A stretch of DNA of 64,000 nt from a candidate division WOR-3 bacterium (lineage in GTDB: Bacteria; Hydrothermota; Tepidihabitantia; SM23-42). How positions within the stretch are numbered: the first letter of the stretch is position 1; each line of letters starts with the position of its first letter. The translations under genes were made by a program, and so were the position numbers. This document shows, piece after piece, positions 1 to 64,000 of this stretch. The notes under the pieces are model-generated. The model did not search any database, was not told the DNA's origin, and saw only the letters and a program-made list of their open reading frames with translations. The DNA lies in the NCBI GenBank assembly GCA_029858255.1, contig JAOUFJ010000001.1, forward strand, positions 124,001 to 188,000. The letters are read 5' to 3'.

Positions 1-1724
1 TCGAACCTTATCCTGTAATATTTTGACGGACAATTGATTGATAATTTCAGTTGTTTCGATTCACAAGAACGTATCATCTCCTTTGATCTCTTATTCACTT
101 CTTCTGCGATGTTGATGCAGCGCGGAACCGGCTTTGCTGCTTTGGAGAAGTCGAGCATCCGTGTGATTACACGGTTGAGCCGGTCACATTCTTCAATAAT
201 AATGCGTGATCCTTTGAAGTCATTGTTGCCAGATTCTATGATTTGTGCCGAGGAGCGAATGATTGTCAGAGGGTTCTTTACCTCGTGGGCGACGTATGCT
301 GCCATTTCACCCAAGGTAGCGAGTTGTTCCAGTTGCCGCATTCTCTCGAGCATTTTGAGATGCTGAAACCGCAACACGCAATTGTATGAAAGGAGTTTGA
401 TAAAACGAATGTCAGACCCCGTAAATACCTGCCCATTCGTCTTTTCACCGAGGCACATCACGCCCTCGAATCGGTTATCGAGCGCAAAAGGTGCATATAC
501 TTCATATCCGAGCGTTTTCATATCGGCAATAACTTGTGCGATCTTCCTCCTGTCAATTTGAGTTTGTTCTCCAAAACGCATGGTGTGCAGAAGTTCGTCG
601 TATACCAGTGGCTCGTCCGTGTGACGCCTGGCAATCCAGGTGGTCAGATCATTAAAGGATCGGGATTTTACCATACGATCAATGTCCGTAGCTGGCGGCC
701 AGTAATACTGATATTGCCCGGTGATTTCGTTCCTTCCTATGCAGATGCACCTGTTGACTCCCATGTTCTCCATGACTATATCGACCGAGGTCCTAAGAAG
801 GTCGTTTATGCCGCGCGCCTCGTCAAGGGCATAGCGTATCTCGTCGACTGTCTGAGACAGGTACTTGGATTTCCCGAACAGAATTTTCTCGACTGAGATC
901 ATGAGTCTCCTTGCGAACAGAAGCAGCAATAATGCGGTGATGAAGATATAGACGTAGGGCAGAGGAATCAGGGGATGCAAGATAACCGAGAGGAGATAAG
1001 AACCGGCAAAAAGCAGCGCCGTCACGAGAGCGAAGCTGAGCGTTCGCCTTGTCGTCACCTGTATGTCGAAGAGCCGATGGCGAAACAAGCAAGTTGCCAC
1101 AAGCAGTGAATATGCAGCGTTTGCGATATTACCCAATCCACCTACATTGACCCCTGAGGCGGTCATGATATCTTCAGCGATAGCGCCGGTAACACCGATC
1201 GAGCCGGCAGTGAGTAGAATAGCCAGTCGCGTACGTTCTAGGGGTCGCTGCGAGCGGAGGTATGCTCTTCCTATCAGTAAAAATGACGCAACAAATAACG
1301 GTAAAGTGAACATCCATAATATGTAGTCATACGCCGTTGCCGATAATATCTCCAGCGCATAGATGATCGATAAACAAAATGCAGTAAGGTAGGTGATTCT
1401 CACGGCGTTGAAGATGTACTTTGATTCAAGTCCAATAAAAGCGGCAGTGAATTGGAGTGTGGCTACTGGTAATACATAAAGACAAGCCGTCGCCGACATA
1501 TAGAAGATATGCATGATAAGAATCGCGTAGATCGGATTCGCATCGCTGACCTGGAAATTTCGCGATACGATGACTCTTATATTCCATACGAAAAGACAAA
1601 AACATATCAGTAAGAAGGATCGATACAATATGTGACGGCGATTATGCAGTGAAACGAAGATGATGAGTATCAGATTTATTACAGCGCTTAAGATAGCAGC
1701 CAGTACTTTTACGTCAAGTTCCAT
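1..1724 (-). CDS. Sensor histidine kinase, C-terminal part outside the window
   Basis: Reading the minus strand from an ATG at 1724 gives an open frame of about 574 codons that runs off base 1, so the ATPase domain is not visible. The first ~260 residues hold seven or eight hydrophobic segments (start MELDVKVLAAILSAVINL). A GAF-like cytosolic stretch follows (~325-455, with GVNRCICIGRN and APFALDNRFEGVMCLGEK). Then comes a HisKA helix with the H-box HEVKNPLTII; the phospho-acceptor His is near residue 480 (codon 287-285). The family autophosphorylates this His and passes phosphate to a response regulator; none is visible here. A promoter and a GGAG lie just upstream of the start. The multi-pass N-terminus suggests the signal is sensed in or at the membrane. 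The ligand is unknown. Confidence 0.88.
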   Translation of the reverse strand, partial: MELDVKVLAAILSAVINLILIIFVSLHNRRHILYRSFLLICFCLFVWNIRVIVSRNFQVSDANPIYAILIMHIFYMSATACLYVLPVATLQFTAAFIGLESKYIFNAVRITYLTAFCLSIIYALEILSATAYDYILWMFTLPLFVASFLLIGRAYLRSQRPLERTRLAILLTAGSIGVTGAIAEDIMTASGVNVGGLGNIANAAYSLLVATCLFRHRLFDIQVTTRRTLSFALVTALLFAGSYLLSVILHPLIPLPYVYIFITALLLLLFARRLMISVEKILFGKSKYLSQTVDEIRYALDEARGINDLLRTSVDIVMENMGVNRCICIGRNEITGQYQYYWPPATDIDRMVKSRSFNDLTTWIARRHTDEPLVYDELLHTMRFGEQTQIDRRKIAQVIADMKTLGYEVYAPFALDNRFEGVMCLGEKTNGQVFTGSDIRFIKLLSYNCVLRFQHLKMLERMRQLEQLATLGEMAAYVAHEVKNPLTIIRSSAQIIESGNNDFKGSRIIIEECDRLNRVITRMLDFSKAAKPVPRCINIAEEVNKRSKEMIRSCESKQLKLSINCPSKYYRIRF

Positions 1725-1745
1725 TTACTCTACTCCGTTTTTACT

Positions 1746-1773
1746 AGTCTATCCGGTTGATCTTTTTTGTCAA
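1746..1773 (-). promoter_or_regulatory. Sigma-70-type promoter for the histidine kinase
   Basis: On the minus strand TTGACA (1773-1768), a 16-nt spacer and TAGACT (1751-1746) precede the kinase ATG at 1724 by about 20 nt. This leaves a short leader that contains GGAG. Confidence 0.6.
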
Positions 1774-1804
1774 GAGGACCAGATTACTGGTGCTGGAACG
1801 TTTC

Positions 1805-2752
1805 TCATTTCTTTTGAAACGGATATTTTTGCAGTAGTATTCCACTTACAATGAATGCAAGCCCGATTACTGTGGATGCAAGAATTCTTTCTCCGACGAA
1901 GAGATTTATGAATACGAGGGCGAAAAAAGGCGTTAGGTATATGAGATTGCTGACCTGGGCAGTCGTTCTCGAAAGACGGAGGGCCTTCAACCATAAGACG
2001 AAAGTGATTCCCATCTCAAAGATTCCGACATATGCAGCACCGAGAAATCCCGGCAAGTTCGGAATCGTGAATCTACCAGTTAACATCATGTAGATAACTA
2101 TGAAGACAAAACCGAAGACGAAATTTAAGAAAAGCTTTGCAACCTCATCACGTCGGTCTTTGATATTGAATATCCAGAAAAGAGCCCAGATGACCGCGCT
2201 GCCGAGCGCCAGGAGAACACCGGTTGGATTGAAAAAACGGAGTCCGGCAAAGTCACCGCGAGTTGCTATGATCACGACGCCGAGATAGCTTATGATGACG
2301 GCGAGTACGCTCTTTAGTCCTATGCTCTGGCGGAGAAGAGGAATAGACAATAGTACAAGTTGAATGGCCCACGTGTAATTAAGCGCCATGGCTTGCTGTG
2401 CGGGAAGCAATGAGTATGCCCTGAGCAGAACAACGTAATAGAGGAATGGATTTAAGAAACCAAGGAGCAATGAGTAAACACAATCTCTGAATGTGCAACC
2501 ACGCAGCAGCCCGATCTTATTTTGTATTAGCAGTATAGTAAACAAAGTGAACGTTGAAACAGCGGTCGCATAAAAGAGCAACTGCGCGTAGTCCAGATAT
2601 CTCAAAGAAAACTTGAATGCAGAGGCGATGGTCGACCACATCAATACCACGAATACGGCATAAGTGTAAGCCTTTTGTTGGTCCTGCATAAGTGACAATA
2701 ATCTGAAACAGAACGGTGTCAATATGAAAGCCAGGTAACGTTTAGTGTCCAT
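1805..2752 (-). CDS. EamA/DMT-family membrane transporter
   Basis: A 315-residue, very hydrophobic protein with about ten membrane segments arranged as two EamA-like halves. The first half runs from VFVVLMWSTIASAFKFSL and the second from GVLLALGSAVIWALFWIF. The paired W-S/A-hydrophobic pattern at the start of each half is typical of the drug/metabolite transporter superfamily, whose members export or import small metabolites. The substrate cannot be read from sequence. The start is uncertain: ATG 2752 and an internal ATG at 2689 (MQDQQKAYTYAVF) both lack a clear ribosome binding site. The internal start gives a more usual DMT N-terminus. It ends in a lysine-rich cytosolic tail (YPFQKK). It is on the same strand as the kinase and 80 nt upstream of it, but the kinase has its own promoter. 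Confidence 0.85.
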   Translation of the reverse strand: MDTKRYLAFILTPFCFRLLSLMQDQQKAYTYAVFVVLMWSTIASAFKFSLRYLDYAQLLFYATAVSTFTLFTILLIQNKIGLLRGCTFRDCVYSLLLGFLNPFLYYVVLLRAYSLLPAQQAMALNYTWAIQLVLLSIPLLRQSIGLKSVLAVIISYLGVVIIATRGDFAGLRFFNPTGVLLALGSAVIWALFWIFNIKDRRDEVAKLFLNFVFGFVFIVIYMMLTGRFTIPNLPGFLGAAYVGIFEMGITFVLWLKALRLSRTTAQVSNLIYLTPFFALVFINLFVGERILASTVIGLAFIVSGILLQKYPFQKK

Positions 2753-3059
2753 CGGTTACGATGCCCGTAGGCTGAAAGCAAGCACGAAATTCCAAATACT
2801 AAATGCTAAACAAATTCGAATATCAAGATTCAAATTGCCAAAACAGACGAAAACGGTATTAACGAAACTGGCGCAATTAACGATAAAAACGTTTCATGTT
2901 AAATTCGCTTTTCGAAATTCGAAATTCAAAATGTTGCTCAAACGGTAATAACGGGAATAGCGAAATTAGCGATATTGGCGAGAATAACGAGCTTGGCAAA
3001 TCTTATGCTTTCCGCAATTCGAAATACGAAATTCGAAATGTCGTTTGAAGGTTGTAGTA
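2753..3059. repeat. Gene-free AT-rich spacer with dispersed repeat motifs
   Basis: No supportable gene. The spacer holds low-complexity runs built from AAATTCGAAAT-like words (for example 3012-3041). It also holds a 16-base word, GGTTACGATGCCCGTA (2754-2769), that recurs exactly at 12604-12619. A block around 2782-2862 (GCACGAAAT..CTAAATGCTAAACAAATTC) resembles 10010-10066. These look like dispersed intergenic repeats, not coding DNA. Confidence 0.6.
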
Positions 3060-3087
3060 TTGACATCACATACATTCCTCCTATAAT
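3060..3087 (+). promoter_or_regulatory. Promoter for the GlgC-like pair, probably leaderless
   Basis: TTGACA (3060-3065), 16-nt spacer, TATAAT (3082-3087): a full consensus match. The ATG of the downstream gene begins at 3093, six bases after the -10 box and at the expected transcription start. No Shine-Dalgarno sequence lies in between, so the transcript is probably leaderless. Confidence 0.75.
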
Positions 3088-3092
3088 GGAAC

Positions 3093-4331
3093 ATGAGTAG
3101 TGTTTTAGCTATGGTGCTCGCCGGTGGGAGAGTTGATGAGCTACTCTGTCTCACCGAGCATAGGCCGAAGTCTGCATTGCCCGTCTTTGCCACTTACCGG
3201 ATCATCGATTTCGTCCTCAGCAATTTGATGCACAGCGGTATAAATAATGTTGGCGTCCTCTCGCAGTATAGACCTTACGCTCTGGTAAGGCATATCGGCA
3301 CAGGTGAACACTGGGATTTTGTGGGCCGTTCCCGTAACATACGGATGCTTCCTCCGTATCGTGGCTTCAAGGCATCTGACTGGTACAAAGGAACCGCAGA
3401 TGCGGTATACCAGAATATTTCGTATATCGAGGGCTTCAAACCGCAGTACGTTTTGATCGCATCTGCAGACCACATCTACCGCATGGATTACCGCCCTTTC
3501 ATTAAATTCCACATTGAAAACAACGCGGATGCGACTATATCATTCACGCGGAGGAAGAGCCGATCCTCGCGATTCGGCTACGGCGTTATCGGTCGGGGCG
3601 GTAGACTCCGGAATTACCAGGAGAAACCAAGTAAACCACCATCGGACTGGGTATCTATGACCCTCTATCTTTTCAATTGTGATTTTCTGATCGATGTTCT
3701 CAATAGGAACGCAAAGGAAGAATCCCACGAGTTCGGGCGAGATATCATTCCTAATATTATATCCACTGCCCGGGTGTTCGGGTACAAACACGAAGGCTAT
3801 TGGGCATATGCTCGGACCGTGGATTCTTACTACAATACTAACATGGATATGATAAACAGCGGGACCACCCTGAAGGACTGGCAGATCAGGACCAATCTTC
3901 TGGAAAGATCTGCCCGCGCCGACCGGTTACCAGCATATATTAACGGAGATGTGGTTAACTCGGTCGTAAGCGAAGGATGCATTGTTGAAGGTAAGGTTAG
4001 AAATTCCATCCTATCGCCAGGGGTCATCGTGCAAGATAATGCCGAGGTCGTAGACTCAATTATTTTTCATGATACGGTCATTGGCAAGAATACGATGATG
4101 CAAAAAGTAATTTGTGATAAAGATTCCCGGATCGGCGAAGGCTGTTCGATCGGCGGTTTTGGTAAGCAAACAGTGTCCCGTGAATTTGGTGATCTTTTGC
4201 ACTCCGGGATTATCTTGTTCGGGAGGAATACAGTGGTCCCGGACAAAACGAGAATAGGTGCAAATACTACAGTTTACTCGTCGGCGAGAATTAGTGCCAG
4301 ATGCGTGGACCCGGGGAGTACGTTGCGATGA
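3093..4331 (+). CDS. GlgC/GlgD-like glucose-1-phosphate adenylyltransferase paralogue
   Basis: A 412-residue ADP-glucose pyrophosphorylase family protein: an N-terminal nucleotidyltransferase domain (~1-260) and a C-terminal left-handed beta-helix of hexapeptide repeats (~290-400). Recognisable motifs are TYRIIDFVLSNL, SDWYKGTADAVYQN, SADHIYRMDY (metal/catalytic Asp near 126) and YQEKP (sugar-phosphate Lys region). The usual nucleotide loop G-x-G-x-R-L is altered: here it reads LAGGRVDELLCLTEHRPKSA, without the Arg-Leu pair that the next gene keeps. In tandem GlgC/GlgD systems one subunit is often weakly catalytic or regulatory, so this may be the GlgD-like partner; that is inference. The stop overlaps the next start by four bases (ATGA), implying coupled translation. 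Confidence 0.85.
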   Translation: MSSVLAMVLAGGRVDELLCLTEHRPKSALPVFATYRIIDFVLSNLMHSGINNVGVLSQYRPYALVRHIGTGEHWDFVGRSRNIRMLPPYRGFKASDWYKGTADAVYQNISYIEGFKPQYVLIASADHIYRMDYRPFIKFHIENNADATISFTRRKSRSSRFGYGVIGRGGRLRNYQEKPSKPPSDWVSMTLYLFNCDFLIDVLNRNAKEESHEFGRDIIPNIISTARVFGYKHEGYWAYARTVDSYYNTNMDMINSGTTLKDWQIRTNLLERSARADRLPAYINGDVVNSVVSEGCIVEGKVRNSILSPGVIVQDNAEVVDSIIFHDTVIGKNTMMQKVICDKDSRIGEGCSIGGFGKQTVSREFGDLLHSGIILFGRNTVVPDKTRIGANTTVYSSARISARCVDPGSTLR

Positions 4332-5587
4332 AGAAGGGTCTGATTGCGATGCTCCTTGCCGGGGGTATGGGTTCCCGGTTGAATATTCTAGTGAGCAAGC
4401 GGGCCAAACCCGCGCTACCCTTTGGTGCCATCTACAGGATCATAGATTTCACGCTGAGTAACATTGCTAACTCGCACATTGACGTTGTGGGAGTACTCAC
4501 TCAATACAAACCTCTGTCACTCATGGAACATCTTGACGGAGGAACGCCGTGGGACCTGTTCGGCCGCACCAGGCTTGTCGAAATACTCCCGCCTAAAACA
4601 GGAGAGGCGAGCTCTGACTGGTACAAAGGCACGTCTGACGCAATATATCAGAACATCGGATTCATCAGCGACTTCGCGCCGGAAATGGTTCTTGTGGTGT
4701 CTGGTGATCACATATACTCAATGGATTACAATGATCTGATTGCTTTTCATCGGGACCAAAAGGCCCTTGCGACTGTGTGTCTTGTACGCGTACCGTCAAG
4801 GGATGTTCAGCATTTCGGTATTGCCGAAACCGATGACATGGGAAGAATCGTTTCCTGGGTCGAAAAACCAAGAAGTTCAAAATCCAATCTCGCCTCCATG
4901 GGCGTATACTTGTTCAATCGCGATGTATTGGTGAAGACGCTGAGCGGCGCCGCGCGGCGCCGTGGAACTGATTTTGCCAGGGACATTATTCCGGCGATGA
5001 TGAAACAAAAACGTGTTTTCGGTTATATCTTCAACGGTTACTGGCGCGATGTCGGAACGATCCATTCATACTGGCAGGCAAACATGGATATGCTACAAAG
5101 TAGTTCTGGCCTCGACGTTAAGGAATGGGGCATAAAGACTAGCCTTGCGGCAAAGGGAGAGATTGGTGACCGCCCGTCGACATATATTGGGCGGACATCG
5201 CTGGTGAAGAATTCGCTCATCGCGCGGGGTTGTGTAATCGAAGGCGAAGTGAGGAACTCTGTAATTTCACCGGGGGTGATGGTGGGTAAGGGCGCCAAAA
5301 TCATCGATTCGATAATTTTTCATGACACCGTAATCGGCGCTCGTTCCCTTGTGCAGCGTAGCATAATTGACAAGCAGGTGAGTGTAGGCAGTTCTGTTTG
5401 TATAGGTAGTGGCGAAGCGATTCCTAATAAGAAATTCTTAAAACATCTTTCAACCGGTATCTCGATCGTCGGTAAAGGAGCACATATTGCATCGGACATT
5501 AGTATAGGCACGAATTGTATAATAATGCCCGACAGACAGTTGAATACAGCACGCCACAAAGAGGTGAGTTCGGGTAGTACCGTTTAG
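4328..5587 (+). CDS. glgC: Glucose-1-phosphate adenylyltransferase
   Basis: A 419-residue enzyme that makes ADP-glucose from ATP and glucose-1-phosphate, the committed step of bacterial glycogen synthesis. It keeps the full loop LLAGGMGSRLNILVSKRAKP, then YRIIDFTLSNI, SDWYKGTSDAIYQN, SGDHIYSMDY (catalytic Asp) and SWVEKP. The C-terminal hexapeptide beta-helix has many I-G-x-x-x-x repeats. The ATG at 4328 overlaps the upstream stop, so I prefer it to an in-frame start nine codons earlier. The length matches the family (~400-430). The two adjacent paralogues probably form a hetero-oligomer. No glycogen synthase or branching enzyme is in the window. Confidence 0.9.
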   Translation: MKKGLIAMLLAGGMGSRLNILVSKRAKPALPFGAIYRIIDFTLSNIANSHIDVVGVLTQYKPLSLMEHLDGGTPWDLFGRTRLVEILPPKTGEASSDWYKGTSDAIYQNIGFISDFAPEMVLVVSGDHIYSMDYNDLIAFHRDQKALATVCLVRVPSRDVQHFGIAETDDMGRIVSWVEKPRSSKSNLASMGVYLFNRDVLVKTLSGAARRRGTDFARDIIPAMMKQKRVFGYIFNGYWRDVGTIHSYWQANMDMLQSSSGLDVKEWGIKTSLAAKGEIGDRPSTYIGRTSLVKNSLIARGCVIEGEVRNSVISPGVMVGKGAKIIDSIIFHDTVIGARSLVQRSIIDKQVSVGSSVCIGSGEAIPNKKFLKHLSTGISIVGKGAHIASDISIGTNCIIMPDRQLNTARHKEVSSGSTV

Positions 5588-5602
5588 TCGTTTGCTTCCC
5601 CC

Positions 5603-5630
5603 TTGACAACGTATTCATTTTGGTTATAAT
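5603..5630 (+). promoter_or_regulatory. rRNA promoter
   Basis: TTGACA (5603-5608), 16-nt spacer, TATAAT (5625-5630). Both boxes are perfect consensus, as expected for an rRNA promoter. The predicted start near 5637 is about 80 nt before the mature 16S 5' end. Confidence 0.8.
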
Positions 5631-5669
5631 AAAATGCTTAAGACAAGCAAAATGATCTTTGAAAAATTA

Positions 5670-5700
5670 CCCCGTAAGTATTTTCCAGGACATTGAGTCT
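5670..5700 (+). other. 5' half of the 16S precursor processing stem
   Basis: The stretch starting CCCCGTAAG and running through TTTTCCAGGACATTGAG is complementary, with few mismatches, to 7299-7330 beyond the 3' end of the 16S gene. The two halves would close a long stem around the whole 16S transcript, the usual substrate for RNase III cleavage (an RNase III gene lies at 49539-50225). Confidence 0.8.
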
Positions 5701-5717
5701 TATATTCAAATTCCTTC

Positions 5718-7286
<1,569 letters not shown>

Positions 7287-7298
7287 CAAAGAGCAAAT

Positions 7299-7337
7299 CA
7301 GGCTCAATGTCCTGGAAAGTCCTTACGGGGTTTTTTT
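7299..7337 (+). terminator. 3' half of the 16S processing stem followed by a T-tract
   Basis: The segment CAGGCTCAATGTCCTGGAAAG...CCTTACGGGG pairs with 5670-5700 and is followed at once by seven T's. It can act both as the 3' processing arm and as the end of a transcript limited to 16S. Confidence 0.65.
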
Positions 7338-7377
7338 ATTTAAGATCATTTGTTGAGTGGGCGAGAGGATTGTGCTA

Positions 7378-7405
7378 TTGACAATGATTCAATATTTAAT
7401 ATAAT
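7378..7405 (+). promoter_or_regulatory. rpsP operon promoter, probably leaderless
   Basis: TTGACA (7378-7383), 16-nt spacer, TATAAT (7400-7405). The rpsP ATG is at 7414, nine bases after the -10 box. No Shine-Dalgarno motif precedes it, so the mRNA should start at or within a base or two of the start codon. Confidence 0.75.
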
Positions 7406-7413
7406 GATAAGCT

Positions 7414-7653
7414 ATGGTTAAAATCAGACTAACAAGAATAGGCAGAAACAAAATACCCATTTATAGAGTTGTGGTAACTGACTCGAAAAAGGCAAGAGGT
7501 GGTGAGTACATAGAAAAGCTAGGCCATTACGATCCCCGCAAGAAAAAAATTGAACTCGACCGGGATCGCATCGAGTATTGGATCTCAAAAGGAGCTCAAC
7601 CGACCAATACTGTGGCTAAGTTGATTGCAAAAGCAAAAGGAGGTTCATCATGA
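7414..7653 (+). CDS. rpsP: 30S ribosomal protein S16
   Basis: A 79-residue S16 protein with the family start (MVKIRLTRIGRNKIPIYRVV) and the LGHYDPRKK segment. It binds 16S rRNA during 30S assembly and is of normal length. It heads the rpsP-khpA-trmD-rplS-rnhB-yraN cluster. Its stop overlaps the khpA start (ATGA). It lacks an upstream ribosome binding site, which fits leaderless translation from the promoter at 7378-7405. Confidence 0.95.
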   Translation: MVKIRLTRIGRNKIPIYRVVVTDSKKARGGEYIEKLGHYDPRKKKIELDRDRIEYWISKGAQPTNTVAKLIAKAKGGSS

Positions 7654-7880
7654 AGGATCTCATCGAATATGTGGTCAAAGCATTAGTTGACAATCCCGAT
7701 AAAGTAATGGTGAAAGAAATTGCCGGCGAAAAAAGCATTATATATGAATTGAGAGTTGGCGAAGGTGACCTCGGTAAGGTGATCGGAAAAGAAGGCAGAA
7801 CCGCGAAAGCCATCAGGACGATAATTACTGCGGCCGCAATGAAACAGGGAAAGCGCACGGTACTAGAGATAATCGAATAA
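7650..7880 (+). CDS. khpA: KH-domain RNA-binding protein KhpA
   Basis: A 76-residue single KH domain (YlqC/UPF0109 family). The GxxG loop is seen in LGKVIGKEGRTAKAIRTII, the RNA-contacting signature of type II KH domains. KhpA usually works with KhpB/Jag as a global small-RNA and mRNA binder and in cell-size control; no khpB is in the window. It is translationally coupled to rpsP, with GGAGG a few bases upstream of its ATG inside the rpsP end. Confidence 0.92.
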   Translation: MKDLIEYVVKALVDNPDKVMVKEIAGEKSIIYELRVGEGDLGKVIGKEGRTAKAIRTIITAAAMKQGKRTVLEIIE

Positions 7881-7960
7881 TGAATTCAGGACTCTCTTGC
7901 CTTTTTCTTCATCTATTTATTGCACTGGAAGTTTAGAAGTAAATAACAGTACATACCCCC

Positions 7961-8677
7961 ATGAAGTTTGATATCGTTTCCATCTTTCCAGAATTTTTTG
8001 AAGGCCCATTATCTAGCGGTATGATGCGTGTTGCCAGAGAAAAGGGTATCATCAGCGTCAATACTGTGAACCCGCGTAACATGACTGCGGATGGTGTAGT
8101 CGATGATTATCAATTTGGCGGTGGTGCGGGCATGGTGTTCAAGCCAGAACCCTTGATCAGGACTATTGAGTCGATAATGACGAAAGAGTCTAAAATGATC
8201 AATCTCACTCCGAAGGGAAGTAGACTTACACAGAAAATGGTCAGTGAACTCGCCGGTTTTGAACACTTGATCCTCATCTGCGGTCGATATAAGGGCGTCG
8301 ACGAACGCATCAACGATATCTTTGAGCCAATACAGATTTCAATTGGCGACTATATTCTCTCCGGTGGTGAGATCGCAGCACTCGCAATTGTCGAATCTGT
8401 GACCAGGTTGCTCCCCGGTGTTCTGGGCAATCAGGATTCGGCAGATTCTGATTCTTTTCACGATGATCTATTGGAGGCGCCAATATATACAAGGCCGCAT
8501 GTTTTTAGGAAATGCAAGGTTCCGGAAGTGCTGAGGGGTGGTAACCACAAGCAAATTGCCGAGTGGCGTAGAAAAAAATCACTGGAGTCGACCCTTGAAC
8601 GCAGGCCTGAGTTGCTTGCAAATTCCGTTTTTTCGAAAAAGGATTTTCAGATTCTGTTGGAGGTACTGTATGGATAA
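7961..8677 (+). CDS. trmD: tRNA (guanine-37-N1)-methyltransferase
   Basis: A 238-residue TrmD of the SPOUT class, which methylates G37 of tRNAs with S-adenosylmethionine to prevent frameshifting. It shows [43 protein letters not shown] and the knotted SAM site [12 protein letters not shown], followed by [19 protein letters not shown]. The length is normal. The 80-nt gap before it contains no rimM, the usual neighbour. The last eight bases overlap rplS. Confidence 0.95.
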
Positions 8678-9086
8678 ATTGCCTGATATTAAGCCGGGTG
8701 ATCTTGTTAAGGTTTATACGAAAATCATTGAAGGAGATAAAGAACGTCTGGCGCCATTTCAGGGTGTCGTCATTAAAATTAAGGGTAGTGATATCGCCAA
8801 GACCTTCACGGTTCGGAAGGTTTCTGCCGGTGTTGGGATAGAAAGAATCTTCCCGGTTCACTCGCCGATGATTGCCCGAGTTGAAATAAAGAAAAAGGGT
8901 AAGGTGCGAAGGGCCAAACTGACGTATCTACGGCAGCGTAAGGGGAAGAGGATGAAGATAAAAGAGGCGGCAGTTCAGATTGAAGCAAAGCCTGAAGAGG
9001 TGATTGAGGAAACATCACGTCCTTCCGAAGCTGAGGAAGCAGCCGGTGAAAGCGCTACCGGACCTGAAACTGTGGAAAAAGTATAG
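8670..9086 (+). CDS. rplS: 50S ribosomal protein L19
   Basis: A 138-residue L19. The core (~1-105) has [20 protein letters not shown] and [16 protein letters not shown]19 sits at the 30S/50S interface. The ATG at 8670 lies within the trmD end and has GGAGG 5-10 bases upstream, which decides the start. After the core comes a ~30-residue acidic, Glu/Ala-rich tail (from about [12 protein letters not shown]), longer than most L19 proteins. The DNA of this tail also carries the start of rnhB in another frame. Confidence 0.95.
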
Positions 9087-9630
9087 CCTTGTTGCCGGCG
9101 TAGATGAATCAGGGAGGGGTCCTCTCGCCGGTCCTGTAGTCGCAGCGGCCGTGATCTTGCCCAGAGATTACGTCCATCCTGAGATCGATGATTCAAAAAA
9201 ACTAACGCCGTCCAAACGCAGGGAACTTTACTCGACGATCACTGAGAGGGCGATCGCTTATTCATTTGGCATCGTCGATGCTGCTACGATCGACACCATC
9301 AATATCCTCGAAGCCACCAAAAAAGCCATGCGCAACGCGCTTGCTCAGTTGAATCCAATGCCGCAGTACGTTTTGATCGATGGTCTGGGTATCGGTGAAC
9401 TCAACTTCAAGTATGATGCAATAATAAAAGGCGATTCGCTGAGCGTTTCCATCGCCGCCGCGTCGATTCTGGCAAAAGTATATCGTGATGGGATAATGTG
9501 TGAATATCACGAATCATACCCGCAGTATCATTTTAACAAGCACAAAGGATACCCCACAAAACTGCATCGTGACTGCATTCAGAAGTATGGTTCATGTCCG
9601 ATTCATCGTAAATCTTTTCAATTGCTATGA
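9046..9630 (+). CDS. rnhB: Ribonuclease HII
   Basis: RNase HII removes ribonucleotides and RNA primers from RNA-DNA hybrids. The sequence has [16 protein letters not shown] (first catalytic Asp-Glu pair), [11 protein letters not shown], the catalytic Asp in [28 protein letters not shown] (third Asp region) and the C-terminal [12 protein letters not shown] choose the GTG at 9046 because GAGGAAG lies about 8 bases upstream and it gives a 194-residue protein of normal size. It overlaps rplS by 41 bases. A TTG at 9004 would add 14 residues. The stop overlaps the next ATG. Confidence 0.92.
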
Positions 9631-9986
9631 AACATAATACGACTGCACTCGGGATATTGGGAGAGAAACTTGCGCGTGAGCACTTAAGGAAGAAGCGCTA
9701 CAACATTGTTGATCACAATTTCCGCTGTCCTCAGGGCGAGATCGATTTGATCGTACGTAAAAACAAAGCATTTCGTTTCATCGAAGTCAAGTTCAGGCGT
9801 ACCATGGATTACGGGCTGCCGGAAGAATCAGTGGTAAGACGGCAGCAGCAGAGGATTAGAAAGGCGGCTATTGTCTGGCTTCGCAGACGCCATCTTCCGA
9901 TGAATAGCGAAATGCACTTTGACGTCCTTGCAATAAGCGAGCTGAGAGGCGAGCAAAAATATGAGTATATAGAAGATGCATTCTGA
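9627..9986 (+). CDS. yraN: YraN/UPF0102 nuclease-fold protein
   Basis: A 119-residue UPF0102 protein with the family pattern: LGILGEKLAREHLRKKRYNI, then FRCPQGEIDLIVRKN and FIEVKFRR. The E-I-D-L...F-I-E-V-K residues form an endonuclease-like metal site (restriction-endonuclease/Holliday-resolvase fold). Its biological role is not settled. Coupling to rnhB (ATGA overlap) is common across bacteria and fits a nucleic-acid housekeeping role. It ends the ribosomal cluster. Confidence 0.9.
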   Translation: MKHNTTALGILGEKLAREHLRKKRYNIVDHNFRCPQGEIDLIVRKNKAFRFIEVKFRRTMDYGLPEESVVRRQQQRIRKAAIVWLRRRHLPMNSEMHFDVLAISELRGEQKYEYIEDAF

Positions 9987-10235
9987 CTAAATCACAAATA
10001 AACTCTAAGCACGAAATACTAAATCCTAAACAAATTCAAATTTCCAAAATTCAAAACAGACAACCGTGAGCATAGTTATATGTTATTTGTTGTGGCTGCC
10101 AGTATTGTCGCAAGGTTTGGTCGTTGGTTACAGACCGTTCAAGCTACAACCAAGTACCATACGGGCTGCCATACCCAATAACCATGAACAAGGTTGTGGA
10201 TTTGATAATTGATACGTTTTCGAAGGATGGTTTCG
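9987..10235. repeat. Gene-free spacer of dispersed repeats left of the acyl-CoA dehydrogenase pair
   Basis: No gene seen. Three repeat blocks can be matched elsewhere: 10010-10066 (like 2782-2862); 10112-10195, CGCAAGGTTTGGT...TTACAGACCGTTCAA (like 13012-13094); and 10211-10235, GATACGTTTTCGAAGGA plus GGTTTCG (like 12930-12954). The last block reaches almost to the 3' end of the gene at 10239. Confidence 0.6.
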
Positions 10236-10238
10236 GCT

Positions 10239-11336
10239 TTAGATCGTGTTCTTCGCGATAATTTCTTTGTCCTCATCCGGCGTGCTACATATTACATTGA
10301 GCATTTGCGCATCGCGGAAATAGCGTTCGGCTGGATAATCTTTCATATAACCATAACCGCCATATACTTGTATCGCGTTCGTTGTTACGGCGGTCGCAGA
10401 CCGTCCTGCCAGGAGCTTGGCAATGGCCGCAGCAGTAGCATATTCTTCACCGCGGTCGACGCGCAGAGCTGCTTCGTACACGAGATGGCGTGCCGCTTCT
10501 ATACTTACCATCATGTCGGCGATTAGCTCACGAACCATGCCGAAGCTGACTATAGGCTGGCCGAATTGTACGCGTTCCTTTGCGTATTTTATCGCGGCCT
10601 CGGCAGCACCTTGTGCTATGCCAAGGGAGATGGCCGCCAGCAAGATGCGGGCATAGGAATTCATGTTGTCAATTATCATCTGTCCCTGGTTTTCTTCTCC
10701 AATGATGTTCGCTTGGAGAGGTTGTACTTTCTCGAATGAGTATTCGCCAATTCCCGCGGATCTTAACCCGACCGTTTTGCTCGTCTTGGTGAATTTGCGG
10801 CCGTGAGTGTCGGTATCAATAACATAGAGATTCAACCCATTCGGCCCGGTTAAGGGTACTGCCGCGACAATGGGACCGTTTGCTGCAGCATTGAGGACGA
10901 AGGGATTTTTTCCATCCAAACATGGTCCGTTCAATGATCCACCGTGTTCCAGCTCTGCTGTTTTTAGCAGTGCATAACCGCCGATAGTCTCTCCACTTGC
11001 AGCTTTTGGTAGATATCTCTTTTTCATTTCCTCACTGCCGAATTTCAGGATCGGGTAGGCGAAGAATGCATTGTGGACTGCGATGACAAATGCAGTTGAT
11101 GCACATACTTTGCTGATTTCTTCCAGCACTACAGTGAAGCCGATCGTGTCAAGAGCGGCTCCTCCATGGCTTTCGGGAATGATCGCACCGACAATGCCCA
11201 TTTCGGCAAGCCTCTTGATATTGTCTGTGGGCAAACTACACGATTTCTCGATCTCGTCGACCTTTTCAGCAAGTACCTGCTGGGCGAATTTCTTTAACTC
11301 GTTCTGCAATAAAGTGCATTCCTGGCTTAGCTTCAT
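10239..11336 (-). CDS. Acyl-CoA dehydrogenase-like protein without the usual catalytic signature
   Basis: A 365-residue protein with the acyl-CoA dehydrogenase layout: helical N-domain (~1-115), beta middle domain (~115-215) and C-terminal four-helix domain (~220-365, with RVQFGQPIVSFGMV and QVYGGYGYMKDYPAERYFRD). Two key motifs are lost. The FAD/substrate loop usually reading A-x-T-E-P-x-A-G-S-D is GYALLKTAELEHGGSL. The segment after the final RDAQ helix, normally I-Y-E-G-T-x-x-x-x-R with the base Glu, reads MLNVICSTPDEDKEI. It has a good ribosome binding site (AAAGGAG) and lies 72 nt downstream of a complete paralogue. A non-catalytic partner subunit of a hetero-oligomer is likely; a relict gene is the alternative. 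Confidence 0.82.
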   Translation of the reverse strand: MKLSQECTLLQNELKKFAQQVLAEKVDEIEKSCSLPTDNIKRLAEMGIVGAIIPESHGGAALDTIGFTVVLEEISKVCASTAFVIAVHNAFFAYPILKFGSEEMKKRYLPKAASGETIGGYALLKTAELEHGGSLNGPCLDGKNPFVLNAAANGPIVAAVPLTGPNGLNLYVIDTDTHGRKFTKTSKTVGLRSAGIGEYSFEKVQPLQANIIGEENQGQMIIDNMNSYARILLAAISLGIAQGAAEAAIKYAKERVQFGQPIVSFGMVRELIADMMVSIEAARHLVYEAALRVDRGEEYATAAAIAKLLAGRSATAVTTNAIQVYGGYGYMKDYPAERYFRDAQMLNVICSTPDEDKEIIAKNTI

Positions 11337-11408
11337 TTGGCTCCTTTCCTCGCAATTTGCACAGAGAGGGTCGAAAGAAGGCTTGTTAAAAAAACATTTT
11401 TCGCCATC

Positions 11409-12566
11409 TTAAACCTTTCCTGCCCTCTTCTTGGTTCCCATCTCCCTTGCGAGTTCAATTGCGATCTGAGCACGTTGTATCTGGTTTGTTCCTTCGTAGA
11501 TCTGGGTGATCTTTGCATCGCGGAGCATCTTTTCAACTCTGTATTCGGTGAGTAGACCATGAGGCCCAAGCAGTTCTATTGCTTGGTTTGTGATCTTGAC
11601 TGCAATATCTGCCGGATATAATTTTGCGAACGAGGCTTCCTTGGTGAAATTCTTGCCTCCGGCGTCGATCATACGCGCGGTTGCATATATAAGGGCACGT
11701 GCCGCTTCCACTTCAGTCGCCATGTCTGCGATAACCCTCTGGATGTACTGATTATTCAATAGATTCTTCTGGTGTAGGAACTCTAATGCTACTTCATAGG
11801 CACCCTGAGCAATCCCGAGGGCGATGGCACCAACACCCGGCCTCGCGCGGTCGAAATTACGCATGGTATAGATGAATCCCATGCCCTCTTTCCCCAGCAG
11901 ATTTTCTGCAGGTATGCAGCAATCCTCAAAAACGAGCTCGGTGGTCGTCGAAGCGCGTATGCCCAATTTGTTCTCTTCTTTGCCAAAAGAAAAGCCCGGG
12001 GTATTCTTCTCGACAATGAAGGCCGATATGCCCCTGGCTCCCCTCGATTTGTCGGTCGACGCCAATATTACATACACATCAGAAAGGCTGCCGCTCGAGA
12101 TGAACTGTTTAACGCCGTTCAGAATGTAATGACCGTTCTCCTTACGTGCGGTCGTCTGCACGTTAGCAACGTCACTTCCTGCTTGTGCTTCCGTGAGACC
12201 GAATGCACAGAGCAATTCGCCAACCGCGATTTTGGGCAGATACTTCTTCTTCTGCTCCTCGCTTGCGAAAAGAACTATCGGGCCGGACCCAAGTGCGTTA
12301 ACCGCGTAGGCCGTTGCCACGCCAGCACATATCCTGGAAACTTCCTCGCATGCGATACACATGTCCATGATTTTCGCACCTGTACCGCCGTACTCAGTGG
12401 GTATGAAGATCTTCAGCAACCCTCGCCTGCCCATTTCTTTCACGATTTCCATTGGGAATTCAGCTTTCTCGTCGAATTCGCAATGGACGGGTTCTACAAG
12501 ATTTTCTGCGACGGCGCGTGCCTTTTCCTTGAGTGTTTTTTCCTCATCACTTAAGAAATAATCCAT
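11409..12566 (-). CDS. Acyl-CoA dehydrogenase, catalytic type
   Basis: A 385-residue FAD enzyme that introduces the 2,3 double bond into acyl-CoA and passes electrons to ETF. Complete signatures are visible: AFGLTEAQAGSDVANVQTTA in the middle domain and RDAKITQIYEGTNQIQR at the end, with the catalytic Glu near residue 358. The start ATG at 12566 has a G-rich GGGGGTGG upstream. A possible promoter lies at 12743-12715. It is the upstream member of a two-gene minus-strand unit with the degenerate paralogue. No ETF genes or thiolase are in the window, so the chain length and pathway (fatty acid or amino acid breakdown) cannot be assigned. Confidence 0.93.
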   Translation of the reverse strand: MDYFLSDEEKTLKEKARAVAENLVEPVHCEFDEKAEFPMEIVKEMGRRGLLKIFIPTEYGGTGAKIMDMCIACEEVSRICAGVATAYAVNALGSGPIVLFASEEQKKKYLPKIAVGELLCAFGLTEAQAGSDVANVQTTARKENGHYILNGVKQFISSGSLSDVYVILASTDKSRGARGISAFIVEKNTPGFSFGKEENKLGIRASTTTELVFEDCCIPAENLLGKEGMGFIYTMRNFDRARPGVGAIALGIAQGAYEVALEFLHQKNLLNNQYIQRVIADMATEVEAARALIYATARMIDAGGKNFTKEASFAKLYPADIAVKITNQAIELLGPHGLLTEYRVEKMLRDAKITQIYEGTNQIQRAQIAIELAREMGTKKRAGKV

Positions 12567-13115
12567 CGAACCACCCCCTTGAACGGATAGTCTATCGTTG
12601 AACGGTTACGATGCCCGTATCGTTAATCGTTTTACGGTTGTCGTTCTGTGCCAGAAGATTCAACCTTTTGATCACAACAATTTCGTAACTCCTGGTCATG
12701 CAACGATGATAACCAGTTTAACCTCCTTTTTAGGTCCTGTCAAGGGAAACTGAAAGACTGGTTGTGGTTGTTTGTTGCTGCCTGTATTGTTTGGTTCGTT
12801 AATCTCGCTTATTCCGTTAATTTCGTTAGTTCCGTTGGAACGGCATTTCGAAATGATTTCGTAGCCGTATTTCTTCCCGTTGTATGATGCCAGAGCTCAA
12901 TCATACTGCGTTGGTCGGTTGCGAAATGCGATACGTTTTCGAAGGACGGTTTCGATGATCGACACCGTTGTCCGTTTCGCCTTTCGAAACCGTCAACCGA
13001 ATGACGATTCGTCGCAAGGTTTGGTTTTTTGTTACAAACCGTTCAACCAACAACCAAAGACCATACGCGCTGCTAAGACCAGTAACCAAAAACCAGTATT
13101 CAAGTCATACAGCTA
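12567..13115. repeat. Gene-free repeat-rich spacer right of the acyl-CoA dehydrogenase pair
   Basis: About 550 bases without a supportable gene. The spacer holds GGTTACGATGCCCGTA (12604-12619, exact copy at 2754), a TTTGTTG..GCTGCC..GTATTGT block near 12768 (like 10087), a block at 12908-12954 with GCGTTGGTCGGTTGCG (also near 35130) and GATACGTTTTCGAAGGA (also at 10211), and 13012-13094 (like 10112-10195). Parts such as GGTTTTTTGTTAC/AACCAACAACC could form hairpins. A minus-strand ATG near 12698 opens a ~35-codon frame preceded by AAGGAGGT, but it runs through repeat DNA and I do not call it. Confidence 0.55.
12715..12743 (-). promoter_or_regulatory. Possible promoter for the acyl-CoA dehydrogenase pair
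   Basis: Minus-strand TTGACA (12743-12738), 17-nt spacer, TAAACT (12720-12715). It is the only good -35/-10 pair I see upstream of 12566 and would leave a leader of about 140 nt. Confidence 0.4.
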
Positions 13116-13143
13116 TTGACAACCTGGGTGATATGATTATCAT
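13116..13143 (+). promoter_or_regulatory. Promoter of the module 1 operon, probably leaderless
   Basis: TTGACA (13116-13121), 16-nt spacer, TATCAT (13138-13143). The first ATG of the operon is at 13149, where transcription should start. No Shine-Dalgarno lies before it, whereas the first genes of modules 2-4 have strong AGGAGG sites. Confidence 0.6.
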
Positions 13144-13148
13144 TACCA

Positions 13149-14228
13149 ATGCTTTTAATCTTATTGGTTCTCACGAACCAGGTTGAATTAAAAGCGTTCG
13201 ACACACCAAACGATGATGGTTCTAGTATTACGCTGAATTGGCAAGCAGATACTTTATTCAATAGTTATTTCATCTTCAAGTCCCTGAACCCCGATGGCGA
13301 TTTTGAAAAAGTCTGTGAGATTACTGACCGTACGACATACGTTGACACCAATGTAGCCGGCGGGCAGGAATACTATTACCAGATTGAAGCGTACGGCATG
13401 GACCTTACGGAATCATCGAGGGTCGTAGGGCCGGTTAAAGCAATTCCGCACATATTCAACACCGCTCGGATCAATATTGCGGTGTTTATTGTTATTCTGT
13501 TTTTTGCAGTGATATATTACATTACACGAGCACGCCGTGGCGAGAAGTTATTTATAAGGAAGATTCCCGGCATAGCCGCCATCGAAGAAGCGATCGGTCG
13601 CGCCACGGAAATGGGAAAACCTGTGCTCTATGTTCCGGGCATCATGGATATTGATGAACCGGAGACAATTGCGTCGATGAGCATTCTTGGCCGTGTGGCT
13701 GAAAAGACCGCCGAGTACGGTACGCCGCTCTATGTACCAACCAGCAAAGCGATGGTGATGAGCATGGCTCAGCAGGTGGTAAAGGAGGCGGCGATACGTG
13801 CCGGCAGACCGGATTGGTTCAATATTGATAATGTCCGTTATTTGACCGATGACCAGTTTGGCTATGTATCTGCCGTGGATGGTATAATGGTAAGAGAAAA
13901 ACCGGCGACGAATTTTTATCTCGGGAAATTCTATGCGGAATCACTCATTCTTGCCGAAACAGGATTTTCGACTGGAGCGATACAGATCGCGGGCACCGCT
14001 TTGCCTGATCAGCTGCCTTTTTTCGTCGCGGCATGTGACTACACGCTCATTGGAGAAGAATTGTATGCGGCGAGTGCCTATCTGTCGCAGGAACCGGTCC
14101 AGTTGGGATCTCTCAAAGGGCAGGATATTGGCAAACTGATCTTCATCATCGTGATCGTATTAGGTGTTCTTGATCGACTTGTAGGGCTTGATATTTTATA
14201 CAATCTATTCAGCACGGTGCAACAATGA
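13149..14228 (+). CDS. Module 1 protein A: FN3 domain plus membrane-anchored core
   Basis: A 359-residue protein, first gene of a nine-gene operon. In order: a short hydrophobic leader (MLLILLVLTNQVELKA), one fibronectin-III-like domain outside the membrane (~20-100, ending EYYYQIEAYGMDL), a membrane helix (~113-135), a basic stop-transfer patch (RARRGEKLFIRK), a cytosolic core (~140-330) and a C-terminal hydrophobic helix. The core opens with EEAIGRATEMGKPVLYVPGI and ends with QIAGTALPDQLPFFVAACDY and [14 protein letters not shown], the most conserved part among the copies. I recall similar proteins being labelled DUF6754 but cannot verify that. The function is unknown. The stop overlaps gene B (ATGA). 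Confidence 0.85.
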   Translation: MLLILLVLTNQVELKAFDTPNDDGSSITLNWQADTLFNSYFIFKSLNPDGDFEKVCEITDRTTYVDTNVAGGQEYYYQIEAYGMDLTESSRVVGPVKAIPHIFNTARINIAVFIVILFFAVIYYITRARRGEKLFIRKIPGIAAIEEAIGRATEMGKPVLYVPGIMDIDEPETIASMSILGRVAEKTAEYGTPLYVPTSKAMVMSMAQQVVKEAAIRAGRPDWFNIDNVRYLTDDQFGYVSAVDGIMVREKPATNFYLGKFYAESLILAETGFSTGAIQIAGTALPDQLPFFVAACDYTLIGEELYAASAYLSQEPVQLGSLKGQDIGKLIFIIVIVLGVLDRLVGLDILYNLFSTVQQ

Positions 14229-14848
14229 AGCAGACGATACCACTGATCATTGTCTTTGGATTCGGGTTTTTTGTTATCATAGCGTTTTTCATACCGCTGA
14301 GTGCATTTCAGGACGCTTCCCAGACCTTTGAAACGTGGTATACCGGCGTAATTGCATTCTTTGTTTTCATCGGTATTTTCAACATCGTAAAAGTGAATGC
14401 GAGCAAGATACAGCGAAGATTGAGCGACTGGCAATACAGCATCATACTACTCATTTTCCTGGCGTTGATGATGGCCGCGGGTTTCATCGGTGGGCCTAAC
14501 GGGGGAGTCTTCAACTACCTATTCGAGCATATGCAGATTCCGCTGGGGGCAACAATGTTTTCTCTTCTTGCTTTTTTTGTCGCCTCGGCAGCTTTCCGCG
14601 CATTCCGGGCACGGACACCTGAGGCTACATTGCTGTTGATAGCGGCAGTGATCGTGATGATTGGTCGCGTACCTATCGGTTACTATATCTGGCGAGGATT
14701 TCCGGATGTGGTTGAATGGATGATGAATGTACCGAATACCGCGGCGAAACGAGGAATACTCTTCGGCGCGGACCTGGGATTGATATCGATGGCGCTGAGA
14801 GTATTGCTTGGTATCGAACGCAGTTACATGGGTGGGGGTCGTGAGTAA
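14225..14848 (+). CDS. Module 1 protein B: six-segment membrane protein
   Basis: A 207-residue integral membrane protein with about six hydrophobic segments (near 5-23, 40-57, 70-90, 103-125, 138-158, 180-200). A basic loop, KVNASKIQRRLSDWQYS, follows the second. Features shared by all B copies are IPLGATMFSLLAFFVASAAF, the FRAFRAR motif, the helix ending ALRVLLGIERSYMGGG, and a short charged tail. It resembles no characterised transporter that I can name. Start coupling to gene A suggests the two are made in fixed ratio. Confidence 0.82.
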   Translation: MKQTIPLIIVFGFGFFVIIAFFIPLSAFQDASQTFETWYTGVIAFFVFIGIFNIVKVNASKIQRRLSDWQYSIILLIFLALMMAAGFIGGPNGGVFNYLFEHMQIPLGATMFSLLAFFVASAAFRAFRARTPEATLLLIAAVIVMIGRVPIGYYIWRGFPDVVEWMMNVPNTAAKRGILFGADLGLISMALRVLLGIERSYMGGGRE

Positions 14849-14883
14849 AGATAGTCAAGGGTATCGAAACCTCAGGATACAAT

Positions 14884-15705
14884 ATGAAATTTCTTGAGCG
14901 ATTAGAGAATCTGGACCGGCGTATTCTCTTCTTGTTAGTCGGGTTGGCCGTGATCATACCATTGATCTTCCCGCTTGGATTGCCGGTTGATATTACGAGA
15001 CCGGTGAAAAGTGTTTTTGACCGGGTCGAAGAATTGCCGGAAGGAGCGATCGTCGTCGTGTCTTGCGATTATGATCCGGGCAGCGAGGCCGAGTTAACGC
15101 CTGCCACCGCGGCGTTTGTAGAGCATTGTTTTCGGCGAAATTTGCGCGTCTATATGATGGGTTTGTGGCCAGCCGGTCCCGAACTCGGTAATCTGTCCCT
15201 GGAGAGTATCGCACCCCGGTACGGAAAGGAATACGGGGTGGACTATATCAATATCGGCTATCGTCCGGGGGGTCCGGTGATGTTGGTAAGCCTGGGCCGA
15301 AACGTTGCAGATTTGGTTAGAGCGGACTACGCAGGTGTTCCGATCGATTCCTTCCCGCTTGGGCGTGCGCTTAAGTCTGCACGCGATATCGATCTCGTCA
15401 TGACCCTTTCGGCGGGCGATCCGGGTGTGCTACACTGGATCATCTACTTCAGTGCACGTTACGGTACGCCGATTGCGACGGCAACGACTGCGATCATGGC
15501 GCCACAGCAGTATCCCTATCTCAGTTCTGGCCAACTAGTTGGGCTGTTGGGTGGATTGAAGGGTGCTGCCGAGTATGAAACTCTCATCGAGATGAAAGCT
15601 CGAGCGGTAGCAGGAATGGATTCGCAATCGATTGTGCACCTCCTTTTGGTTGTTTTCATCGTGATCGGTAATGTTATCTTGTTGTACCAAAAGAGAAGGA
15701 TATAA
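14884..15705 (+). CDS. Module 1 protein C: bitopic protein with a large soluble domain
   Basis: A 273-residue protein with one N-terminal membrane helix (~14-34, after the ENLDRRILFLL start shared by all copies), a soluble alpha/beta-looking domain (~50-235) and a C-terminal helix (~245-266, HLLLVVFIVIGNVILL). Conserved points are VVSCDYDPGSEAELTP, the YGVDYINIGY stretch, GTPIATATTAIMAPQQYPY and GGLKGAAEYETLIE. With both ends in the membrane, the soluble domain probably faces the periplasm. No catalytic motif is recognised. A 35-nt gap separates it from B, and its stop overlaps the D start by one base. Confidence 0.8.
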   Translation: MKFLERLENLDRRILFLLVGLAVIIPLIFPLGLPVDITRPVKSVFDRVEELPEGAIVVVSCDYDPGSEAELTPATAAFVEHCFRRNLRVYMMGLWPAGPELGNLSLESIAPRYGKEYGVDYINIGYRPGGPVMLVSLGRNVADLVRADYAGVPIDSFPLGRALKSARDIDLVMTLSAGDPGVLHWIIYFSARYGTPIATATTAIMAPQQYPYLSSGQLVGLLGGLKGAAEYETLIEMKARAVAGMDSQSIVHLLLVVFIVIGNVILLYQKRRI

Positions 15706-16322
15706 TGTCGACCGAGATCGGTGTCTGGATTGCCGCGTTGCTTACGCTGGCGATATATTCATTTCTCTACAAAGACAATCCTTTTTACAAGGTTGCTGAG
15801 AATATCTTTGTCGGTGTTTCGGCTGGATATTGGGCGGTTGTGCTGTGGTTCAACTACGCCTGGCCCAATCTTTTCGAACCATTGATCATGCGGGGCAATT
15901 TCATTTATCTCATACCGATCATTGTTGGCCTCATGATGTTTGCGCCGCTGATTCCTAAAGTAAGCTGGCTTATTCGCATTCCATTGACCTTCACCATGGG
16001 CGTGGCCATGGCACTAGTCATATTGCAGCGTATCCAGGGCGAAATCTTCCCTCAACTGCAGGCTACTTTTCTGCCGCTCATTGGAGTGAGCCCCATGCAG
16101 ACAATTTCAAACCTTTTAATAATATTTGGTGTAATATCCACCCTCATTTATTTCTATTTTTCGAAGGCGCACAAAGGTGTTTTGGGTGTGTTTGCGAAGT
16201 TGGGCATATGGTTCATGATGGTTGCATTCGGTGCGTCGTTTGGCTACACGGTAATGGCCCGTATTTCATTGCTGATTGGTCGTGTCTATTTCTTACTCCA
16301 TAACTGGCTGCAGCTGATTTAG
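15705..16322 (+). CDS. Module 1 protein D: polytopic membrane protein
   Basis: A 205-residue membrane protein with about six hydrophobic segments. Motifs common to all D copies are FLYKDNPFYKVAENIFVGV near the N-terminus, PKVSWLIRIPL in the middle, YFYFSKAHKGVLGV, and the C-terminal FGYTVMARISLLIGR. The invariant charged pairs (KDNPFYK, S-K-x-H-K-G) flank membrane segments and may be contact points with the other subunits. The gene overlaps C by one base (TAATG) and is followed after two bases by the DUF4388-like gene. The function is unknown. Confidence 0.82.
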   Translation: MSTEIGVWIAALLTLAIYSFLYKDNPFYKVAENIFVGVSAGYWAVVLWFNYAWPNLFEPLIMRGNFIYLIPIIVGLMMFAPLIPKVSWLIRIPLTFTMGVAMALVILQRIQGEIFPQLQATFLPLIGVSPMQTISNLLIIFGVISTLIYFYFSKAHKGVLGVFAKLGIWFMMVAFGASFGYTVMARISLLIGRVYFLLHNWLQLI

Positions 16323-16324
16323 GT

Positions 16325-17167
16325 ATGACCTTTGAAATCAGTCTCAAAGAGTTCAAACTAACCGACGTTCTTCAATTTCTTTTTTTCACACAGAAAACCG
16401 GAGTGGTGCACGTTAGCGGTGAAACCTCTGGCGAAATATACTTTGCCAACGGGATCGTCGTGCATGCTGCGGAGGAAGCATGCGAGGGTATTGACGCTTT
16501 ATTCAACATGTCCATGGTAACATCAGGGACTGCGACCTTCGAACCTCATGTGAGTGCTCCAAAAAAGACTGTTTCTGAGGATGCAGGGAAATTAGTTGAT
16601 ACGGTGGAAAAAAGACGTGTGGAGCTCCAGACCATAAAGAAGAGCATGCCACCTCTTGAATCTGTCTGGGCGAAGGCCGCGAAGGAACCGGAATCAGCTG
16701 TTGCCTTAAGGAGGACCGACTGGCAGGTTCTGGCCAAGATCGATGGCAAGAGGAAGCTGTCTGGAGTTATTGCAGAATCGAAACTGGGTGGGTATGAGGC
16801 AATGAAGACTGTAGTATGGCTCAAAGATCAGGGGTTGATCTACGAACCCGAGCAGGCAGCGCGCACGATGTCCGTGATGACGAGCTATCTGAATTCCTTT
16901 ATGGCTGATTTCAGCAGGAACGGCTTGATCTGGTTCAAGCGCTGGAGCGCAAACAAGGAAGATAACAAGCGCATAGCGCGCGCAGTGAGCATTGATGAAG
17001 AAACAATGGAAACGAAGGTTGTGGCCGAATTGAATGCCAGCGACATTGACTATTTCATCAAGAGCTTTGAGGAGATTGTCAGTTCGGAAGGTCCGAAGAT
17101 ATATGGTAAGTTGCTTTTCAGGAAGAAGTTCGATGACTTCAAAACGAAGCTCGAGCGCGAGACATAA
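16325..17167 (+). CDS. DUF4388/PATAN-like cytosolic protein
   Basis: A 280-residue soluble protein. The first ~75 residues match the DUF4388 (PATAN) pattern: SLKEFKLTDVLQFLFFTQKT, then GVVHVSGETSGEIYFANGIV and a V-H-A...G-x-x-A-L-F motif. In other bacteria this domain is an adaptor found with response regulators and Roadblock/GTPase systems. A middle part (~120-185) resembles a small winged-helix-like module (WQVLAKIDGKRKLSGVIAES). The C-terminal part (~195-280) is helical and charged. There is no membrane segment, so it probably acts at the cytosolic face of the module 1 complex. Only module 1 has this gene. Confidence 0.75.
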   Translation: MTFEISLKEFKLTDVLQFLFFTQKTGVVHVSGETSGEIYFANGIVVHAAEEACEGIDALFNMSMVTSGTATFEPHVSAPKKTVSEDAGKLVDTVEKRRVELQTIKKSMPPLESVWAKAAKEPESAVALRRTDWQVLAKIDGKRKLSGVIAESKLGGYEAMKTVVWLKDQGLIYEPEQAARTMSVMTSYLNSFMADFSRNGLIWFKRWSANKEDNKRIARAVSIDEETMETKVVAELNASDIDYFIKSFEEIVSSEGPKIYGKLLFRKKFDDFKTKLERET

Positions 17168-17170
17168 CTT

Positions 17171-17809
17171 ATGGATGTTCTTGATAATATGGCCGGCGTA
17201 ATTGGTTATGTTGCAGTGCGAGCCGATGATGGCAAGATCGAAGAGGTCAAGGGATCATCGGCTAATGCTCTATCTGATCTGACAGCGTATTTTTCCTCGG
17301 CCGGCGAGGCGATCAGGAATAACTTCGGGATGGGTGCACTTGATTATATATCGCTTGTGTATGGAAACAACCGCCTCGTGATAATACCCTACAAGGATAA
17401 ATATCTTGGGATCGAGACCGAGCGCGAACATGATCCACAAATACTCGTGAAACAATTGAGCGGGCTTGTGTTCATCAAAAAACCCGCCGTTGAAGTGCCC
17501 AGGGCACTCGATTCTAAGATGCGTCAGATAAATCTACTGATAAAAGAGTTCGGCGGAACTTCTGATAGTAATCACTGGATTGAGTTGTTGAACCAGAGCC
17601 TGGGAGTATTGGGAAGAGATATTGCGCCGTTCATGGGAGTCGTGGAGGGCAGCCTTGTTTTTAAAGAAAACCCGCCGCCGGAAAATGAAGATGATTTCTC
17701 TCAGGCATTGCGTTCGGTTGTTGATTTTCTGGTCAAAAAGGCAGTCGAGGAAATGGGTTCATCACATGCGCGCGCCAGGGTGCAGACCGTGATCGAGCGG
17801 ATGAGGTGA
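17171..17809 (+). CDS. Probable Roadblock/LC7-like protein with C-terminal helical domain
   Basis: A 212-residue soluble protein. Residues ~8-90 have the alternating strand/helix pattern of Roadblock/LC7 (MglB-type) domains: GVIGYVAVRADDGKIEEV, a helix, then ISLVYGNNRLVIIPYKDKYL and HDPQILVKQLSGLVF. The remaining ~110 residues are helical. Roadblock proteins are usually dimeric regulators or scaffolds for small Ras-like GTPases; no such GTPase is encoded here. The assignment is from pattern only and needs a profile search. It is three bases from the previous gene, and its stop (TGA 17807-17809) provides part of the next gene's ribosome binding site. Confidence 0.55.
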   Translation: MDVLDNMAGVIGYVAVRADDGKIEEVKGSSANALSDLTAYFSSAGEAIRNNFGMGALDYISLVYGNNRLVIIPYKDKYLGIETEREHDPQILVKQLSGLVFIKKPAVEVPRALDSKMRQINLLIKEFGGTSDSNHWIELLNQSLGVLGRDIAPFMGVVEGSLVFKENPPPENEDDFSQALRSVVDFLVKKAVEEMGSSHARARVQTVIERMR

Positions 17810-17811
17810 CG

Positions 17812-18393
17812 ATGGACAAGAATACATTGAACAACGCAGTGTCTCAAGGCTTGCCAATGCCTTTTGCGGCTTCGATTTCCGGTGAGACATTCGTTGCTGA
17901 TGCGGCTGTTGTCTATCAGGAACAGATTGCACAGATGGCGATGGTGATTTTCGAAACGATGAATGCACTCGGTGAAGTGAAGATCGAGAAAATCGAGATA
18001 AAAGGGGACAAGAAGGGTATCGTCATGAAGCTCGAAGAAGATGGTATGTTGGGAACGATCATCGAACCTGCTGAAGGTATCACACGTCCAGAAATCTGGA
18101 AACTCTTGCAGGAAATAAGCGCGAAGTCGGTAATGACGCCTGCCGAGAGGCGAGCCGCGCTCGTCGATCCAGGTGTACTCGAGAAAATCAAGGGTATTCT
18201 TGGAGAATATGTCGGTGATTTCACAGAAAGGATCTTTCAGAACCAGTTGAAGAATCAGAACATAAAAATAGACGAATTGCATGCCGAAGATGTTCGCCGT
18301 GTGATCCTTGCTTTGAGCAAGGCAACGAGCATGATTGTTGGCCGTTCAAAGGGTCGTGAGTTATCAAAACGGCTAACTGAGTTGGTGAAGTGA
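17812..18393 (+). CDS. Second soluble regulator-like protein of the module 1 operon
   Basis: A 193-residue soluble protein. Its first ~95 residues (YQEQIAQMAMVIFETMNAL, then VKIEKIEIKGDKKGIVMKLE and DGMLGTIIEP) could be another Roadblock-like domain, less clear than in the previous gene. The C-terminal ~90 residues are helical, with a basic end (SKGRELSKRLTELVK). The start is ATG 17812, since GAGGTGA ends four bases before it; an in-frame GTG at 17806 is less likely. I see no enzyme motif. A cytosolic partner of the DUF4388-like and Roadblock-like proteins is the simplest reading. Confidence 0.5.
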   Translation: MDKNTLNNAVSQGLPMPFAASISGETFVADAAVVYQEQIAQMAMVIFETMNALGEVKIEKIEIKGDKKGIVMKLEEDGMLGTIIEPAEGITRPEIWKLLQEISAKSVMTPAERRAALVDPGVLEKIKGILGEYVGDFTERIFQNQLKNQNIKIDELHAEDVRRVILALSKATSMIVGRSKGRELSKRLTELVK

Positions 18394-18434
18394 TTGGAGT
18401 TTGGTATGGTAATACTTCAATTAAAGGAGGTTAG

Positions 18435-18803
18435 ATGTCGACACTCCTCGTGACCGCGCCGTTTGGCATAGAACCAGCACGCTATCAAATGCTTGCGGTG
18501 ATCCCGAATTACCTGCTCATTTTGGGTGCGGTTGTCCTTTGGTTCGCTTTTGTGTTGCTGGGTATAATCGCGCGCCGCTACGAAATTGTGCTCGGAGAAA
18601 GAACCGACTGGCAGTTCATGATCGGCGCGCCGACAGGGATACTCGCTTTTGCGATCCTCCAGTTTATCTACTGCGGAATCGGCGGGAACATTATGTTGCC
18701 CAAAGGTGGGATTAACTACGGTGCATATCTGTTATTTTTGGTTTCCGGCAGTCTGTCATTATTCGCCAATTACAGATTTTACTGCGTGACGAAAGGGAGG
18801 TAG
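18435..18803 (+). CDS. Small membrane protein, three or four segments
   Basis: A 122-residue hydrophobic protein with segments near 22-45, 58-78 and 88-112. Between the first two is a charged loop (IARRYEIVLGERTDWQFMIG) whose D-W-Q resembles the R-x-x-W-Q-(Y/F)-S loop of the B proteins. It has a strong AAAGGAGG ribosome binding site. It is five bases before the next small membrane gene. I do not recognise the family; it is probably an accessory membrane subunit of the module 1 operon. Confidence 0.65.
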   Translation: MSTLLVTAPFGIEPARYQMLAVIPNYLLILGAVVLWFAFVLLGIIARRYEIVLGERTDWQFMIGAPTGILAFAILQFIYCGIGGNIMLPKGGINYGAYLLFLVSGSLSLFANYRFYCVTKGR

Positions 18804-18807
18804 GGTC

Positions 18808-19158
18808 ATGAAAGCTGATCTGCCGGCGGAGTTGATCTTCATATGCGCGATCATTCTGACAGTCGTAGCCCTGTTTTTGTATGGAATGATTATCAGACGC
18901 CTTCTGACGCTTATCAGGGCCAAGTATATCTGGATATTTCCGGTGCTCGGGGGTGTCTTGCTCCTGGTTCTTGCCGCGGTCCATATCTATCGGGTGCTTT
19001 TCTATTTTCCAATGCTGGGGACTGCTGGTCCAGGGGATTTGTTCGACCTCATAATAGGTTCGTTGAGTCTTGCCCGTGTCGAAAGTTACTTGCTTCTGGG
19101 CGCTGGCATTCTTGCGCTCATAGGAGGTGTCTCATATTACCTTACGAGTTCACGATGA
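18808..19158 (+). CDS. Small three-segment membrane protein
   Basis: A 116-residue protein with three hydrophobic segments (near 9-28, 41-62, 92-112). An arginine-rich cytosolic loop (RRLLTLIRAKY) follows the first. GGGAGGTAGGG precedes the ATG. It is the last gene of the co-directional run that starts at 13149. No homologue is recognised and no copy accompanies modules 2-4. Confidence 0.65.
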   Translation: MKADLPAELIFICAIILTVVALFLYGMIIRRLLTLIRAKYIWIFPVLGGVLLLVLAAVHIYRVLFYFPMLGTAGPGDLFDLIIGSLSLARVESYLLLGAGILALIGGVSYYLTSSR

Positions 19159-19194
19159 TGCTGTTGAAAAGGCGATTGTTCGAGGTCTTTGTGC

Positions 19195-19223
19195 TTGACA
19201 ATCGATTCAATATTTAATATAAT
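19195..19223 (+). promoter_or_regulatory. Promoter of the exbB-exbD-exbD-tonB operon
   Basis: TTGACA (19195-19200), 17-nt spacer, TATAAT (19218-19223). The leader to the exbB ATG (19294) is about 64 nt and ends in AAAGGAGGAAAAAC. The TTCAATATTTAATATAAT part is nearly the same as at the rpsP promoter (7388-7405). Confidence 0.75.
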
Positions 19224-19293
19224 TTGCAGGTTTGACGTTGGTGATTCAACCGAGTACGGTATATCACTAACCCCAAAAGAAAGGAGGAAAAAC

Positions 19294-19932
19294 ATGATAA
19301 GGGAGTTTCAATTGGGATCAGAAGGTGGTGGTGGATTTGTGATGTGGTTCTTAGTGATCTGTGCTGTTCTGGGAGTTGCGATTATAATAGAGCGGCTGTA
19401 TAGTCTCTTCATCAAAGCCCGTCTGAACCCAGGAAGTTTCTTGGAGAAGTTGACCTCGACGGTCGATTCACAAGGTATTGAAGCGGGCAAGGCATTATGC
19501 GATCAAACCGCATCTCCGGTTGCCAAGATCCTTAAATCGATCCTGGAGAAGGCGAACCTGGGCAAAGATGCGATGGAAGAAATGGTAACGCGCAGTGCCG
19601 CGATCGAATTGTCATTCCTGGACCGGGGCATGGCACTGCTCGCGGGTCTGACAACCGTTTCGCCATTCTTGGGATTCTTAGGAACGGTGATGGGTATGAT
19701 CACGGCTTTTGCCGCGATTGCATTGGCTGGTGAAGTCGAGCCGACAGTTGTTGCCAGTGGTATTTCAACCGCACTTATTACTACAAAGTGGGGTTTGATC
19801 ATTGCGACACCGCTTGCGATAATTCATATTTTATTCTCCGGTAAGGTCGACGGATACGCCCGTGACATGGAGGAAGCTGCAAGTGGATTGATCGATTATA
19901 TTATCGAACAGTATCAACCGAGGAAAAAATAA
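19294..19932 (+). CDS. exbB: ExbB/TolQ/MotA-family proton channel protein
   Basis: A 212-residue inner-membrane protein with three membrane segments: one near 17-37 (FVMWFLVICAVLGVAIIIER) and two in the C-terminal half (LLAGLTTVSPFLGFLGTVMG and ISTALITTKWGLIIATPLAI). These are the MotA/TolQ/ExbB signature. The family forms a pentamer around ExbD that uses the proton gradient to drive TonB. I use ATG 19294 because of the AAAGGAGG before it. The stop and the next ATG share one base. Confidence 0.92.
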   Translation: MIREFQLGSEGGGGFVMWFLVICAVLGVAIIIERLYSLFIKARLNPGSFLEKLTSTVDSQGIEAGKALCDQTASPVAKILKSILEKANLGKDAMEEMVTRSAAIELSFLDRGMALLAGLTTVSPFLGFLGTVMGMITAFAAIALAGEVEPTVVASGISTALITTKWGLIIATPLAIIHILFSGKVDGYARDMEEAASGLIDYIIEQYQPRKK

Positions 19933-20402
19933 TGATACTACGGGAAAAGAAGGTTGCACGTGCCGGGATCCCGACCGCATCGATGGGTGATGTAGCCTTC
20001 CTGATATTGATATTCTTCTTGACCTCGACGGTTTTCACCAAAGATAAGGGTTTGAAAATGCTGCTGCCCGAGAGAACGGAGGAGCAGGAACAAGTCAAGG
20101 TGAAACCCGAGAACATTGTTACGGTAGCGATCAACCCTGCTGGCGAAGTAAAAATAAAAACTGTTGATCTGGATAGAATACTGGTACTTGAGGAATACGG
20201 TGAGATCAAGAGCATCGTCGAAGAACGACTGCTGGCAAGGGATACTTTGCTGGTGGTTTCGTTGCGTCCCAGCAAGGATGCCCCTTACGATAACATGATA
20301 CAGGCGCTGGACCAGATCAAACTCGCCAAGACAACTTCGTCCGATGGCCGGGAATTGAGGGTGACTAAGATAAGTCTAATCCCAACAAGTGAGGAACAAT
20401 GA
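19932..20402 (+). CDS. exbD: ExbD/TolR-family protein, first copy
   Basis: A 156-residue protein with one N-terminal membrane helix and a periplasmic domain. The essential proton-carrying Asp is visible near residue 20 in TASMGDVAFLILIFFLTST. The periplasmic part includes NIVTVAINPAGEVKI. ExbD proteins sit inside the ExbB pentamer and couple proton flow to TonB. It overlaps the second exbD by four bases. Two tandem ExbD copies suggest a hetero-dimer in the motor. Confidence 0.9.
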   Translation: MILREKKVARAGIPTASMGDVAFLILIFFLTSTVFTKDKGLKMLLPERTEEQEQVKVKPENIVTVAINPAGEVKIKTVDLDRILVLEEYGEIKSIVEERLLARDTLLVVSLRPSKDAPYDNMIQALDQIKLAKTTSSDGRELRVTKISLIPTSEEQ

Positions 20403-20815
20403 GAAAGAGTATCATTCGAAGACATCGGGAACGAGGTGAGATCCCCACCGCATCCACGGCTGATATTGCGTTTCTTCTTATCTTGTTTTTCATGGTGACC
20501 ACAGTCTTTCGCGCGACTAAGCTGAACCTTAGAATAACGATACCCGAAGCCAGATCAACCGAGCGGATCTTGATGCGCAGGAATGTTTCATACATCTGGG
20601 TTGATGTTGACCGGAAAATATATCTGGATGATAATGTGATAGCGGCCGAGATGATTGCCGGGAAAATGGCACAGAAGGTCTGGGATAATCCTGAGCTCAT
20701 TACTGTTATGAAAGTTGACAAGACGGCGACTTACGGCGTAGTGGATAATATCCTCGATCAGCTGAAAGAGGCAAAGGCATTCAGGATTACGTTTGCCACC
20801 GAACAGAGGAGCTGA
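20399..20815 (+). CDS. exbD: ExbD/TolR-family protein, second copy
   Basis: A 138-residue ExbD paralogue, shorter than its neighbour, with the helix TADIAFLLILFFMVTTVF (essential Asp near 22). A short periplasmic domain ends LDQLKEAKAFRITFATEQR, preceded by the usual TYGVVDNILDQ helix. The divergence between the two copies (different periplasmic lengths) argues for distinct positions in one complex over simple dosage. It lies two bases before tonB. Confidence 0.9.
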   Translation: MRKSIIRRHRERGEIPTASTADIAFLLILFFMVTTVFRATKLNLRITIPEARSTERILMRRNVSYIWVDVDRKIYLDDNVIAAEMIAGKMAQKVWDNPELITVMKVDKTATYGVVDNILDQLKEAKAFRITFATEQRS

Positions 20816-20817
20816 CC

Positions 20818-21432
20818 ATGCGCGATCATAAAATTATGTATGGTGTGTACCTGAGAGCGGGTCTTCTCTCCAGTCTGATCCTGTTCATACTGGCTTTTCT
20901 CTTCGTTCCGTATGCTGAACCTGAGGCCTACAAACTGAAGCGGGAGATCGTGACGATGGTTGAGGAGATCTCAGCTCAGATGGAAAAGTACGAGGAGCCG
21001 CCTCCACTCGAACGCCCGAAGGTTGCAGTAGAGGCCGAGAGCGAGGTGGCAGAAGAAGCAGTGGAGACGATCGCCGATACCGAATTTGAGGAAGACCTTA
21101 TCAGGACAATGCCGACAGGCCCGGAAATCGAGATTGTCCCCTATTATAAGGTTGAGGTGAAGCCGAAGCCCATATTCCAGCAGAAACCACGTTATCCTGA
21201 CCTGGCGAGACGGGCCGGAATAGAGGGGCAGGCGGTTGTGAAGGCGTTAGTGGATATTGACGGTAGCGTCATGGATGTCCAGATACTGAAGTCAAGTGGC
21301 AACCAGATGCTGGATGAGGCAGCACTTGCCGCGGCGCGCAGGTGGAAATTCAGCCCCGCCAAACAACGCGACAAGTACGTGCGGGTTTACGTGTCAATAC
21401 CGATAAACTTCCGCCTGGTAGAAGGAGGGTAG
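20818..21432 (+). CDS. tonB: TonB energy transducer
   Basis: A 204-residue protein with a short cytosolic start, one membrane helix (~13-31, LLSSLILFILAFLFVPYA), a Pro/Glu-rich periplasmic linker (~45-100) and a TonB C-terminal domain (~120-204). The last contains PRYPDLARRAGIEGQAVVKA, VDIDGSVMDVQILKSSGNQM and DEAALAAARRWKFSPAKQ, the family signature. TonB reaches across the periplasm to the TonB box of outer-membrane receptors; one receptor is encoded at 22702. It is the last gene of its operon. Confidence 0.93.
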   Translation: MRDHKIMYGVYLRAGLLSSLILFILAFLFVPYAEPEAYKLKREIVTMVEEISAQMEKYEEPPPLERPKVAVEAESEVAEEAVETIADTEFEEDLIRTMPTGPEIEIVPYYKVEVKPKPIFQQKPRYPDLARRAGIEGQAVVKALVDIDGSVMDVQILKSSGNQMLDEAALAAARRWKFSPAKQRDKYVRVYVSIPINFRLVEGG

Positions 21433-21448
21433 GCTTCCATATTCAATC

Positions 21449-21476
21449 TTGACAATTATCTGATACTTGCTATAAT
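21449..21476 (+). promoter_or_regulatory. Promoter of the receptor/secreted-protein operon
   Basis: TTGACA (21449-21454), 16-nt spacer, TATAAT (21471-21476), both consensus. The leader of about 130 nt before the lipoprotein gene is purine-rich and holds a possible 17-codon leader peptide (21532-21585). Confidence 0.75.
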
Positions 21477-21531
21477 AATGTGCAAAGACGTAAGAATTGT
21501 GTAGATTTTGAGAAAATTGAAAGAGGAGGTG

Positions 21532-21585
21532 ATGGCAAGAATAAAGAAAAGGTTTTGTATAGCAAAGCACTCAAGAACAAGATAA
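21532..21585 (+). CDS. Possible 17-residue basic leader peptide
   Basis: In the leader upstream of the lipoprotein gene an ATG at 21532 follows AGAGGAGGTG, a near-perfect ribosome binding site. It encodes MARIKKRFCIAKHSRTR before TAA. Nothing else explains this strong site, which lies 83 nt before the real gene. It could be a leader peptide controlling the downstream operon or a chance remnant. There is no second copy to compare within the window. Confidence 0.3.
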   Translation: MARIKKRFCIAKHSRTR

Positions 21586-21614
21586 GATAAAGAACAAGAT
21601 AAAAGAAAGGAGGA

Positions 21615-22691
21615 ATGATGAAGAAGCGTCTTCTAGGCCTCTTAGTGGTTGCAGTAATGTGCCTGCTGACGTGTGGTAACGAGCCACCGGAAGATTTCTA
21701 CGAAGGCACTCCTGAAGACGACGCGCAGATAGACGCTATCCTCGAAAGCGACTCATTCAGCATACTACTCAACACAACCGATGGTTTCGTTAATACATAC
21801 ATCCCTTTGAATATACCAAACGTTGCTTTCGTAGACCAGGATCGTATTTTCCGAGCCGATTCACCGATGGTCAAAGACCACATCGATAGCTGCAAACTTG
21901 CCTTTATCGACATGAATCGTTTGTACGATCGATGGTATACCAAGGACACTGCTTGCACGGTCTATCTGATAGACACTTTTATGGTTGAATCCTGGGGTCA
22001 TGTCGATTTACGCCTCGTCGGACATTATGACAGCCTTTATATTGGTTCGACCGGTGATACGAACTGGGTGTTGAGGAATGTCGACACGATCATTACGGAT
22101 ACCCTATATGACATGGAGGAGATCCATGGTGATGGCCGGCGGTTGATCTTCCTGGAACCTCTGAGGTCAACAACCCCTGATATCGACCCCGAAACTGGTG
22201 ATACAACCTATGCCATAATCGAACCGTTTGAATGGCAGCTCAAGCGTATTTCTTATGGTAGCTACTACTATCCGACGCGCGGGACAGATGCGCCGGCGGT
22301 CAACCGTGTTCTCATTGAGGTACCACCGTCCGTCGATACGATACTGGCTACGAATACTGATACGCTTTACACCGGCCATGTCATGAATCGTTTTAAGCAC
22401 ATCGATTCGTTGCTTAATTACAGCGGTGTAGATTCGGTGCTGGTCACGATCGAAGTCGATGATCCTGAAGTTGCAGGTGTTTGCGCGTACTACGCGGTAT
22501 GCGCCGGTGATACGCCGACTCGAGTACAATTAGGCGCGGTTACTGCTGGCGCTCGCGGTTACTTGCATCTTAGCGGTCAAGATATCGTGAACCTCTACTT
22601 TGAGGTCGTATTCAGAGATTCTTACTACTACGTTAACCCTAATCAAGGATATTTTGCCACAGTCTGGCTTGTGCCAGTCATAAGAAATTAG
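21615..22691 (+). CDS. Secreted lipoprotein of unknown function, linked to the TonB receptor
   Basis: A 358-residue protein with a lipoprotein signal: basic start, hydrophobic stretch, then LLTCGNEPPEDF with the lipobox Cys near residue 21. The mature part is acidic and rich in Asp/Thr/Tyr, with many short strands and no recognised domain. It ends VWLVPVIRN. It sits eight to ten bases before the TonB-dependent receptor, so a surface or periplasmic partner of that receptor is the best guess (by analogy with SusD-like partners, though no SusD sequence pattern is seen). Two adjacent ATGs (21615, 21618) follow AAAGGAGG. Confidence 0.7.
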   Translation: MMKKRLLGLLVVAVMCLLTCGNEPPEDFYEGTPEDDAQIDAILESDSFSILLNTTDGFVNTYIPLNIPNVAFVDQDRIFRADSPMVKDHIDSCKLAFIDMNRLYDRWYTKDTACTVYLIDTFMVESWGHVDLRLVGHYDSLYIGSTGDTNWVLRNVDTIITDTLYDMEEIHGDGRRLIFLEPLRSTTPDIDPETGDTTYAIIEPFEWQLKRISYGSYYYPTRGTDAPAVNRVLIEVPPSVDTILATNTDTLYTGHVMNRFKHIDSLLNYSGVDSVLVTIEVDDPEVAGVCAYYAVCAGDTPTRVQLGAVTAGARGYLHLSGQDIVNLYFEVVFRDSYYYVNPNQGYFATVWLVPVIRN

Positions 22692-22701
22692 GGGGTGCTT
22701 G

Positions 22702-25491
22702 ATGAAAAAAATCTTACTCGCACTTATTATCGGGGTATTCCTTTTCGGTGCTGAATACGGCAGGATAAATGGTCGCGTTCTGGATGCTGAGACAGGAGAA
22801 CCCCTGGTCGGAGCTGATGTTGTCATTGAGGGCACCGAGTTAGGTGCGGCGACCGATGCAGGAGGAGAGTTCGTCATACTCTATGTCCCTGCAGGAACTT
22901 ACCGGGTCACATCGTCCTATATTAGTTACGACCCGTTCACCTTCACGAGTGTCGTCGTGAATGCCGACCAGACAACATTGCTCAATTTCCGCTTGCCTCC
23001 GACTGTGATCGAAGTCAAAGGTGTAACTGCCGTTGCCGAGCGCGAGGCAATCGTTAGAGACGCTGTTCACACGCGCCGTGCGGTTACATCTCAGGAAATG
23101 AGCCGGTTGCCCGTTACGACGATCAACCAGGTCATTGCTCTGCAAGCCGGCGTCGTCGATAGCAAGCGCGGAACCCATCTGCGCGGCGGACGCGACGGTG
23201 AGGTTACTTACTTCGTTGACGGTATTGTTACCAAGGTACCCAACACTAACTGGCAATCAGCGGTTATCAATCAGTCTGCCGTGGAGGAAGTCTCCGTGGT
23301 GAGTGGCGGATTCGACGCTGAGTACGGCGATGCGCTTTCGGGCGTTGTTAATATTGTCACGCGCGAAGGCGGTTCGAAGATATCGGGTGCTTTGAATTAC
23401 CTTAGTGATGAGATGTTCGGCAGCTGGCAAGACCCGATCAATTACGGGTACAGCCAATACGATTTCTCGTTTGGCGGTCCGTTACCGGCATTTAACAGAC
23501 TTCGCTATTTCTTCTCTGGTGAGTATATGCAGACCGAATCATACCATCAAGAAGGGTTGTTCAAACTCGATGCTCCGAGGCAGGATTACCGGGCGCAAGG
23601 TCGTTTGACGTACAATTTAGCCAATGCAAAAGGCAAATTGTCGTTCACCGGCTTCAATGAACGCAGGCAGTGGGTGATCTGGAGTAACGTTACCGGCACC
23701 GGCCAGTACGATCTCAAATACTTTGACAACCGGCCGATGAGTCGTATCAAGAACTGGATCCTTTCCTCGACGTTCAACTATATGGTCACGGCCCAGACCC
23801 TGGCATCGCTGAAAGTCGGTATGACTCACTTTGACCGCATGTACGGCAATCGTGATTATATCTGGGAAGAAGACAGCGGAAGACAATGGTATGATGATTA
23901 CCGGTTCAAGGCGGAACGACTTGTTGATATGCTGCTTCATCCGGAAGATTATATTGATCCGGTGACCGGCGAACCAGTCACAATTCGTCAGGTGCTCATC
24001 GACAGTGTCATGGAGTACCACGAAGAGTACTACAATCGTGATGTCGAGGCACTGCGCCATAATCCTTACGGTGTTGAGGGTTTGTTCTACACGACCGGTG
24101 ACTACCGTGTGTGGAGAGTATGGAACAACAACGACATCCAGGGAAGGTTCGACGTCACCCACTCGATTGGCAGGGTGCACGAGTTCAAAACCGGCGTAGA
24201 TTATATCCGTTATGAGATGCAATACTACGATAACAATCTGCCGTGGGTTGCCAATCCCTTCTGGGATTACTATGACCGGACACCGTGGAAATTCGCCGCT
24301 TATGTACAGGACAAGATGGACTTTGAGGGACTTGTTGCGCGTGTTGGGTTGCGTTTTGATTATTTCGATCCCAAAGCGAGCACGTATGAGGCGCCCGAGG
24401 ATTACCTGAACGACGAGCTGATCCGCTCTGAAGCTGAGTACAAGGTCTCGCCACGTCTCGGTTTCTCGCTACCGGTGACCGACCGTATGAAACTTCGTTT
24501 CAACTACGGACAGTATTTCCAGTTACCAGCGCTCGACAATCTATACGGATCGACTGATACGTCGGTGGTGAGGTTGCTCATTTCGCGCGGCAACGCGGTT
24601 GTCGGCAACATCTTGATCAAACCCGAGAAGACCGTGCTGTATGAATTGGGTATTGAGAACCAGTTCTCGGAAGAGGTTATTTTCGGTTTCACTGCGTACT
24701 TCAAGGATATCTATGACCTGAACCAGGTCCGTGAAGTCATTGCGGTGCCCTATTCCTATTACCAGTACATGAATGTCGACTACGGTAATGTTAAGGGCTT
24801 CGAGGTCAACTTGCAGAAACGCATGTCGAACATGTGGGCATTCGGCTTGAGCTACACCATGCAGTTTGCCAAAGGCACGGCTGCTGACGCATATGAATGG
24901 TACGAAGACCACTACTACTACAATATAGCGGTACCGGTTATTGATTACTGGCTTGACTTTGACGAACGACACACATTACACGCAAACTGGGATGTTGATC
25001 TACCGACGGATTTCTTCTTAATACCTCTCCAGAACTTCAACAGTTCGATCGTCTTCTCCTATCATTCAGGCCATCCGTATACCCCTCGTGATCTACGTGG
25101 AAACAAGCTTGGTGACGAAAATTCGGCAAGGATACCTGGGTACTTGAATGTCGACTGGAATCTCAGCCGCAGCTTCAAAATAGGTCCGGCGAATCTGGTG
25201 CTCAAGGGATTGATCTACAATCTGCTCAACACCGAGCAGATAATCGAAGTCCACGAAACCACGGGTGATCCTGTCTTGCATGGTGACCCGGAACCGTCAC
25301 TCGATCAGTTCGGGTTCACGGCAATCTCGAGCACGCGCTACTCACCGCAATCCGATTTCAACCACGACGGTTTGGTCGATCCTCGCGAAGCGAAACAATC
25401 ATACATCGATGCTCAGAACGATTACTACTATGATGCAAGGAATTTCATGCCTGGTTTCCGTGCGCGCGTTGGCGTCGGTCTACAGTTCTAA
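22702..25491 (+). CDS. TonB-dependent outer-membrane receptor with carboxypeptidase-like N-domain
   Basis: A 929-residue receptor. In order: a signal peptide (KKILLALIIGVFLFGA), a carboxypeptidase-regulatory-like beta domain (~22-105, INGRVLDAETGEPLVGADVV), a plug (~130-225, ending VVSGGFDAEYGDALSGVVNI) and a long Tyr/Asp-rich beta-barrel ending in FRARVGVGLQF with terminal Phe. Near the C-terminus an EF-hand-like loop, DFNHDGLVDPREA, may bind calcium. Such receptors import large substrates using TonB energy; the substrate is not evident. The ATG at 22702 is preferred to a TTG one codon earlier; GGGGGTG lies upstream. It is co-directional with the tonB operon. Confidence 0.92.
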   Translation: MKKILLALIIGVFLFGAEYGRINGRVLDAETGEPLVGADVVIEGTELGAATDAGGEFVILYVPAGTYRVTSSYISYDPFTFTSVVVNADQTTLLNFRLPPTVIEVKGVTAVAEREAIVRDAVHTRRAVTSQEMSRLPVTTINQVIALQAGVVDSKRGTHLRGGRDGEVTYFVDGIVTKVPNTNWQSAVINQSAVEEVSVVSGGFDAEYGDALSGVVNIVTREGGSKISGALNYLSDEMFGSWQDPINYGYSQYDFSFGGPLPAFNRLRYFFSGEYMQTESYHQEGLFKLDAPRQDYRAQGRLTYNLANAKGKLSFTGFNERRQWVIWSNVTGTGQYDLKYFDNRPMSRIKNWILSSTFNYMVTAQTLASLKVGMTHFDRMYGNRDYIWEEDSGRQWYDDYRFKAERLVDMLLHPEDYIDPVTGEPVTIRQVLIDSVMEYHEEYYNRDVEALRHNPYGVEGLFYTTGDYRVWRVWNNNDIQGRFDVTHSIGRVHEFKTGVDYIRYEMQYYDNNLPWVANPFWDYYDRTPWKFAAYVQDKMDFEGLVARVGLRFDYFDPKASTYEAPEDYLNDELIRSEAEYKVSPRLGFSLPVTDRMKLRFNYGQYFQLPALDNLYGSTDTSVVRLLISRGNAVVGNILIKPEKTVLYELGIENQFSEEVIFGFTAYFKDIYDLNQVREVIAVPYSYYQYMNVDYGNVKGFEVNLQKRMSNMWAFGLSYTMQFAKGTAADAYEWYEDHYYYNIAVPVIDYWLDFDERHTLHANWDVDLPTDFFLIPLQNFNSSIVFSYHSGHPYTPRDLRGNKLGDENSARIPGYLNVDWNLSRSFKIGPANLVLKGLIYNLLNTEQIIEVHETTGDPVLHGDPEPSLDQFGFTAISSTRYSPQSDFNHDGLVDPREAKQSYIDAQNDYYYDARNFMPGFRARVGVGLQF

Positions 25492-25519
25492 CCGGGTTAA
25501 CAATACTTAGGAGGCTATA

Positions 25520-28500
25520 ATGAAAAGGATATTTGCGGTACTGCTCATTGCTGCCGTGTGTGCTTTCGCCGCTAAAGCGGTGTACACACCGACGCCTATG
25601 GGTCGTGAGTTCCAAATCCTGAGGCATAACGTCAACCAGGTAGAGTGCTGCGTGTCCAATTACGGTAAATTCGGACAGGATGAAACCGGCAACAACGCTG
25701 GATGTTGGTGGCCAACAGGTTCTGGTCATAACTACATCTATGGCGCTGGTAGCTGGTTTGGCACGGTTGATGTGAACGGTGATACACTGGTTACGATTGG
25801 CTACGGTCCGCATGGTGGTGAGGCAGAATATGCTCCGGGACGCATTGGCTGGTCAGTAAGCGATCCAAGGGCGATTATCTACATGATGCCAGCGACCTGG
25901 CCGCCGACCGTGGATCCTGAATTGCCAATGGCACCTACAGAATCCAAGTCCCATCAGGACTCGTGGTGCGTGTATAACGACGGTGATATTCAGTATCATA
26001 TTGCCGGCGACACACGTCCTATCGGATTGGAGATCTATCAGACCGTATACGCGTGGAATCTTAGCACGACTCAGGATATCATATTCATTCGCTTTGAGTG
26101 CATGAATACTACAAGCGATACCTTGAGACGATGCTTTTTCGGGGTTTGCGCCGACAATGATATCGGTAATGAGGCAGGCACAACAGCCAACGATCGCATT
26201 TCTGGTATTGTTGGTCAGTGGTATGTAATAGACGGCGATTCGACCTGGATTGATGACCTGGGCTATCAGTGGCAGGAAGTTGAAGAAGCGGGCCAGCCGC
26301 CCTGGTTACCGGGCGCGATCGGTTATGACTACCTGCAGAGTCCCTGGGATATTGTGCCAGACGAGGACAAAGATGGTGACGGGATACTGGACCAGTACGA
26401 GATGGATAGCGCTTACTTCTACAATGTTATCGGGGTTACCGATTCACTGTTTGATGCCGATCTTGATGGTACGCCTGATTTCCGTGATCCTTCGCAGATC
26501 CCGCAGATCGGTATGACCGCGTTCAAGCGCTTCACCCTCAACCTCGAACCGGGCCTCGACTACGAGCGCTACACAACGCTTGCCGGCTACAATTTCCGCA
26601 CTGGCGTTTACGAACCATATGATACTGTTCCTCCGGACCCGGATGATCAGCGTTTTCTACAATGCAGTGGTCCATTCGACCTTGCTCCAGACGCGAGCGT
26701 GACCGTGCTGGTTGGTATCGTTTTCGCAGATTGGATTGGTATATGGGGCAGACCGGATTCAGCACTGGTTGAGGTGGACGGGACGGCCCAGTTCATTTTT
26801 GACCAGAACTGGCTATTGCCCGGACCTCCTCCACCACCAACACTCACGATGCTGCCGGGCGATGCTCGTATTACCCTTGTATGGGATAATGCAGCAGAGG
26901 TAGCTGTGGACCCGTACTATGACGTTGTTGGCAACCCGTTATCAGCTCTGTACGATCCCTTCTACCGCGAGGTTGATTTTGAGGGTTATCGGATATGGAA
27001 GAGCACGACGGGTCAGACTGGTGATTGGGAATTACTTGCCACCTTCGATCTCGCCAATGATATTGTCTTCACTGATACGGCGTTCGATCCCGAGCCTCTG
27101 GAATTGGCAAACACCGGCGTTTCGCACATCTATATCGATGAAGAAGTACGCAATGGGTTTGTTTATTATTATGCGGTGACTTCATTCGATTACAACAGGG
27201 TCCGAGAAGCGTATGACTCGGTTTATGCGGTTGATTCCACTGCTTGGTATATACTGGATACCCTGGGCAACCCGATCGATACGATGTGGGTTTACGAGTA
27301 TGATTCGGTTGAGGTGTACGGGCCGCGTCCGATCTGGTTTGAGAGTGGTCTGGGCGGTGACAGTGTTCGCGCGCGTCGTGATCCGGCCAACTATGTGCCG
27401 CCGTCCGATCCGATGGTCGAGTTGGTTTCGGGTAATGACCAGCTAACTGAACTGGTTGATGCGTCGGTTGCTTACCCTCAGGAGATTGATCCGAACTATC
27501 CACTCTACATCGAGTTTGCTGCACCGGAGCCGACCGTTGTTTATTTCATAGATCAATCCGGTGATTCTATCCCGTATACGGGTGCGCGATATACTGCGTA
27601 TCTGCAAGACGACAACGGTACCCTTGAAACTTACGTCTACGACAGAAGGATCGGTATACCTTATGTGCCGCTTGAGATAGTGCCGCCGGTGAACGGTATG
27701 TTCATCAATCCGGACATCGGAACGCCTGAACTGCCGGCGACGTTTGTGGTCTATGATAGTATTGAGATCGTGAGCGGTACTTATCCGGCAAACCTTCTGG
27801 TCGCGAACGTTCCTGTGCCGCTGCCGTATGCGGAGACGGTTGCTGACAGCGCTGACATGAACGGTATGTGGGCCTGGCGCGGTAATTCGTATCAAGTCGT
27901 CTGGAGTCCCAAGAATCCGGGAAGTCCGGTAAATACGGTTGAGATAACGGATCTGGTGACTGGTGAAGTCATTCCGTACAAACAGTTTCAGAATACACCG
28001 AGTACAGTAGACCTGGCAGACGGCTGGTGCTTTACCTGGCACACGCCGAGCACGGCATGGAGCAAAGCCTCGCATGATACGGTACAGGCCAATCCCGCGG
28101 CATTCCCCGTATCGGAGAGAACACGTTATCTCTATGTCAACGGCGGAATGATCGGTTTGCGCAGTAATTCTTATATGTATGATACGATCTTGCCAGAAGA
28201 TGGCGAGACCTGGATTCTGAGCGCGAATCGAGATTACCTGCCGCCATCAGTCCTTGGCAAGGTTCGGATCACGGCCACACCGGGTGTTTTCACTGATACT
28301 GCGATGACCTTGAACGTCAAGGTCGTGCCGAATCCGTATGTCATTTCGAATGAGTGGCAGACGCGATTTGTGCAGCGGCGCGTGAAGTTCATCAATTTGC
28401 CCAACCGGTGCACGGTCCGTATCTTCAATCTCAATGGCGAACTTGTCAGAACACTATTGCATCAGGAGACTTCGGCGACCGGAGTCGGCAATAATCTTGG

Positions 28501-28621
28501 CGGTGATGAATGGTGGGATGTGTTGAGTGAAAATCGTCAACTTGTTGCGAGCGGTGTCTATATCTTCCACATTGAATCTGACGTAGGTGAACAAGTCGGC
28601 AAGTTTGTGATTGTCCGATAA
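25520..28621 (+). CDS. Very large secreted protein with FN3-like region and C-terminal sorting domain
   Basis: A 1033-residue protein with a clear signal peptide (MKRIFAVLLIAAVCAFAAKA). The N-terminal ~420 residues have no recognised fold but contain Asp-rich calcium loops (DEDKDGDGILDQYE, then FDADLDGTPDFRDP) like thrombospondin type 3 repeats. A middle FN3-like domain (~435-565) has LPGDARITLVWDN and FEGYRIWKST. The end (~935-1033) is a T9SS/FlgD-like sorting domain: VVPNPYVIS, RIFNLNGELVRTL, LVASGVYIFHIES and GKFVIVR. It is probably a cell-surface structural or binding protein. It lies 28 bases after the receptor and overlaps no neighbour. Confidence 0.8.
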   Translation: MKRIFAVLLIAAVCAFAAKAVYTPTPMGREFQILRHNVNQVECCVSNYGKFGQDETGNNAGCWWPTGSGHNYIYGAGSWFGTVDVNGDTLVTIGYGPHGGEAEYAPGRIGWSVSDPRAIIYMMPATWPPTVDPELPMAPTESKSHQDSWCVYNDGDIQYHIAGDTRPIGLEIYQTVYAWNLSTTQDIIFIRFECMNTTSDTLRRCFFGVCADNDIGNEAGTTANDRISGIVGQWYVIDGDSTWIDDLGYQWQEVEEAGQPPWLPGAIGYDYLQSPWDIVPDEDKDGDGILDQYEMDSAYFYNVIGVTDSLFDADLDGTPDFRDPSQIPQIGMTAFKRFTLNLEPGLDYERYTTLAGYNFRTGVYEPYDTVPPDPDDQRFLQCSGPFDLAPDASVTVLVGIVFADWIGIWGRPDSALVEVDGTAQFIFDQNWLLPGPPPPPTLTMLPGDARITLVWDNAAEVAVDPYYDVVGNPLSALYDPFYREVDFEGYRIWKSTTGQTGDWELLATFDLANDIVFTDTAFDPEPLELANTGVSHIYIDEEVRNGFVYYYAVTSFDYNRVREAYDSVYAVDSTAWYILDTLGNPIDTMWVYEYDSVEVYGPRPIWFESGLGGDSVRARRDPANYVPPSDPMVELVSGNDQLTELVDASVAYPQEIDPNYPLYIEFAAPEPTVVYFIDQSGDSIPYTGARYTAYLQDDNGTLETYVYDRRIGIPYVPLEIVPPVNGMFINPDIGTPELPATFVVYDSIEIVSGTYPANLLVANVPVPLPYAETVADSADMNGMWAWRGNSYQVVWSPKNPGSPVNTVEITDLVTGEVIPYKQFQNTPSTVDLADGWCFTWHTPSTAWSKASHDTVQANPAAFPVSERTRYLYVNGGMIGLRSNSYMYDTILPEDGETWILSANRDYLPPSVLGKVRITATPGVFTDTAMTLNVKVVPNPYVISNEWQTRFVQRRVKFINLPNRCTVRIFNLNGELVRTLLHQETSATGVGNNLGGDEWWDVLSENRQLVASGVYIFHIESDVGEQVGKFVIVR

Positions 28622-28631
28622 GGAGGATGTG

Positions 28632-29750
28632 ATGAGAACGATGAAATACATACCCTTATTACTAATCATATTCGTGCTGCCCCTTCACGCTGATTTTGCC
28701 AAATTGGGTACCTCAGGTGCGCAGTTCTTGAAGATCAGCGTAGGGCGGGGATCAGCCATGGGCGAAGCATTCGTCGCGATTTCAGATGATGCCTCGGCAA
28801 CATTCTGGAACCCCTCCGGACTTGCCACCGTCACTAGCCGCGAAATCAGCTTCTATCATAACGAGTGGATTGCAGACGTCCGTCACGAATATCTGACCGC
28901 GGCGTTTCCGCTGGGTGGTTTCGGGACGATGGGTGTTAGCGTCACGGCATTGACGATGGGTGAGATGGAGATCCTGACGATTGATGACCCGAATACATCA
29001 ATACGCGAGGATACCGGAACAGGCAATTACTTCAATGCCTCTGATATGGCGGTCGGGTTTTCATTTGGCCGCATGTTCACCGACCGTCTCGCTGCCGGGT
29101 TGACATTAAAAGCGGTTCAGGAGCAGATCTGGAACATGACCGCGACCGGTGTGGCAATGGATTTTGGCATCCATTACAATACCGGGATCAGGGGGTTGCG
29201 TCTCGCCGCGGCGATGAACAATTTCGGTACTGACATCGCCTTCTCGGGACGGGATCTTGAGTTCGCTGCCAACCCTTATCCTGAATCGCCTGTGTTCTAT
29301 GAATTGCTGCCAGCAGGGCTGAGAGCGACGCCATATCCGTTGCCGCTCATGTTCCGTTTTGGTGTAGCCTTTGATCCCATCGCGAGTGAGAGTAACCGGT
29401 TGACGATTGCTCTTGACTTGAATCACCCAAATGATAACTATGAAACGATCAATCTGGGTTTAGAATACGGGTATCTCAATACCCTTTTCTTGCGCGCTGG
29501 ATACAAGGCATACACAAACATGGATTACATGAGAGCAATGTCAGGTGGCGAGCCGGCATATGATACGGTCGAGAATGTTATAACCTATCCTGAGTGGGGT
29601 GACGATATTGGTACGATGCTTAATAACCTCACTGCCGGCGTTGGATTCCATCTCAGGACTGGTGCCACGCAATTCAAGATCGATTACGCTTACATGAATA
29701 AGGGAATCCTTAAGGCAACCCATCGTATTGGATTGACCATAGGATTCTAG
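28632..29750 (+). CDS. PorV/UPF0164-type outer-membrane protein
   Basis: A 372-residue outer-membrane protein with a signal peptide (~1-20, PLLLIIFVLPLHA). It has the PorV-like start FAKLGTSGAQFLKISVGRGS, then AMGEAFVAISDDASATFWNP. This N-terminal Gly/Ala/Asn-Pro-rich pattern is shared by PorV/PorQ proteins, which shuttle or receive T9SS cargo at the outer membrane. The ATG at 28632 follows AAGGAGGATGTG; an upstream TTG at 28611 lies inside the previous gene and is rejected. Position between two sorting-domain cargo genes supports a role in their export. A terminator follows. Confidence 0.8.
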   Translation: MRTMKYIPLLLIIFVLPLHADFAKLGTSGAQFLKISVGRGSAMGEAFVAISDDASATFWNPSGLATVTSREISFYHNEWIADVRHEYLTAAFPLGGFGTMGVSVTALTMGEMEILTIDDPNTSIREDTGTGNYFNASDMAVGFSFGRMFTDRLAAGLTLKAVQEQIWNMTATGVAMDFGIHYNTGIRGLRLAAAMNNFGTDIAFSGRDLEFAANPYPESPVFYELLPAGLRATPYPLPLMFRFGVAFDPIASESNRLTIALDLNHPNDNYETINLGLEYGYLNTLFLRAGYKAYTNMDYMRAMSGGEPAYDTVENVITYPEWGDDIGTMLNNLTAGVGFHLRTGATQFKIDYAYMNKGILKATHRIGLTIGF

Positions 29751-29758
29751 TTTATCTG

Positions 29759-29801
29759 GTGTGTGCGGGCCTGACCAGGCCTGCACACACTTTTTGTGTT
29801 A
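29759..29801 (+). terminator. Rho-independent terminator
   Basis: GTGTGTGCGGGCCT pairs with AGGCCTGCACACAC around a short loop (one G-U pair), followed by five T's. It ends the receptor-PorV operon. Confidence 0.85.
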
Positions 29802-29872
29802 TTTGAAAGGAGGTGCTTGTCCGTAAACAAAATATTACGCACAAGAACATAATGTTAGAAAAGGAGGACGTA

Positions 29873-31591
29873 ATGAAACGGTTAGGTATGTTGCTTTTGG
29901 CCGTTGTGGTGTTGGGCTGGGCTCTGCCCTACAACGTGGACCCGGTAGATCCGACAGTTGTTACAAGCAGGCCTCGCGTAAACAATTCAAACGATTATGA
30001 TGGTGTCATAATCGACTCGGTTGGGAACATCCGTGCAGTGCTCGGAAGTCAAGGAAAGAGCATTGCTGTTTCCGGCGGTGGTGAGGCTATTGCGGTTCTC
30101 TATGGTGAACCGAGCGGTAACCCGAACAACTCAATGCTTGTCAAGGTCGCCTATTCGTTGAACGGCGGTTCATCGTGGACCACGTACGGACCATTCAGCG
30201 CTGCTGCACGCAGGGCATATAATGACATCGCGGCCACGCCTGATTTCGACGCGAATCCTGGTGAAATATTCTTCCTATTCCAGGAGAATACGCAGGGTTA
30301 CACAGATGGACAGATCAATGTAATGATCGAAGAAAACCTGCCATCAGCGCCGTCATTCTCAGTGCCGATCGTGCCGACGAACGCTTCAGCTCCTACCATC
30401 TATCCATGGGAGCCAAGCATTGTTGTGGCGCCTGATGACCCAACAAACGTTGTTGTCACTGCCTGGAACTATCTGGCAAACGGTAACGAGTGGCAATATG
30501 TCTGGATCTCCAATGATGGCGGCTACTCGTGGACTGACAGCATTCCGGTGGATCACGTTTCTGCTGACGGGTCTTGCGCTGCTTTGACCGCAGGTCCGGG
30601 CGGCTGGTTGGGCATGACGACCCAGGAGTATTACACATTCAGCGGCTCCGATTCCACGATTTACCCATATTTCAGGGAATCGACTGACGGTGGTTACACC
30701 TGGACTGCAAAACAAGCGCTAACGGTGTACCCGGCCAATGTAGCGTCTCAGTACTGGTGGCACGAGATGGATATAGTGTATTTCGATGGTGATATATGGA
30801 TGATACACAATGACATCGGTACTGGCGGTACGGGCGGACCTCACGTCGCAAAAGGGACCGGTTCACCGGGCAGCTGGACCTGGACATTGTGGAGCCAGGA
30901 TGTTGTGGGCGCCGATTCATTCTGGGTTGCCGATACCCTGTTCTATGCGGCACCGAGCCAGTATCCGACGATATCTGTTGATCCAGTATCGGGTGCGGTG
31001 GCGGCTGTCTGCAAGTACAACTACTATATTGGCGACAACGTCACGTGGGCGATCTATAATGGAGCCCATCTTGGTTGCATGTGGACAATGGACGGCGGTA
31101 GCAACTGGAAAGTTTCTCAGCCGCTCTCCACTGCCAATACGGGCACCATCATCTGGGAAGACTGGAATGCGACCGAGGCTGCCGATCTCCTCGTGCCAAA
31201 TGGCGCGCATCCTTATATCCATGCAGTATGGGTTCATGAGGATCCAGCCACCGAAGCGGGCGAGTTGTATCACGAGACGGCCCCTCTCGGTGAATTCCCG
31301 TGGGGCGTTGATGAGGTCAGCACTGGTCTGGTCAGCGTCTACAGGTTCTCAGTGACGCCGTCGGTAACTTCGGGTATCTGTCGTGCTGCGTTCAGTATGC
31401 CGGCTTCCGGCAACGTGGCGCTGAAGGTGTTCGATGTGAGCGGGCGACTTGTTGAGAGCGTGTTCAGCGGCAGGGCTGCTGGTGAACAGGAGTTCAACAT
31501 CAATACCTCGCAGCTGGCCAATGGTGCATACTTTGTCGTGCTCGAAACCGAGCAGGGCAATGTTGCTCAGAAGGTCATCACGCTGCACTAA
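29873..31591 (+). CDS. Secreted BNR/Asp-box repeat protein with sorting domain
   Basis: A 572-residue protein with a signal peptide (KRLGMLLLAVVVLGWALP). The middle is a beta-propeller-like region with Asp-box motifs of the sialidase type: SNDGGYSWTDS, STDGGYTWTAK and TMDGGSNWKVS. The last ~85 residues form a T9SS-type sorting domain (VALKVFDVSGRLVESVF, then LANGAYFVVLETEQG and VAQKVITLH). No Arg-Ile-Pro catalytic motif of true sialidases is seen, so a binding or structural propeller is as likely as a glycosidase. The ATG at 29873 follows AAGGAGGACGTA, which excludes an in-frame GTG 20 codons upstream. It has its own AGGAGG site after the preceding terminator. Confidence 0.8.
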   Translation: MKRLGMLLLAVVVLGWALPYNVDPVDPTVVTSRPRVNNSNDYDGVIIDSVGNIRAVLGSQGKSIAVSGGGEAIAVLYGEPSGNPNNSMLVKVAYSLNGGSSWTTYGPFSAAARRAYNDIAATPDFDANPGEIFFLFQENTQGYTDGQINVMIEENLPSAPSFSVPIVPTNASAPTIYPWEPSIVVAPDDPTNVVVTAWNYLANGNEWQYVWISNDGGYSWTDSIPVDHVSADGSCAALTAGPGGWLGMTTQEYYTFSGSDSTIYPYFRESTDGGYTWTAKQALTVYPANVASQYWWHEMDIVYFDGDIWMIHNDIGTGGTGGPHVAKGTGSPGSWTWTLWSQDVVGADSFWVADTLFYAAPSQYPTISVDPVSGAVAAVCKYNYYIGDNVTWAIYNGAHLGCMWTMDGGSNWKVSQPLSTANTGTIIWEDWNATEAADLLVPNGAHPYIHAVWVHEDPATEAGELYHETAPLGEFPWGVDEVSTGLVSVYRFSVTPSVTSGICRAAFSMPASGNVALKVFDVSGRLVESVFSGRAAGEQEFNINTSQLANGAYFVVLETEQGNVAQKVITLH

Positions 31592-31605
31592 TCTGAATAA
31601 GTGCG

Positions 31606-31637
31606 AAAAAGGGGAGACGTCATGTCTCCCCTTTTTT
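31606..31637. terminator. Bidirectional terminator between convergent genes
   Basis: AAAAAGGGGAGAC, a short loop and GTCTCCCCTTTTTT form a strong hairpin with A/T tracts on both sides. It can end the plus-strand BNR gene (stop 31591) and the minus-strand module 2 (stop 31652). Confidence 0.88.
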
Positions 31638-31651
31638 GTTGCACGGTTCTG

Positions 31652-32293
31652 TCAATCAATGATGCCGAGCCACGGCCCGATGATAAATTGAAACCGGCCG
31701 ATCAATAGGCTTACGCGGGCCATCACCGTGTAACCAAATGCCGCGCCGAATCCGATCATGATGAATATTATCCCAATCCGTGAAGTGACGCCGAGCACCC
31801 CCTTGTGTTCTTTCGAGAAATAGAAATAGGAGAGGGTGCAGACGACGCCGATGAAAAGGATTGCCTGCCAGATAATTCCGGTTGAGCCTGCGTTCCAGGC
31901 GCCGAAATTCTGCTGCGTGAGGATCGTTCCCTGTATTTGCCTTATGATGTCAGCCTGTACTGTGGCCGGGATAACCAACCCAGTGTAGTAACCGATGGTA
32001 ATTGCGATCGGGATGCGTACAAGCCATGAAACCCTTGGAATGAAACGCATGACATATAGCATGCCGACCATGAACGGCAGTATGAAGAATAACCTTCCTT
32101 CTCTGAACAGGGGCGTAAAGAGATTCGGAATTAGCACCCGGTGTACGGTAAATGTGATGAAATACCCGTTGGCCACTCCCACGAAGAGGTGTTCGGCGAA
32201 TTTGTAGAACGGGTTGTCCTTGTATAGAAACGAGAAAATACATATGGTCAGAAATCCGCTGATCCAGACCCATGGGTCATGTGCTATATTCAT
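31652..32293 (-). CDS. Module 2 protein D: polytopic membrane protein
   Basis: A 213-residue protein that aligns end to end with the other D copies. Seen here: FLYKDNPFYKFAEHLFVGVA, RFIPRVSWLVRIPIA, QIQGTILTQQNF, YFYFSKEHKGVLGVTSR and FGAAFGYTVMARVSLLIGR. The last has the A-A form shared with modules 3 and 4, where modules 1 and 5 have A-S. The ribosome binding site is AAGGAGGG. Unlike modules 1 and 4, it is separated from C by 115 bases with no gene. It is the last gene before the shared terminator. Confidence 0.83.
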   Translation of the reverse strand: MNIAHDPWVWISGFLTICIFSFLYKDNPFYKFAEHLFVGVANGYFITFTVHRVLIPNLFTPLFREGRLFFILPFMVGMLYVMRFIPRVSWLVRIPIAITIGYYTGLVIPATVQADIIRQIQGTILTQQNFGAWNAGSTGIIWQAILFIGVVCTLSYFYFSKEHKGVLGVTSRIGIIFIMIGFGAAFGYTVMARVSLLIGRFQFIIGPWLGIID

Positions 32294-32408
32294 CGTTCCC
32301 TCCTTGATGAAATTGCCTCAACGGCAATTTCGATTACAACGATAAAGGACAGATTACAGTGATGTTTTTCGCGGTCTATGGCTGTTGTGTGGGATTGTTC
32401 TACCATTA
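32294..32408 (-). other. C-D spacer of module 2
   Basis: A gene-free gap inside the module. It contains GACAGATTACAGTGATG (32350-32366), nearly repeated in the module 3 gap as GACAGATTACGGTGATG, with a shorter match in the module 5 gap (CGATTACGGTGATTG). The role is unknown: either a regulatory element between C and D or residue of an inserted repeat. Confidence 0.4.
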
Positions 32409-33287
32409 TCATTTTTGTACTCCTTTTTCCCTTTGCTTGCGGATGAAATAGCCGATGTTGCCGATCACGATGAAAGCGATCATGGTCAGATGTGCTGCGG
32501 TCAGAGAACCGAGCGCCTCGCTTGCTTTTCGTCGGCTGGTTATCATCAATCTCGACTGGACCATTTCTTCGTATTCGGCCGCACCTTTCATACCGACCAT
32601 GAGTCCGGAGAATTGTCCGGTTTGATAATACTGGTAGAATTCAGAGGCGCTGACGGCGGTTATCCCGGCGCCTACCGCGACACCGAAGCGGGTCTGTGAA
32701 TACGCTATCCACCAGAGGGGCGCCGATGCACCGCTCAGTGATACAAGGATACCGACATCATTGAAATTTTTCACCTTACGCATCATCGGCAAGGAGTCGG
32801 TCCGGTATCCATAATAATCTCTTCGGTAGACATCCACGATACTACTGCCCATACCCAAGAGCGGCACGATCGGCGGAGGCTGCCAGCCCAGGAATACATA
32901 GTCGCGTCCATAGATGATACTGTCTTCATACGAGGTCGCCTGGCTGTTGAACTCATCGGTGACCTGGTCGAGTGCTTTCTTGGCGAGCCCGAGGGGTTGG
33001 ACATACAGAGAGAGTGCGGCTACCCGTATGCGCCTGTGGAACGCATGCCGCAACATTGCGACGGCCATGGGTTCGATTTCGGGCAGCGTTTGTGGATCGT
33101 AATCGAAATCAAGCATTAGTATCTGGTCTCTAGGGATTGTTTCGACTGCATTGAACAGCTTTTCGACCGGGGTCATGACGCGGACCTTGGGAATCGCCGG
33201 AATGACCAGCGGTACCATAACCACGACTGCAAGCACGAGGTAGATGATGCGGCGGTCCAGCCTTGACAGGTATTCGATTATCTTCAT
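32409..33287 (-). CDS. Module 2 protein C: bitopic protein
   Basis: A 292-residue C paralogue. An N-terminal helix follows LSRLDRRIIYLVLAVVVM. The soluble domain has LMLDFDYDPQTLPEIEPMA, IYGRDYVFLGWQPPP and AVGAGITAVSASEFYQYYQT. A short [17 protein letters not shown] motif comes before the final helix and a basic tail. The W-Q-P-P-P and S-A-S-E-F-Y forms mark the modules 2-4 subtype. The start overlaps the B stop (ATGA). Confidence 0.82.
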   Translation of the reverse strand: MKIIEYLSRLDRRIIYLVLAVVVMVPLVIPAIPKVRVMTPVEKLFNAVETIPRDQILMLDFDYDPQTLPEIEPMAVAMLRHAFHRRIRVAALSLYVQPLGLAKKALDQVTDEFNSQATSYEDSIIYGRDYVFLGWQPPPIVPLLGMGSSIVDVYRRDYYGYRTDSLPMMRKVKNFNDVGILVSLSGASAPLWWIAYSQTRFGVAVGAGITAVSASEFYQYYQTGQFSGLMVGMKGAAEYEEMVQSRLMITSRRKASEALGSLTAAHLTMIAFIVIGNIGYFIRKQREKGVQK

Positions 33288-33943
33288 TCCTTACCTCCGA
33301 GCCATGAGCGTTCGATGCCGAGGATGATTTTCAGCGAAGTGGCGATCGCCCCGAGGGCAATGCCGAAAGTAATACCGCGCTTCGCGGCAACATTAGGGAT
33401 GTCCATGATCCACTGGGTGAACGCTGGCAAGTGTGAGGAGATGCTGTTGGCAAGAGGTAATAAGCCGATCATTATGATGAAAGCCGCGGAGAGCAGGAGG
33501 CTCGATTCCAGAGAACGAGCACGGAATGCCCGGTATGAAGCAGATGCCATGAAGAAAGCGAGCAGGGCGAACATCGTTGCGCCGAGCGGAACGATTATGT
33601 TGAGGTACAGGGTCTGGATGTCGAATTGAAATCCGGCGATCCGCGTTGGCAGGAAAAGTTCACCCTCAATGCCGCCGAGGAGGCCGATCACGCCACTCAC
33701 TAAAAAACCGATGATCAGTACATAAGAATATTGCCAGTTCTCTCTTTTCCTCTTTATCTTGTCCTGATGCACCCTAATCAAGCTGACCAAACCCAGTATG
33801 ATGGCGAAGGCGGACAGTATTCTTATAAAGTCGTTCCTCAACGTATTGTCAAAATCCTGGTATCCGCCGTGTGGTACGAAGTACGGTATTATGCCCAGGA
33901 TCCCGAATATAAAGACCAGGACCAAAGGGAATCTTCTTTTCAT
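33284..33943 (-). CDS. Module 2 protein B: polytopic membrane protein
   Basis: A 219-residue B paralogue, twelve residues longer than in module 1. Conserved pieces are RVHQDKIKRKRENWQYSYVL (basic loop), VPLGATMFALLAFFMASAS, YRAFRARSLESSLLL, the PNVAAKRGITFG loop and the end [16 protein letters not shown]. About six membrane segments. It begins ten bases after the A stop; modules 1 and 5 overlap here. Confidence 0.82.
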   Translation of the reverse strand: MKRRFPLVLVFIFGILGIIPYFVPHGGYQDFDNTLRNDFIRILSAFAIILGLVSLIRVHQDKIKRKRENWQYSYVLIIGFLVSGVIGLLGGIEGELFLPTRIAGFQFDIQTLYLNIIVPLGATMFALLAFFMASASYRAFRARSLESSLLLSAAFIIMIGLLPLANSISSHLPAFTQWIMDIPNVAAKRGITFGIALGAIATSLKIILGIERSWLGGKE

Positions 33944-33952
33944 TTTTCTCTC

Positions 33953-35038
33953 CTATCGAAAAACATTTAGAATAGGGAATTTCGTCAGTAGTCCGATGAG
34001 CGAAGCGAGTGCGAGAACGCTCAGGATGACGACCTTACCAAGGTCCTCACCTTTGATCGCTCCCAAGAGTAAGGGTTCCTTGGATATGTATGCGGAAGCA
34101 GCGTACAATTCTTCGCCTATCAGCGTAAAATCACAGGCAGTTACGAAGAACGGTAATTGCGTGATCTGATCGGTGCCGGCGATCTGGATCGCTCCGGTCG
34201 AGGCGCCTGTCTCGGCCATGATCAGCGATTCGGCCTTGAAGTAGCCGATGAAAAAGTTCGCTGCCGGTTTTTCTCTTAACATGACGCCGTCGACTGCCGC
34301 AGCAAAAGCGAACTGCGAGTCGGTCACGAAGTATACTTTGTCCATATCGAATAGGTCTGGCCTGCCTATTGTAGTATATGATTCTTTGACGATCTCTCGA
34401 GCAACAGTATAAACGACCGGGTCAGAAGTCGGTACGATCAACGGTGTTTCGTATTGGCCCGTTTTTTTTGCGATCTCCCCGAGGATGTTGAATGATGCAA
34501 TGGTCGCGATATAATCGACGAGGCCGATGCCCATGCAATAGAGAATCGGCCGTCCCATTTCCGTTGCTCGACCTACTGCTTCGTCGACCGCATCGAGACC
34601 GCTGATCTTACGGATGAAGAGTTTCTTCCCCCTCCTTGCCTGGTTTATGAAATAGAGGATTATCAGGCAGAATAAGATGACTCCGATGAGCAGATTGGTG
34701 GAGTTTGCATCGAACCACTGAGGTTTGCTGCTAGCCGCCGGGGATGGTTCTGAATACGCTTTTTCTGAATCATACAGAGCGGCAACTCTGTAAGTGTATT
34801 CCTTACCAGCTTCAGTTTGGTCTTCGTAGCTGGTGCGGCCGGCGCCGATGAAACCAACTTGTACATAATCTTTACCCTGTTCGCTCCGGTATATTTCATA
34901 CCCTTCGATCTCTGCATCGTCGGGCGAAAGTTGCCATTCGACCGTGATCGCGTCGCCGCGGTCATTAGGTGTGTCGTGGGCATTTACGCCGGTCGGCGGC
35001 GCAAGTGCAAAGATACCGGTCAAGAGAACATAAATCAT
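33953..35038 (-). CDS. Module 2 protein A: FN3 domain plus membrane-anchored core
   Basis: A 361-residue A paralogue. Signal/anchor MIYVLLTGIFALAPPTGVNA, then an FN3 domain (~22-105, ITVEWQLSPDDAEIEGYEIY), a membrane helix (~117-137), the RRGKKLFIRK patch, a core opening AVDEAVGRATEMGRPILYC, and the invariant end block ([20 protein letters not shown], then [20 protein letters not shown]). A C-terminal hydrophobic helix follows. It has a strong AAGGAGG site seven bases before the ATG, unlike the leaderless module 1 copy. It is first in its operon, behind a ~280-nt leader. Confidence 0.85.
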   Translation of the reverse strand: MIYVLLTGIFALAPPTGVNAHDTPNDRGDAITVEWQLSPDDAEIEGYEIYRSEQGKDYVQVGFIGAGRTSYEDQTEAGKEYTYRVAALYDSEKAYSEPSPAASSKPQWFDANSTNLLIGVILFCLIILYFINQARRGKKLFIRKISGLDAVDEAVGRATEMGRPILYCMGIGLVDYIATIASFNILGEIAKKTGQYETPLIVPTSDPVVYTVAREIVKESYTTIGRPDLFDMDKVYFVTDSQFAFAAAVDGVMLREKPAANFFIGYFKAESLIMAETGASTGAIQIAGTDQITQLPFFVTACDFTLIGEELYAASAYISKEPLLLGAIKGEDLGKVVILSVLALASLIGLLTKFPILNVFR

Positions 35039-35326
35039 TGAGCCTCCTTATGATTGCAAACGGATGATCATTGGTTTTTGGTTTTGGCTGCCATAACGAA
35101 TAACCTTTGATTTGGTTGTTGCGTTGGTCGGTTGCGGAATACGGGACGGTCGTCGTCTTTCGGTTTCGAATGACGAAGGTGCTATCCGACCGGCAGTATC
35201 TGAAGTCATTCGCATACCAACCTTCTGGATATTGTGAGTTTGTATTGAATCATCGTTTCCGATGATCCGAGAGTGAAAGTGTAACTCAATGGATAGTATT
35301 TGTCCATTAGTTTAATGACTCTTTCA
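35039..35326. other. Long gene-free leader of module 2
   Basis: No gene. It includes GCGTTGGTCGGTTGCG near 35130 (also near 12910) and other words of the intergenic repeat family (TTGGTTTTTGG, TGGCTGCCATAACGAATAACC). If the promoter at 35354-35327 is used, this is a ~280-nt 5' leader. I see no riboswitch fold that I can name. Confidence 0.5.
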
Positions 35327-35354
35327 ATTATATTGGAGATGAATGGCAAGTAAA
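35327..35354 (-). promoter_or_regulatory. Probable promoter of module 2
   Basis: Minus strand TTTACT (35354-35349), 16-nt spacer, TATAAT (35332-35327). The same layout (TTTACA, N16, TATAAT) stands in front of module 3, each time just after the hairpin of the preceding module. Confidence 0.5.
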
Positions 35355-35373
35355 GACTCTTGATTGAAAAGGA

Positions 35374-35406
35374 CGCGGCGCACGGTATGGGTATCCGTGC
35401 GCCGCG
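35374..35406 (-). terminator. Hairpin after module 3
   Basis: A perfect 12-bp stem, CGCGGCGCACGG/CCGTGCGCCGCG, with a 9-base loop. On the minus strand it follows the D3 stop (35438) by 30 bases. The T-tract is weak (TCCTTTTC), so it could end transcription or only protect the mRNA 3' end. Confidence 0.65.
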
Positions 35407-35437
35407 CAGTGCTCCTTGAACGTTGAGTTTGTTCTAA

Positions 35438-36079
35438 TTAATCGACAACTCCTAACCAGGGTCCGAGTAGATACTGGATTCTGCCGATCAACAAGCTGAT
35501 GCGCGCCATGACCGTATAGCCGAACGCGGCGCCAAAGCCGATCATGACGAAGACGATGCCGATACGCGAGGTGGCGCCGAGAATGCCCTTGTGTTCTTTG
35601 GAGAAATAGAAATACGACAACGTGCAGAGAACACCGACGAAAAGAATTATCGACCACACCACACCCGTACTACCGGAGTGCCATGCCTGGAAATTCTGCG
35701 GTGTCAGAAATGTGCCCTGTATTTGTTTGATGATGAGCGCCTGGCTCACCGCTGGAATCGATGCTCCGACATAGTAACCCATGGATATGCCGATGGGAAT
35801 GCGAACGAGCCATGACACACGCGGTATGAACCTTGTGAGATAGAGCATGCCGATAATGAATGGAATGATAAACAACAGCTGACCTTGCCTGAACAGCGGG
35901 TCGAATAGGGTGGGCATGAGTACGTTGTGCCAGTAAAAGGTGACGGCCCAGCCATTTGCCACGCCAACAAAAACATGTTCCGCGACCTTATAAAAAGGAT
36001 TATCGCGCCAGAGAAATGAAAAGATCGCGATCGTACAAAGCGCGTTTATCCATACCCAGGGATCAGATGATATGTTCAT
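35438..36079 (-). CDS. Module 3 protein D: polytopic membrane protein
   Basis: A 213-residue D paralogue. It has FLWRDNPFYKVAEHVFVGVA (the usual Tyr-Lys of Y-K-D-N-P is Trp-Arg here), RFIPRVSWLVRIPIG, QIQGTFLTPQNFQAW, YFYFSKEHKGILGATSR and FGAAFGYTVMARISLLIGR. Start ATG 36079 follows TAGGAGGC. Same length as D2 and D4, alignable without gaps. It is the last gene of its unit, before the GC-rich hairpin. Confidence 0.83.
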   Translation of the reverse strand: MNISSDPWVWINALCTIAIFSFLWRDNPFYKVAEHVFVGVANGWAVTFYWHNVLMPTLFDPLFRQGQLLFIIPFIIGMLYLTRFIPRVSWLVRIPIGISMGYYVGASIPAVSQALIIKQIQGTFLTPQNFQAWHSGSTGVVWSIILFVGVLCTLSYFYFSKEHKGILGATSRIGIVFVMIGFGAAFGYTVMARISLLIGRIQYLLGPWLGVVD

Positions 36080-36159
36080 TTTTGCCTCCTAGATGAAAGA
36101 CAGATTACGGTGATGTTCAGTACTGTATGTATCTGCAATCTGAGGATTCCTTTCAATGG
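36080..36159 (-). other. C-D spacer of module 3
   Basis: An 80-base gap holding GACAGATTACGGTGATG (36099-36115), the same word as in the module 2 spacer with one change. No gene. Confidence 0.4.
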
Positions 36160-37059
36160 TCATCTTGGCCTCCCTGTGGCTGAGGGTTGCGACGATTTGG
36201 TCTTGCGGCGGGAAATGAAATATCCAGTGTTGCCGATTATGATGAAGATGATTATCACCACATGAGCATATGTAAGCGAGGGAAGGGATTCGCTCGCCTT
36301 GCGTCGTACTTTGATATTGAGTTCTGTTTCTACCTGTTCTTCGTATTCGGCCGCGCCTTTCATGCCGACCATGAGGCCGGAAAATTGACCGGTCTGCAAA
36401 TACGGATAGAATTCAGAGGCACTCACTGCGGTTATCCCGGCGCCAACTTTCACTCCAAACCTGTTCTGAGCATATTCGATCCACCATCTCGGAGGATCAC
36501 CGCTGCTCAGAGATACCAGCAGCCCGACGTCGCCGTAGTTCTTCACTTCCTTCATGATCGGTAATGTATCGGTTCGGTTGCCGAAGTAGTCGTTTTTGTA
36601 GACATTGACGATGCTCTCGCCCATACCGAGGATGGGTATCAGGGGCGGTGGTTGCCACCCGAGAAAGACATAGTCGCGTCCGTATATGATGCTGTCCTCG
36701 TTTGTCATTGCTACGCTATTGAACTCTTCGGACACATTGATTAGCGCGTTCTGTGCGAGACCGAGAGGCTGCACATATAGACTGAGCGCAAGTACTTTGA
36801 TCCGTTTCCTGAAAGCATGACGCAGTATGGCAAAAGCCATCGGTTCGATCTCCGGCAGGGTCTGGGGGTCATAGTCAAAGTCAATGATCAGTGCTTTTTC
36901 TTCCGGGACATTGTCTATTGCGTCGTAGAGTTTTTTGACTGGCGGCATTACCCTCACAGATTTTACCGAGGGAAAAATAATTGGCAGTGTTACCACTATA
37001 AAGAGTATGGCATAGATAATGCGCCGGTCGATCTTTGTCAAAAGGTCGATGATCTTCAT
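36160..37059 (-). CDS. Module 3 protein C: bitopic protein
   Basis: A 299-residue C paralogue, the longest of the set because of a Gln/Ser/Pro/basic tail after the last helix. The start at 37059 (MKIIDLLTKIDRRIIYAIL) is chosen over an in-frame ATG seven codons earlier, because it restores the ATGA overlap with B seen in modules 2, 4 and 5. The soluble domain has IIDFDYDPQTLPEIEPMA, YGRDYVFLGWQPPPLIPILG and VGAGITAVSASEFYPYLQT, then [17 protein letters not shown]. Confidence 0.82.
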   Translation of the reverse strand: MKIIDLLTKIDRRIIYAILFIVVTLPIIFPSVKSVRVMPPVKKLYDAIDNVPEEKALIIDFDYDPQTLPEIEPMAFAILRHAFRKRIKVLALSLYVQPLGLAQNALINVSEEFNSVAMTNEDSIIYGRDYVFLGWQPPPLIPILGMGESIVNVYKNDYFGNRTDTLPIMKEVKNYGDVGLLVSLSSGDPPRWWIEYAQNRFGVKVGAGITAVSASEFYPYLQTGQFSGLMVGMKGAAEYEEQVETELNIKVRRKASESLPSLTYAHVVIIIFIIIGNTGYFISRRKTKSSQPSATGRPR

Positions 37060-37718
37060 TCGCCACCTCCGCCAAGCCATGAGCGTTCGATACCGAGGAT
37101 TATTTTGAGTGCTGTTGCCAGCATGCCGAGCGCGACGCCAAAAAGAATGCCGCGCTGCCCGGCAACATTAGGTACGTCCATGATCCATTGTGCAAAGGAT
37201 GGGAGGTGCGGGGAGATCTCGTTCCCGAGAGGAAGAACGCCGAGCATGACAATGAATGCCGATACCAAAAGCAGGGTTGCCTCGGTGGAACGAGCGCGGA
37301 ATGCGCGGTAGGCTGCCGAAGCCATGAAAAAGGATAGTAACGCGAACATCGCGGCGCCCAGTGGCACCTCGATGTTGAAATAGATTGTCCAGATATCAAA
37401 TGCAAATGAACCGATCCGCGTTGGCAATATACCTGTGCCGGAAACGCCTCCGAACAGTCCGATGATCGAGGTGACAACAAAAGTAACGATCAGTACCCAG
37501 GAGTATTCCCAGTTCTGTCCCTTGCGCCGGATCTTGTCATAGTGGACCCTCAAAAGACTACCCAGTCCAAGTATCAGGGCGAACGCGGCGAGTATCTTCA
37601 GCAGATTGTTGCGCAGGAATTCGTCGGTGTTCTGGACTACTGGGTGTGGCACAATAAATGGGATGATACCGAGTATTCCAAATGCGAATACCAGTAACAA
37701 GGGAAAATTTCTTTTCAT
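37056..37718 (-). CDS. Module 3 protein B: polytopic membrane protein
   Basis: A 220-residue B paralogue with the LLRVHYDKIRRKGQNWEYSW loop, [52 protein letters not shown] and [17 protein letters not shown]. Here the loop Trp-Gln is Trp-Glu. It starts eight bases after the A stop and overlaps C by four bases. Confidence 0.82.
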   Translation of the reverse strand: MKRNFPLLLVFAFGILGIIPFIVPHPVVQNTDEFLRNNLLKILAAFALILGLGSLLRVHYDKIRRKGQNWEYSWVLIVTFVVTSIIGLFGGVSGTGILPTRIGSFAFDIWTIYFNIEVPLGAAMFALLSFFMASAAYRAFRARSTEATLLLVSAFIVMLGVLPLGNEISPHLPSFAQWIMDVPNVAGQRGILFGVALGMLATALKIILGIERSWLGGGGE

Positions 37719-37726
37719 TTCGCCCC

Positions 37727-38812
37727 CTAATTAAACAAACTCATGATCGGAAAAACCGTGAGCAATCCGATGATCGAACCGGCAATGAGGATGGCGCCGA
37801 TTATCAATTTGCCCCAGTCCTCGCCCTTAATAGCACCGAGCAACAAAGGTTCCTTTGATATATAAGCAGATGCCGCATATAACTCCTCACCGATCAACGT
37901 GTAATCGCAGGCAGTAACGAAAAACGGCAATTGCGATACCTGGTCGGTGCCGGCGATCTGGATCGCGCCGGTCGAGGCTCCGGTCTCGGCGAGGATAAGA
38001 GATTCGGCGCGAAACCAGCCGATCAAGAAATTGGTTGCCGGTAATTCTCGCAGCATGATGCCATCTACGGCGGCTGCGTAGGCAAATTGTGAATCGGTTA
38101 CGTAGTACACGCTGTCCGGATCAAAGGCATCGGGTCTTCCGACATTGGTATATGACTCTTTCACAATTTCTCTCGCGACCGTGTAGACGATCGGGTCAAA
38201 ATGAGGATTGATGAGTTTGGTGTCATACTCGCCGCATTTTTTTGCCACCTCACCGAGAATGTTGAGGGAGGCGATCGTGGCGATGTCTTCAATATATCCG
38301 ATGCCCGGGCAGTACAGGATCGGTTTGCCCATTTCGGTTGCCCTGCCTATGGCATCATCGATCGCATTCAATCCGGCTATCTTTCTGACGAAGAGCTCTC
38401 TGCCCCGGCGCGCATGCTGAATGAAGAAAAGTATCAGGCCGCCAAAGACCATTAGTGCTACGATTATGTTGATCTTCTTGCGGTTGAGCCATTGAGCGGT
38501 ACTTGTTACCATTAAGGATGGCTCGGAATATGCCATTACAGTATCAATAACCGCAGCCACTTTATATGTATACTGCTTGCCATCTTCGGTTTCATCTTCG
38601 ATCTGGTTACGGCTCCGGCCTACGAGACCAACCTTTTCATAATCAACACCGTTCTCGCTGCGGTATACTTCGTATTTCTGCAGGTGCATATCATCGACCG
38701 ATAGCTGCCATTCTATCGTCACAGCCCCGCCACCGTCATCAGGTGTATCATATGCATGGACAGCCGTCGGCGGCGCAAGCGCAAAGATGCTCACCAGTAA
38801 GATACCAGTCAT
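37727..38812 (-). CDS. Module 3 protein A: FN3 domain plus membrane-anchored core
   Basis: A 361-residue A paralogue: MTGILLVSIFALAPPTAVHA leader, an FN3 domain with VTIEWQLSVDDMHLQKYEVY, a membrane helix (~117-137), a RRGRELFVRK patch, a core starting AIDDAIGRATEMGKPILYC, and the invariant end ([40 protein letters not shown]). Start ATG 38812 follows AAGGAGGTCTA. A ~190-nt leader separates it from the promoter at 39034-39007. Confidence 0.85.
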   Translation of the reverse strand: MTGILLVSIFALAPPTAVHAYDTPDDGGGAVTIEWQLSVDDMHLQKYEVYRSENGVDYEKVGLVGRSRNQIEDETEDGKQYTYKVAAVIDTVMAYSEPSLMVTSTAQWLNRKKINIIVALMVFGGLILFFIQHARRGRELFVRKIAGLNAIDDAIGRATEMGKPILYCPGIGYIEDIATIASLNILGEVAKKCGEYDTKLINPHFDPIVYTVAREIVKESYTNVGRPDAFDPDSVYYVTDSQFAYAAAVDGIMLRELPATNFLIGWFRAESLILAETGASTGAIQIAGTDQVSQLPFFVTACDYTLIGEELYAASAYISKEPLLLGAIKGEDWGKLIIGAILIAGSIIGLLTVFPIMSLFN

Positions 38813-39006
38813 TAGACCTCCTTACTTTGTGTTGATTGGAAGGGGATGTTTGAATTCATTTCTGCTGGCTCCCTGTTGCCAAAGAAATGCAGGCACACGC
38901 AGTAACGAGTGGGTTACGTGCGCGTTTCGGATTTAGAAGCAAAACGCATTGTCCAGAATTCAGAGATTCTTGCATTGAATCCTTCATTAAGAATTCGTGA
39001 AACGAC

Positions 39007-39034
39007 ATTATAGTTGAGAAAAAGGAGATGTAAA
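39007..39034 (-). promoter_or_regulatory. Probable promoter of module 3
   Basis: Minus strand TTTACA (39034-39029), 16-nt spacer, TATAAT (39012-39007). It starts 16 bases after the hairpin that ends module 4. Confidence 0.6.
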
Positions 39035-39049
39035 GAGATTTATGAAATG

Positions 39050-39083
39050 CGGCGCACCGCCTCTCCTCTGCCGACGGTGCGCC
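39050..39083 (-). terminator. Hairpin after module 4
   Basis: CGGCGCACCG and CGGTGCGCCG form a perfect 10-bp stem with a 14-base loop, 26 bases after the D4 stop on the minus strand. The following tract (CATTTCATAAATC) is only moderately T-rich. The stem core GCGGCGCAC resembles the hairpin after module 3. Confidence 0.6.
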
Positions 39084-39108
39084 GGAATGTGTTCTGGGGT
39101 ATGCGCGC

Positions 39109-39750
39109 TTACTTAATGATTCCCAGCCAATCTCCCAGCAAGAACTGCAATTTGCCTATCAACAGACTGATACGCGCCATTACAGTATACCCGAAGGCTG
39201 CTCCAAATCCAATCATCACAAAGACAATGCCCACACGTGAGGTGGCACCTATTACGCCCTTGTGCTCGCGCGAGAAATAGAAATAGGAGATTGTGCAGAG
39301 CACGCCTATAAAGACTATGACTGACCAAACAATGCCCCACGGGCCAGCGTTCCATGATTGAAAATTAGCGGATGTTAATACTGTACCTTGAATTTGCTTG
39401 ATGATCTGCGCTTGGATCGTTGCCGGAATCAGCACGCCTGTCCAATATCCCATGTAGATGGCGATCGGTATGCGCACAAGCCATGATATTCTCGGAATAA
39501 AACGTGCTAGATAGAGTATGCCGATAGTGAATGGAATGATAAGCAACAAATCACCCTGCTGGAATAATGGTCTGAAGAGAATAGGCATGAGAATACGATG
39601 CCAGTAGAAGGTAACGAGGTATCCGTTGGCGACGCCCAAGAAAATATGTTCTGCGGCTCTGAAGAACGGATTTTCTTTGTACAGAAAAGATAGTATTGCC
39701 AAACTCAAAATCGATGCTATCCATACCCACGGGTCAGTTGAGATGTTCAT
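39109..39750 (-). CDS. Module 4 protein D: polytopic membrane protein
   Basis: A 213-residue D paralogue: FLYKENPFFRAAEHIFLGVA (the Asp of K-D-N-P is Glu, and Y-K is F-R), RFIPRISWLVRIPIAIYMGY, QIQGTVLTSANFQSW, YFYFSREHKGVIGATSR and FGAAFGYTVMARISLLIGK. Here the start overlaps the C stop (ATGA), so module 4 is fully coupled from B to D with no spacer. Confidence 0.83.
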   Translation of the reverse strand: MNISTDPWVWIASILSLAILSFLYKENPFFRAAEHIFLGVANGYLVTFYWHRILMPILFRPLFQQGDLLLIIPFTIGILYLARFIPRISWLVRIPIAIYMGYWTGVLIPATIQAQIIKQIQGTVLTSANFQSWNAGPWGIVWSVIVFIGVLCTISYFYFSREHKGVIGATSRVGIVFVMIGFGAAFGYTVMARISLLIGKLQFLLGDWLGIIK

Positions 39751-40610
39751 TTTTTCCTCCTGTGCAGGAAAAACCCAATGTTCCCGATAACGATAAAGAG
39801 CATGATCGCGAGATGGGCGTAAGTGAGGGAAAGCATTGCCTCGCTCGCAACGCGTCTTCCTTTCACCCCGTAGTTAGTCTCAACCAGTTCTTCATATTCT
39901 GCCGCACCTTTCATGCCGACCATGAGTCCGGTGAATTGACCGGTTTGGTAGTAAGGATAGAAATCTGCTCCAGATACTGCCGTGCATCCAACCCCAACTT
40001 GCAGGCCGTACCTGTTTTGTGCGTAGGCAACCCATGAGATTGGTATACGTGAGCCGCTCAGTGCTACGAGTATGCTTATGTCATTATAATTCCTGATTTT
40101 TTCCATCATATGGAGGGTGTCGGTTTGGTTTCCATAGTAATCAACGACATATATGTTGGCTATGCTCTCGCCCATACCGAGCATCGGTACAATAGGCGGT
40201 GGCTGCCAGCCGAGGAACACGTAATCGCGTCCATATATGATACTGTCTTCGTAAGTCTGGGCAGAGATATTGAATTCTTCGACTACCTGATTTATAGCTC
40301 TCGTTGCCAGTCCGATCATCTCAACGTACAAGCTCAAGACAAGAATTTTTTTCCTTGTTTGGAACGCGTGTCTGAGCACGGCGATCGCCATCGGCTCGAC
40401 CTCGGCCTTTATCTGTGGCGAATAGCTGCAGTCGAGGATAAGCGCCTTATCATCCGTTGTTTTATCCACTGCCGTGAAGAGTTTCTCAACAGGTGTCATT
40501 GGTGTGACTTCCAGAACGGACGGGAAAACGAGTGGCAGCGTGACGACAGCGAGCAGGATCGCATAGATGATCCTACGGTCTATCGTCATGAGTCTCTCGT
40601 ATAGTTTCAC
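39747..40610 (-). CDS. Module 4 protein C: bitopic protein
   Basis: A 287-residue C paralogue. N-terminal [20 protein letters not shown] helix; soluble domain with LILDCSYSPQIKAEVEPMA (the D-F-D-Y-D of other copies is D-C-S-Y-S), YGRDYVFLGWQPPPIVPMLG, and VGVGCTAVSGADFYPYYQT in place of G-A-G-I-T-A-V-S-A-S-E; then [17 protein letters not shown] and a short basic tail. The most diverged C of the 2-4 subtype. Overlaps both neighbours by four bases. Confidence 0.82.
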   Translation of the reverse strand: MKLYERLMTIDRRIIYAILLAVVTLPLVFPSVLEVTPMTPVEKLFTAVDKTTDDKALILDCSYSPQIKAEVEPMAIAVLRHAFQTRKKILVLSLYVEMIGLATRAINQVVEEFNISAQTYEDSIIYGRDYVFLGWQPPPIVPMLGMGESIANIYVVDYYGNQTDTLHMMEKIRNYNDISILVALSGSRIPISWVAYAQNRYGLQVGVGCTAVSGADFYPYYQTGQFTGLMVGMKGAAEYEELVETNYGVKGRRVASEAMLSLTYAHLAIMLFIVIGNIGFFLHRRKK

Positions 40611-41266
40611 TCGCCACCTCCCAGCCAGGCACGTTCAATTCCAAGGATGATCTTCAAGGACGTTGCGATCACACCGAGCGCAATGCCGAATACTATGCCG
40701 CGCTGGCCTGCAACATTAGGCACGTTCAATATCCACTGGACAAATTCGGGCAGGTGTTTCGATATACTGTAACCGAGGGGCAATAGACCGATCATCACGA
40801 TGAAAGCCGCTGTCAGAAGAAGTGTTGCTTCCATTGACCGCACCCTGAAAGCGCGGTACGCTGCCGAAGCCATGAAAAATGCAAGGAGTGCAAACATGGA
40901 AGAGGCGAGCGGTATTACGATATTTTCATACAGTGTTTGAATGTCGAATCGGAATGAACCGATCGCGGTTGGCAAAATGCCATCTGCTGCGACGCCGCCA
41001 AACAGTCCAATCGCGGCTGAAGCTGCGAACGCGAAGAGCAGTAACCAGGAAAATTGCCAGTTTCTCCGTTTACGTTTGATCTTGTCAAAGTGCACTCTGA
41101 GCAGACTACCGAGTGCAAGCACTACTGCAAATGCGGAGAGCACGCGCAGGAGATCGTTACGTATCCATTCGTCATATACTTGGTATGAGGGATGAGGAAT
41201 GACAAATGAGATCACGCCGAGCAACCCGGCAATGAATATAAGGGTCAAAGGTATCATTTTTTTCAT
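40607..41266 (-). CDS. Module 4 protein B: polytopic membrane protein
   Basis: A 219-residue B paralogue with RVHFDKIKRKRRNWQFSWLL, IPLASSMFALLAFFMASAAY (G-A-T of other copies is A-S-S), FRVRSMEATLLLTAAFIVM, VPNVAGQRGIVFG and [16 protein letters not shown]. Begins ten bases after the A stop. Confidence 0.82.
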   Translation of the reverse strand: MKKMIPLTLIFIAGLLGVISFVIPHPSYQVYDEWIRNDLLRVLSAFAVVLALGSLLRVHFDKIKRKRRNWQFSWLLLFAFAASAAIGLFGGVAADGILPTAIGSFRFDIQTLYENIVIPLASSMFALLAFFMASAAYRAFRVRSMEATLLLTAAFIVMIGLLPLGYSISKHLPEFVQWILNVPNVAGQRGIVFGIALGVIATSLKIILGIERAWLGGGE

Positions 41267-41275
41267 GGTCGACTC

Positions 41276-42361
41276 CTATTCAAACAAATTGAGTATTGGA
41301 AATCGAGAAAGCAACCCGACAATAGATGCCAATATTAGCGCCGCTACAATAACAACTTTTGCCCAATCCTCGCCCTTTATGGCGCCAAGAAGCAATGGTC
41401 GTTTTGAGATATAGGCGGATGCTGCATATAATTCTTCACCGATCAGGGTGTAGTCGCATGCGGTCACGAAGAACGGTAACTGGGCAAGGGCGTCGGTTCC
41501 GGCGATCTGGATCGCTCCGGTTGCGGCGCCGGTTTCCGCTAGCACCAATGACTCTGCGGCGAAATATCCGATCAGAAAGTTGGTGGCGGGTTTTTCCCGG
41601 GTCATGATGCCATCAATGCCGGCAGCGTACGCCATCTGTTCGCGTGCCAGAAAAAAGACGCTGTCAGGATCATACGCATCGGGTCTGCCGGCTTTTGTAT
41701 AAGATTCTTTGACTATTTCGCGTGCCACAGTATACACGATAGGGTCAGCGTTGGGCACGATCAGCTTCGTGTCATACTGGGCTGCTTTCTTTGCGACTTC
41801 ACCCAGGATATTGAGACTTGCGATCGTCGCGATGTCCTCAATGTATCCGAGTCCCAGGGTGTATAATATCGGCTTACCCATTTCGGTCGCGCGACCAATA
41901 GCATCATCGATTGCCTGTAACCCGGCGATTTTCCTGATGTATAAATTCTTGCCTTTGCGGGCGTGAGATATGAAATACAGAATCAGTCCGCCAAATATGA
42001 TCATCGCAATATAGATATTTATTTTGTCAATATTGATCCAGGACGCTTTGCTCGCGACTTCAACGCTCGGCTGTGAAAAGGACCGCAGGGTATCTGCAAC
42101 AGCTGCCACTTTGTATTGGAAAACGACCCCGTCTTCTGTCTGGTCGCTGTAGGATGAGCGGCTTTTGCCGATGAAACCGACTCTTGCGAAATCCACGCCG
42201 TTTTCACTGCGGTAGATATCATAACCGTCGATCACTGCATCATCCGGCGATAAATTCCATTCGACGACTACCACGCCTCCTCCGTCACTCGGTGCATCAT
42301 ACACCCGGACGTCAGTCGGGGGCGCTAAACCCGCTAACGAACATAGCAGCACTAATATCAT
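41276..42361 (-). CDS. Module 4 protein A: FN3 domain plus membrane-anchored core
   Basis: A 361-residue A paralogue. Leader MILVLLCSLAGLAPPTDVRV; FN3 domain with VVVEWNLSPDDAVIDGYDIY; membrane helix; RKGKNLYIRK patch; core from AIDDAIGRATEMGKPILYT; end block [20 protein letters not shown] and SAYISKRPLLLGAIKGEDWA. One otherwise invariant segment is altered: VFFLAREQMAYAAGIDGIM replaces the V-T-D-S-Q-F-A-(Y/F)-A-A-A-V-D-G form. It has a TTAGGAGG ribosome binding site. No clear promoter lies in the 69-base gap to the upstream four-helix-bundle gene, so it may be read through from there. Confidence 0.85.
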   Translation of the reverse strand: MILVLLCSLAGLAPPTDVRVYDAPSDGGGVVVVEWNLSPDDAVIDGYDIYRSENGVDFARVGFIGKSRSSYSDQTEDGVVFQYKVAAVADTLRSFSQPSVEVASKASWINIDKINIYIAMIIFGGLILYFISHARKGKNLYIRKIAGLQAIDDAIGRATEMGKPILYTLGLGYIEDIATIASLNILGEVAKKAAQYDTKLIVPNADPIVYTVAREIVKESYTKAGRPDAYDPDSVFFLAREQMAYAAGIDGIMTREKPATNFLIGYFAAESLVLAETGAATGAIQIAGTDALAQLPFFVTACDYTLIGEELYAASAYISKRPLLLGAIKGEDWAKVVIVAALILASIVGLLSRFPILNLFE

Positions 42362-42430
42362 TGAACCTCCTAACGCTTTTCACACATTATCGTATTCGTG
42401 TTACGTATTTCGTACTCGTTTCTATATATT

Positions 42431-42817
42431 TCACAAACTTGTTCTTGCCTTCTGCGCAAGGCTATGCGCCAGTCTGGTGAGCATCATGCCCACACGATCA
42501 TATGCCTTCAGAAGATCATCTGAATCGTTATTAGTTAAGTAACCAAGATCTCTGCTTAAGATGATCTGATAAGATATCTCTCCTACCGATCCTTTGGCTA
42601 TCGATACAAATCTGCGATATTCGAGTCGCGTATTCCGTGCCGCTCCCTCTGCAATATTCATGGGAACGGAACTTGCCGCTCTCCGCATTTGGGAGATCAG
42701 AGAATACAATTCGAATCGTGGAAAGGTACGAGTTTTCTCATATACTTGAAGAGTAAGTACATGTGCTAACTTGAAGACATCCATGTCCCACACATTTTTT
42801 ATTTTTGGTTTTTTCAT
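42431..42817 (-). CDS. Four-helix-bundle protein (23S rRNA IVS-type family)
   Basis: A 128-residue helical protein matching the family once named after 23S rRNA intervening sequences: VWDMDVFKLAHVLTLQVY, then LYSLISQMRRAASSVPMNIA, EGAARNTRLEYRRFVSIAKG and EISYQIILSRDLGYL. These small soluble bundles form ring-like oligomers; their cellular role is not established. They are often encoded as lone genes and sometimes inside rRNA insertions. Here it sits between module 4 and a MazG-like gene. Start ATG 42817 follows GGGAGG. Confidence 0.88.
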   Translation of the reverse strand: MKKPKIKNVWDMDVFKLAHVLTLQVYEKTRTFPRFELYSLISQMRRAASSVPMNIAEGAARNTRLEYRRFVSIAKGSVGEISYQIILSRDLGYLTNNDSDDLLKAYDRVGMMLTRLAHSLAQKARTSL

Positions 42818-42862
42818 ATATCCTCCCTTTCAAATCCATGTTTTTTTTCAAACGAATACGAT

Positions 42863-43165
42863 CTACGAGTCACTAGTACGTTTTTCGTGACAACCACACG
42901 GTGTCTTATGGCATTTCGGGCAACCGTTCCGGTATTTGGTCATGGCGTCTTCTGCATCTATTCGGAGTATCGAGGCAACGGAAAGAAGCCAGGCGAGACA
43001 ATCCGCGAATTCTTCCGCAATCTTTTCCCGATCTTTCTTACGTATTGCTCTGGAGAGTTCGCCAATCTCTTCGACGAGCCAGTTGAATGTTTTGTCGAGC
43101 CCTCGCCTCGAGTCCTTCTCGAAGTACAGGGTTCGTATTAGTTCTTGGTACTTGTTCAGATCCAA
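42863..43165 (-). CDS. MazG-like nucleotide pyrophosphohydrolase with Cys-rich tail
   Basis: A 100-residue protein with a MazG-type core: LDKTFNWLVEEIGELSRAIR, then KIAEEFADCLAWLLSVASIL. The E-E-x-x-E...E-x-x-D metal-binding residues are present. The family hydrolyses nucleoside triphosphates to monophosphate and pyrophosphate, often as a house-cleaning or alarmone-modulating enzyme. The C-terminus adds a CPKCHKTPCGCH segment that looks like a zinc site. The start appears to be TTG (43165), because no ATG precedes the conserved core. Confidence 0.82.
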   Translation of the reverse strand: MDLNKYQELIRTLYFEKDSRRGLDKTFNWLVEEIGELSRAIRKKDREKIAEEFADCLAWLLSVASILRIDAEDAMTKYRNGCPKCHKTPCGCHEKRTSDS

Positions 43166-43343
43166 TTTTTGTAGTGGCTATTGGACGTGGATTGGGGTTG
43201 AGATGCTGTAAGTAGACAGGCAGTGTGTGTTAGTTTGGTAAGCTCGATTGAGGGACGTTTTGGGTGTTGCGATATTATGTTTGTTCTTTCTGTCATGGAT
43301 GTCTGTATTATTATAACTGCGGTAAATGAAAAATCAAGGTTTA

Positions 43344-43380
43344 GAAAAAGATGAGGGAAGGGTCTTGACCCTTCCCTCAT
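43344..43380 (-). terminator. Terminator of the outer-membrane protein gene
   Basis: Minus strand ATGAGGGAAGGGTC pairs with GACCCTTCCCTCAT around a 3-base loop, then CTTTTTCT. It lies about 40 bases after the stop at 43423. Confidence 0.88.
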
Positions 43381-43422
43381 ATGTGTTACCTAATTGAACA
43401 CTACTCGTGAGAGTGAATGTAT

Positions 43423-45066
43423 TTAGTCAAATCTCAATGTGGCAGATAGTCTCCAGTTTGAGAGATCAGTGAGTTCGTTGAACCCCATGAGGTCGATCTG
43501 GAGATTATTAGTGACCATCCATCCGATTCCATAGTAATAATCTGTCATGGGGACTTTCTCGGTCTCTTGTTCGACAGAAGCCGTTGGGGTCGCACCTGGG
43601 TCGTCGATGACCTCGGTCTGACTACCATCACCGTAGACGGTCAGTGTACGCTGAGGTTCATAGGCGATGCGTTCCGTGGTCGTAGTGTAATCTCTATAGG
43701 AAAGTGTATGCTGGGCACCCAGGCGAAAAACCAAGGGCTTGGTGACCAAAAATTCCAGCCCGACTGGAATCACAAAACTGTTAACACTGCCGTCAACCAG
43801 CGTCATCCAGGTTTCACTCTGTGTGATCGTGCGCGTGTAGTCTTCAGGTCCTGAAATGGTATCGCCATTGTCAAATACTCTTATCGATACTGTGTTGTCG
43901 GTCGCCGTTGTCGAATCTGAATATGATGCGGTGTTGAAGAAAAGGCCGATGCCGAATTTCACGCGCGGGGAGATGTTGAACAGATGTTTTGTGCCTACCC
44001 GTAGACCCTTGGTGCTGCTGCCGCCATCGTATGTCGTGACCGTATTAACGGTGTCATAGGTGAATGTATTATAGCTCTCCTCACGTGTCTTGAAGAAATA
44101 ATCCATTGCATCATCACCGTAGTCAAGTGACTGTGTGAAGAAGTCGAGATAGAATCTGCCCTGAGCATTTTCGTTATAGTCGTAGAAAGATTTCAATCCG
44201 ATGGTTATTCTGCTTCCAGACTGCGGTTGCATCAGGGAATCGAATATCGAAACAACGGTGAAACTCGTATCCTGGTTCATCGGATAATCGTACTCAGCCG
44301 AATCACCGAGAATTATTGCCTCGTTCGTCGCGCTCAGCATATCAAATCCGACGTTCATCCCAAAGGAAATGTTGTCATAATCATTCCAAGCGCTGAACAT
44401 GAATGCATTTCTGCTGTTTTTATCGATCTCGTCGCCGATGAAACTCTCGGTGCGCAGATATTCCAGAGTATCCGCGAGTAGGTCTTCATTAAAGAATGAA
44501 TAGGTGTAATTGTTTGCCGGGTCGGTCATTGTCGTGCGATAGTCGCTGTGCATGAATCCCAGGCCCAGGCGAAGGTTATTGAGTTTCGTTGCCAACGCAA
44601 GGTACCAGTCGCTGCTCGCCACGAGATCATATGCCGAAATTGTCCTCGTTTCAACCGTCCTGTTCGTAAAGTTACCTAAAGTATCCGGGTTGTTCAGATT
44701 CTCGATTGTCAATTCTCCTTCACCGTAGATTGGATTACCGTACGGATCTACCAGCCCCGTGTTCAGAGCGGTCTTTTCGGCAAGCCGATCATACATGACA
44801 CCTGGATAGAGACTGCCCAGACCGGTAACGCCGCCGATGATGATGTGTGGCTGGCTGCCGCCCGAGAACAAATTCTCATCGCCGGTTACGAAATTCGCAA
44901 GACTCGTCCAGAGCCGAGCTCCTGTGATTTCAGGTATCCGTGCTGCCTCGAACAGCAGGTCGTAATCATCCTCGAAGAGCCCGGCAGTTGACTGATACCT
45001 GAAAGATTCGGTAACCAACCCGAAAGAGAGCGACACCATAATCGTGATAACCACGATGTGCTTCAT
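43423..45066 (-). CDS. Predicted outer-membrane beta-barrel protein
   Basis: A 547-residue protein with a signal peptide (MKHIVVITIMVSLSFGLVTE). It has many alternating-hydrophobic strands rich in Tyr/Thr/Asn/Asp (GRFYLDFFTQSLDYG, PLVFRLGAQHTLSYRDYTTT, DYYYGIGWMVTNNLQIDLMG) and ends SATLRFD. The strand pattern and the final aromatic residue near the C-terminus suggest an outer-membrane barrel. The N-terminal third is more Gly/Leu-rich and could be a separate region. No named family is recognised. It is a single-gene unit with its own consensus promoter and terminator, which suggests substantial expression. Confidence 0.7.
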   Translation of the reverse strand: MKHIVVITIMVSLSFGLVTESFRYQSTAGLFEDDYDLLFEAARIPEITGARLWTSLANFVTGDENLFSGGSQPHIIIGGVTGLGSLYPGVMYDRLAEKTALNTGLVDPYGNPIYGEGELTIENLNNPDTLGNFTNRTVETRTISAYDLVASSDWYLALATKLNNLRLGLGFMHSDYRTTMTDPANNYTYSFFNEDLLADTLEYLRTESFIGDEIDKNSRNAFMFSAWNDYDNISFGMNVGFDMLSATNEAIILGDSAEYDYPMNQDTSFTVVSIFDSLMQPQSGSRITIGLKSFYDYNENAQGRFYLDFFTQSLDYGDDAMDYFFKTREESYNTFTYDTVNTVTTYDGGSSTKGLRVGTKHLFNISPRVKFGIGLFFNTASYSDSTTATDNTVSIRVFDNGDTISGPEDYTRTITQSETWMTLVDGSVNSFVIPVGLEFLVTKPLVFRLGAQHTLSYRDYTTTTERIAYEPQRTLTVYGDGSQTEVIDDPGATPTASVEQETEKVPMTDYYYGIGWMVTNNLQIDLMGFNELTDLSNWRLSATLRFD

Positions 45067-45163
45067 GTTTTTCCTCCTTTAGAGCGATGTCTATCAAAAA
45101 CCTTTCTCGTTGTGGATTCACCTCCTTTCGCTTTGAATGCTTGTAGCATCCTATACTGTTCGA

Positions 45164-45191
45164 ATTATATATAACATTGAGAATATGTCAA
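45164..45191 (-). promoter_or_regulatory. Promoter of the outer-membrane protein gene
   Basis: Minus strand TTGACA (45191-45186), 16-nt spacer, TATAAT (45169-45164): full consensus. Leader of about 90 nt to ATG 45066, with AAAGGAGG before the start. Confidence 0.78.
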
Positions 45192-45216
45192 GATTTGTTC
45201 CCGAACATTTCTTGGC

Positions 45217-45244
45217 TTGACTAATCATGCTATTCCTGTATGAT
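45217..45244 (+). promoter_or_regulatory. Promoter of the ABC-F / phosphotransferase-like pair
   Basis: TTGACT (45217-45222), 16-nt spacer, TATGAT (45239-45244). The predicted start near 45251 lies after the first in-frame ATG (45247) and before the second (45265). This favours the second as the true start. Confidence 0.55.
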
Positions 45245-45264
45245 GTATGGAACCCACTACAGAT

Positions 45265-47112
45265 ATGATTAAACTAAATGATCTTGAGTATTCGATCGGT
45301 GAGCGGACATTGATCCATAAAGTCAATGCGAGCATTAACGTTCGCGACCGCATCGGATTGGTTGGACCTAACGGCAGCGGCAAGACAACGATGCTCCGTA
45401 TCATGAAGGGTGACGTCATGCCGTCGAATGGGTACGTCGAACGGCGGCGCGGCCTCAAGTTTGGTTATCTTCCACAGGAGGATATGGTTTTGCATGGCAG
45501 CAGGTTGAAAGACGAGGTGCTGCGCGAATACAACGATTGTCTGCGCCAGCTGGGGATCGCGAGAGAAAATATCAGTGCTGATCCACATTCGCGAGAGTCG
45601 ATGAAGGCGTGTGAGCGGGCTGAAGAAAAATTTCACAAGATGGGCGGATATGGTTACGAGAATAAGGCATATCGTGTACTTGCCGGGTTGGGTTTTGCGC
45701 AAGAAGAATACGATAAGAAGGTTGAAGAATTCTCGAGCGGTTGGCAGATGCGCATCGTGCTGGCGCGAATACTACTAAATAGACCCGACGTGCTGATGCT
45801 CGACGAGCCGACCAATCATCTGGACATTGAATCCATTCAGTGGCTGGAGGAATATCTCCAGGCTTTTGGCGGCGCAATAATCGCCGTTTCTCATGACCGG
45901 TATTTTCTGGACAAGTTGCTCCAGAGTCCAAATGGTGTTTGCGGCATTTGGGAGCTGGATGACGGCGTATTCCGTGCGTACCGCGCTAACTATACCGATT
46001 ACCTTCTGCAGTCAGATTTGAGGAAAGAGAAACTCGTCCAGCGGGCCAAGGTTCAGGAGAAGCGCGTCCGGGAAATAGAGGAGTTCATTGCCCGCAACAA
46101 AGCCAACAAATCGAAGGCAAAATTGGTCAGAAGTCGAGAGAAATATCTTGGACGGCTCGAGCGTATTCGGGTCGAGCGGGAGAGACGGAGGCTCAGGGTT
46201 GAGTTTCCGGTCGCCGAAGTTCACAGCCGCAGGCTGGTCGAACTGAAGAATATCACAAAAAGATATGGCGAAAGGACTATCTTCAGAAATGTCAATTTCA
46301 CGATCGAGAAGGGTGATAAGATCGCCCTGATCGGAAAGAATGGAGCAGGTAAATCCACGCTCAGCCGTATCATCTGCGGGCTCGAAGATCCTTCCGGAGG
46401 CGAGTGCCGGGTGAGCGACCGATTACAGGTCGGTGTTTTCTCACATGACCTCGTGCGTGCGCTTGATCCAAAATCCATGGTTGTTGATGAGGTGCTCAAG
46501 GACTCGCTTCCCGAAGTCCGCCAGAAAATCCGCACTTATCTGGGATTGTTTCTTTTTTCGGGTGATGACATCAACAAGAAAGTGGGGGTTTTGAGCGGGG
46601 GCGAAAAAACGAGGCTCGTTATACTAAAATCCATGTTGACATCCTCCAATCTCCTGGTTCTCGATGAACCGACGTATCATCTGGATAAGGAATCTACCGA
46701 TTCTATACAGCATGCAGTACAGCTCTACGAAGGAGCAGTAGTGCTGGTGACCCATGACCGTGACCTGATCAATGCCTTTGCACGGCGGATAATAGAAATG
46801 AAAAGGGGACAAATCCTCGATTATCCGGGTGATTTTTCTTACTACTTGCGGAAAAAAAGAAATGATGGTATGCCGCATGAAATGAAGAGAGTCCCGAAGA
46901 AAAAACCTTCGAAGCTTGACATGATAAAGAGTCAGATCGCTGCCAAAGAAGAGCGGCAGGAGAAACTGCGCGCCACTTTTATGCGTGGGGTGCCGGATAG
47001 CAGTTCTAAGAAATCACGGCGTCTGTTTGAAGAGTATCAGAGACTTACGCAGGAAATTCAAGACCTTCAGGAACAGCTTAACGGCGAGGTGAGTGATGTA
47101 CACAGAAAATAG
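45265..47112 (+). CDS. ABC-F family ATPase
   Basis: A soluble protein of about 615 residues with two ABC domains and no membrane segment. Domain 1 has Walker A GPNGSGKTT, signature FSSGWQMRIVLARIL and Walker B VLMLDEPTNHLDI. Domain 2 has GKNGAGKST, LSGGEKTRLVIL and LLVLDEPTYHLD. Between them is a long basic linker (RVREIEEFIARNKANKSKAK) that in ABC-F proteins reaches into the ribosome. The end is a charged coiled coil. ABC-F proteins act on ribosomes as translation factors or antibiotic-protection factors; the subclass cannot be settled by eye. An earlier ATG (45247) would add six residues. The 3' end overlaps the next gene by 17 bases. Confidence 0.92.
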   Translation: MIKLNDLEYSIGERTLIHKVNASINVRDRIGLVGPNGSGKTTMLRIMKGDVMPSNGYVERRRGLKFGYLPQEDMVLHGSRLKDEVLREYNDCLRQLGIARENISADPHSRESMKACERAEEKFHKMGGYGYENKAYRVLAGLGFAQEEYDKKVEEFSSGWQMRIVLARILLNRPDVLMLDEPTNHLDIESIQWLEEYLQAFGGAIIAVSHDRYFLDKLLQSPNGVCGIWELDDGVFRAYRANYTDYLLQSDLRKEKLVQRAKVQEKRVREIEEFIARNKANKSKAKLVRSREKYLGRLERIRVERERRRLRVEFPVAEVHSRRLVELKNITKRYGERTIFRNVNFTIEKGDKIALIGKNGAGKSTLSRIICGLEDPSGGECRVSDRLQVGVFSHDLVRALDPKSMVVDEVLKDSLPEVRQKIRTYLGLFLFSGDDINKKVGVLSGGEKTRLVILKSMLTSSNLLVLDEPTYHLDKESTDSIQHAVQLYEGAVVLVTHDRDLINAFARRIIEMKRGQILDYPGDFSYYLRKKRNDGMPHEMKRVPKKKPSKLDMIKSQIAAKEERQEKLRATFMRGVPDSSSKKSRRLFEEYQRLTQEIQDLQEQLNGEVSDVHRK

Positions 47113-49477
47113 GAATACGACGAAGAACCGTCGCGTGATCGGTACGAAAGCATACAATCTGTTTCGGCTTGCCAGCATGTTCAGGGTGCCCGAATTTTGC
47201 GTTATCTCCACTCGAGCATATAGAGAGTATAAAGCCAGTGGGAAAATTTCACCATTGCTCAGGGCGGAGATAGAAAACGCTCTGGTTCATTCTTTAAGGA
47301 GGGGCAGGGTTGCGGTTCGTTCATCCTGCACTGCTGAGGACCTTGCCGGCATTTCATTCGCTGGTATGTATTCGACCTTGCTCAATGTTGAGGATCCCCG
47401 CCATGGTATGCGGGCGGTCGTTGAGGTATGGGAATCGGCGGGTTCGCCGCGTGTGTCGGAATACAGCAAGCAGATGGACGTTCCTGCGGGTGATATGGCC
47501 GTGATCATCCAGCACCAGCTTGACCCCGAAGTGAGCGGTGTCATGGTGACCCAGAGTCCATTCTCTATCAATGAAGTGCTGATAGAATGCTGTGAGGGTC
47601 TCGGTGATAAACTGGTCAGTGGCAAGATCATGCCCACCCGGTACCGGATAAGGAATAAGAGGATGATCCAAAAGAGAGGGAAGGATATTCTATCGCAGAA
47701 ACAGGTGTCCGAATTGATAAAGGTCGGTAAGAAGATCGAAGGTTTCTTCGCGGCACCGCAGGACGTAGAATGGGCATTTCAAAAAGGCAGACTCTTTATC
47801 CTTCAATCGCGGCCCGTGTTCGTTCAGGTGCCCGCTCCCGGGAAGAAAGGAACCGTGTGGTGCAACGCAAATGTGAGAGAGACGATTCCTGACCCGATTT
47901 CGCCCATGGGCTGGTCAATATTCGATTCATCCTTCTTCCCGGCTATCATGATCGACGTTTTTAGTTTTCCGATAAGTGAAGATACATACCGTAAATTCCG
48001 TCCTGTGGAAATGCTGTCGGGAAGATTATATTGGAACATGAATAACACCCTTGCTTATGGAAAAGTGATCGGTCCGCTCCTCGATTTTATGGGTGGTGAT
48101 AATGCCGTAGACCCGCAGATGGCCGTTGCATTTAGATCGGTAGACATCAACAGCCTGCCCGAGATTCTCCCCAAACCGAAGATGTTCGCCTTTACTATTA
48201 CTGCCCTCATTCGCCTCCTCTACTACCTCACGCTTGCTTTTGTCAGATATGGCTGGATGCGCAACAAAATAGCCCTCGCGAACGAAGGGATCGATGCTTA
48301 CTACAGAGATTTTGAGCCGAGTGAAGAATTGAAGGTCATGACCGAAAAGACATCGGACTGGGAAAAGCTGATATTAAACAGATTCGCAAGGAAATACTTC
48401 GGGGGGATCTTGCTGGGTAGTTTTTACCTGGCATTGCTCGGTGTTTTGCTGAGCGTGAGGCTTGGGAAAAGAGGAGAGACATTAGCCCGCAGGTCGATAA
48501 TTGGCATCATCGACAAGACAGGTGAAATGGCAATTAGCATAAATCGGCTGGCGACAATGGCTAAACATAAATTAGGTATCGTCAGCATGGCGCGTCTCAA
48601 AAGACTCTATCGTAAGGATCCCGAATTCCGGCAAAACATAGGGAATTTTATGATTGATTTTGGCCATCGCGGTCCGGCTGAGTTTGATATCGCCAGTGTC
48701 AACTGGCGTGAGGACTATTCCATGCTGTTCAAGGTTATCGCGACGGCAAAGGACAGCGCTCAATATTTTGTCCGGCGTGACGATGTTATCAAAGAAATAA
48801 TCAAGAACTCGAGGCCATACGAACGTTTCGTGCTCAAGGCGATAATACCGCGCCTCGAAGCGTTCATCCCCCTGCGGGAAAATGGAAAGCACTACTACTT
48901 GAAGACAACCGCTAAGACGAAAGATCAATTGTTGTTGAGCGGACAACAATTGACTGACAAAGGATACATGAGGAAACCGCGTGATATTTTCTTTCTGACC
49001 CTGCGTGATCTGGAGCGTATTGCAGCCGCCCGAATGACAAAGCGCGAAGTTCGGACCACGGTCGAAGAGCGCAAGAGACAGTGGCGCGAATATGCAGATG
49101 CTGAAGTGCCCGATATCATCTACGAGAATGGTATGCGGGTTATGACGAGAGTTAAGAAATCAAATATTTTGACGGGGGAATCGCTGAGTTCTGGCCGGGT
49201 CAAGGCTCGGGCGCGCATCATCAGGGATTTTTCAAAGATCAACAGACTTAAGCAGGGTGAGATATTGGTCACCCATCACGCCGACCCGGGATGGACGCCA
49301 CTATTCACCGTCGCATCCGGTTTGGTGATCGAAGTTGGCGGGGTCATTTGTCATGCAGCGATGGTCGCACGTGAACTCGGCATACCGGCAATATCGATCA
49401 CCGGCGCAACATCACTCATTACTGATGGTTCAACCATTGAGTTGAATGCGGATGAGGGCAGAGTCGTCATGCACTGA
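47096..49477 (+). CDS. PEP-synthase-like phosphotransferase (rifampicin phosphotransferase-like layout)
   Basis: A 793-residue protein. The N-terminal ATP-grasp part (~12-240) matches the PEP-synthase/PPDK ATP domain: IGTKAYNLFRLASMFRVPEF, RVAVRSSCTAEDLAGISFAG, VSGVMVTQSPF and PQDVEWAFQKGRLFILQSRP. A ~400-residue middle region has no recognised motif but includes two hydrophobic stretches (near 360 and 445). The C-terminal swivelling domain has WTPLFTVASGLVIEVGGVIC, then HAAMVARELGIPA with the phospho-His near 753. The TIM-barrel PEP domain of true PEP synthase is missing, so ATP domain, middle and His domain match the order of rifampicin phosphotransferases and related proteins. The substrate is unknown. 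ATG 47096 follows GAGGTGAGTG. Confidence 0.85.
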   Translation: MYTENRNTTKNRRVIGTKAYNLFRLASMFRVPEFCVISTRAYREYKASGKISPLLRAEIENALVHSLRRGRVAVRSSCTAEDLAGISFAGMYSTLLNVEDPRHGMRAVVEVWESAGSPRVSEYSKQMDVPAGDMAVIIQHQLDPEVSGVMVTQSPFSINEVLIECCEGLGDKLVSGKIMPTRYRIRNKRMIQKRGKDILSQKQVSELIKVGKKIEGFFAAPQDVEWAFQKGRLFILQSRPVFVQVPAPGKKGTVWCNANVRETIPDPISPMGWSIFDSSFFPAIMIDVFSFPISEDTYRKFRPVEMLSGRLYWNMNNTLAYGKVIGPLLDFMGGDNAVDPQMAVAFRSVDINSLPEILPKPKMFAFTITALIRLLYYLTLAFVRYGWMRNKIALANEGIDAYYRDFEPSEELKVMTEKTSDWEKLILNRFARKYFGGILLGSFYLALLGVLLSVRLGKRGETLARRSIIGIIDKTGEMAISINRLATMAKHKLGIVSMARLKRLYRKDPEFRQNIGNFMIDFGHRGPAEFDIASVNWREDYSMLFKVIATAKDSAQYFVRRDDVIKEIIKNSRPYERFVLKAIIPRLEAFIPLRENGKHYYLKTTAKTKDQLLLSGQQLTDKGYMRKPRDIFFLTLRDLERIAAARMTKREVRTTVEERKRQWREYADAEVPDIIYENGMRVMTRVKKSNILTGESLSSGRVKARARIIRDFSKINRLKQGEILVTHHADPGWTPLFTVASGLVIEVGGVICHAAMVARELGIPAISITGATSLITDGSTIELNADEGRVVMH

Positions 49478-49538
49478 AGATTCGAGCAGAAAACCCCCCG
49501 CGGCGGCGCGCGTGTTGACAGCGAGTGCCGGAGAAGTG

Positions 49539-50225
49539 TTATTTCTTCCGCTCTAACTGCTCTTCGAAGAATTTCTTTGCGGCCGCTTGTTGGGCTTTCT
49601 TTTTTGAATCACCCGAACCGCGGCTAATACGTTTCTTGTCGATGTAAAGATCGACATGGAATACCTTACGGTGTGGTGGCCCATGAGATTTTGCCACCCG
49701 GTATCCGATACTGCACTGATTCTTCATGGCCCATCTATTGAGCATGGATTTGTAATCGAGCAATCCTGAAAAATCCTTCTTGAGGATATGTTTTTGCACG
49801 AAAGCCCGTGCACGGGCCAGGCCGCTGTCAAGGTAGATGGCGCCGATGAGTGCTTCCAGAGCACCGGCGATATTCGAGGGCCGCTCTCGGCCTCCGGTGA
49901 GTTCTTCGCCCTTGTCCATCAGAAGGAATTCGCCAATACTTAATTCCTTACCGATACGGTGGAGTGAATCAGTGTTAGTATACTTTATCTTTATCTCATT
50001 CAATTTGCCCTCGGCCAATTCAGGGAATTTCTTGTGCAGGTATTCGCGCACGATCAGTTCCAGCACCGCATCTCCAAGGAATTCGAGCGTTTCGTTCGAT
50101 TTGGCGGATTTCTTCGCCGCGTTTCCTTGAAAGGACGAGTGTGTGAGGGCAAGTTTAAGCAGTGCTTTCTTTCGGAAGCTAACCCTTAGCTTCTTCTCGA
50201 TTGTTTTATAATTGAACGATGGCAT
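49539..50225 (-). CDS. rnc: Ribonuclease III
   Basis: A 228-residue dsRNA endonuclease that processes rRNA precursors and structured mRNAs. The catalytic domain (~1-150) shows LALTHSSFQG and the signature NETLEFLGDAVLELIVREYL, then IAGALEALIGAIYLDSG with the second acidic site. A dsRNA-binding domain (~155-225) follows, ending SGDSKKKAQQAAAKKFFEEQ. Normal length. It overlaps ridA by 20 bases and has GGTGG eight bases upstream of its ATG. A likely substrate in this window is the stem around the 16S gene (5670-5700 with 7299-7330). Confidence 0.95.
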   Translation of the reverse strand: MPSFNYKTIEKKLRVSFRKKALLKLALTHSSFQGNAAKKSAKSNETLEFLGDAVLELIVREYLHKKFPELAEGKLNEIKIKYTNTDSLHRIGKELSIGEFLLMDKGEELTGGRERPSNIAGALEALIGAIYLDSGLARARAFVQKHILKKDFSGLLDYKSMLNRWAMKNQCSIGYRVAKSHGPPHRKVFHVDLYIDKKRISRGSGDSKKKAQQAAAKKFFEEQLERKK

Positions 50226-50583
50226 CGATTTCCACCGTTACATTCCTGGGTAATGAAGCAACAAAAGTCGTAGTACGTGCAGGAGGTTCATCGCTGAAGT
50301 ACTGCGCATATGCCTCATTCATAGGGATAAAATCCTCGGTTTTTATCAGGTACACGGTCGTCTTAACGACTGCGGACATGTTTGCACCGGCGGCTTCGAT
50401 CACTGCCTTCAGGTTATCCAGAACCTGCTTTGTCTGTTCGGCGACGCCTCCGCTAATTATGTCGCCAGTGGCCGGGCTGATGGCTATCTGCCCTGCCGTA
50501 AATAAAAAGCCGTTTGCCTTTATTGCCTGCGAGTACGGTCCGATGGCTGCTGGAGCCTTGTCGGTATTGACTACACTTTTCAT
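50206..50583 (-). CDS. ridA: RidA-family enamine/imine deaminase
   Basis: A 125-residue RidA protein (YjgF/YER057c/UK114). Motifs are APAAIGPYSQAIKANGFLFT, GGVAEQTKQVLDNLKAVIEA, the active-site Arg in EPPARTTTFVASLP, and VTVEIDAIV with the conserved Glu. RidA hydrolyses reactive enamines/imines released by PLP enzymes. It is the middle gene of a three-gene minus-strand unit and begins three bases after the SPOR protein stop. Confidence 0.94.
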   Translation of the reverse strand: MKSVVNTDKAPAAIGPYSQAIKANGFLFTAGQIAISPATGDIISGGVAEQTKQVLDNLKAVIEAAGANMSAVVKTTVYLIKTEDFIPMNEAYAQYFSDEPPARTTTFVASLPRNVTVEIDAIVQL

Positions 50584-50586
50584 TAG

Positions 50587-51888
50587 TTACTCCTTTCCTA
50601 CGACACCCTCATTGATGACGAATTTTTCAACGCCAACGTAAAATATCTCGGATATATGGCTGTATTTTCTTGGTTCAAAGACAAGCCAGCCATCAAGTTT
50701 CATCGCTTCCAGGATATCGAGCGCTGCCGGCTTGTCGGTGAACCCACCGAATTTAATACGGTAAAGGGCTGCTGTATCTACGAAAACGGGTATCCTTTTA
50801 TCCCTGAATTCTTCATACATTTGCATGGCATAGGTTGGATTTGAGAAGGCGCCGAGCTGTAAGTACCATAGTGAATCAGCTCGTGGTAATGACGGCAGGA
50901 TTTGCGCCAGCTCTCGCCGGTGATATCTCAGTTTTGACACACGTCCTGGTGAATTTTCGATCAAATACATTTCACCGTGAATGTTGATGCCGATAAGGTA
51001 ACCCGAACTGGCATCTTGCAGGAGCTGCGCAATATTGTTTTGGTTCTGCAGCCATCCGCCGATCCTGAAGGTGAGCGAATCGAGCCAGAAGATCGCGTCA
51101 TCGGTCAACAGCGTTGAACCGCAAACGCTCCGCACGCGCGGCAGTGGCTGACAATCAATCAACTCCCCTTCTCTCGTCATGAGAAAAATACCCTGGTCAG
51201 AAACTATGCACAAATCTTCATTCCAGCTGGCGAGGGCCTTCGCCTCGAAATTCAAATGTATTCTTTTCTGCATCTTCATCGTAAGGTCAAGGATCGCCAG
51301 ATCTTGTCCAACCTCCAGTCCGATGAAAATCATACCTCGAGGATCGTAGATGATGTCCTTCATACGTTTTACCGTCGTCCTTGCGATTGTTTTTCCCGAC
51401 TCGATGTTAACCGCCCTCACCGTGCTGCGCGCGCCGGCATCGCTCAGAAGAAAGATGCTAGGTTGACCACGAATACTGATAAATGTTTGATCTTTGATGA
51501 TCGGCCTGTGGTCGCCGCGCTCAATGCCAATGCCTGATTTGAAGGCAAGATTCGTGCGGTCGAGCGCAATAATTTCGTCGGTCGATATCAAGATGATCTC
51601 CGTGTTCCGAAGCAGAATATAATTGAATCGGAGTGGTAGCGGCGTCCTGTCGATGATCCGTGCACTCGTAGGGTCGATCTTGTACAGGCAATCATCCGTG
51701 ACAATATATGTGAAATCGGCGGCGACGTAATCAATGATCGGTCTTGGGAGGTTGATTGCATCAACTGTCTCGTGCTCGATGTCCAATGAGTAGAGCGTGG
51801 AATCTACTAAAAATGTCGAGTACAGGAAGGGCATTAAGAGCGTATATATGAGCATGATTAATATTAGGCTAAAAACGCGGAAAATCAA
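50587..51888 (-). CDS. Anchored beta-propeller-like protein with C-terminal SPOR domain
   Basis: About 433 residues. One N-terminal hydrophobic segment (LILIMLIYTLLMPFLYSTFL) acts as a signal anchor. A long series of short strands (~30-330), such as GMIFIGLEVGQDLAILDLTM and FWLDSLTFRIGGWLQ, suggests a WD/PQQ-like propeller. A SPOR domain (~345-410) follows with LWYLQLGAFSNPTYAMQMYE and YRIKFGGFTDKPAALDIL. SPOR domains bind denuded peptidoglycan at septa, so a cell-envelope role is likely; the propeller's job is unknown. The start is TTG 51888 or ATG 51855; neither has a clear ribosome binding site. It heads the unit with ridA and rnc. Confidence 0.78.
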   Translation of the reverse strand: MIFRVFSLILIMLIYTLLMPFLYSTFLVDSTLYSLDIEHETVDAINLPRPIIDYVAADFTYIVTDDCLYKIDPTSARIIDRTPLPLRFNYILLRNTEIILISTDEIIALDRTNLAFKSGIGIERGDHRPIIKDQTFISIRGQPSIFLLSDAGARSTVRAVNIESGKTIARTTVKRMKDIIYDPRGMIFIGLEVGQDLAILDLTMKMQKRIHLNFEAKALASWNEDLCIVSDQGIFLMTREGELIDCQPLPRVRSVCGSTLLTDDAIFWLDSLTFRIGGWLQNQNNIAQLLQDASSGYLIGINIHGEMYLIENSPGRVSKLRYHRRELAQILPSLPRADSLWYLQLGAFSNPTYAMQMYEEFRDKRIPVFVDTAALYRIKFGGFTDKPAALDILEAMKLDGWLVFEPRKYSHISEIFYVGVEKFVINEGVVGKE

Positions 51889-51953
51889 TAGTAGGTTTCG
51901 CTGGCCCCTGTCATACCATTGGATTCTGCCGGTCTAAATGCGTACTTTCAGTA

Positions 51954-51981
51954 TTGACTTTGGGAGAATATTAAATAGAAT
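51954..51981 (+). promoter_or_regulatory. Promoter of the TPR / substrate-binding pair
   Basis: TTGACT (51954-51959), 16-nt spacer, TAGAAT (51976-51981). Transcription from about 51988 gives an 11-nt leader that is essentially just AAGGAGG before ATG 51999. Confidence 0.6.
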
Positions 51982-51998
51982 TAAATCAAGGAGGCACG

Positions 51999-53210
51999 AT
52001 GAAAAAACTAATCTTCCTCGGTATTGTCATTCTTTTTATTGCTTGTCCACCCACTGCAAAAAATTCGGCCAGAATATATATTCAGCGGGGCGATTATGAA
52101 GCTGCAAAAGCGCAGATTCTGTCCGGGCTTGAGAAAACGCCAAATGATTATGAGTATTATGGTTTGCTGGCAAAGGTGGAGATCGGAATGGCTAACTGGC
52201 TGGCTGCGACCGATGCGTTCATGCGAGGCGTAGCGATAGACTCAGCCATGACGGTGAACTGGATGATGACCGATAAGCAAAATATCCCGGTTTACTGGCA
52301 AGCTTTTTATAACGCAGCGATCAGTTTGATGGGTGAGAAGAAGTACGATGAAGCATTGCAGACTTTGGGTTATTGCGAAATATTCGATCCCACGAACGTG
52401 AGCCAATATATTCTCGAAGGAGGGATATACAGCGAATTGGGTGAAATTGATAAGGCTAATGCCGCTTACGCAAAAGCATTGAATATTGACCCAGAGAACC
52501 CCGAGGCGTATTTTCTTGTCGGAAAGGCAATATTTGAAAAAGGGGTCTTCGATTCATCAGTTGTCAGTTTCAAAGAGGCCGAGAAATACTTCCTTATAAG
52601 GTACGAACGTACGTTAAAAGTTCTTTTCCAGAATTTGCCAGCGGTTGACAAGGATATTGCGAAAGAGATCGTTTCACTATGGGCAAAAAAGGACGAGGAT
52701 GGACTCGACCAGCTGGTTAAAGTCCAGCTCGGTTTTGATGGCGGGTTGAATGCACAAAGGAGGACGCTGGAGCAATTCTACAGAACCTCCGATGGTATGT
52801 CGCGTACTTATTATTATATGGGAATGGCTTACTACAATTTGAGAAACGAAGAGATGGCTCTGCAGAATTTGTTGAAAAGTCTTGATATCAAGGACGATGA
52901 CGTCGACGCATTGTACTATACCGGTGAGTTATATGTGAAGCAGAAGAAGTTCGATGAATCTATAGCCCTCTTTGACAAAATAACCAAGGTAAATGCAGAT
53001 GATGCATATGCATGGTTCTATCTCGGCGTCAATTACACGCAGAAGAAGGAATACCAGAAGGCGGTTGATATCTATGAAAACAAGGTTCTTGCACTGGAAC
53101 CGGAAAATATTGACGCGATGACGAATTTGGCCTACGTGTACAGGGAGATGGGTAATAACAAGAAGGCTCTAGAATGGTTAACCAAGGCGGAGAAACTGCA
53201 AAAGGAGTAA
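51999..53210 (+). CDS. TPR-repeat lipoprotein
   Basis: A 403-residue protein with a lipoprotein signal (KKLIFLGIVILFIACPPTAK, lipobox Cys near 16). At least six to eight TPR-type helix pairs follow: two or three near 25-100, more at ~120-190 (YSELGEIDKANAAYAKALNI, then PENPEAYFLVGKAIFEKGVF), and a second array at ~265-400 ending DAMTNLAYVYREMGNNKKAL. TPR lipoproteins are scaffolds for envelope complexes. The next gene, three bases on, is a membrane-anchored substrate-binding protein. Confidence 0.85.
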   Translation: MKKLIFLGIVILFIACPPTAKNSARIYIQRGDYEAAKAQILSGLEKTPNDYEYYGLLAKVEIGMANWLAATDAFMRGVAIDSAMTVNWMMTDKQNIPVYWQAFYNAAISLMGEKKYDEALQTLGYCEIFDPTNVSQYILEGGIYSELGEIDKANAAYAKALNIDPENPEAYFLVGKAIFEKGVFDSSVVSFKEAEKYFLIRYERTLKVLFQNLPAVDKDIAKEIVSLWAKKDEDGLDQLVKVQLGFDGGLNAQRRTLEQFYRTSDGMSRTYYYMGMAYYNLRNEEMALQNLLKSLDIKDDDVDALYYTGELYVKQKKFDESIALFDKITKVNADDAYAWFYLGVNYTQKKEYQKAVDIYENKVLALEPENIDAMTNLAYVYREMGNNKKALEWLTKAEKLQKE

Positions 53211-53213
53211 TCG

Positions 53214-54215
53214 ATGAATAGCATAAAAGCAAAAGAAAGGATACTAACCATTTTTATCTTTATTGCCTTTGTGGGTCTTTTGATCGTGGTTGGCTATCCA
53301 ATCTACAAAGAGTCCCTGCCTTCCGAGGTAAGGTTTGGCGTCGATAAATCCTTTAACACAGTGCCTTTCTATGTCGCCTTGATGGATACGACGAGGAATT
53401 ACTTCGCCCTGGAAAAGGTCAAAGCCGAGTTTGTTGAGGTTAAAGGCGACCCGCTTGAAGGGATCAAGAACGGCGAATATGATGTTGCCGTTGTTCCCTG
53501 GTATTGGCTGATCATATCGCCGAGCCTGAACGGAGATACAGTAAAGGCCTTTGGCTCGCTGGAGATAAAATCAGGCAGGTCAATGGATGCGTTCATCGTT
53601 CCTGCAAAGTCCAAAATCACACGGCTCAGGGATATCGGCGGTAAACGTTTGGGATTCCTCGCGCGCGATGAGTACTTTGTCAATTTGATCATGACGGAAA
53701 TGAGCGAAGACCTGGATCTCAAAAAGGTTGAGTATGTGCCACTGAGTGCCGAGGAAATCAGCCGTGCCTTTGAGGATAAAAAAGCCGATGTTCTGTATGT
53801 GCTCGACCCGTACCGCGCCTATATGATATACTCGGGTAATTCAGTGATTGCCGAGGGTCTGGCATCGACGTACATTGTTCCTAATATACCATACGGCGCT
53901 CTTGTTATGCGTAAGAATTTTGTCACTACCGAGAAAAGATTGGCCGCAATACGCGTTAAGAATGCAGTTGAAGCGGCATTGGCTTACCTGTCGCGGAGCC
54001 CCGATGTGGCAAAACGTTATGTCCTGAGACTTAACGGGATGCCAGAAGAGGGCGAATTGGCGACGAATATGAGAACACCGGAGTTCGAAAGGCTTGCTGA
54101 GATCGGCGTCAAGAGTGTTGAAAATCTGCAGACCGAGCTGGTAAAAAGAGGCATAGGTACTTGCGGTATAAAACCCTCTGAGTTTCTTTTCGAAAAAATT
54201 GATTTCGCGAGATAA
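53214..54215 (+). CDS. Membrane-anchored periplasmic binding protein, NMT1/SsuA-like
   Basis: A 333-residue protein with an N-terminal hydrophobic anchor (~10-30, LTIFIFIAFVGLLIVVGYPI) and no obvious cleavage or lipobox. It is followed by a two-lobe binding fold: VRFGVDKSFNTVPFYVALMD, GIKNGEYDVAVVPWYWLIIS, RDIGGKRLGFLARDEYFVNL and DVLYVLDPYRAYMI. This is the NMT1/THI5/SsuA pattern, whose members deliver sulfonates, nitrate, pyrimidines and others to ABC permeases. No permease or ATPase gene is adjacent. It may serve a distant transporter or act as a sensor. It is co-transcribed with the TPR lipoprotein. Confidence 0.8.
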   Translation: MNSIKAKERILTIFIFIAFVGLLIVVGYPIYKESLPSEVRFGVDKSFNTVPFYVALMDTTRNYFALEKVKAEFVEVKGDPLEGIKNGEYDVAVVPWYWLIISPSLNGDTVKAFGSLEIKSGRSMDAFIVPAKSKITRLRDIGGKRLGFLARDEYFVNLIMTEMSEDLDLKKVEYVPLSAEEISRAFEDKKADVLYVLDPYRAYMIYSGNSVIAEGLASTYIVPNIPYGALVMRKNFVTTEKRLAAIRVKNAVEAALAYLSRSPDVAKRYVLRLNGMPEEGELATNMRTPEFERLAEIGVKSVENLQTELVKRGIGTCGIKPSEFLFEKIDFAR

Positions 54216-54216
54216 T

Positions 54217-54462
<246 letters not shown>

Positions 54463-54730
54463 CGCCTTGCTGTTCCTGATCTTTCTTGCGAAACAAGTTG
54501 CACGACCGGTTTGTTCCGACACTATAATGGGTATCTTCAAAATATGGAACTCGAATTGTGAGGAGACGACTTTGAATTACTTTTACATAAATCCTAAATC
54601 CGAAATACTGAATTCCGATCAACAATTTTCCGAATATACTACGGTTTTAGTTATTGGAGTTTGATAGTTTGAAATTATTTGATATTTGGTGCTTGGGATT
54701 TGGGATTTATCGAACGCCGCGAGGATTATT
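54463..54730. repeat. Gene-free spacer with AT-rich repeat words
   Basis: No gene seen. The part at 54590-54712 contains AAATCCTAAATCCGAAATACTG and GATATTTGGTGCTTGGGATT (each split by spacing), words of the same low-complexity family as at 2782-2862 and 10010-10066, here partly in reverse-complement form. No clear terminator for the SRP RNA is visible. Confidence 0.5.
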
Positions 54731-56134
54731 GTGAATCATCGTGTTATTTCGCTCCGCTACCGACCTCAGGACTTTGATGAATTGACAGGCCAGCGCCACG
54801 TGGTGCTTTCGCTTAAAGGGGCGATAGGCAGTGGCCGAATTGGGCATGCCTTCCTTTTCTCCGGTCCGCGTGGGATTGGCAAGACAACGGCTGCTCGAAT
54901 ATTCGCCAAGAGCTTGAATTGTGTAGAAGGTCCTACAGTCCATCCATGTCAAAAGTGCCAGTCGTGCCGCGAGATCGCACAGAGCCGCAGCATCGATGTG
55001 GTTGAAGTCGACGGTGCGTCGACGCGCGGCATCGACGAGATCAGAAACCTGCGTGAGTCAGTACAATACTCTCCGCTGTACGGTAAACACAAGATATATA
55101 TCATCGACGAAGTGCATATGCTCACCCCCGAAGCCTTCAATGCCCTCCTGAAAACACTTGAGGAACCACCATCCTCCGTGAAGTTTATATTCGCCACGAC
55201 AAATCCTGGTAAGGTACCCCAGACAATACTATCACGTTGTGAACGATTCGCTTTCAAGCGCTTATCTGTGAAAGAGATCTGCAGCCGCTTGAAGTCGATA
55301 ACGGAGAAGGAGAATATCAGTATTACCGATAAGGCGTTGCACTACATCGCATTGAGGGCCGATGGTAGCATACGAGACGGTGAGAGCCTTCTTGAGCAGC
55401 TAATATCCTTTGTGGAAGGAACGATCACGGAGGATGATGTTTTCAAACTCGTTGGATTCATGAGCAGTGAATTCTATTTCGACCTGCTGCAAAAAATAAT
55501 ACAGGGAAATCACGCGGATGTGCTGACTGCACTGAACACAGGTATTGAGGATGGGGCGGATCCGCTGGAGATATATCGTGGTGTGGTCGATTATTTGCGT
55601 GCTGCGCTCTTTGTGTACAGTGATATGCCACAGGAATTTCTGGATTTGAGTGATGATGAAATAAAAAAAATCCGCTCCCTGGATATTGATAGAGAGAAGA
55701 TAATGCACATGCTTGAAGTGCTTTTGAAATCGGAGGAGATGGTCAGAAGATCCATCAATACACGGATCGTCATTGAACTGCTATTTTGCCAATTGATTCA
55801 GGGTGATGGTCCAGCACAGGTGACAAAGGATAGGGCAGACAAGGGTGATTTCAAGCAGCAATTACTCGCGGTCCTGCAGGCACAGAGTCCCAAGCTCTCG
55901 GCGCTGATACAGAAATCTTCTGTTGAGGTCAAGGAAAACAACGTCCGCGTAACTGTTGATCAGGAATTTTCCCGGAAGATTCTAACTGGCAGCAAGGACC
56001 TTTTAGAGACGATAATGAAAAAAATATTGACACGCGATGTTACGCTGCTGGTCGAAGTCGGAGAGAATATCAAGAAGGAAAATAATCTTGAAGATGCAAT
56101 AAGGGCGCTATTCGATGGAGAGGAAGTAAGATGA
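54731..56134 (+). CDS. dnaX: DNA polymerase III subunit gamma/tau
   Basis: A 467-residue clamp-loader ATPase. It begins SLRYRPQDFDELTGQRHVV and has Walker A GPRGIGKTTAARIFAKSLNC, a four-Cys zinc module (C-x8-C-x2-C-x2-C form, CQKCQSCRE), Walker B KIYIIDEVHML, sensor-1 FIFATTNPGKVPQTILSRC, and the arginine-rich segment that follows. The C-terminal ~110 residues form a domain-III/tau-like end of modest length. The start is GTG 54731, with GAGGATT upstream; the earlier TTG at 54686 would add poorly conserved residues. Its stop overlaps ybaB (ATGA). No programmed-frameshift A-run was evident on reading. Confidence 0.93.
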   Translation: MNHRVISLRYRPQDFDELTGQRHVVLSLKGAIGSGRIGHAFLFSGPRGIGKTTAARIFAKSLNCVEGPTVHPCQKCQSCREIAQSRSIDVVEVDGASTRGIDEIRNLRESVQYSPLYGKHKIYIIDEVHMLTPEAFNALLKTLEEPPSSVKFIFATTNPGKVPQTILSRCERFAFKRLSVKEICSRLKSITEKENISITDKALHYIALRADGSIRDGESLLEQLISFVEGTITEDDVFKLVGFMSSEFYFDLLQKIIQGNHADVLTALNTGIEDGADPLEIYRGVVDYLRAALFVYSDMPQEFLDLSDDEIKKIRSLDIDREKIMHMLEVLLKSEEMVRRSINTRIVIELLFCQLIQGDGPAQVTKDRADKGDFKQQLLAVLQAQSPKLSALIQKSSVEVKENNVRVTVDQEFSRKILTGSKDLLETIMKKILTRDVTLLVEVGENIKKENNLEDAIRALFDGEEVR

Positions 56135-56418
56135 AGAATTTCATGAAGGAAGCCCAGAAATTACAGTCGAAGTTATTGGAGCAGCTCCGCGCGATAAAAG
56201 TTGAAGGTAGTGCGGGCGGTGGTATGGTAACCATCCAGATGGATGGGGAACAAAATGTGATCGCGGTCAAGATCGAACCACAGATTTTCGAGGAGAAGGA
56301 CGTGGTAATGCTTGAAGATCTTATAGTTGCCGCGTATAGCGACGCAAAGAGGAAGATTCTGGAAAAAACGCAGGAGAGCCTGAAGTCTCTAACCGGCTTT
56401 CCTCTGCCTCCTTTTTGA
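56131..56418 (+). CDS. ybaB: YbaB/EbfC nucleoid-associated protein
   Basis: A 95-residue YbaB/EbfC protein: MKNFMKEAQKLQSKLLEQLR helix, the VEGSAGGGMVTIQMDGEQNV sheet, and IEDLIVAA-like DLIVAAYSDAKRKI. It forms DNA-binding dimers. It follows dnaX directly, as in most bacteria, but recR, the usual third gene, is not next; a minus-strand gene converges instead. Confidence 0.92.
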   Translation: MKNFMKEAQKLQSKLLEQLRAIKVEGSAGGGMVTIQMDGEQNVIAVKIEPQIFEEKDVVMLEDLIVAAYSDAKRKILEKTQESLKSLTGFPLPPF

Positions 56419-56427
56419 TACACCGGG

Positions 56428-58134
56428 TTACTCAATCAATAATATTTTCCCCGTTCTTTCTTCCAGATTGCTGTACATCCTGTAGAAGTAGGCACCCCGG
56501 GGCAACCTGTTGCCCTGTTCATCGGAAAGGTCCCAGAAAATTTCAGTATGTCCTGCATCAAAGGTAGCATCGGTAATGATCCTGATCAGCTGTCCGAGGA
56601 CATTGTACGCTGCAATCCTGACATGTGCTGATTCGTGCAGATCAAAGTTAAATGATATGTTGTCCCGCGTTGGGTTTGGTGATGCTACTATTCCATTAAA
56701 TATGTCCGTTGCGTAATGTTCATAGACACCTGGATTTCCTTCGATCACAAATGAGTAGCTCTGCGGTGGTACGTGTTTTGGAGAGGTGCACAGGGTTCCT
56801 TCTTCGTTCTGTACTGCCAGATAGTAGTGGATTGTATCGTCAGCATGTTGTGCCGGTATATACGCCGAATACACCCCTGGTGTATCGACAACCGGGCCCA
56901 ATGGCACCGTAGTATAAACTCCGTCGTTTATGCAATAGTAAATCAATGTCGAATCACTGATCAATGCGCTCGATGTAGTTATTTCGGCACGTATGCGGTA
57001 ATCGTTCAAGGTGTCAATTGTGTTGGGCAAGGGATAATGCCTGACGTGGATATATTCGGCTTCGGGCGCCGTGATGGTGATGCAATGTATAGCGCCCCCC
57101 GAACCCGACATGGCGGCGCAATCGATGCCGATGATTTCATGGTCCGGTAGTGCCTGCTGGTAGACAAAAAGGGCAGTATCATCTTCCGCCAGATTATAGA
57201 GCGGAACCAGAACTTTGTTATTGACAAAGAGTGAATTAAGATAAGATGGTGGTGCATCCGACGTAGACCATGGCATGGGGATGCGAACGATCCTGTAAGG
57301 GAAACCTTCGCGGTTTGTGCAGCGGCTGATAGAATCGGCGTTGTCGTTCAGCATGGTGTAATTGGGATGACCAGGCGCATATTCGCCGACCATGACCAGC
57401 GTGTCATTCAATATCTTGGTCCAGAGGTCGATATGCCCGGTGTATTCGATATTGATCCTCGGCAGTATAACAAATTGGTCGAGCCCGCTGTAGGAGAGCA
57501 TTAGTGATTCGATCTGCGTCGTGGTAAGCCATGGGTTTTCCTGCTGTATGAGCGTGCTCGCGAAGCCTGTCCCCAAGCCATCTACCATGAAGTTACCTCC
57601 GGCGTGCTCCAGGGGCGAACCGTAGACTGGAATCCCCCAGGATTGGCCGATACGCCACGGTATGGTGTCGTCAAGCGGCCGCGGTCGATTGTACATGAAA
57701 TCAACAATTCCTTCTGCGTTATCATGTTCGCGCATGAACCATGGTCCGTAATCTCTTATCCATATCGAATTCCTGGGCCATACGTAGAAATACAACGAGT
57801 CAAGCGAAATATTGTAGGACTGCAGGTAACTGATAATACTGTTCTGCTCGCTGGTGCTGCCGACGATTATGTATACCCTGCAGATCTCACCTGCTTCCTC
57901 CACGATCTGCCTGAATATCGGATTGGTCGAGGATGAGCCGTATATCCAGGTAACAAAAATACCCCTGAGCTGTTCAAATTCGGCCGGCGTCTCAACCCAT
58001 CCGTCGGGCGGTGCAGTTACCCTGTGTCCCCTGCCAATTTCGTCGACCATAAGACTTTCTTCTTTTGTCATCCATTGTGGTAACAATGGCTCGCCACTGG
58101 CAGTCAATACCGCTGCCAACAACAACATGTTCAT
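56428..58134 (-). CDS. Secreted agmatine/peptidylarginine deiminase family protein with sorting domain
   Basis: A 568-residue protein with a short signal peptide (MNMLLLAAVLTASG). Residues ~45-370 carry the PAD_porph/agmatine deiminase catalytic layout: WIRDYGPWF (substrate Asp), GGNFMVDGLG, EYTGHIDLW (His/Asp pair) and SGSGGAIHCITI (nucleophile Cys). A beta linker follows, and the last ~90 residues are a T9SS-type sorting domain (VASPNPTRDNISFNF, YNVLGQLIRIITDA, LPRGAYFYRMYS, RTGKILLIE). Family enzymes release ammonia or citrulline-type products from guanidino groups. Secretion suggests action on external peptides, as for Porphyromonas PPAD, but agmatine or another substrate remains possible. 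Confidence 0.88.
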   Translation of the reverse strand: MNMLLLAAVLTASGEPLLPQWMTKEESLMVDEIGRGHRVTAPPDGWVETPAEFEQLRGIFVTWIYGSSSTNPIFRQIVEEAGEICRVYIIVGSTSEQNSIISYLQSYNISLDSLYFYVWPRNSIWIRDYGPWFMREHDNAEGIVDFMYNRPRPLDDTIPWRIGQSWGIPVYGSPLEHAGGNFMVDGLGTGFASTLIQQENPWLTTTQIESLMLSYSGLDQFVILPRINIEYTGHIDLWTKILNDTLVMVGEYAPGHPNYTMLNDNADSISRCTNREGFPYRIVRIPMPWSTSDAPPSYLNSLFVNNKVLVPLYNLAEDDTALFVYQQALPDHEIIGIDCAAMSGSGGAIHCITITAPEAEYIHVRHYPLPNTIDTLNDYRIRAEITTSSALISDSTLIYYCINDGVYTTVPLGPVVDTPGVYSAYIPAQHADDTIHYYLAVQNEEGTLCTSPKHVPPQSYSFVIEGNPGVYEHYATDIFNGIVASPNPTRDNISFNFDLHESAHVRIAAYNVLGQLIRIITDATFDAGHTEIFWDLSDEQGNRLPRGAYFYRMYSNLEERTGKILLIE

Positions 58135-58195
58135 AGAACCTCCAGTAAACTCCGTGATATCATTATTGCGTTATTCTTGTTGAATATCCGGCCGG

Positions 58196-59554
58196 TCACG
58201 CCCGCATGCTCTTTTTGTGCTCAGCCAGCTTGGCAAAAAACAGTTCTCTGATTTCCTCGAGCCTCGCTTCGGTCTTTGCCTCAAACCTGAGGACGAGCAC
58301 AGGTTGGGTATTGGAAGGTCTTATCAATCCCCACCCGTCATCAAAATCTACGCGCACGCCGTCAATATCTATGACACGGTACGATTTTTTGAAATCAGCC
58401 TTCAGTGTTTCGACGATCTCGAACTTCGCTGCGTCGGTAGTGTCGATTCTTATCTCGGGGGTGGAATAATACTTAGGTACCCTCGAGGCAAGTTTTGAAA
58501 GTGATTCGCCTCTGCTGAGTATCTCGCATAATCTTAATGCCGCATACATGGCATCATCATATCCATAGTAGCGGTCGGCGAAGAAAACGTGCCCGGACAT
58601 TTCACCGGCCAAGGGCGCATCTTCTTCCTTCATTTTCGCCTTGATCAGAGAATGGCCGGTTTTATACATAATGGGTTTGCCGCCCAATTCCCGGATTCTT
58701 TCGATCAATCCCTTGGAACACTTCACTTCGAAGATGATCTTGGCGCCTGGCATGCGCGAGAGCAGGTCTTCGGCATATACGGCCAGCAGGACATCCCCCC
58801 ATATTACCTGACCATTTTCATCGAGCGTTCCGATGCGATCGCCATCTCCATCAAATCCAATCCCGCATGCATAGCCGTCATTTTTTACCGTATCGATAAG
58901 TGCTTTGATATGTTCTGGCACCACTGGATCCGGAATATGGTTGGGGAAATTTCCGTCCGGTGTTTTGAACAACATAAGATGTTCAACACCCAGTTTGTTG
59001 AGTATTTTTTCGAATACAGGACCACAGGTTCCATTCCCTGTATCAACCGCGATCCTCATACCCTTTTTTACCTTTACTGAACGCGTAACATATTCAATGT
59101 AATCATCCGTGATTTCTCTCTCTTCAGTAGTACCTTTCCCCGATGCGAAATCACCGTTCTCTATTAGCTTTCTAAGACTCTGGATTTCGGCTCCGTATAT
59201 TGTCCGGCGGTCATATGCAACCTTGAAGCCATTGAACTCTTTCGGATTGTGGCTCGCCGTTATCATTATACCATTTCCAGTATCATAATGAAACAGCGAG
59301 AAGTATAGCAGGGGCGTTGGAACCATGCCGATATCGATGATGTCACAGCCCGTGTCGTTTAGACCTTTTATCAGTGCGGCGGCGATGCGTGGCGACGAAA
59401 TGCGCATATCACGCCCAATGATGATTTTTTTCTGTCCAAGATTTCTGTAATAAGTACCAACGCCGCGCGCAAAGACGGTGATATTCTCATCGCTCAAATC
59501 GGTTTCTGCAAGTCCCCGAATATCGTATTCCCGGAATATCGAAGGGTTTATCAT
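58196..59554 (-). CDS. Phosphomannomutase/phosphoglucomutase
   Basis: A 452-residue alpha-D-phosphohexomutase that shifts phosphate between C6 and C1 of mannose or glucose. Start FREYDIRGLAETDLS; catalytic phosphoserine loop GIMITASHNPKEFNGFK; metal loop CGIGFDGDGDRIGTLDENG; sugar-binding GEMSGHVFFADRYYGYDDA; phosphate-binding RPSNTQPVLVLRFEAKT. The G-E-M-S-G-H form favours the ManB/AlgC-type dual mutase. It could supply glucose-1-phosphate for the GlgC enzymes or mannose-1-phosphate for surface sugars. Its start overlaps the aminotransferase stop. Confidence 0.93.
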   Translation of the reverse strand: MINPSIFREYDIRGLAETDLSDENITVFARGVGTYYRNLGQKKIIIGRDMRISSPRIAAALIKGLNDTGCDIIDIGMVPTPLLYFSLFHYDTGNGIMITASHNPKEFNGFKVAYDRRTIYGAEIQSLRKLIENGDFASGKGTTEEREITDDYIEYVTRSVKVKKGMRIAVDTGNGTCGPVFEKILNKLGVEHLMLFKTPDGNFPNHIPDPVVPEHIKALIDTVKNDGYACGIGFDGDGDRIGTLDENGQVIWGDVLLAVYAEDLLSRMPGAKIIFEVKCSKGLIERIRELGGKPIMYKTGHSLIKAKMKEEDAPLAGEMSGHVFFADRYYGYDDAMYAALRLCEILSRGESLSKLASRVPKYYSTPEIRIDTTDAAKFEIVETLKADFKKSYRVIDIDGVRVDFDDGWGLIRPSNTQPVLVLRFEAKTEARLEEIRELFFAKLAEHKKSMRA

Positions 59555-60957
59555 TTCATCTGCTCCTCGACTCCACTGATCACTTCATCGAGGATTTTGA
59601 TGGCAGCTCTGGCGTCATCTTTTGTGATCATCAGAGGGGGAGACATGCGCAGGGAACTTATGCCGGCTCCGTAGAGAATGAGCCCTCGCTTGAAGCATTC
59701 GCCTGTTATTACCTCTTTTATATTCTTTCCCTCCCTTGTAACCTGGGAAGGGAAGAATTCTTTGGGCGCCTTGTGTTGTACAAGTTCGATACCGAGCATC
59801 AATCCGAGACCGCGGACTTCACCGATGATCTTGTGGCGCTCCATCATAGCATTCAGCTCGTGTTTCAGGAAACTGCCGATGTCGTGGGCATTCTTGATAT
59901 ACTGTTGTTCAATGACTCTCAGGGTGGCGATGGCTGCGGCGCATATGACCGGGTTGCCGCCGAAGGTTGAACCATGGGATCCCGGTACCCATGCTCTTGG
60001 GTCGACGCCGGGATCCATGAGTGCAGCTTTGCCGATCGTGGCGCTCATTGGGAAGCCCGATGCTATCGCTTTGGCCGTGAGCGTGATGTCCGGCGCTACG
60101 CCAAAATGGTCACACGCAAACCATTTTCCCGTCCTTCCAAGGCCGCTCTGTATTTCGTCGAAAATGAGTGTTATTCCGTGATCGTCGCAGACTTTTCTGA
60201 GGGCTGGCAGAAATTCCTTGGGTGGGACTATATAGCCACCTTCGCCCTGAATTGGTTCGACCATGATCAGACTGACATCGTCCGGTGCAATGAGTCTTTC
60301 GAATATAACGTCGGTGAGATAGGATACGCAATACAGTAGTGGTACGCCATTGTAATCATGTTTGATGCACTCGGGATATTTATGGTCGAATACACATCTG
60401 TAGCAGTAAGGATATGGAACATGGTAGACTTCCGGTATCAATCCGGAGAAATGCGCGCGCTGAACCTTCTTGCTTCCCGACATCGTCATGCCGGCAAAGG
60501 TACGGCCGTGAAAAGCGCCAAGGAAACTTATCATTCTTGGCCGTCTCGTGAAGCAGCGGGCGATCTTGAGTGAAGCCTCAACCGCCTCGGCGCCCGAGCT
60601 TCCGAAATACACCCTTTTGTCATAATCGCCGGGTGTTATTTCAATCAACTTTTCGGCCAGTTCGATCTGCGGAGTGTAGTAGAAATCGGCGCCAGAAATA
60701 TGGATGAGTTTACGGATTTGTTCTTCGACTGCAGATATGACGTCGGGGTGGCAGTGCCCGGTGCCAACTACGGCAAAGCCAGCGCCGAAATCGAGATACG
60801 TCTTGCCGTCGACATCGGTTACGTTTGCCCCTTGAGCGTGATCCACAACCAGTGGAATTTCACTGGTGCGGGTGTGCGCCCCGAACATGATTTTTTGGTC
60901 CCGATCAATGATCGCTCGGGCCTTTTTGCTTATTTCTGGAGAGTTGTATTTGATCAT
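59551..60957 (-). CDS. Class III PLP aminotransferase
   Basis: A 468-residue fold-type I PLP enzyme of the GABA/ornithine/acetylornithine group. It shows YLDFGAGFAVVGTGHCHPDV, VYFGSSGAEAVEASLKIARC (PLP phosphate loop), FLGAFHGRTFAGMTMSGS, LIFDEIQSGLGRTGKWFA (PLP-pyridine Asp) and the Schiff-base Lys in TLTAKAIASGF. An insert with several Cys (YPYCYRCVFDHKYPEC) resembles archaeal and thermophile members, some of which are broad amino-acid racemases or aminotransferases, so the substrate stays open. ATG 60957 follows AAAGGAG. It lies downstream of the PPC-domain gene. Confidence 0.9.
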   Translation of the reverse strand: MIKYNSPEISKKARAIIDRDQKIMFGAHTRTSEIPLVVDHAQGANVTDVDGKTYLDFGAGFAVVGTGHCHPDVISAVEEQIRKLIHISGADFYYTPQIELAEKLIEITPGDYDKRVYFGSSGAEAVEASLKIARCFTRRPRMISFLGAFHGRTFAGMTMSGSKKVQRAHFSGLIPEVYHVPYPYCYRCVFDHKYPECIKHDYNGVPLLYCVSYLTDVIFERLIAPDDVSLIMVEPIQGEGGYIVPPKEFLPALRKVCDDHGITLIFDEIQSGLGRTGKWFACDHFGVAPDITLTAKAIASGFPMSATIGKAALMDPGVDPRAWVPGSHGSTFGGNPVICAAAIATLRVIEQQYIKNAHDIGSFLKHELNAMMERHKIIGEVRGLGLMLGIELVQHKAPKEFFPSQVTREGKNIKEVITGECFKRGLILYGAGISSLRMSPPLMITKDDARAAIKILDEVISGVEEQMK

Positions 60958-61001
60958 GCGTTGCTGCTCCTTTTATCCATGAATATTTGTATGTCTGTGG
61001 G

Positions 61002-61421
61002 TCATAGTTCCAGCAACTTCAATCCGGTATTCTCATCCAGGCGACGGGTTAGTGGTTTGTCGAAAGGAAAAAGAATAATTTCAAGGGTTGCTTGCACCAC
61101 GCCTTCGAACAGGTGTCCGCCAAACGCCTGAAATTCCTTGTTAGTGATCGTAGCATGACAGTGGACCGTGATTTGACCATCGACTACAGAAATATTGCCG
61201 ACAAGATTCGTGAATTCGTATTCATCTTCAAATCTCTTCTTAACGTAATTCTTCTGGTGGGCGTCAAAAAACCCCAGTTCAAGATTCTTTCCAACACCCA
61301 GACCGTAGAAGAATGCACCTTCGATCCCGGCACGCTGAATGCCTTCTCTTAGTGCCGAGATTATTTCTTCATTTTTCTCGAGACGAATCACCCAATTATT
61401 ATTAAATTTTTTCATCTTCAT
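61002..61421 (-). CDS. PPC/DUF296 domain protein
   Basis: A 139-residue single-domain protein with the PPC (DUF296) pattern: NWVIRLEKNEEIISALREGI, GAFFYGLGVGKNLELGFFDA, LVGNISVVDGQITVHCHATI and AFGGHLFEGVVQATLEIILF. The H-C-H...G-G-H residues line a putative metal site, and the family forms trimers. In plants the domain occurs in AT-hook DNA-binding proteins; the bacterial role is uncertain. It starts 47 bases after module 5 D ends, on the same strand, and probably begins the PPC-aminotransferase-mutase unit. The ATG follows AGGAG. Confidence 0.88.
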   Translation of the reverse strand: MKMKKFNNNWVIRLEKNEEIISALREGIQRAGIEGAFFYGLGVGKNLELGFFDAHQKNYVKKRFEDEYEFTNLVGNISVVDGQITVHCHATITNKEFQAFGGHLFEGVVQATLEIILFPFDKPLTRRLDENTGLKLLEL

Positions 61422-61468
61422 TTACAACTCCTATTATGCTGGCTGGTACTACGTGCTCCTGTATTGTG

Positions 61469-62101
61469 CTAATCTATTAGCCCCAGCCACGGGCCGAGCA
61501 GGAACTGTATTCTGCCAATTAGAAGGCTGACTCTTGCCATTACCGTATAACCGAATGAAGCACCGAAACCTATCATGATGAAGATAATGCCGAGTCTTGA
61601 GGTGTGACCGAGAATGCCCTTGTGTTCTTTTGAGAAGAAAAAGTAGATGAGCGTACACGCAACACCGACCAGGATAATGACCGCCCAGATGCCGGTTGCC
61701 GTGTCTGAGAAGGTTGCTGGTGTCACTACGGTTCCCTCGAGTTGCCTGAGAACATCGGCCTGGAAATACGCGGGTATGGAAAGTCCTGCACCCCACCCAA
61801 TGGTGAATCCGATCGGGATCCGCACGAGCCACGCTATCCTGGGTATGAATCTGGCAAAGTACATAAGCCCCAATAGAAGCGGCACGATGTAGATGAACTG
61901 TCCGGCGCTCAGCGGTTCAAAGAGATTCGGTTTCAACGCATTCTGCCAATAATAGACGATATAGTATCCGTTTGCCACCCCGACGAAAAGATGTTCGCCA
62001 AACTTGTAGAACGGATTATCTTTATACAGAAACGAGAATATCATCAGGGTTAAGATCGCGCCTATCCAGATCCAGGGATCACTACTCATTGGTTGCACCA
62101 T
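61469..62101 (-). CDS. Module 5 protein D: polytopic membrane protein
   Basis: A 210-residue D paralogue: FLYKDNPFYKFGEHLFVGVA, RFIPRIAWLVRIPIGFTIGW, QLEGTVVTPATF, YFFFSKEHKGILGHTSR and FGASFGYTVMARVSLLIGR. The F-G-A-S-F form, N-L-F-E-P-L and C-T-L-I-Y-F resemble module 1 more than 2-4. An alternative ATG at 62089 (MSSDPWIWIG) fits the other copies' N-termini equally well. A 48-base gap separates it from C and holds CGATTACGGTGATTG, related to the spacer word in modules 2 and 3. Confidence 0.82.
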   Translation of the reverse strand: MVQPMSSDPWIWIGAILTLMIFSFLYKDNPFYKFGEHLFVGVANGYYIVYYWQNALKPNLFEPLSAGQFIYIVPLLLGLMYFARFIPRIAWLVRIPIGFTIGWGAGLSIPAYFQADVLRQLEGTVVTPATFSDTATGIWAVIILVGVACTLIYFFFSKEHKGILGHTSRLGIIFIMIGFGASFGYTVMARVSLLIGRIQFLLGPWLGLID

Positions 62102-62149
62102 CGATTACGGTGATTGAAGCTTGATTGCAGTGATGAAAAGAATTGACTG

Positions 62150-63028
62150 TCATTTACGTGTCGCTTTCTGGCGGCGTGAGAAGAAATAACCAACGTTACC
62201 GAGAATTATGAAGACCATTATCAGAATGTGGATCATCGACTGGGAATTCATGCCGGTCTCGGCGTTTCCAAGAGTGCGCGCATAACCATGTTCGAGCACC
62301 AGCTTTTCGTACTCCGCAGCCCCCTTCATACCCGACATCAATCCGGAGACCTGGCCGGTTTGCACGAATGGATAGTACTGCGGCGCCATGACCGCGGTAA
62401 GACCGGCGCCGACCTTAACCCCGTATCGCGTCTGAGGGTAGCGTATCCAGTCGATCGGATAGTCAGCCGAAGCAAGAATGACAACAATGGCAACGTTCTT
62501 GTAGTTCTTCACGATTTGCATGAGCGGCAGCGAGTCAATGAGATTGCCAAAATAATCCCGCGGAAAGACACCCGATATCGCCTCGCCCATATCCAGTTGT
62601 GCCGCGATCCTTCCGGATTTCCAGCCAAGGTATACGTAGTCAACGCCGTAGGTGAGCGAGTCTTCTTTCCGCTGAGCCAAGCTATCTATTTCATGTGCGA
62701 CCGAAACCAGGGCATCGACCGCAAGACCGGGCGCTTCCGGGTCGAATGAGAGTCCAACGACTGGAATATCGCGGGCAAAGCAGTGCTTGAGTATCGCTTT
62801 TGCCATTGGATGGCATTCGGGCTGGGTCTGCGGTGAATAGTCAAATGAAATCATCACTGCCTTTTCTCTCGGTGGGACCGATTCAATAAAATCAAATAAT
62901 CTCTGGGTTTGAGGCATGACCTTCTGAGGAATAGTGACCTTGACGAAAAATGGCAGTATCACAAGCACGGTCAGGAGTAGATAAATGATGCGCCGGTCGA
63001 TCGTCGTGATCCGGTCGTACCACTTCAT
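62150..63028 (-). CDS. Module 5 protein C: bitopic protein
   Basis: A 292-residue C paralogue. The start at 63028 ([19 protein letters not shown]) restores the ATGA overlap with B. The soluble domain has [39 protein letters not shown] (no W-Q-P-P-P), [20 protein letters not shown] and [13 protein letters not shown]. The pre-helix segment [14 protein letters not shown] parallels M-D-S-Q-S-I-V-H-L-L-L-V-V-F of module 1. The shared V-M-A-P-Q and S-Q-S forms place it with module 1, not 2-4. Confidence 0.83.
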
Positions 63029-63648
63029 TCTTTTCCTCCAAGCCATGAGCGTTCGATCCCCAGGATTATCTTCAGCGCCGTAGCGATCGAACCGAACGCA
63101 ACGCCGAGGAGGATACCTCGCTGTGAGGCCATGTTAGGCACCTTCATTATCCACTCGGCAAATGCAGGGAATCTCGGATGAATATACTGTCCAAAGGGCA
63201 TGAAACCGATCATTACGATGAATGCCGATACCAGCAGTAACGTTGCTTCAAGGCTTCTGGCGCGAAAGGACCGGTACGCGGCTGATGCCATGTAGTACGC
63301 CAGAAGAGCGAACATCGTTCCGCCCAGAGGAGCCATGATATTGAGATAAATCCTCTGGTACAGTGAGTCAGGGTCTATTCCCCAGGCAAGACCAATGACC
63401 GCCATGGTAACCATGCCGACCAGGGTCACGATACTGTATTGCCAGTCTTCTTTTTTCCTCCTGATCTTATTCCCGTGGTGGCGAATGAGATTGCCGATGG
63501 CGAGGACCAGGGCAAAAGCCATTAAGACTATGATCCATTTATAGATCACACTGCTGAATTCTAGTGATGTTGGATGCGGGATGAAAAATTGGACGATCAT
63601 GGAGATCCCCATGACAAAACAGATCGCGAGCGGAATTTTACGTTTCAT
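63025..63648 (-). CDS. Module 5 protein B: polytopic membrane protein
   Basis: A 207-residue B paralogue, the same length as in module 1 and 12-13 shorter than in modules 2-4. Features: [73 protein letters not shown] and [16 protein letters not shown]. Its start overlaps the A stop by four bases, as in module 1. Confidence 0.83.
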
Positions 63649-64000
63649 TGTACCCTCAATACCGGAAGTAAATTGATGCTAAAGAAGGAAATCACAGTGA
63701 AACTCAATAAGATCACCAGGACGATGAGTTTTCCGTAATCTTGTGCTTTCAAAGATCCCAGCAGCAGTGGTTCCCTGGACAGATATGCGCTGGCAGCATA
63801 TAGTTCTTCACCAATGAGCGTGTAGTCACATGCCGTAACAAAAAATGGCAGCTGCAATACCGAGTCGGTGCCCGCGATCTGAAATGCACCGGTTTGTGAA
63901 CCTGTTTCCGCCATGATCAACGATTCGGCCCAGAATCGACCGATAAAGAAATTCGTGGCTGGTTTGTCGCGCATCATGATGCCGGTGATTGCGGCAGCAA
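63645..64000 (-). CDS. Module 5 protein A, C-terminal part only
   Basis: Partial: the gene continues beyond base 64000. The visible ~118 residues cover the end of the cytosolic core ([40 protein letters not shown], then [20 protein letters not shown] and [20 protein letters not shown]) and the final hydrophobic helix. S-A-Y-L-S and G-S-L-K-x-Q-D match module 1 (2-4 read S-A-Y-I-S and G-A-I-K-G-E-D). The FN3 and anchor parts, if present, lie outside the window. Confidence 0.82.

Follow-up and report, generated by a model that had tools for sequence, protein, structure and literature searches.

The window analysed here is the whole 64-kb stretch of WOR-3 DNA under study. Downstream of a four-gene module built around a DUF6754 protein (module 1, genes A to D), it carries a row of five genes that we name P5, P6, P7, M8 and M9 and refer to together as the set. 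The set is followed by a gene cluster in which the MotA_ExbB, ExbD (twice) and TonB_C domains, all far above the Pfam cut-offs, occupy positions 19291-21432, and then by the genes for a lipoprotein-like protein, for which no Pfam family was found, and a TonB-dependent receptor (Table 1). Re-measured from D of module 1 through M9, the gaps are 2, 3, -4 (+2 with the ATG start of P7), 41 and 4 bases, in keeping with the first-pass annotation, which had placed five genes behind D at these positions with gaps of 2 to 41 bases. Two starts of P7, GTG 17806 and ATG 17812, are equally good. M9 and ExbB are 132 bases apart. The first-pass annotation ended before the promoter-like site in this interval and before the ExbB, ExbD, ExbD and TonB genes downstream. 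Dozens of genomes across the WOR-3 phylum share this gene order, so the arrangement of the locus is not a matter of chance. Within the window, no set-like genes lie beside the other three complete DUF6754 modules or the one cut by the window's end, and the earlier statement that only module 1 has the set thus holds.

Table 1. Genes and promoter-like sites of the locus, with positions in the window.
Feature	Position	Strand	Basis
Promoter-like site before module 1, TTGACA-16-TATCAT	13116..13143	+	11/12 consensus bases
Module 1 genes A-B-C-D: DUF6754 protein and three membrane proteins	13149..16322	+	A = PF20539, E 4e-119
P5: DUF4388 (PATAN-like) domain, conserved helical/winged-helix-like middle, C-terminal domain common with P6	16325..17167	+	
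P6: predicted Roadblock-fold N-domain (about 1-104), C-terminal domain common with P5	17171..17809	+	
P7: predicted Roadblock-fold N-domain (about 2-111), nearest MglB, and helical C-terminal part	17806..18393	+	
M8: small predicted inner-membrane protein	18435..18803	+	hydropathy; directly before M9 in nearly all loci
M9: small predicted inner-membrane protein, three segments	18808..19158	+	hydropathy
Consensus promoter between M9 and ExbB, TTGACA-17-TATAAT	19195..19223	+	12/12 bases
ExbB/TolQ-type proton channel subunit	19291..19932	+	PF01618 E 7e-25
ExbD/TolR-type subunit 1	19932..20402	+	PF02472 E 7e-17
ExbD/TolR-type subunit 2	20399..20815	+	PF02472 E 5e-21
TonB protein	20818..21432	+	PF03544 E 8e-26; TIGR01352 E 3e-24
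Consensus promoter before lipoprotein-like and receptor genes	21449..21476	+	12/12 bases
Protein with lipoprotein-like signal (LLTCG), receptor's partner gene	21615..22691	+	sequence reading
TonB-dependent outer-membrane receptor with CarboxypepD_reg domain	22699..25491	+	PF00593 E 2e-29; PF13620 E 1e-18; PF07715

P5 had been described from its sequence as a DUF4388/PATAN-like protein, and Pfam agrees: residues 6-93 match PF14332 with E 3.8e-13 and 50 bits, against a gathering cut-off of 25. The C-terminal domain of P5 aligns with P6 over about 100 residues (hhalign probability 97.8, E 1.3e-12), and the N-domains of P6 and P7 align with each other too (81, 1.2e-5). The C-terminal part of P7 was considered as a relative of the domain shared by P5 and P6, and hhalign gave no clear relationship. 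Neither P6 nor P7 belongs to a Pfam, NCBIfam or PHROG family, whether searched as single proteins or as families; Pfam Robl_LC7 matches none of the 23 P6 and none of the 22 P7 members above its cut-off, and profiles of P5, P6 and P7 found nothing usable among the sequences of solved structures.

AlphaFold2 models of P6 and P7, built from 22-23 relatives, reached pLDDT values of 80.5 and 83.8, respectively. The order of elements in the Roadblock fold is b-b-a-b-b-b-a, with an extra N-terminal helix in MglB, and both modelled N-domains follow it, P6 as E E H E E E H and P7 as H E E H E E E H. The best Foldseek match of P6 is the Ragulator chain 5y3a_G (E 7.9e-6), and VIA-align superposes it on Ragulator p14 (1vet_B) with Z 9.9 and an rmsd of 3.1 over 99 aligned residues. 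For P7, the best Foldseek match is MglB (6izw_B, E 7.6e-5), and a second MglB, 6hjm_K, is matched by VIA-align with Z 13.0 and an rmsd of 2.5 over 108 residues. The top rows of both programs are solved Roadblock proteins for P6 as for P7, and profilin-like folds rank below them with smaller Z values, which is usual for folds of this class. On these models, the N-domains of P6 and P7 are predicted to be Roadblock/LC7-like in fold, as had been suspected for the reading frames at 17171 and 17812, while standing outside the Pfam Robl_LC7 family. Since profilin-like folds also match, a Roadblock fold is by itself no proof of GTPase binding.

M8 and M9 had both been described as membrane proteins of three segments. 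The hydropathy profile of M9 does contain three hydrophobic segments; that of M8 contains two strong ones, with a third, at about residues 93-112, below the threshold used. No PHROG family matches either protein. Their kinship with each other is weak (hhalign 64%). A kinship with the module proteins is not supported by hhalign (9% for M8 against B, less than 1% for M9 against D) or by strict HMMs, although an initial iterated HMM search had merged M8, M9 and module gene B.

The distribution of the set was followed in the genomes of 100 relatives, whose families are numbered f1, f2 and so on; ten families carry it. P5 is present in 47 genomes, full-length at E <1e-70 in 46 and cut by a contig end in the remaining one (G085, locus L062). 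M9 was found in 45 of the 47, and not in any of the 53 genomes that lack P5. Of the two P5 genomes without M9, one (G006) has a contig that ends inside the row, and in the other (G072) P6 and P7 look decayed. A broken copy in G003 (L039) borders a run of N, and its break was given no weight. The five genes need not be neighbours: in f22, P5-P7 and the solitary M8-M9 pair are far apart, and in f23 M8-M9 lie directly before ExbB-ExbD-ExbD-TonB on a different contig from P5-P7, so linkage does not explain the co-occurrence. That P5, P6, P7, M8 and M9 are one co-inherited unit is well supported. On an rpoB tree of 60 genomes, five changes of P5 are seen. Four independent pairs lie on well-supported branches; in these, M9 follows P5 in 3.7 on average and never goes the opposite way, events so few that a sign test for the two genes cannot be significant. 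The broad P5 alignment held no block conserved enough for a scan of the genome collection. A scan with narrower P5 patterns found WOR-3 genomes only, a result that says little about other phyla since the patterns were built from one class.

Of the two neighbours of the set, the ExbB-ExbD-ExbD-TonB cluster is the more constant. Ton genes adjoin the set in eight of the ten carrying families (f1, f2, f3, f12, f15, f17, f18 and f24), and f15 has the TonB-dependent receptor inside the row. A DUF6754 module, in contrast, lies beside the set in only five (f1, f2, f3, f24 and f18), in f18 with one lipoate-ligase-like gene between them, and is missing there from the other five (f12, f15, f17, f22 and f23). 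In four set-carrying genomes no DUF6754 gene was detected anywhere, and DUF6754 is present without the set in 53. P5-P7 adjoin neither Ton genes nor a DUF6754 module in f22 and f23; in f22, M8-M9 do not adjoin Ton genes either, and in f23, P5-P7 stand in one tight row with genes for RuvB and a methyl-accepting chemotaxis protein. DUF6754 is encoded in 96 of the 100 genomes and TonB in all of them. It follows that neither needs the set, and that the Ton system works elsewhere without it.

The promoter-like sites suggest how the locus is divided into transcripts. The -10 box of the site before module 1 ends 5 bases before the start codon of A, as if the transcript were leaderless, and most f1 and f2 relatives have a similar site whose -10 box is 5-6 bases from the start of A. 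In the window and in the f1 and f2 relatives, where a module is upstream, no promoter-like site above background precedes P5; in f12 and f22, which have no module upstream, a site with 10-11 of 12 consensus bases is found 6 bases before P5. Having no site of its own in this lineage, the set is probably read from the module 1 promoter. The site between M9 and ExbB scores 11-12 in 28 of 31 relatives' loci, compared with 1.4% of random 190-base windows, and makes the Ton genes a neighbouring unit rather than a part of the same transcript. A to M9 are probably one transcript and ExbB to TonB another in this lineage.

The first-pass annotation had joined the set to module 1 and taken that module for the regulated or founding copy. 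The joining stands as regards transcription. As regards ownership, it is not supported, in view of the family distribution given above and of the separate history of the A-D block. Among genomes of the window's genus, P5 to TonB are 61-99% identical, whereas the A-D block of three of these genomes (G001, G004 and G006) is only 43-58% identical to that of the window. The f2 genomes, which belong to another family, show the reverse, with 66-80% identity to the window in A-D and only 34-58% in P5-P7. The window's genus is one clade in the P5-M9 tree (100/100); forcing it together in the A-D tree costs 851 log units (AU test p 1e-9), and the P5-M9 tree requires the type of A-D block to have changed at least four times. 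The whole A-D block has thus been replaced just before P5, exchanged among species with the set left in place. In the DUF6754 tree, for which no root was inferred, all P5-linked A genes are on one side and modules 2-4 of the window on another. Module 1 thus represents an old DUF6754 lineage of its own, and the lineage of modules 2-4 is old as well. Neither is visibly derived from the other, and the tree gives no support to module 1 as the founding copy.

A different view of the same data is that the set does control module 1, P5-P7 acting on the membrane proteins A-D, with the Ton genes as mere neighbours. In f1, f2, f3 and f24, D either overlaps P5 or is separated from it by 2 bases, in f18 a single gene lies between them, and this adjacency persisted through the swaps of the whole A-D block; the confinement of P5-linked DUF6754 copies to one side of their tree and the missing promoter-like site of P5 below a module, as compared with f12 and f22, fit this view as well. 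It has to contend, however, with the half of the carrying families in which no module adjoins the set, with the four genomes that have the set and no detected DUF6754, with the 53 in which the reverse is true, and with the conflicting histories of A-D and the set. We consider it rather unlikely.

The fold of P6 and P7 raises the question of a partner GTPase. No GTPase gene lies within the window, as had been noted, and a Pfam Roc search for one gave only matches below the cut-off. A genome-wide search for an MglA-like GTPase did find two genes outside the window, reached by way of a neighbouring Roadblock gene and a protein search: they are at C38:3402-3980 and C2:164797-165360, and the set is on contig C1. 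The Roadblock gene directly beside the C38 MglA is unrelated by place to P6 and P7, and none of the P5 loci showed an MglA gene next to the set. MglA is present in 46 of the 47 P5 genomes, the exception being 76% complete, against 17 of the 53 without P5; counted by family, the figures are 10 of 10 P5 families and 6 of 15 others (Fisher p 0.003). The rpoB tree places only about two losses of MglA, both in clades without P5, and with about two losses and four independent pairs the association of MglA with P5 cannot reach significance. The distribution of MglA is consistent with a link to the set and is no proof of one.

A co-inherited set that usually lies beside ExbB-ExbD-TonB suggests a motor controlled from inside the cell. 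Our preferred reading, which we find plausible though somewhat short of probable, is that P5 to M9 work together as a single unit, acting from the cytosol to control or assemble a dedicated Ton energiser. Roadblock domains usually pair, and P5-P7 may form a soluble cytosolic complex through their Roadblock and shared C-terminal domains. M8-M9 would anchor this complex in the inner membrane, next to ExbB-ExbD-ExbD-TonB, where it would switch, position or assemble the energiser by acting on ExbB-ExbD. The ExbB-ExbD-ExbD-TonB complex would, in turn, energise the TonB-dependent receptor at 22699. The most likely input would be one or other of the MglA-like GTPases found outside the window, because such GTPases usually have Roadblock proteins as their GAPs or scaffolds; the state of the GTPase would then determine the time or place of Ton complex activity. 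If the module 1 promoter reads the five genes, the module and the controller would be made together, with ExbB-TonB under a promoter of their own. Several observations weigh against this reading: the promoter between M9 and ExbB, the distance of both parts of the set from Ton genes in f22, the presence of TonB in all 100 genomes, the lack of a Roadblock profile match for P6 and P7, the few losses behind the MglA association, and the lack of an MglA gene at the P5 loci. It is tempting to go further and to propose that a Roadblock-DUF4388 complex answering to an MglA-type GTPase switches or positions the proton motor of the TonB energiser, with M8-M9 as the transmembrane link and the DUF6754 module as an exchangeable partner on the same transcript; in this full form the proposal is tentative and unlikely to be right in every part. 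Each step of the preferred reading has a precedent. PATAN-domain response regulators are considered to couple signals to the type IV pilus, a machine of the envelope (PMC7690835), MglA of Myxococcus binds a proton-driven gliding motor directly (PMC9120999), and heteromeric GAPs or GEFs are often built from Roadblock proteins (PMC9481161). A search of the available literature found no paper that joins Roadblock with ExbB, or Roadblock, ExbB and a GTPase together.

The GTPase may, on the other hand, have no part in the system. The Roadblock and DUF4388 proteins might only hold envelope complexes, or the neighbourhood might mean nothing beyond the co-inheritance of P5-M9. Roadblock folds also serve as scaffolds with no catalytic role, as the Ragulator-type matches illustrate, 17 genomes have MglA and lack the set, and the f23 row with RuvB and a chemotaxis protein would be less surprising on such terms. 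The Ton neighbourhood, however, persists on both sides of the rpoB tree, and either form of this view seems to us unlikely.

A genome with MglA, in which an ExbB gene and two ExbD genes lie next to Roadblock genes, also resembles the AglRQS-MglA/MglB system of Myxococcus, and ExbB-ExbD-ExbD might accordingly drive surface transport or gliding. The likeness is that of an ExbB/ExbD-type proton motor under putative Roadblock/GTPase control. A motor of the AglRQS type would be expected to have Glt envelope partners and no TonB. Here the last gene of the cluster encodes a TonB with a genuine TonB C-domain, and genes for TonB-dependent receptors are found behind the cluster or within it; in addition, the one cultured WOR-3 strain showed no motility (PMC12285271). 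A gliding or transport motor is very improbable on these grounds, and we return to the control of a Ton energiser as the preferred reading.

Ton systems are driven by ExbB-ExbD proton flow and, to our knowledge, no dedicated cytosolic control protein has been described for them; we know of no other Ton system whose motor is controlled from inside the cell. A five-gene block inherited across the phylum, usually beside ExbB-ExbD-TonB, is a concrete candidate for such control. It would connect Roadblock/GTPase signalling with outer-membrane nutrient uptake instead of motility, and it would offer a first handle on the function of DUF4388, M8, M9 and DUF6754. It also corrects the idea that the set belongs to one DUF6754 copy.

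Each part of the locus resembles a known system and departs from it. The Ton genes have the content and order of an ExbB-ExbD-ExbD-TonB energiser, with a TonB-dependent receptor downstream, and differ in that a five-gene set precedes them. As in the MglA/MglB systems of Myxococcus and Thermus, there are MglA-like GTPases in the genome and a protein, P7, whose N-domain is structurally closest to MglB, but P6 and P7 have extra C-terminal domains and do not adjoin MglA. The N-domain of P6 best matches Ragulator p14, and the presence of two different Roadblock proteins side by side suggests a heteromer of the Ragulator/Roadblock kind; here, however, there is no lysosome and no Rag GTPase, and M8-M9 would replace the lipidated p18 as the anchor. 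P5 has the same N-terminal Pfam domain as the cyanobacterial DUF4388/PATAN regulators PatA, PixG and PixE; unlike them, it lacks a receiver domain and has the C-terminal domain in common with P6. A related arrangement is found in family f4, in which a protein with DUF4388 and a weak Robl_LC7 match is followed by a second protein with a weak Robl_LC7 match. Residues 4-100 of P6 match the Robl_LC7 part of the f4 DUF4388 protein by sequence (E 6e-4), so DUF4388 together with two Roadblock domains recurs as a combination.

The four-gene DUF6754 block (A to D) upstream of the DUF4388 gene, P5, occurs in two versions, 43-58% alike, that are exchanged whole inside one genus, and the swap breakpoint lies exactly at the D/P5 border. 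In family f15, another ExbB-ExbD pair is found near tandem DUF6754 modules; therefore, a link between the DUF6754 module and Ton-type motors may exist even where the P5 set is absent.

In genome G072, P5 is followed by an 87-residue Roadblock-like fragment and an apparently decayed stretch, and then by ExbB-ExbD-ExbD-TonB. The membrane protein M9 is absent from this genome. To judge from the sequence, the five-gene set of G072 (P5, the Roadblock-fold P6 and P7, and the membrane proteins M8 and M9) is in the course of being lost. In G083, M8-M9 is isolated: P5-P7 do not adjoin it, and Ton genes do not either. The gene row of G003 ends within M9 at an N run, and the rest, M9-TonB, lies 0.5 Mb off, likewise beside N runs. 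This MAG is labelled 'complete', but the break may stem from faulty assembly. M9 of the window matches DUF6529 weakly, below the cut-off (E 0.002).

DUF4388-Roadblock genes also form rows elsewhere. In f23, they overlap end-to-start with ruvB and the gene for a methyl-accepting chemotaxis protein. A tight row in f4 encodes a fusion of DUF4388 with Roadblock, another protein that is Roadblock-like, and three proteins without an assignment. The window's own genome has two more Roadblock genes, in tandem on contig C14, one of them placed behind TPR repeats; no GTPase gene adjoins the pair.

Consensus promoters were found in the window and, upstream of P5, in L053-L059 and L060, with 5-6 bases from the end of the -10 box to the start codon, a spacing that suggests leaderless transcripts in WOR-3.

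Positions of the features discussed
Feature	Source	Position
A-D block	window	13149-16322
A-D block	relatives	L040, L041, L104, L042
M9	window	18808-19158
Promoter	window	13116-13143
Promoter upstream of P5	relatives	L053-L059
Promoter upstream of P5	relatives	L060
P5 row, apparently decayed	G072, f17	L115:8378-9900
M8-M9	G083, f22	L211:6186-6944
Interrupted row	G003	L039 and L219
DUF4388-Roadblock row	f23	L068 and L070, about 4000-11300
DUF4388-Roadblock row	f4	L072:9071-12480
Roadblock pair	own genome	C14:52388-52962 (L002)
Tandem DUF6754 modules, ExbB-ExbD	f15	L120, L121
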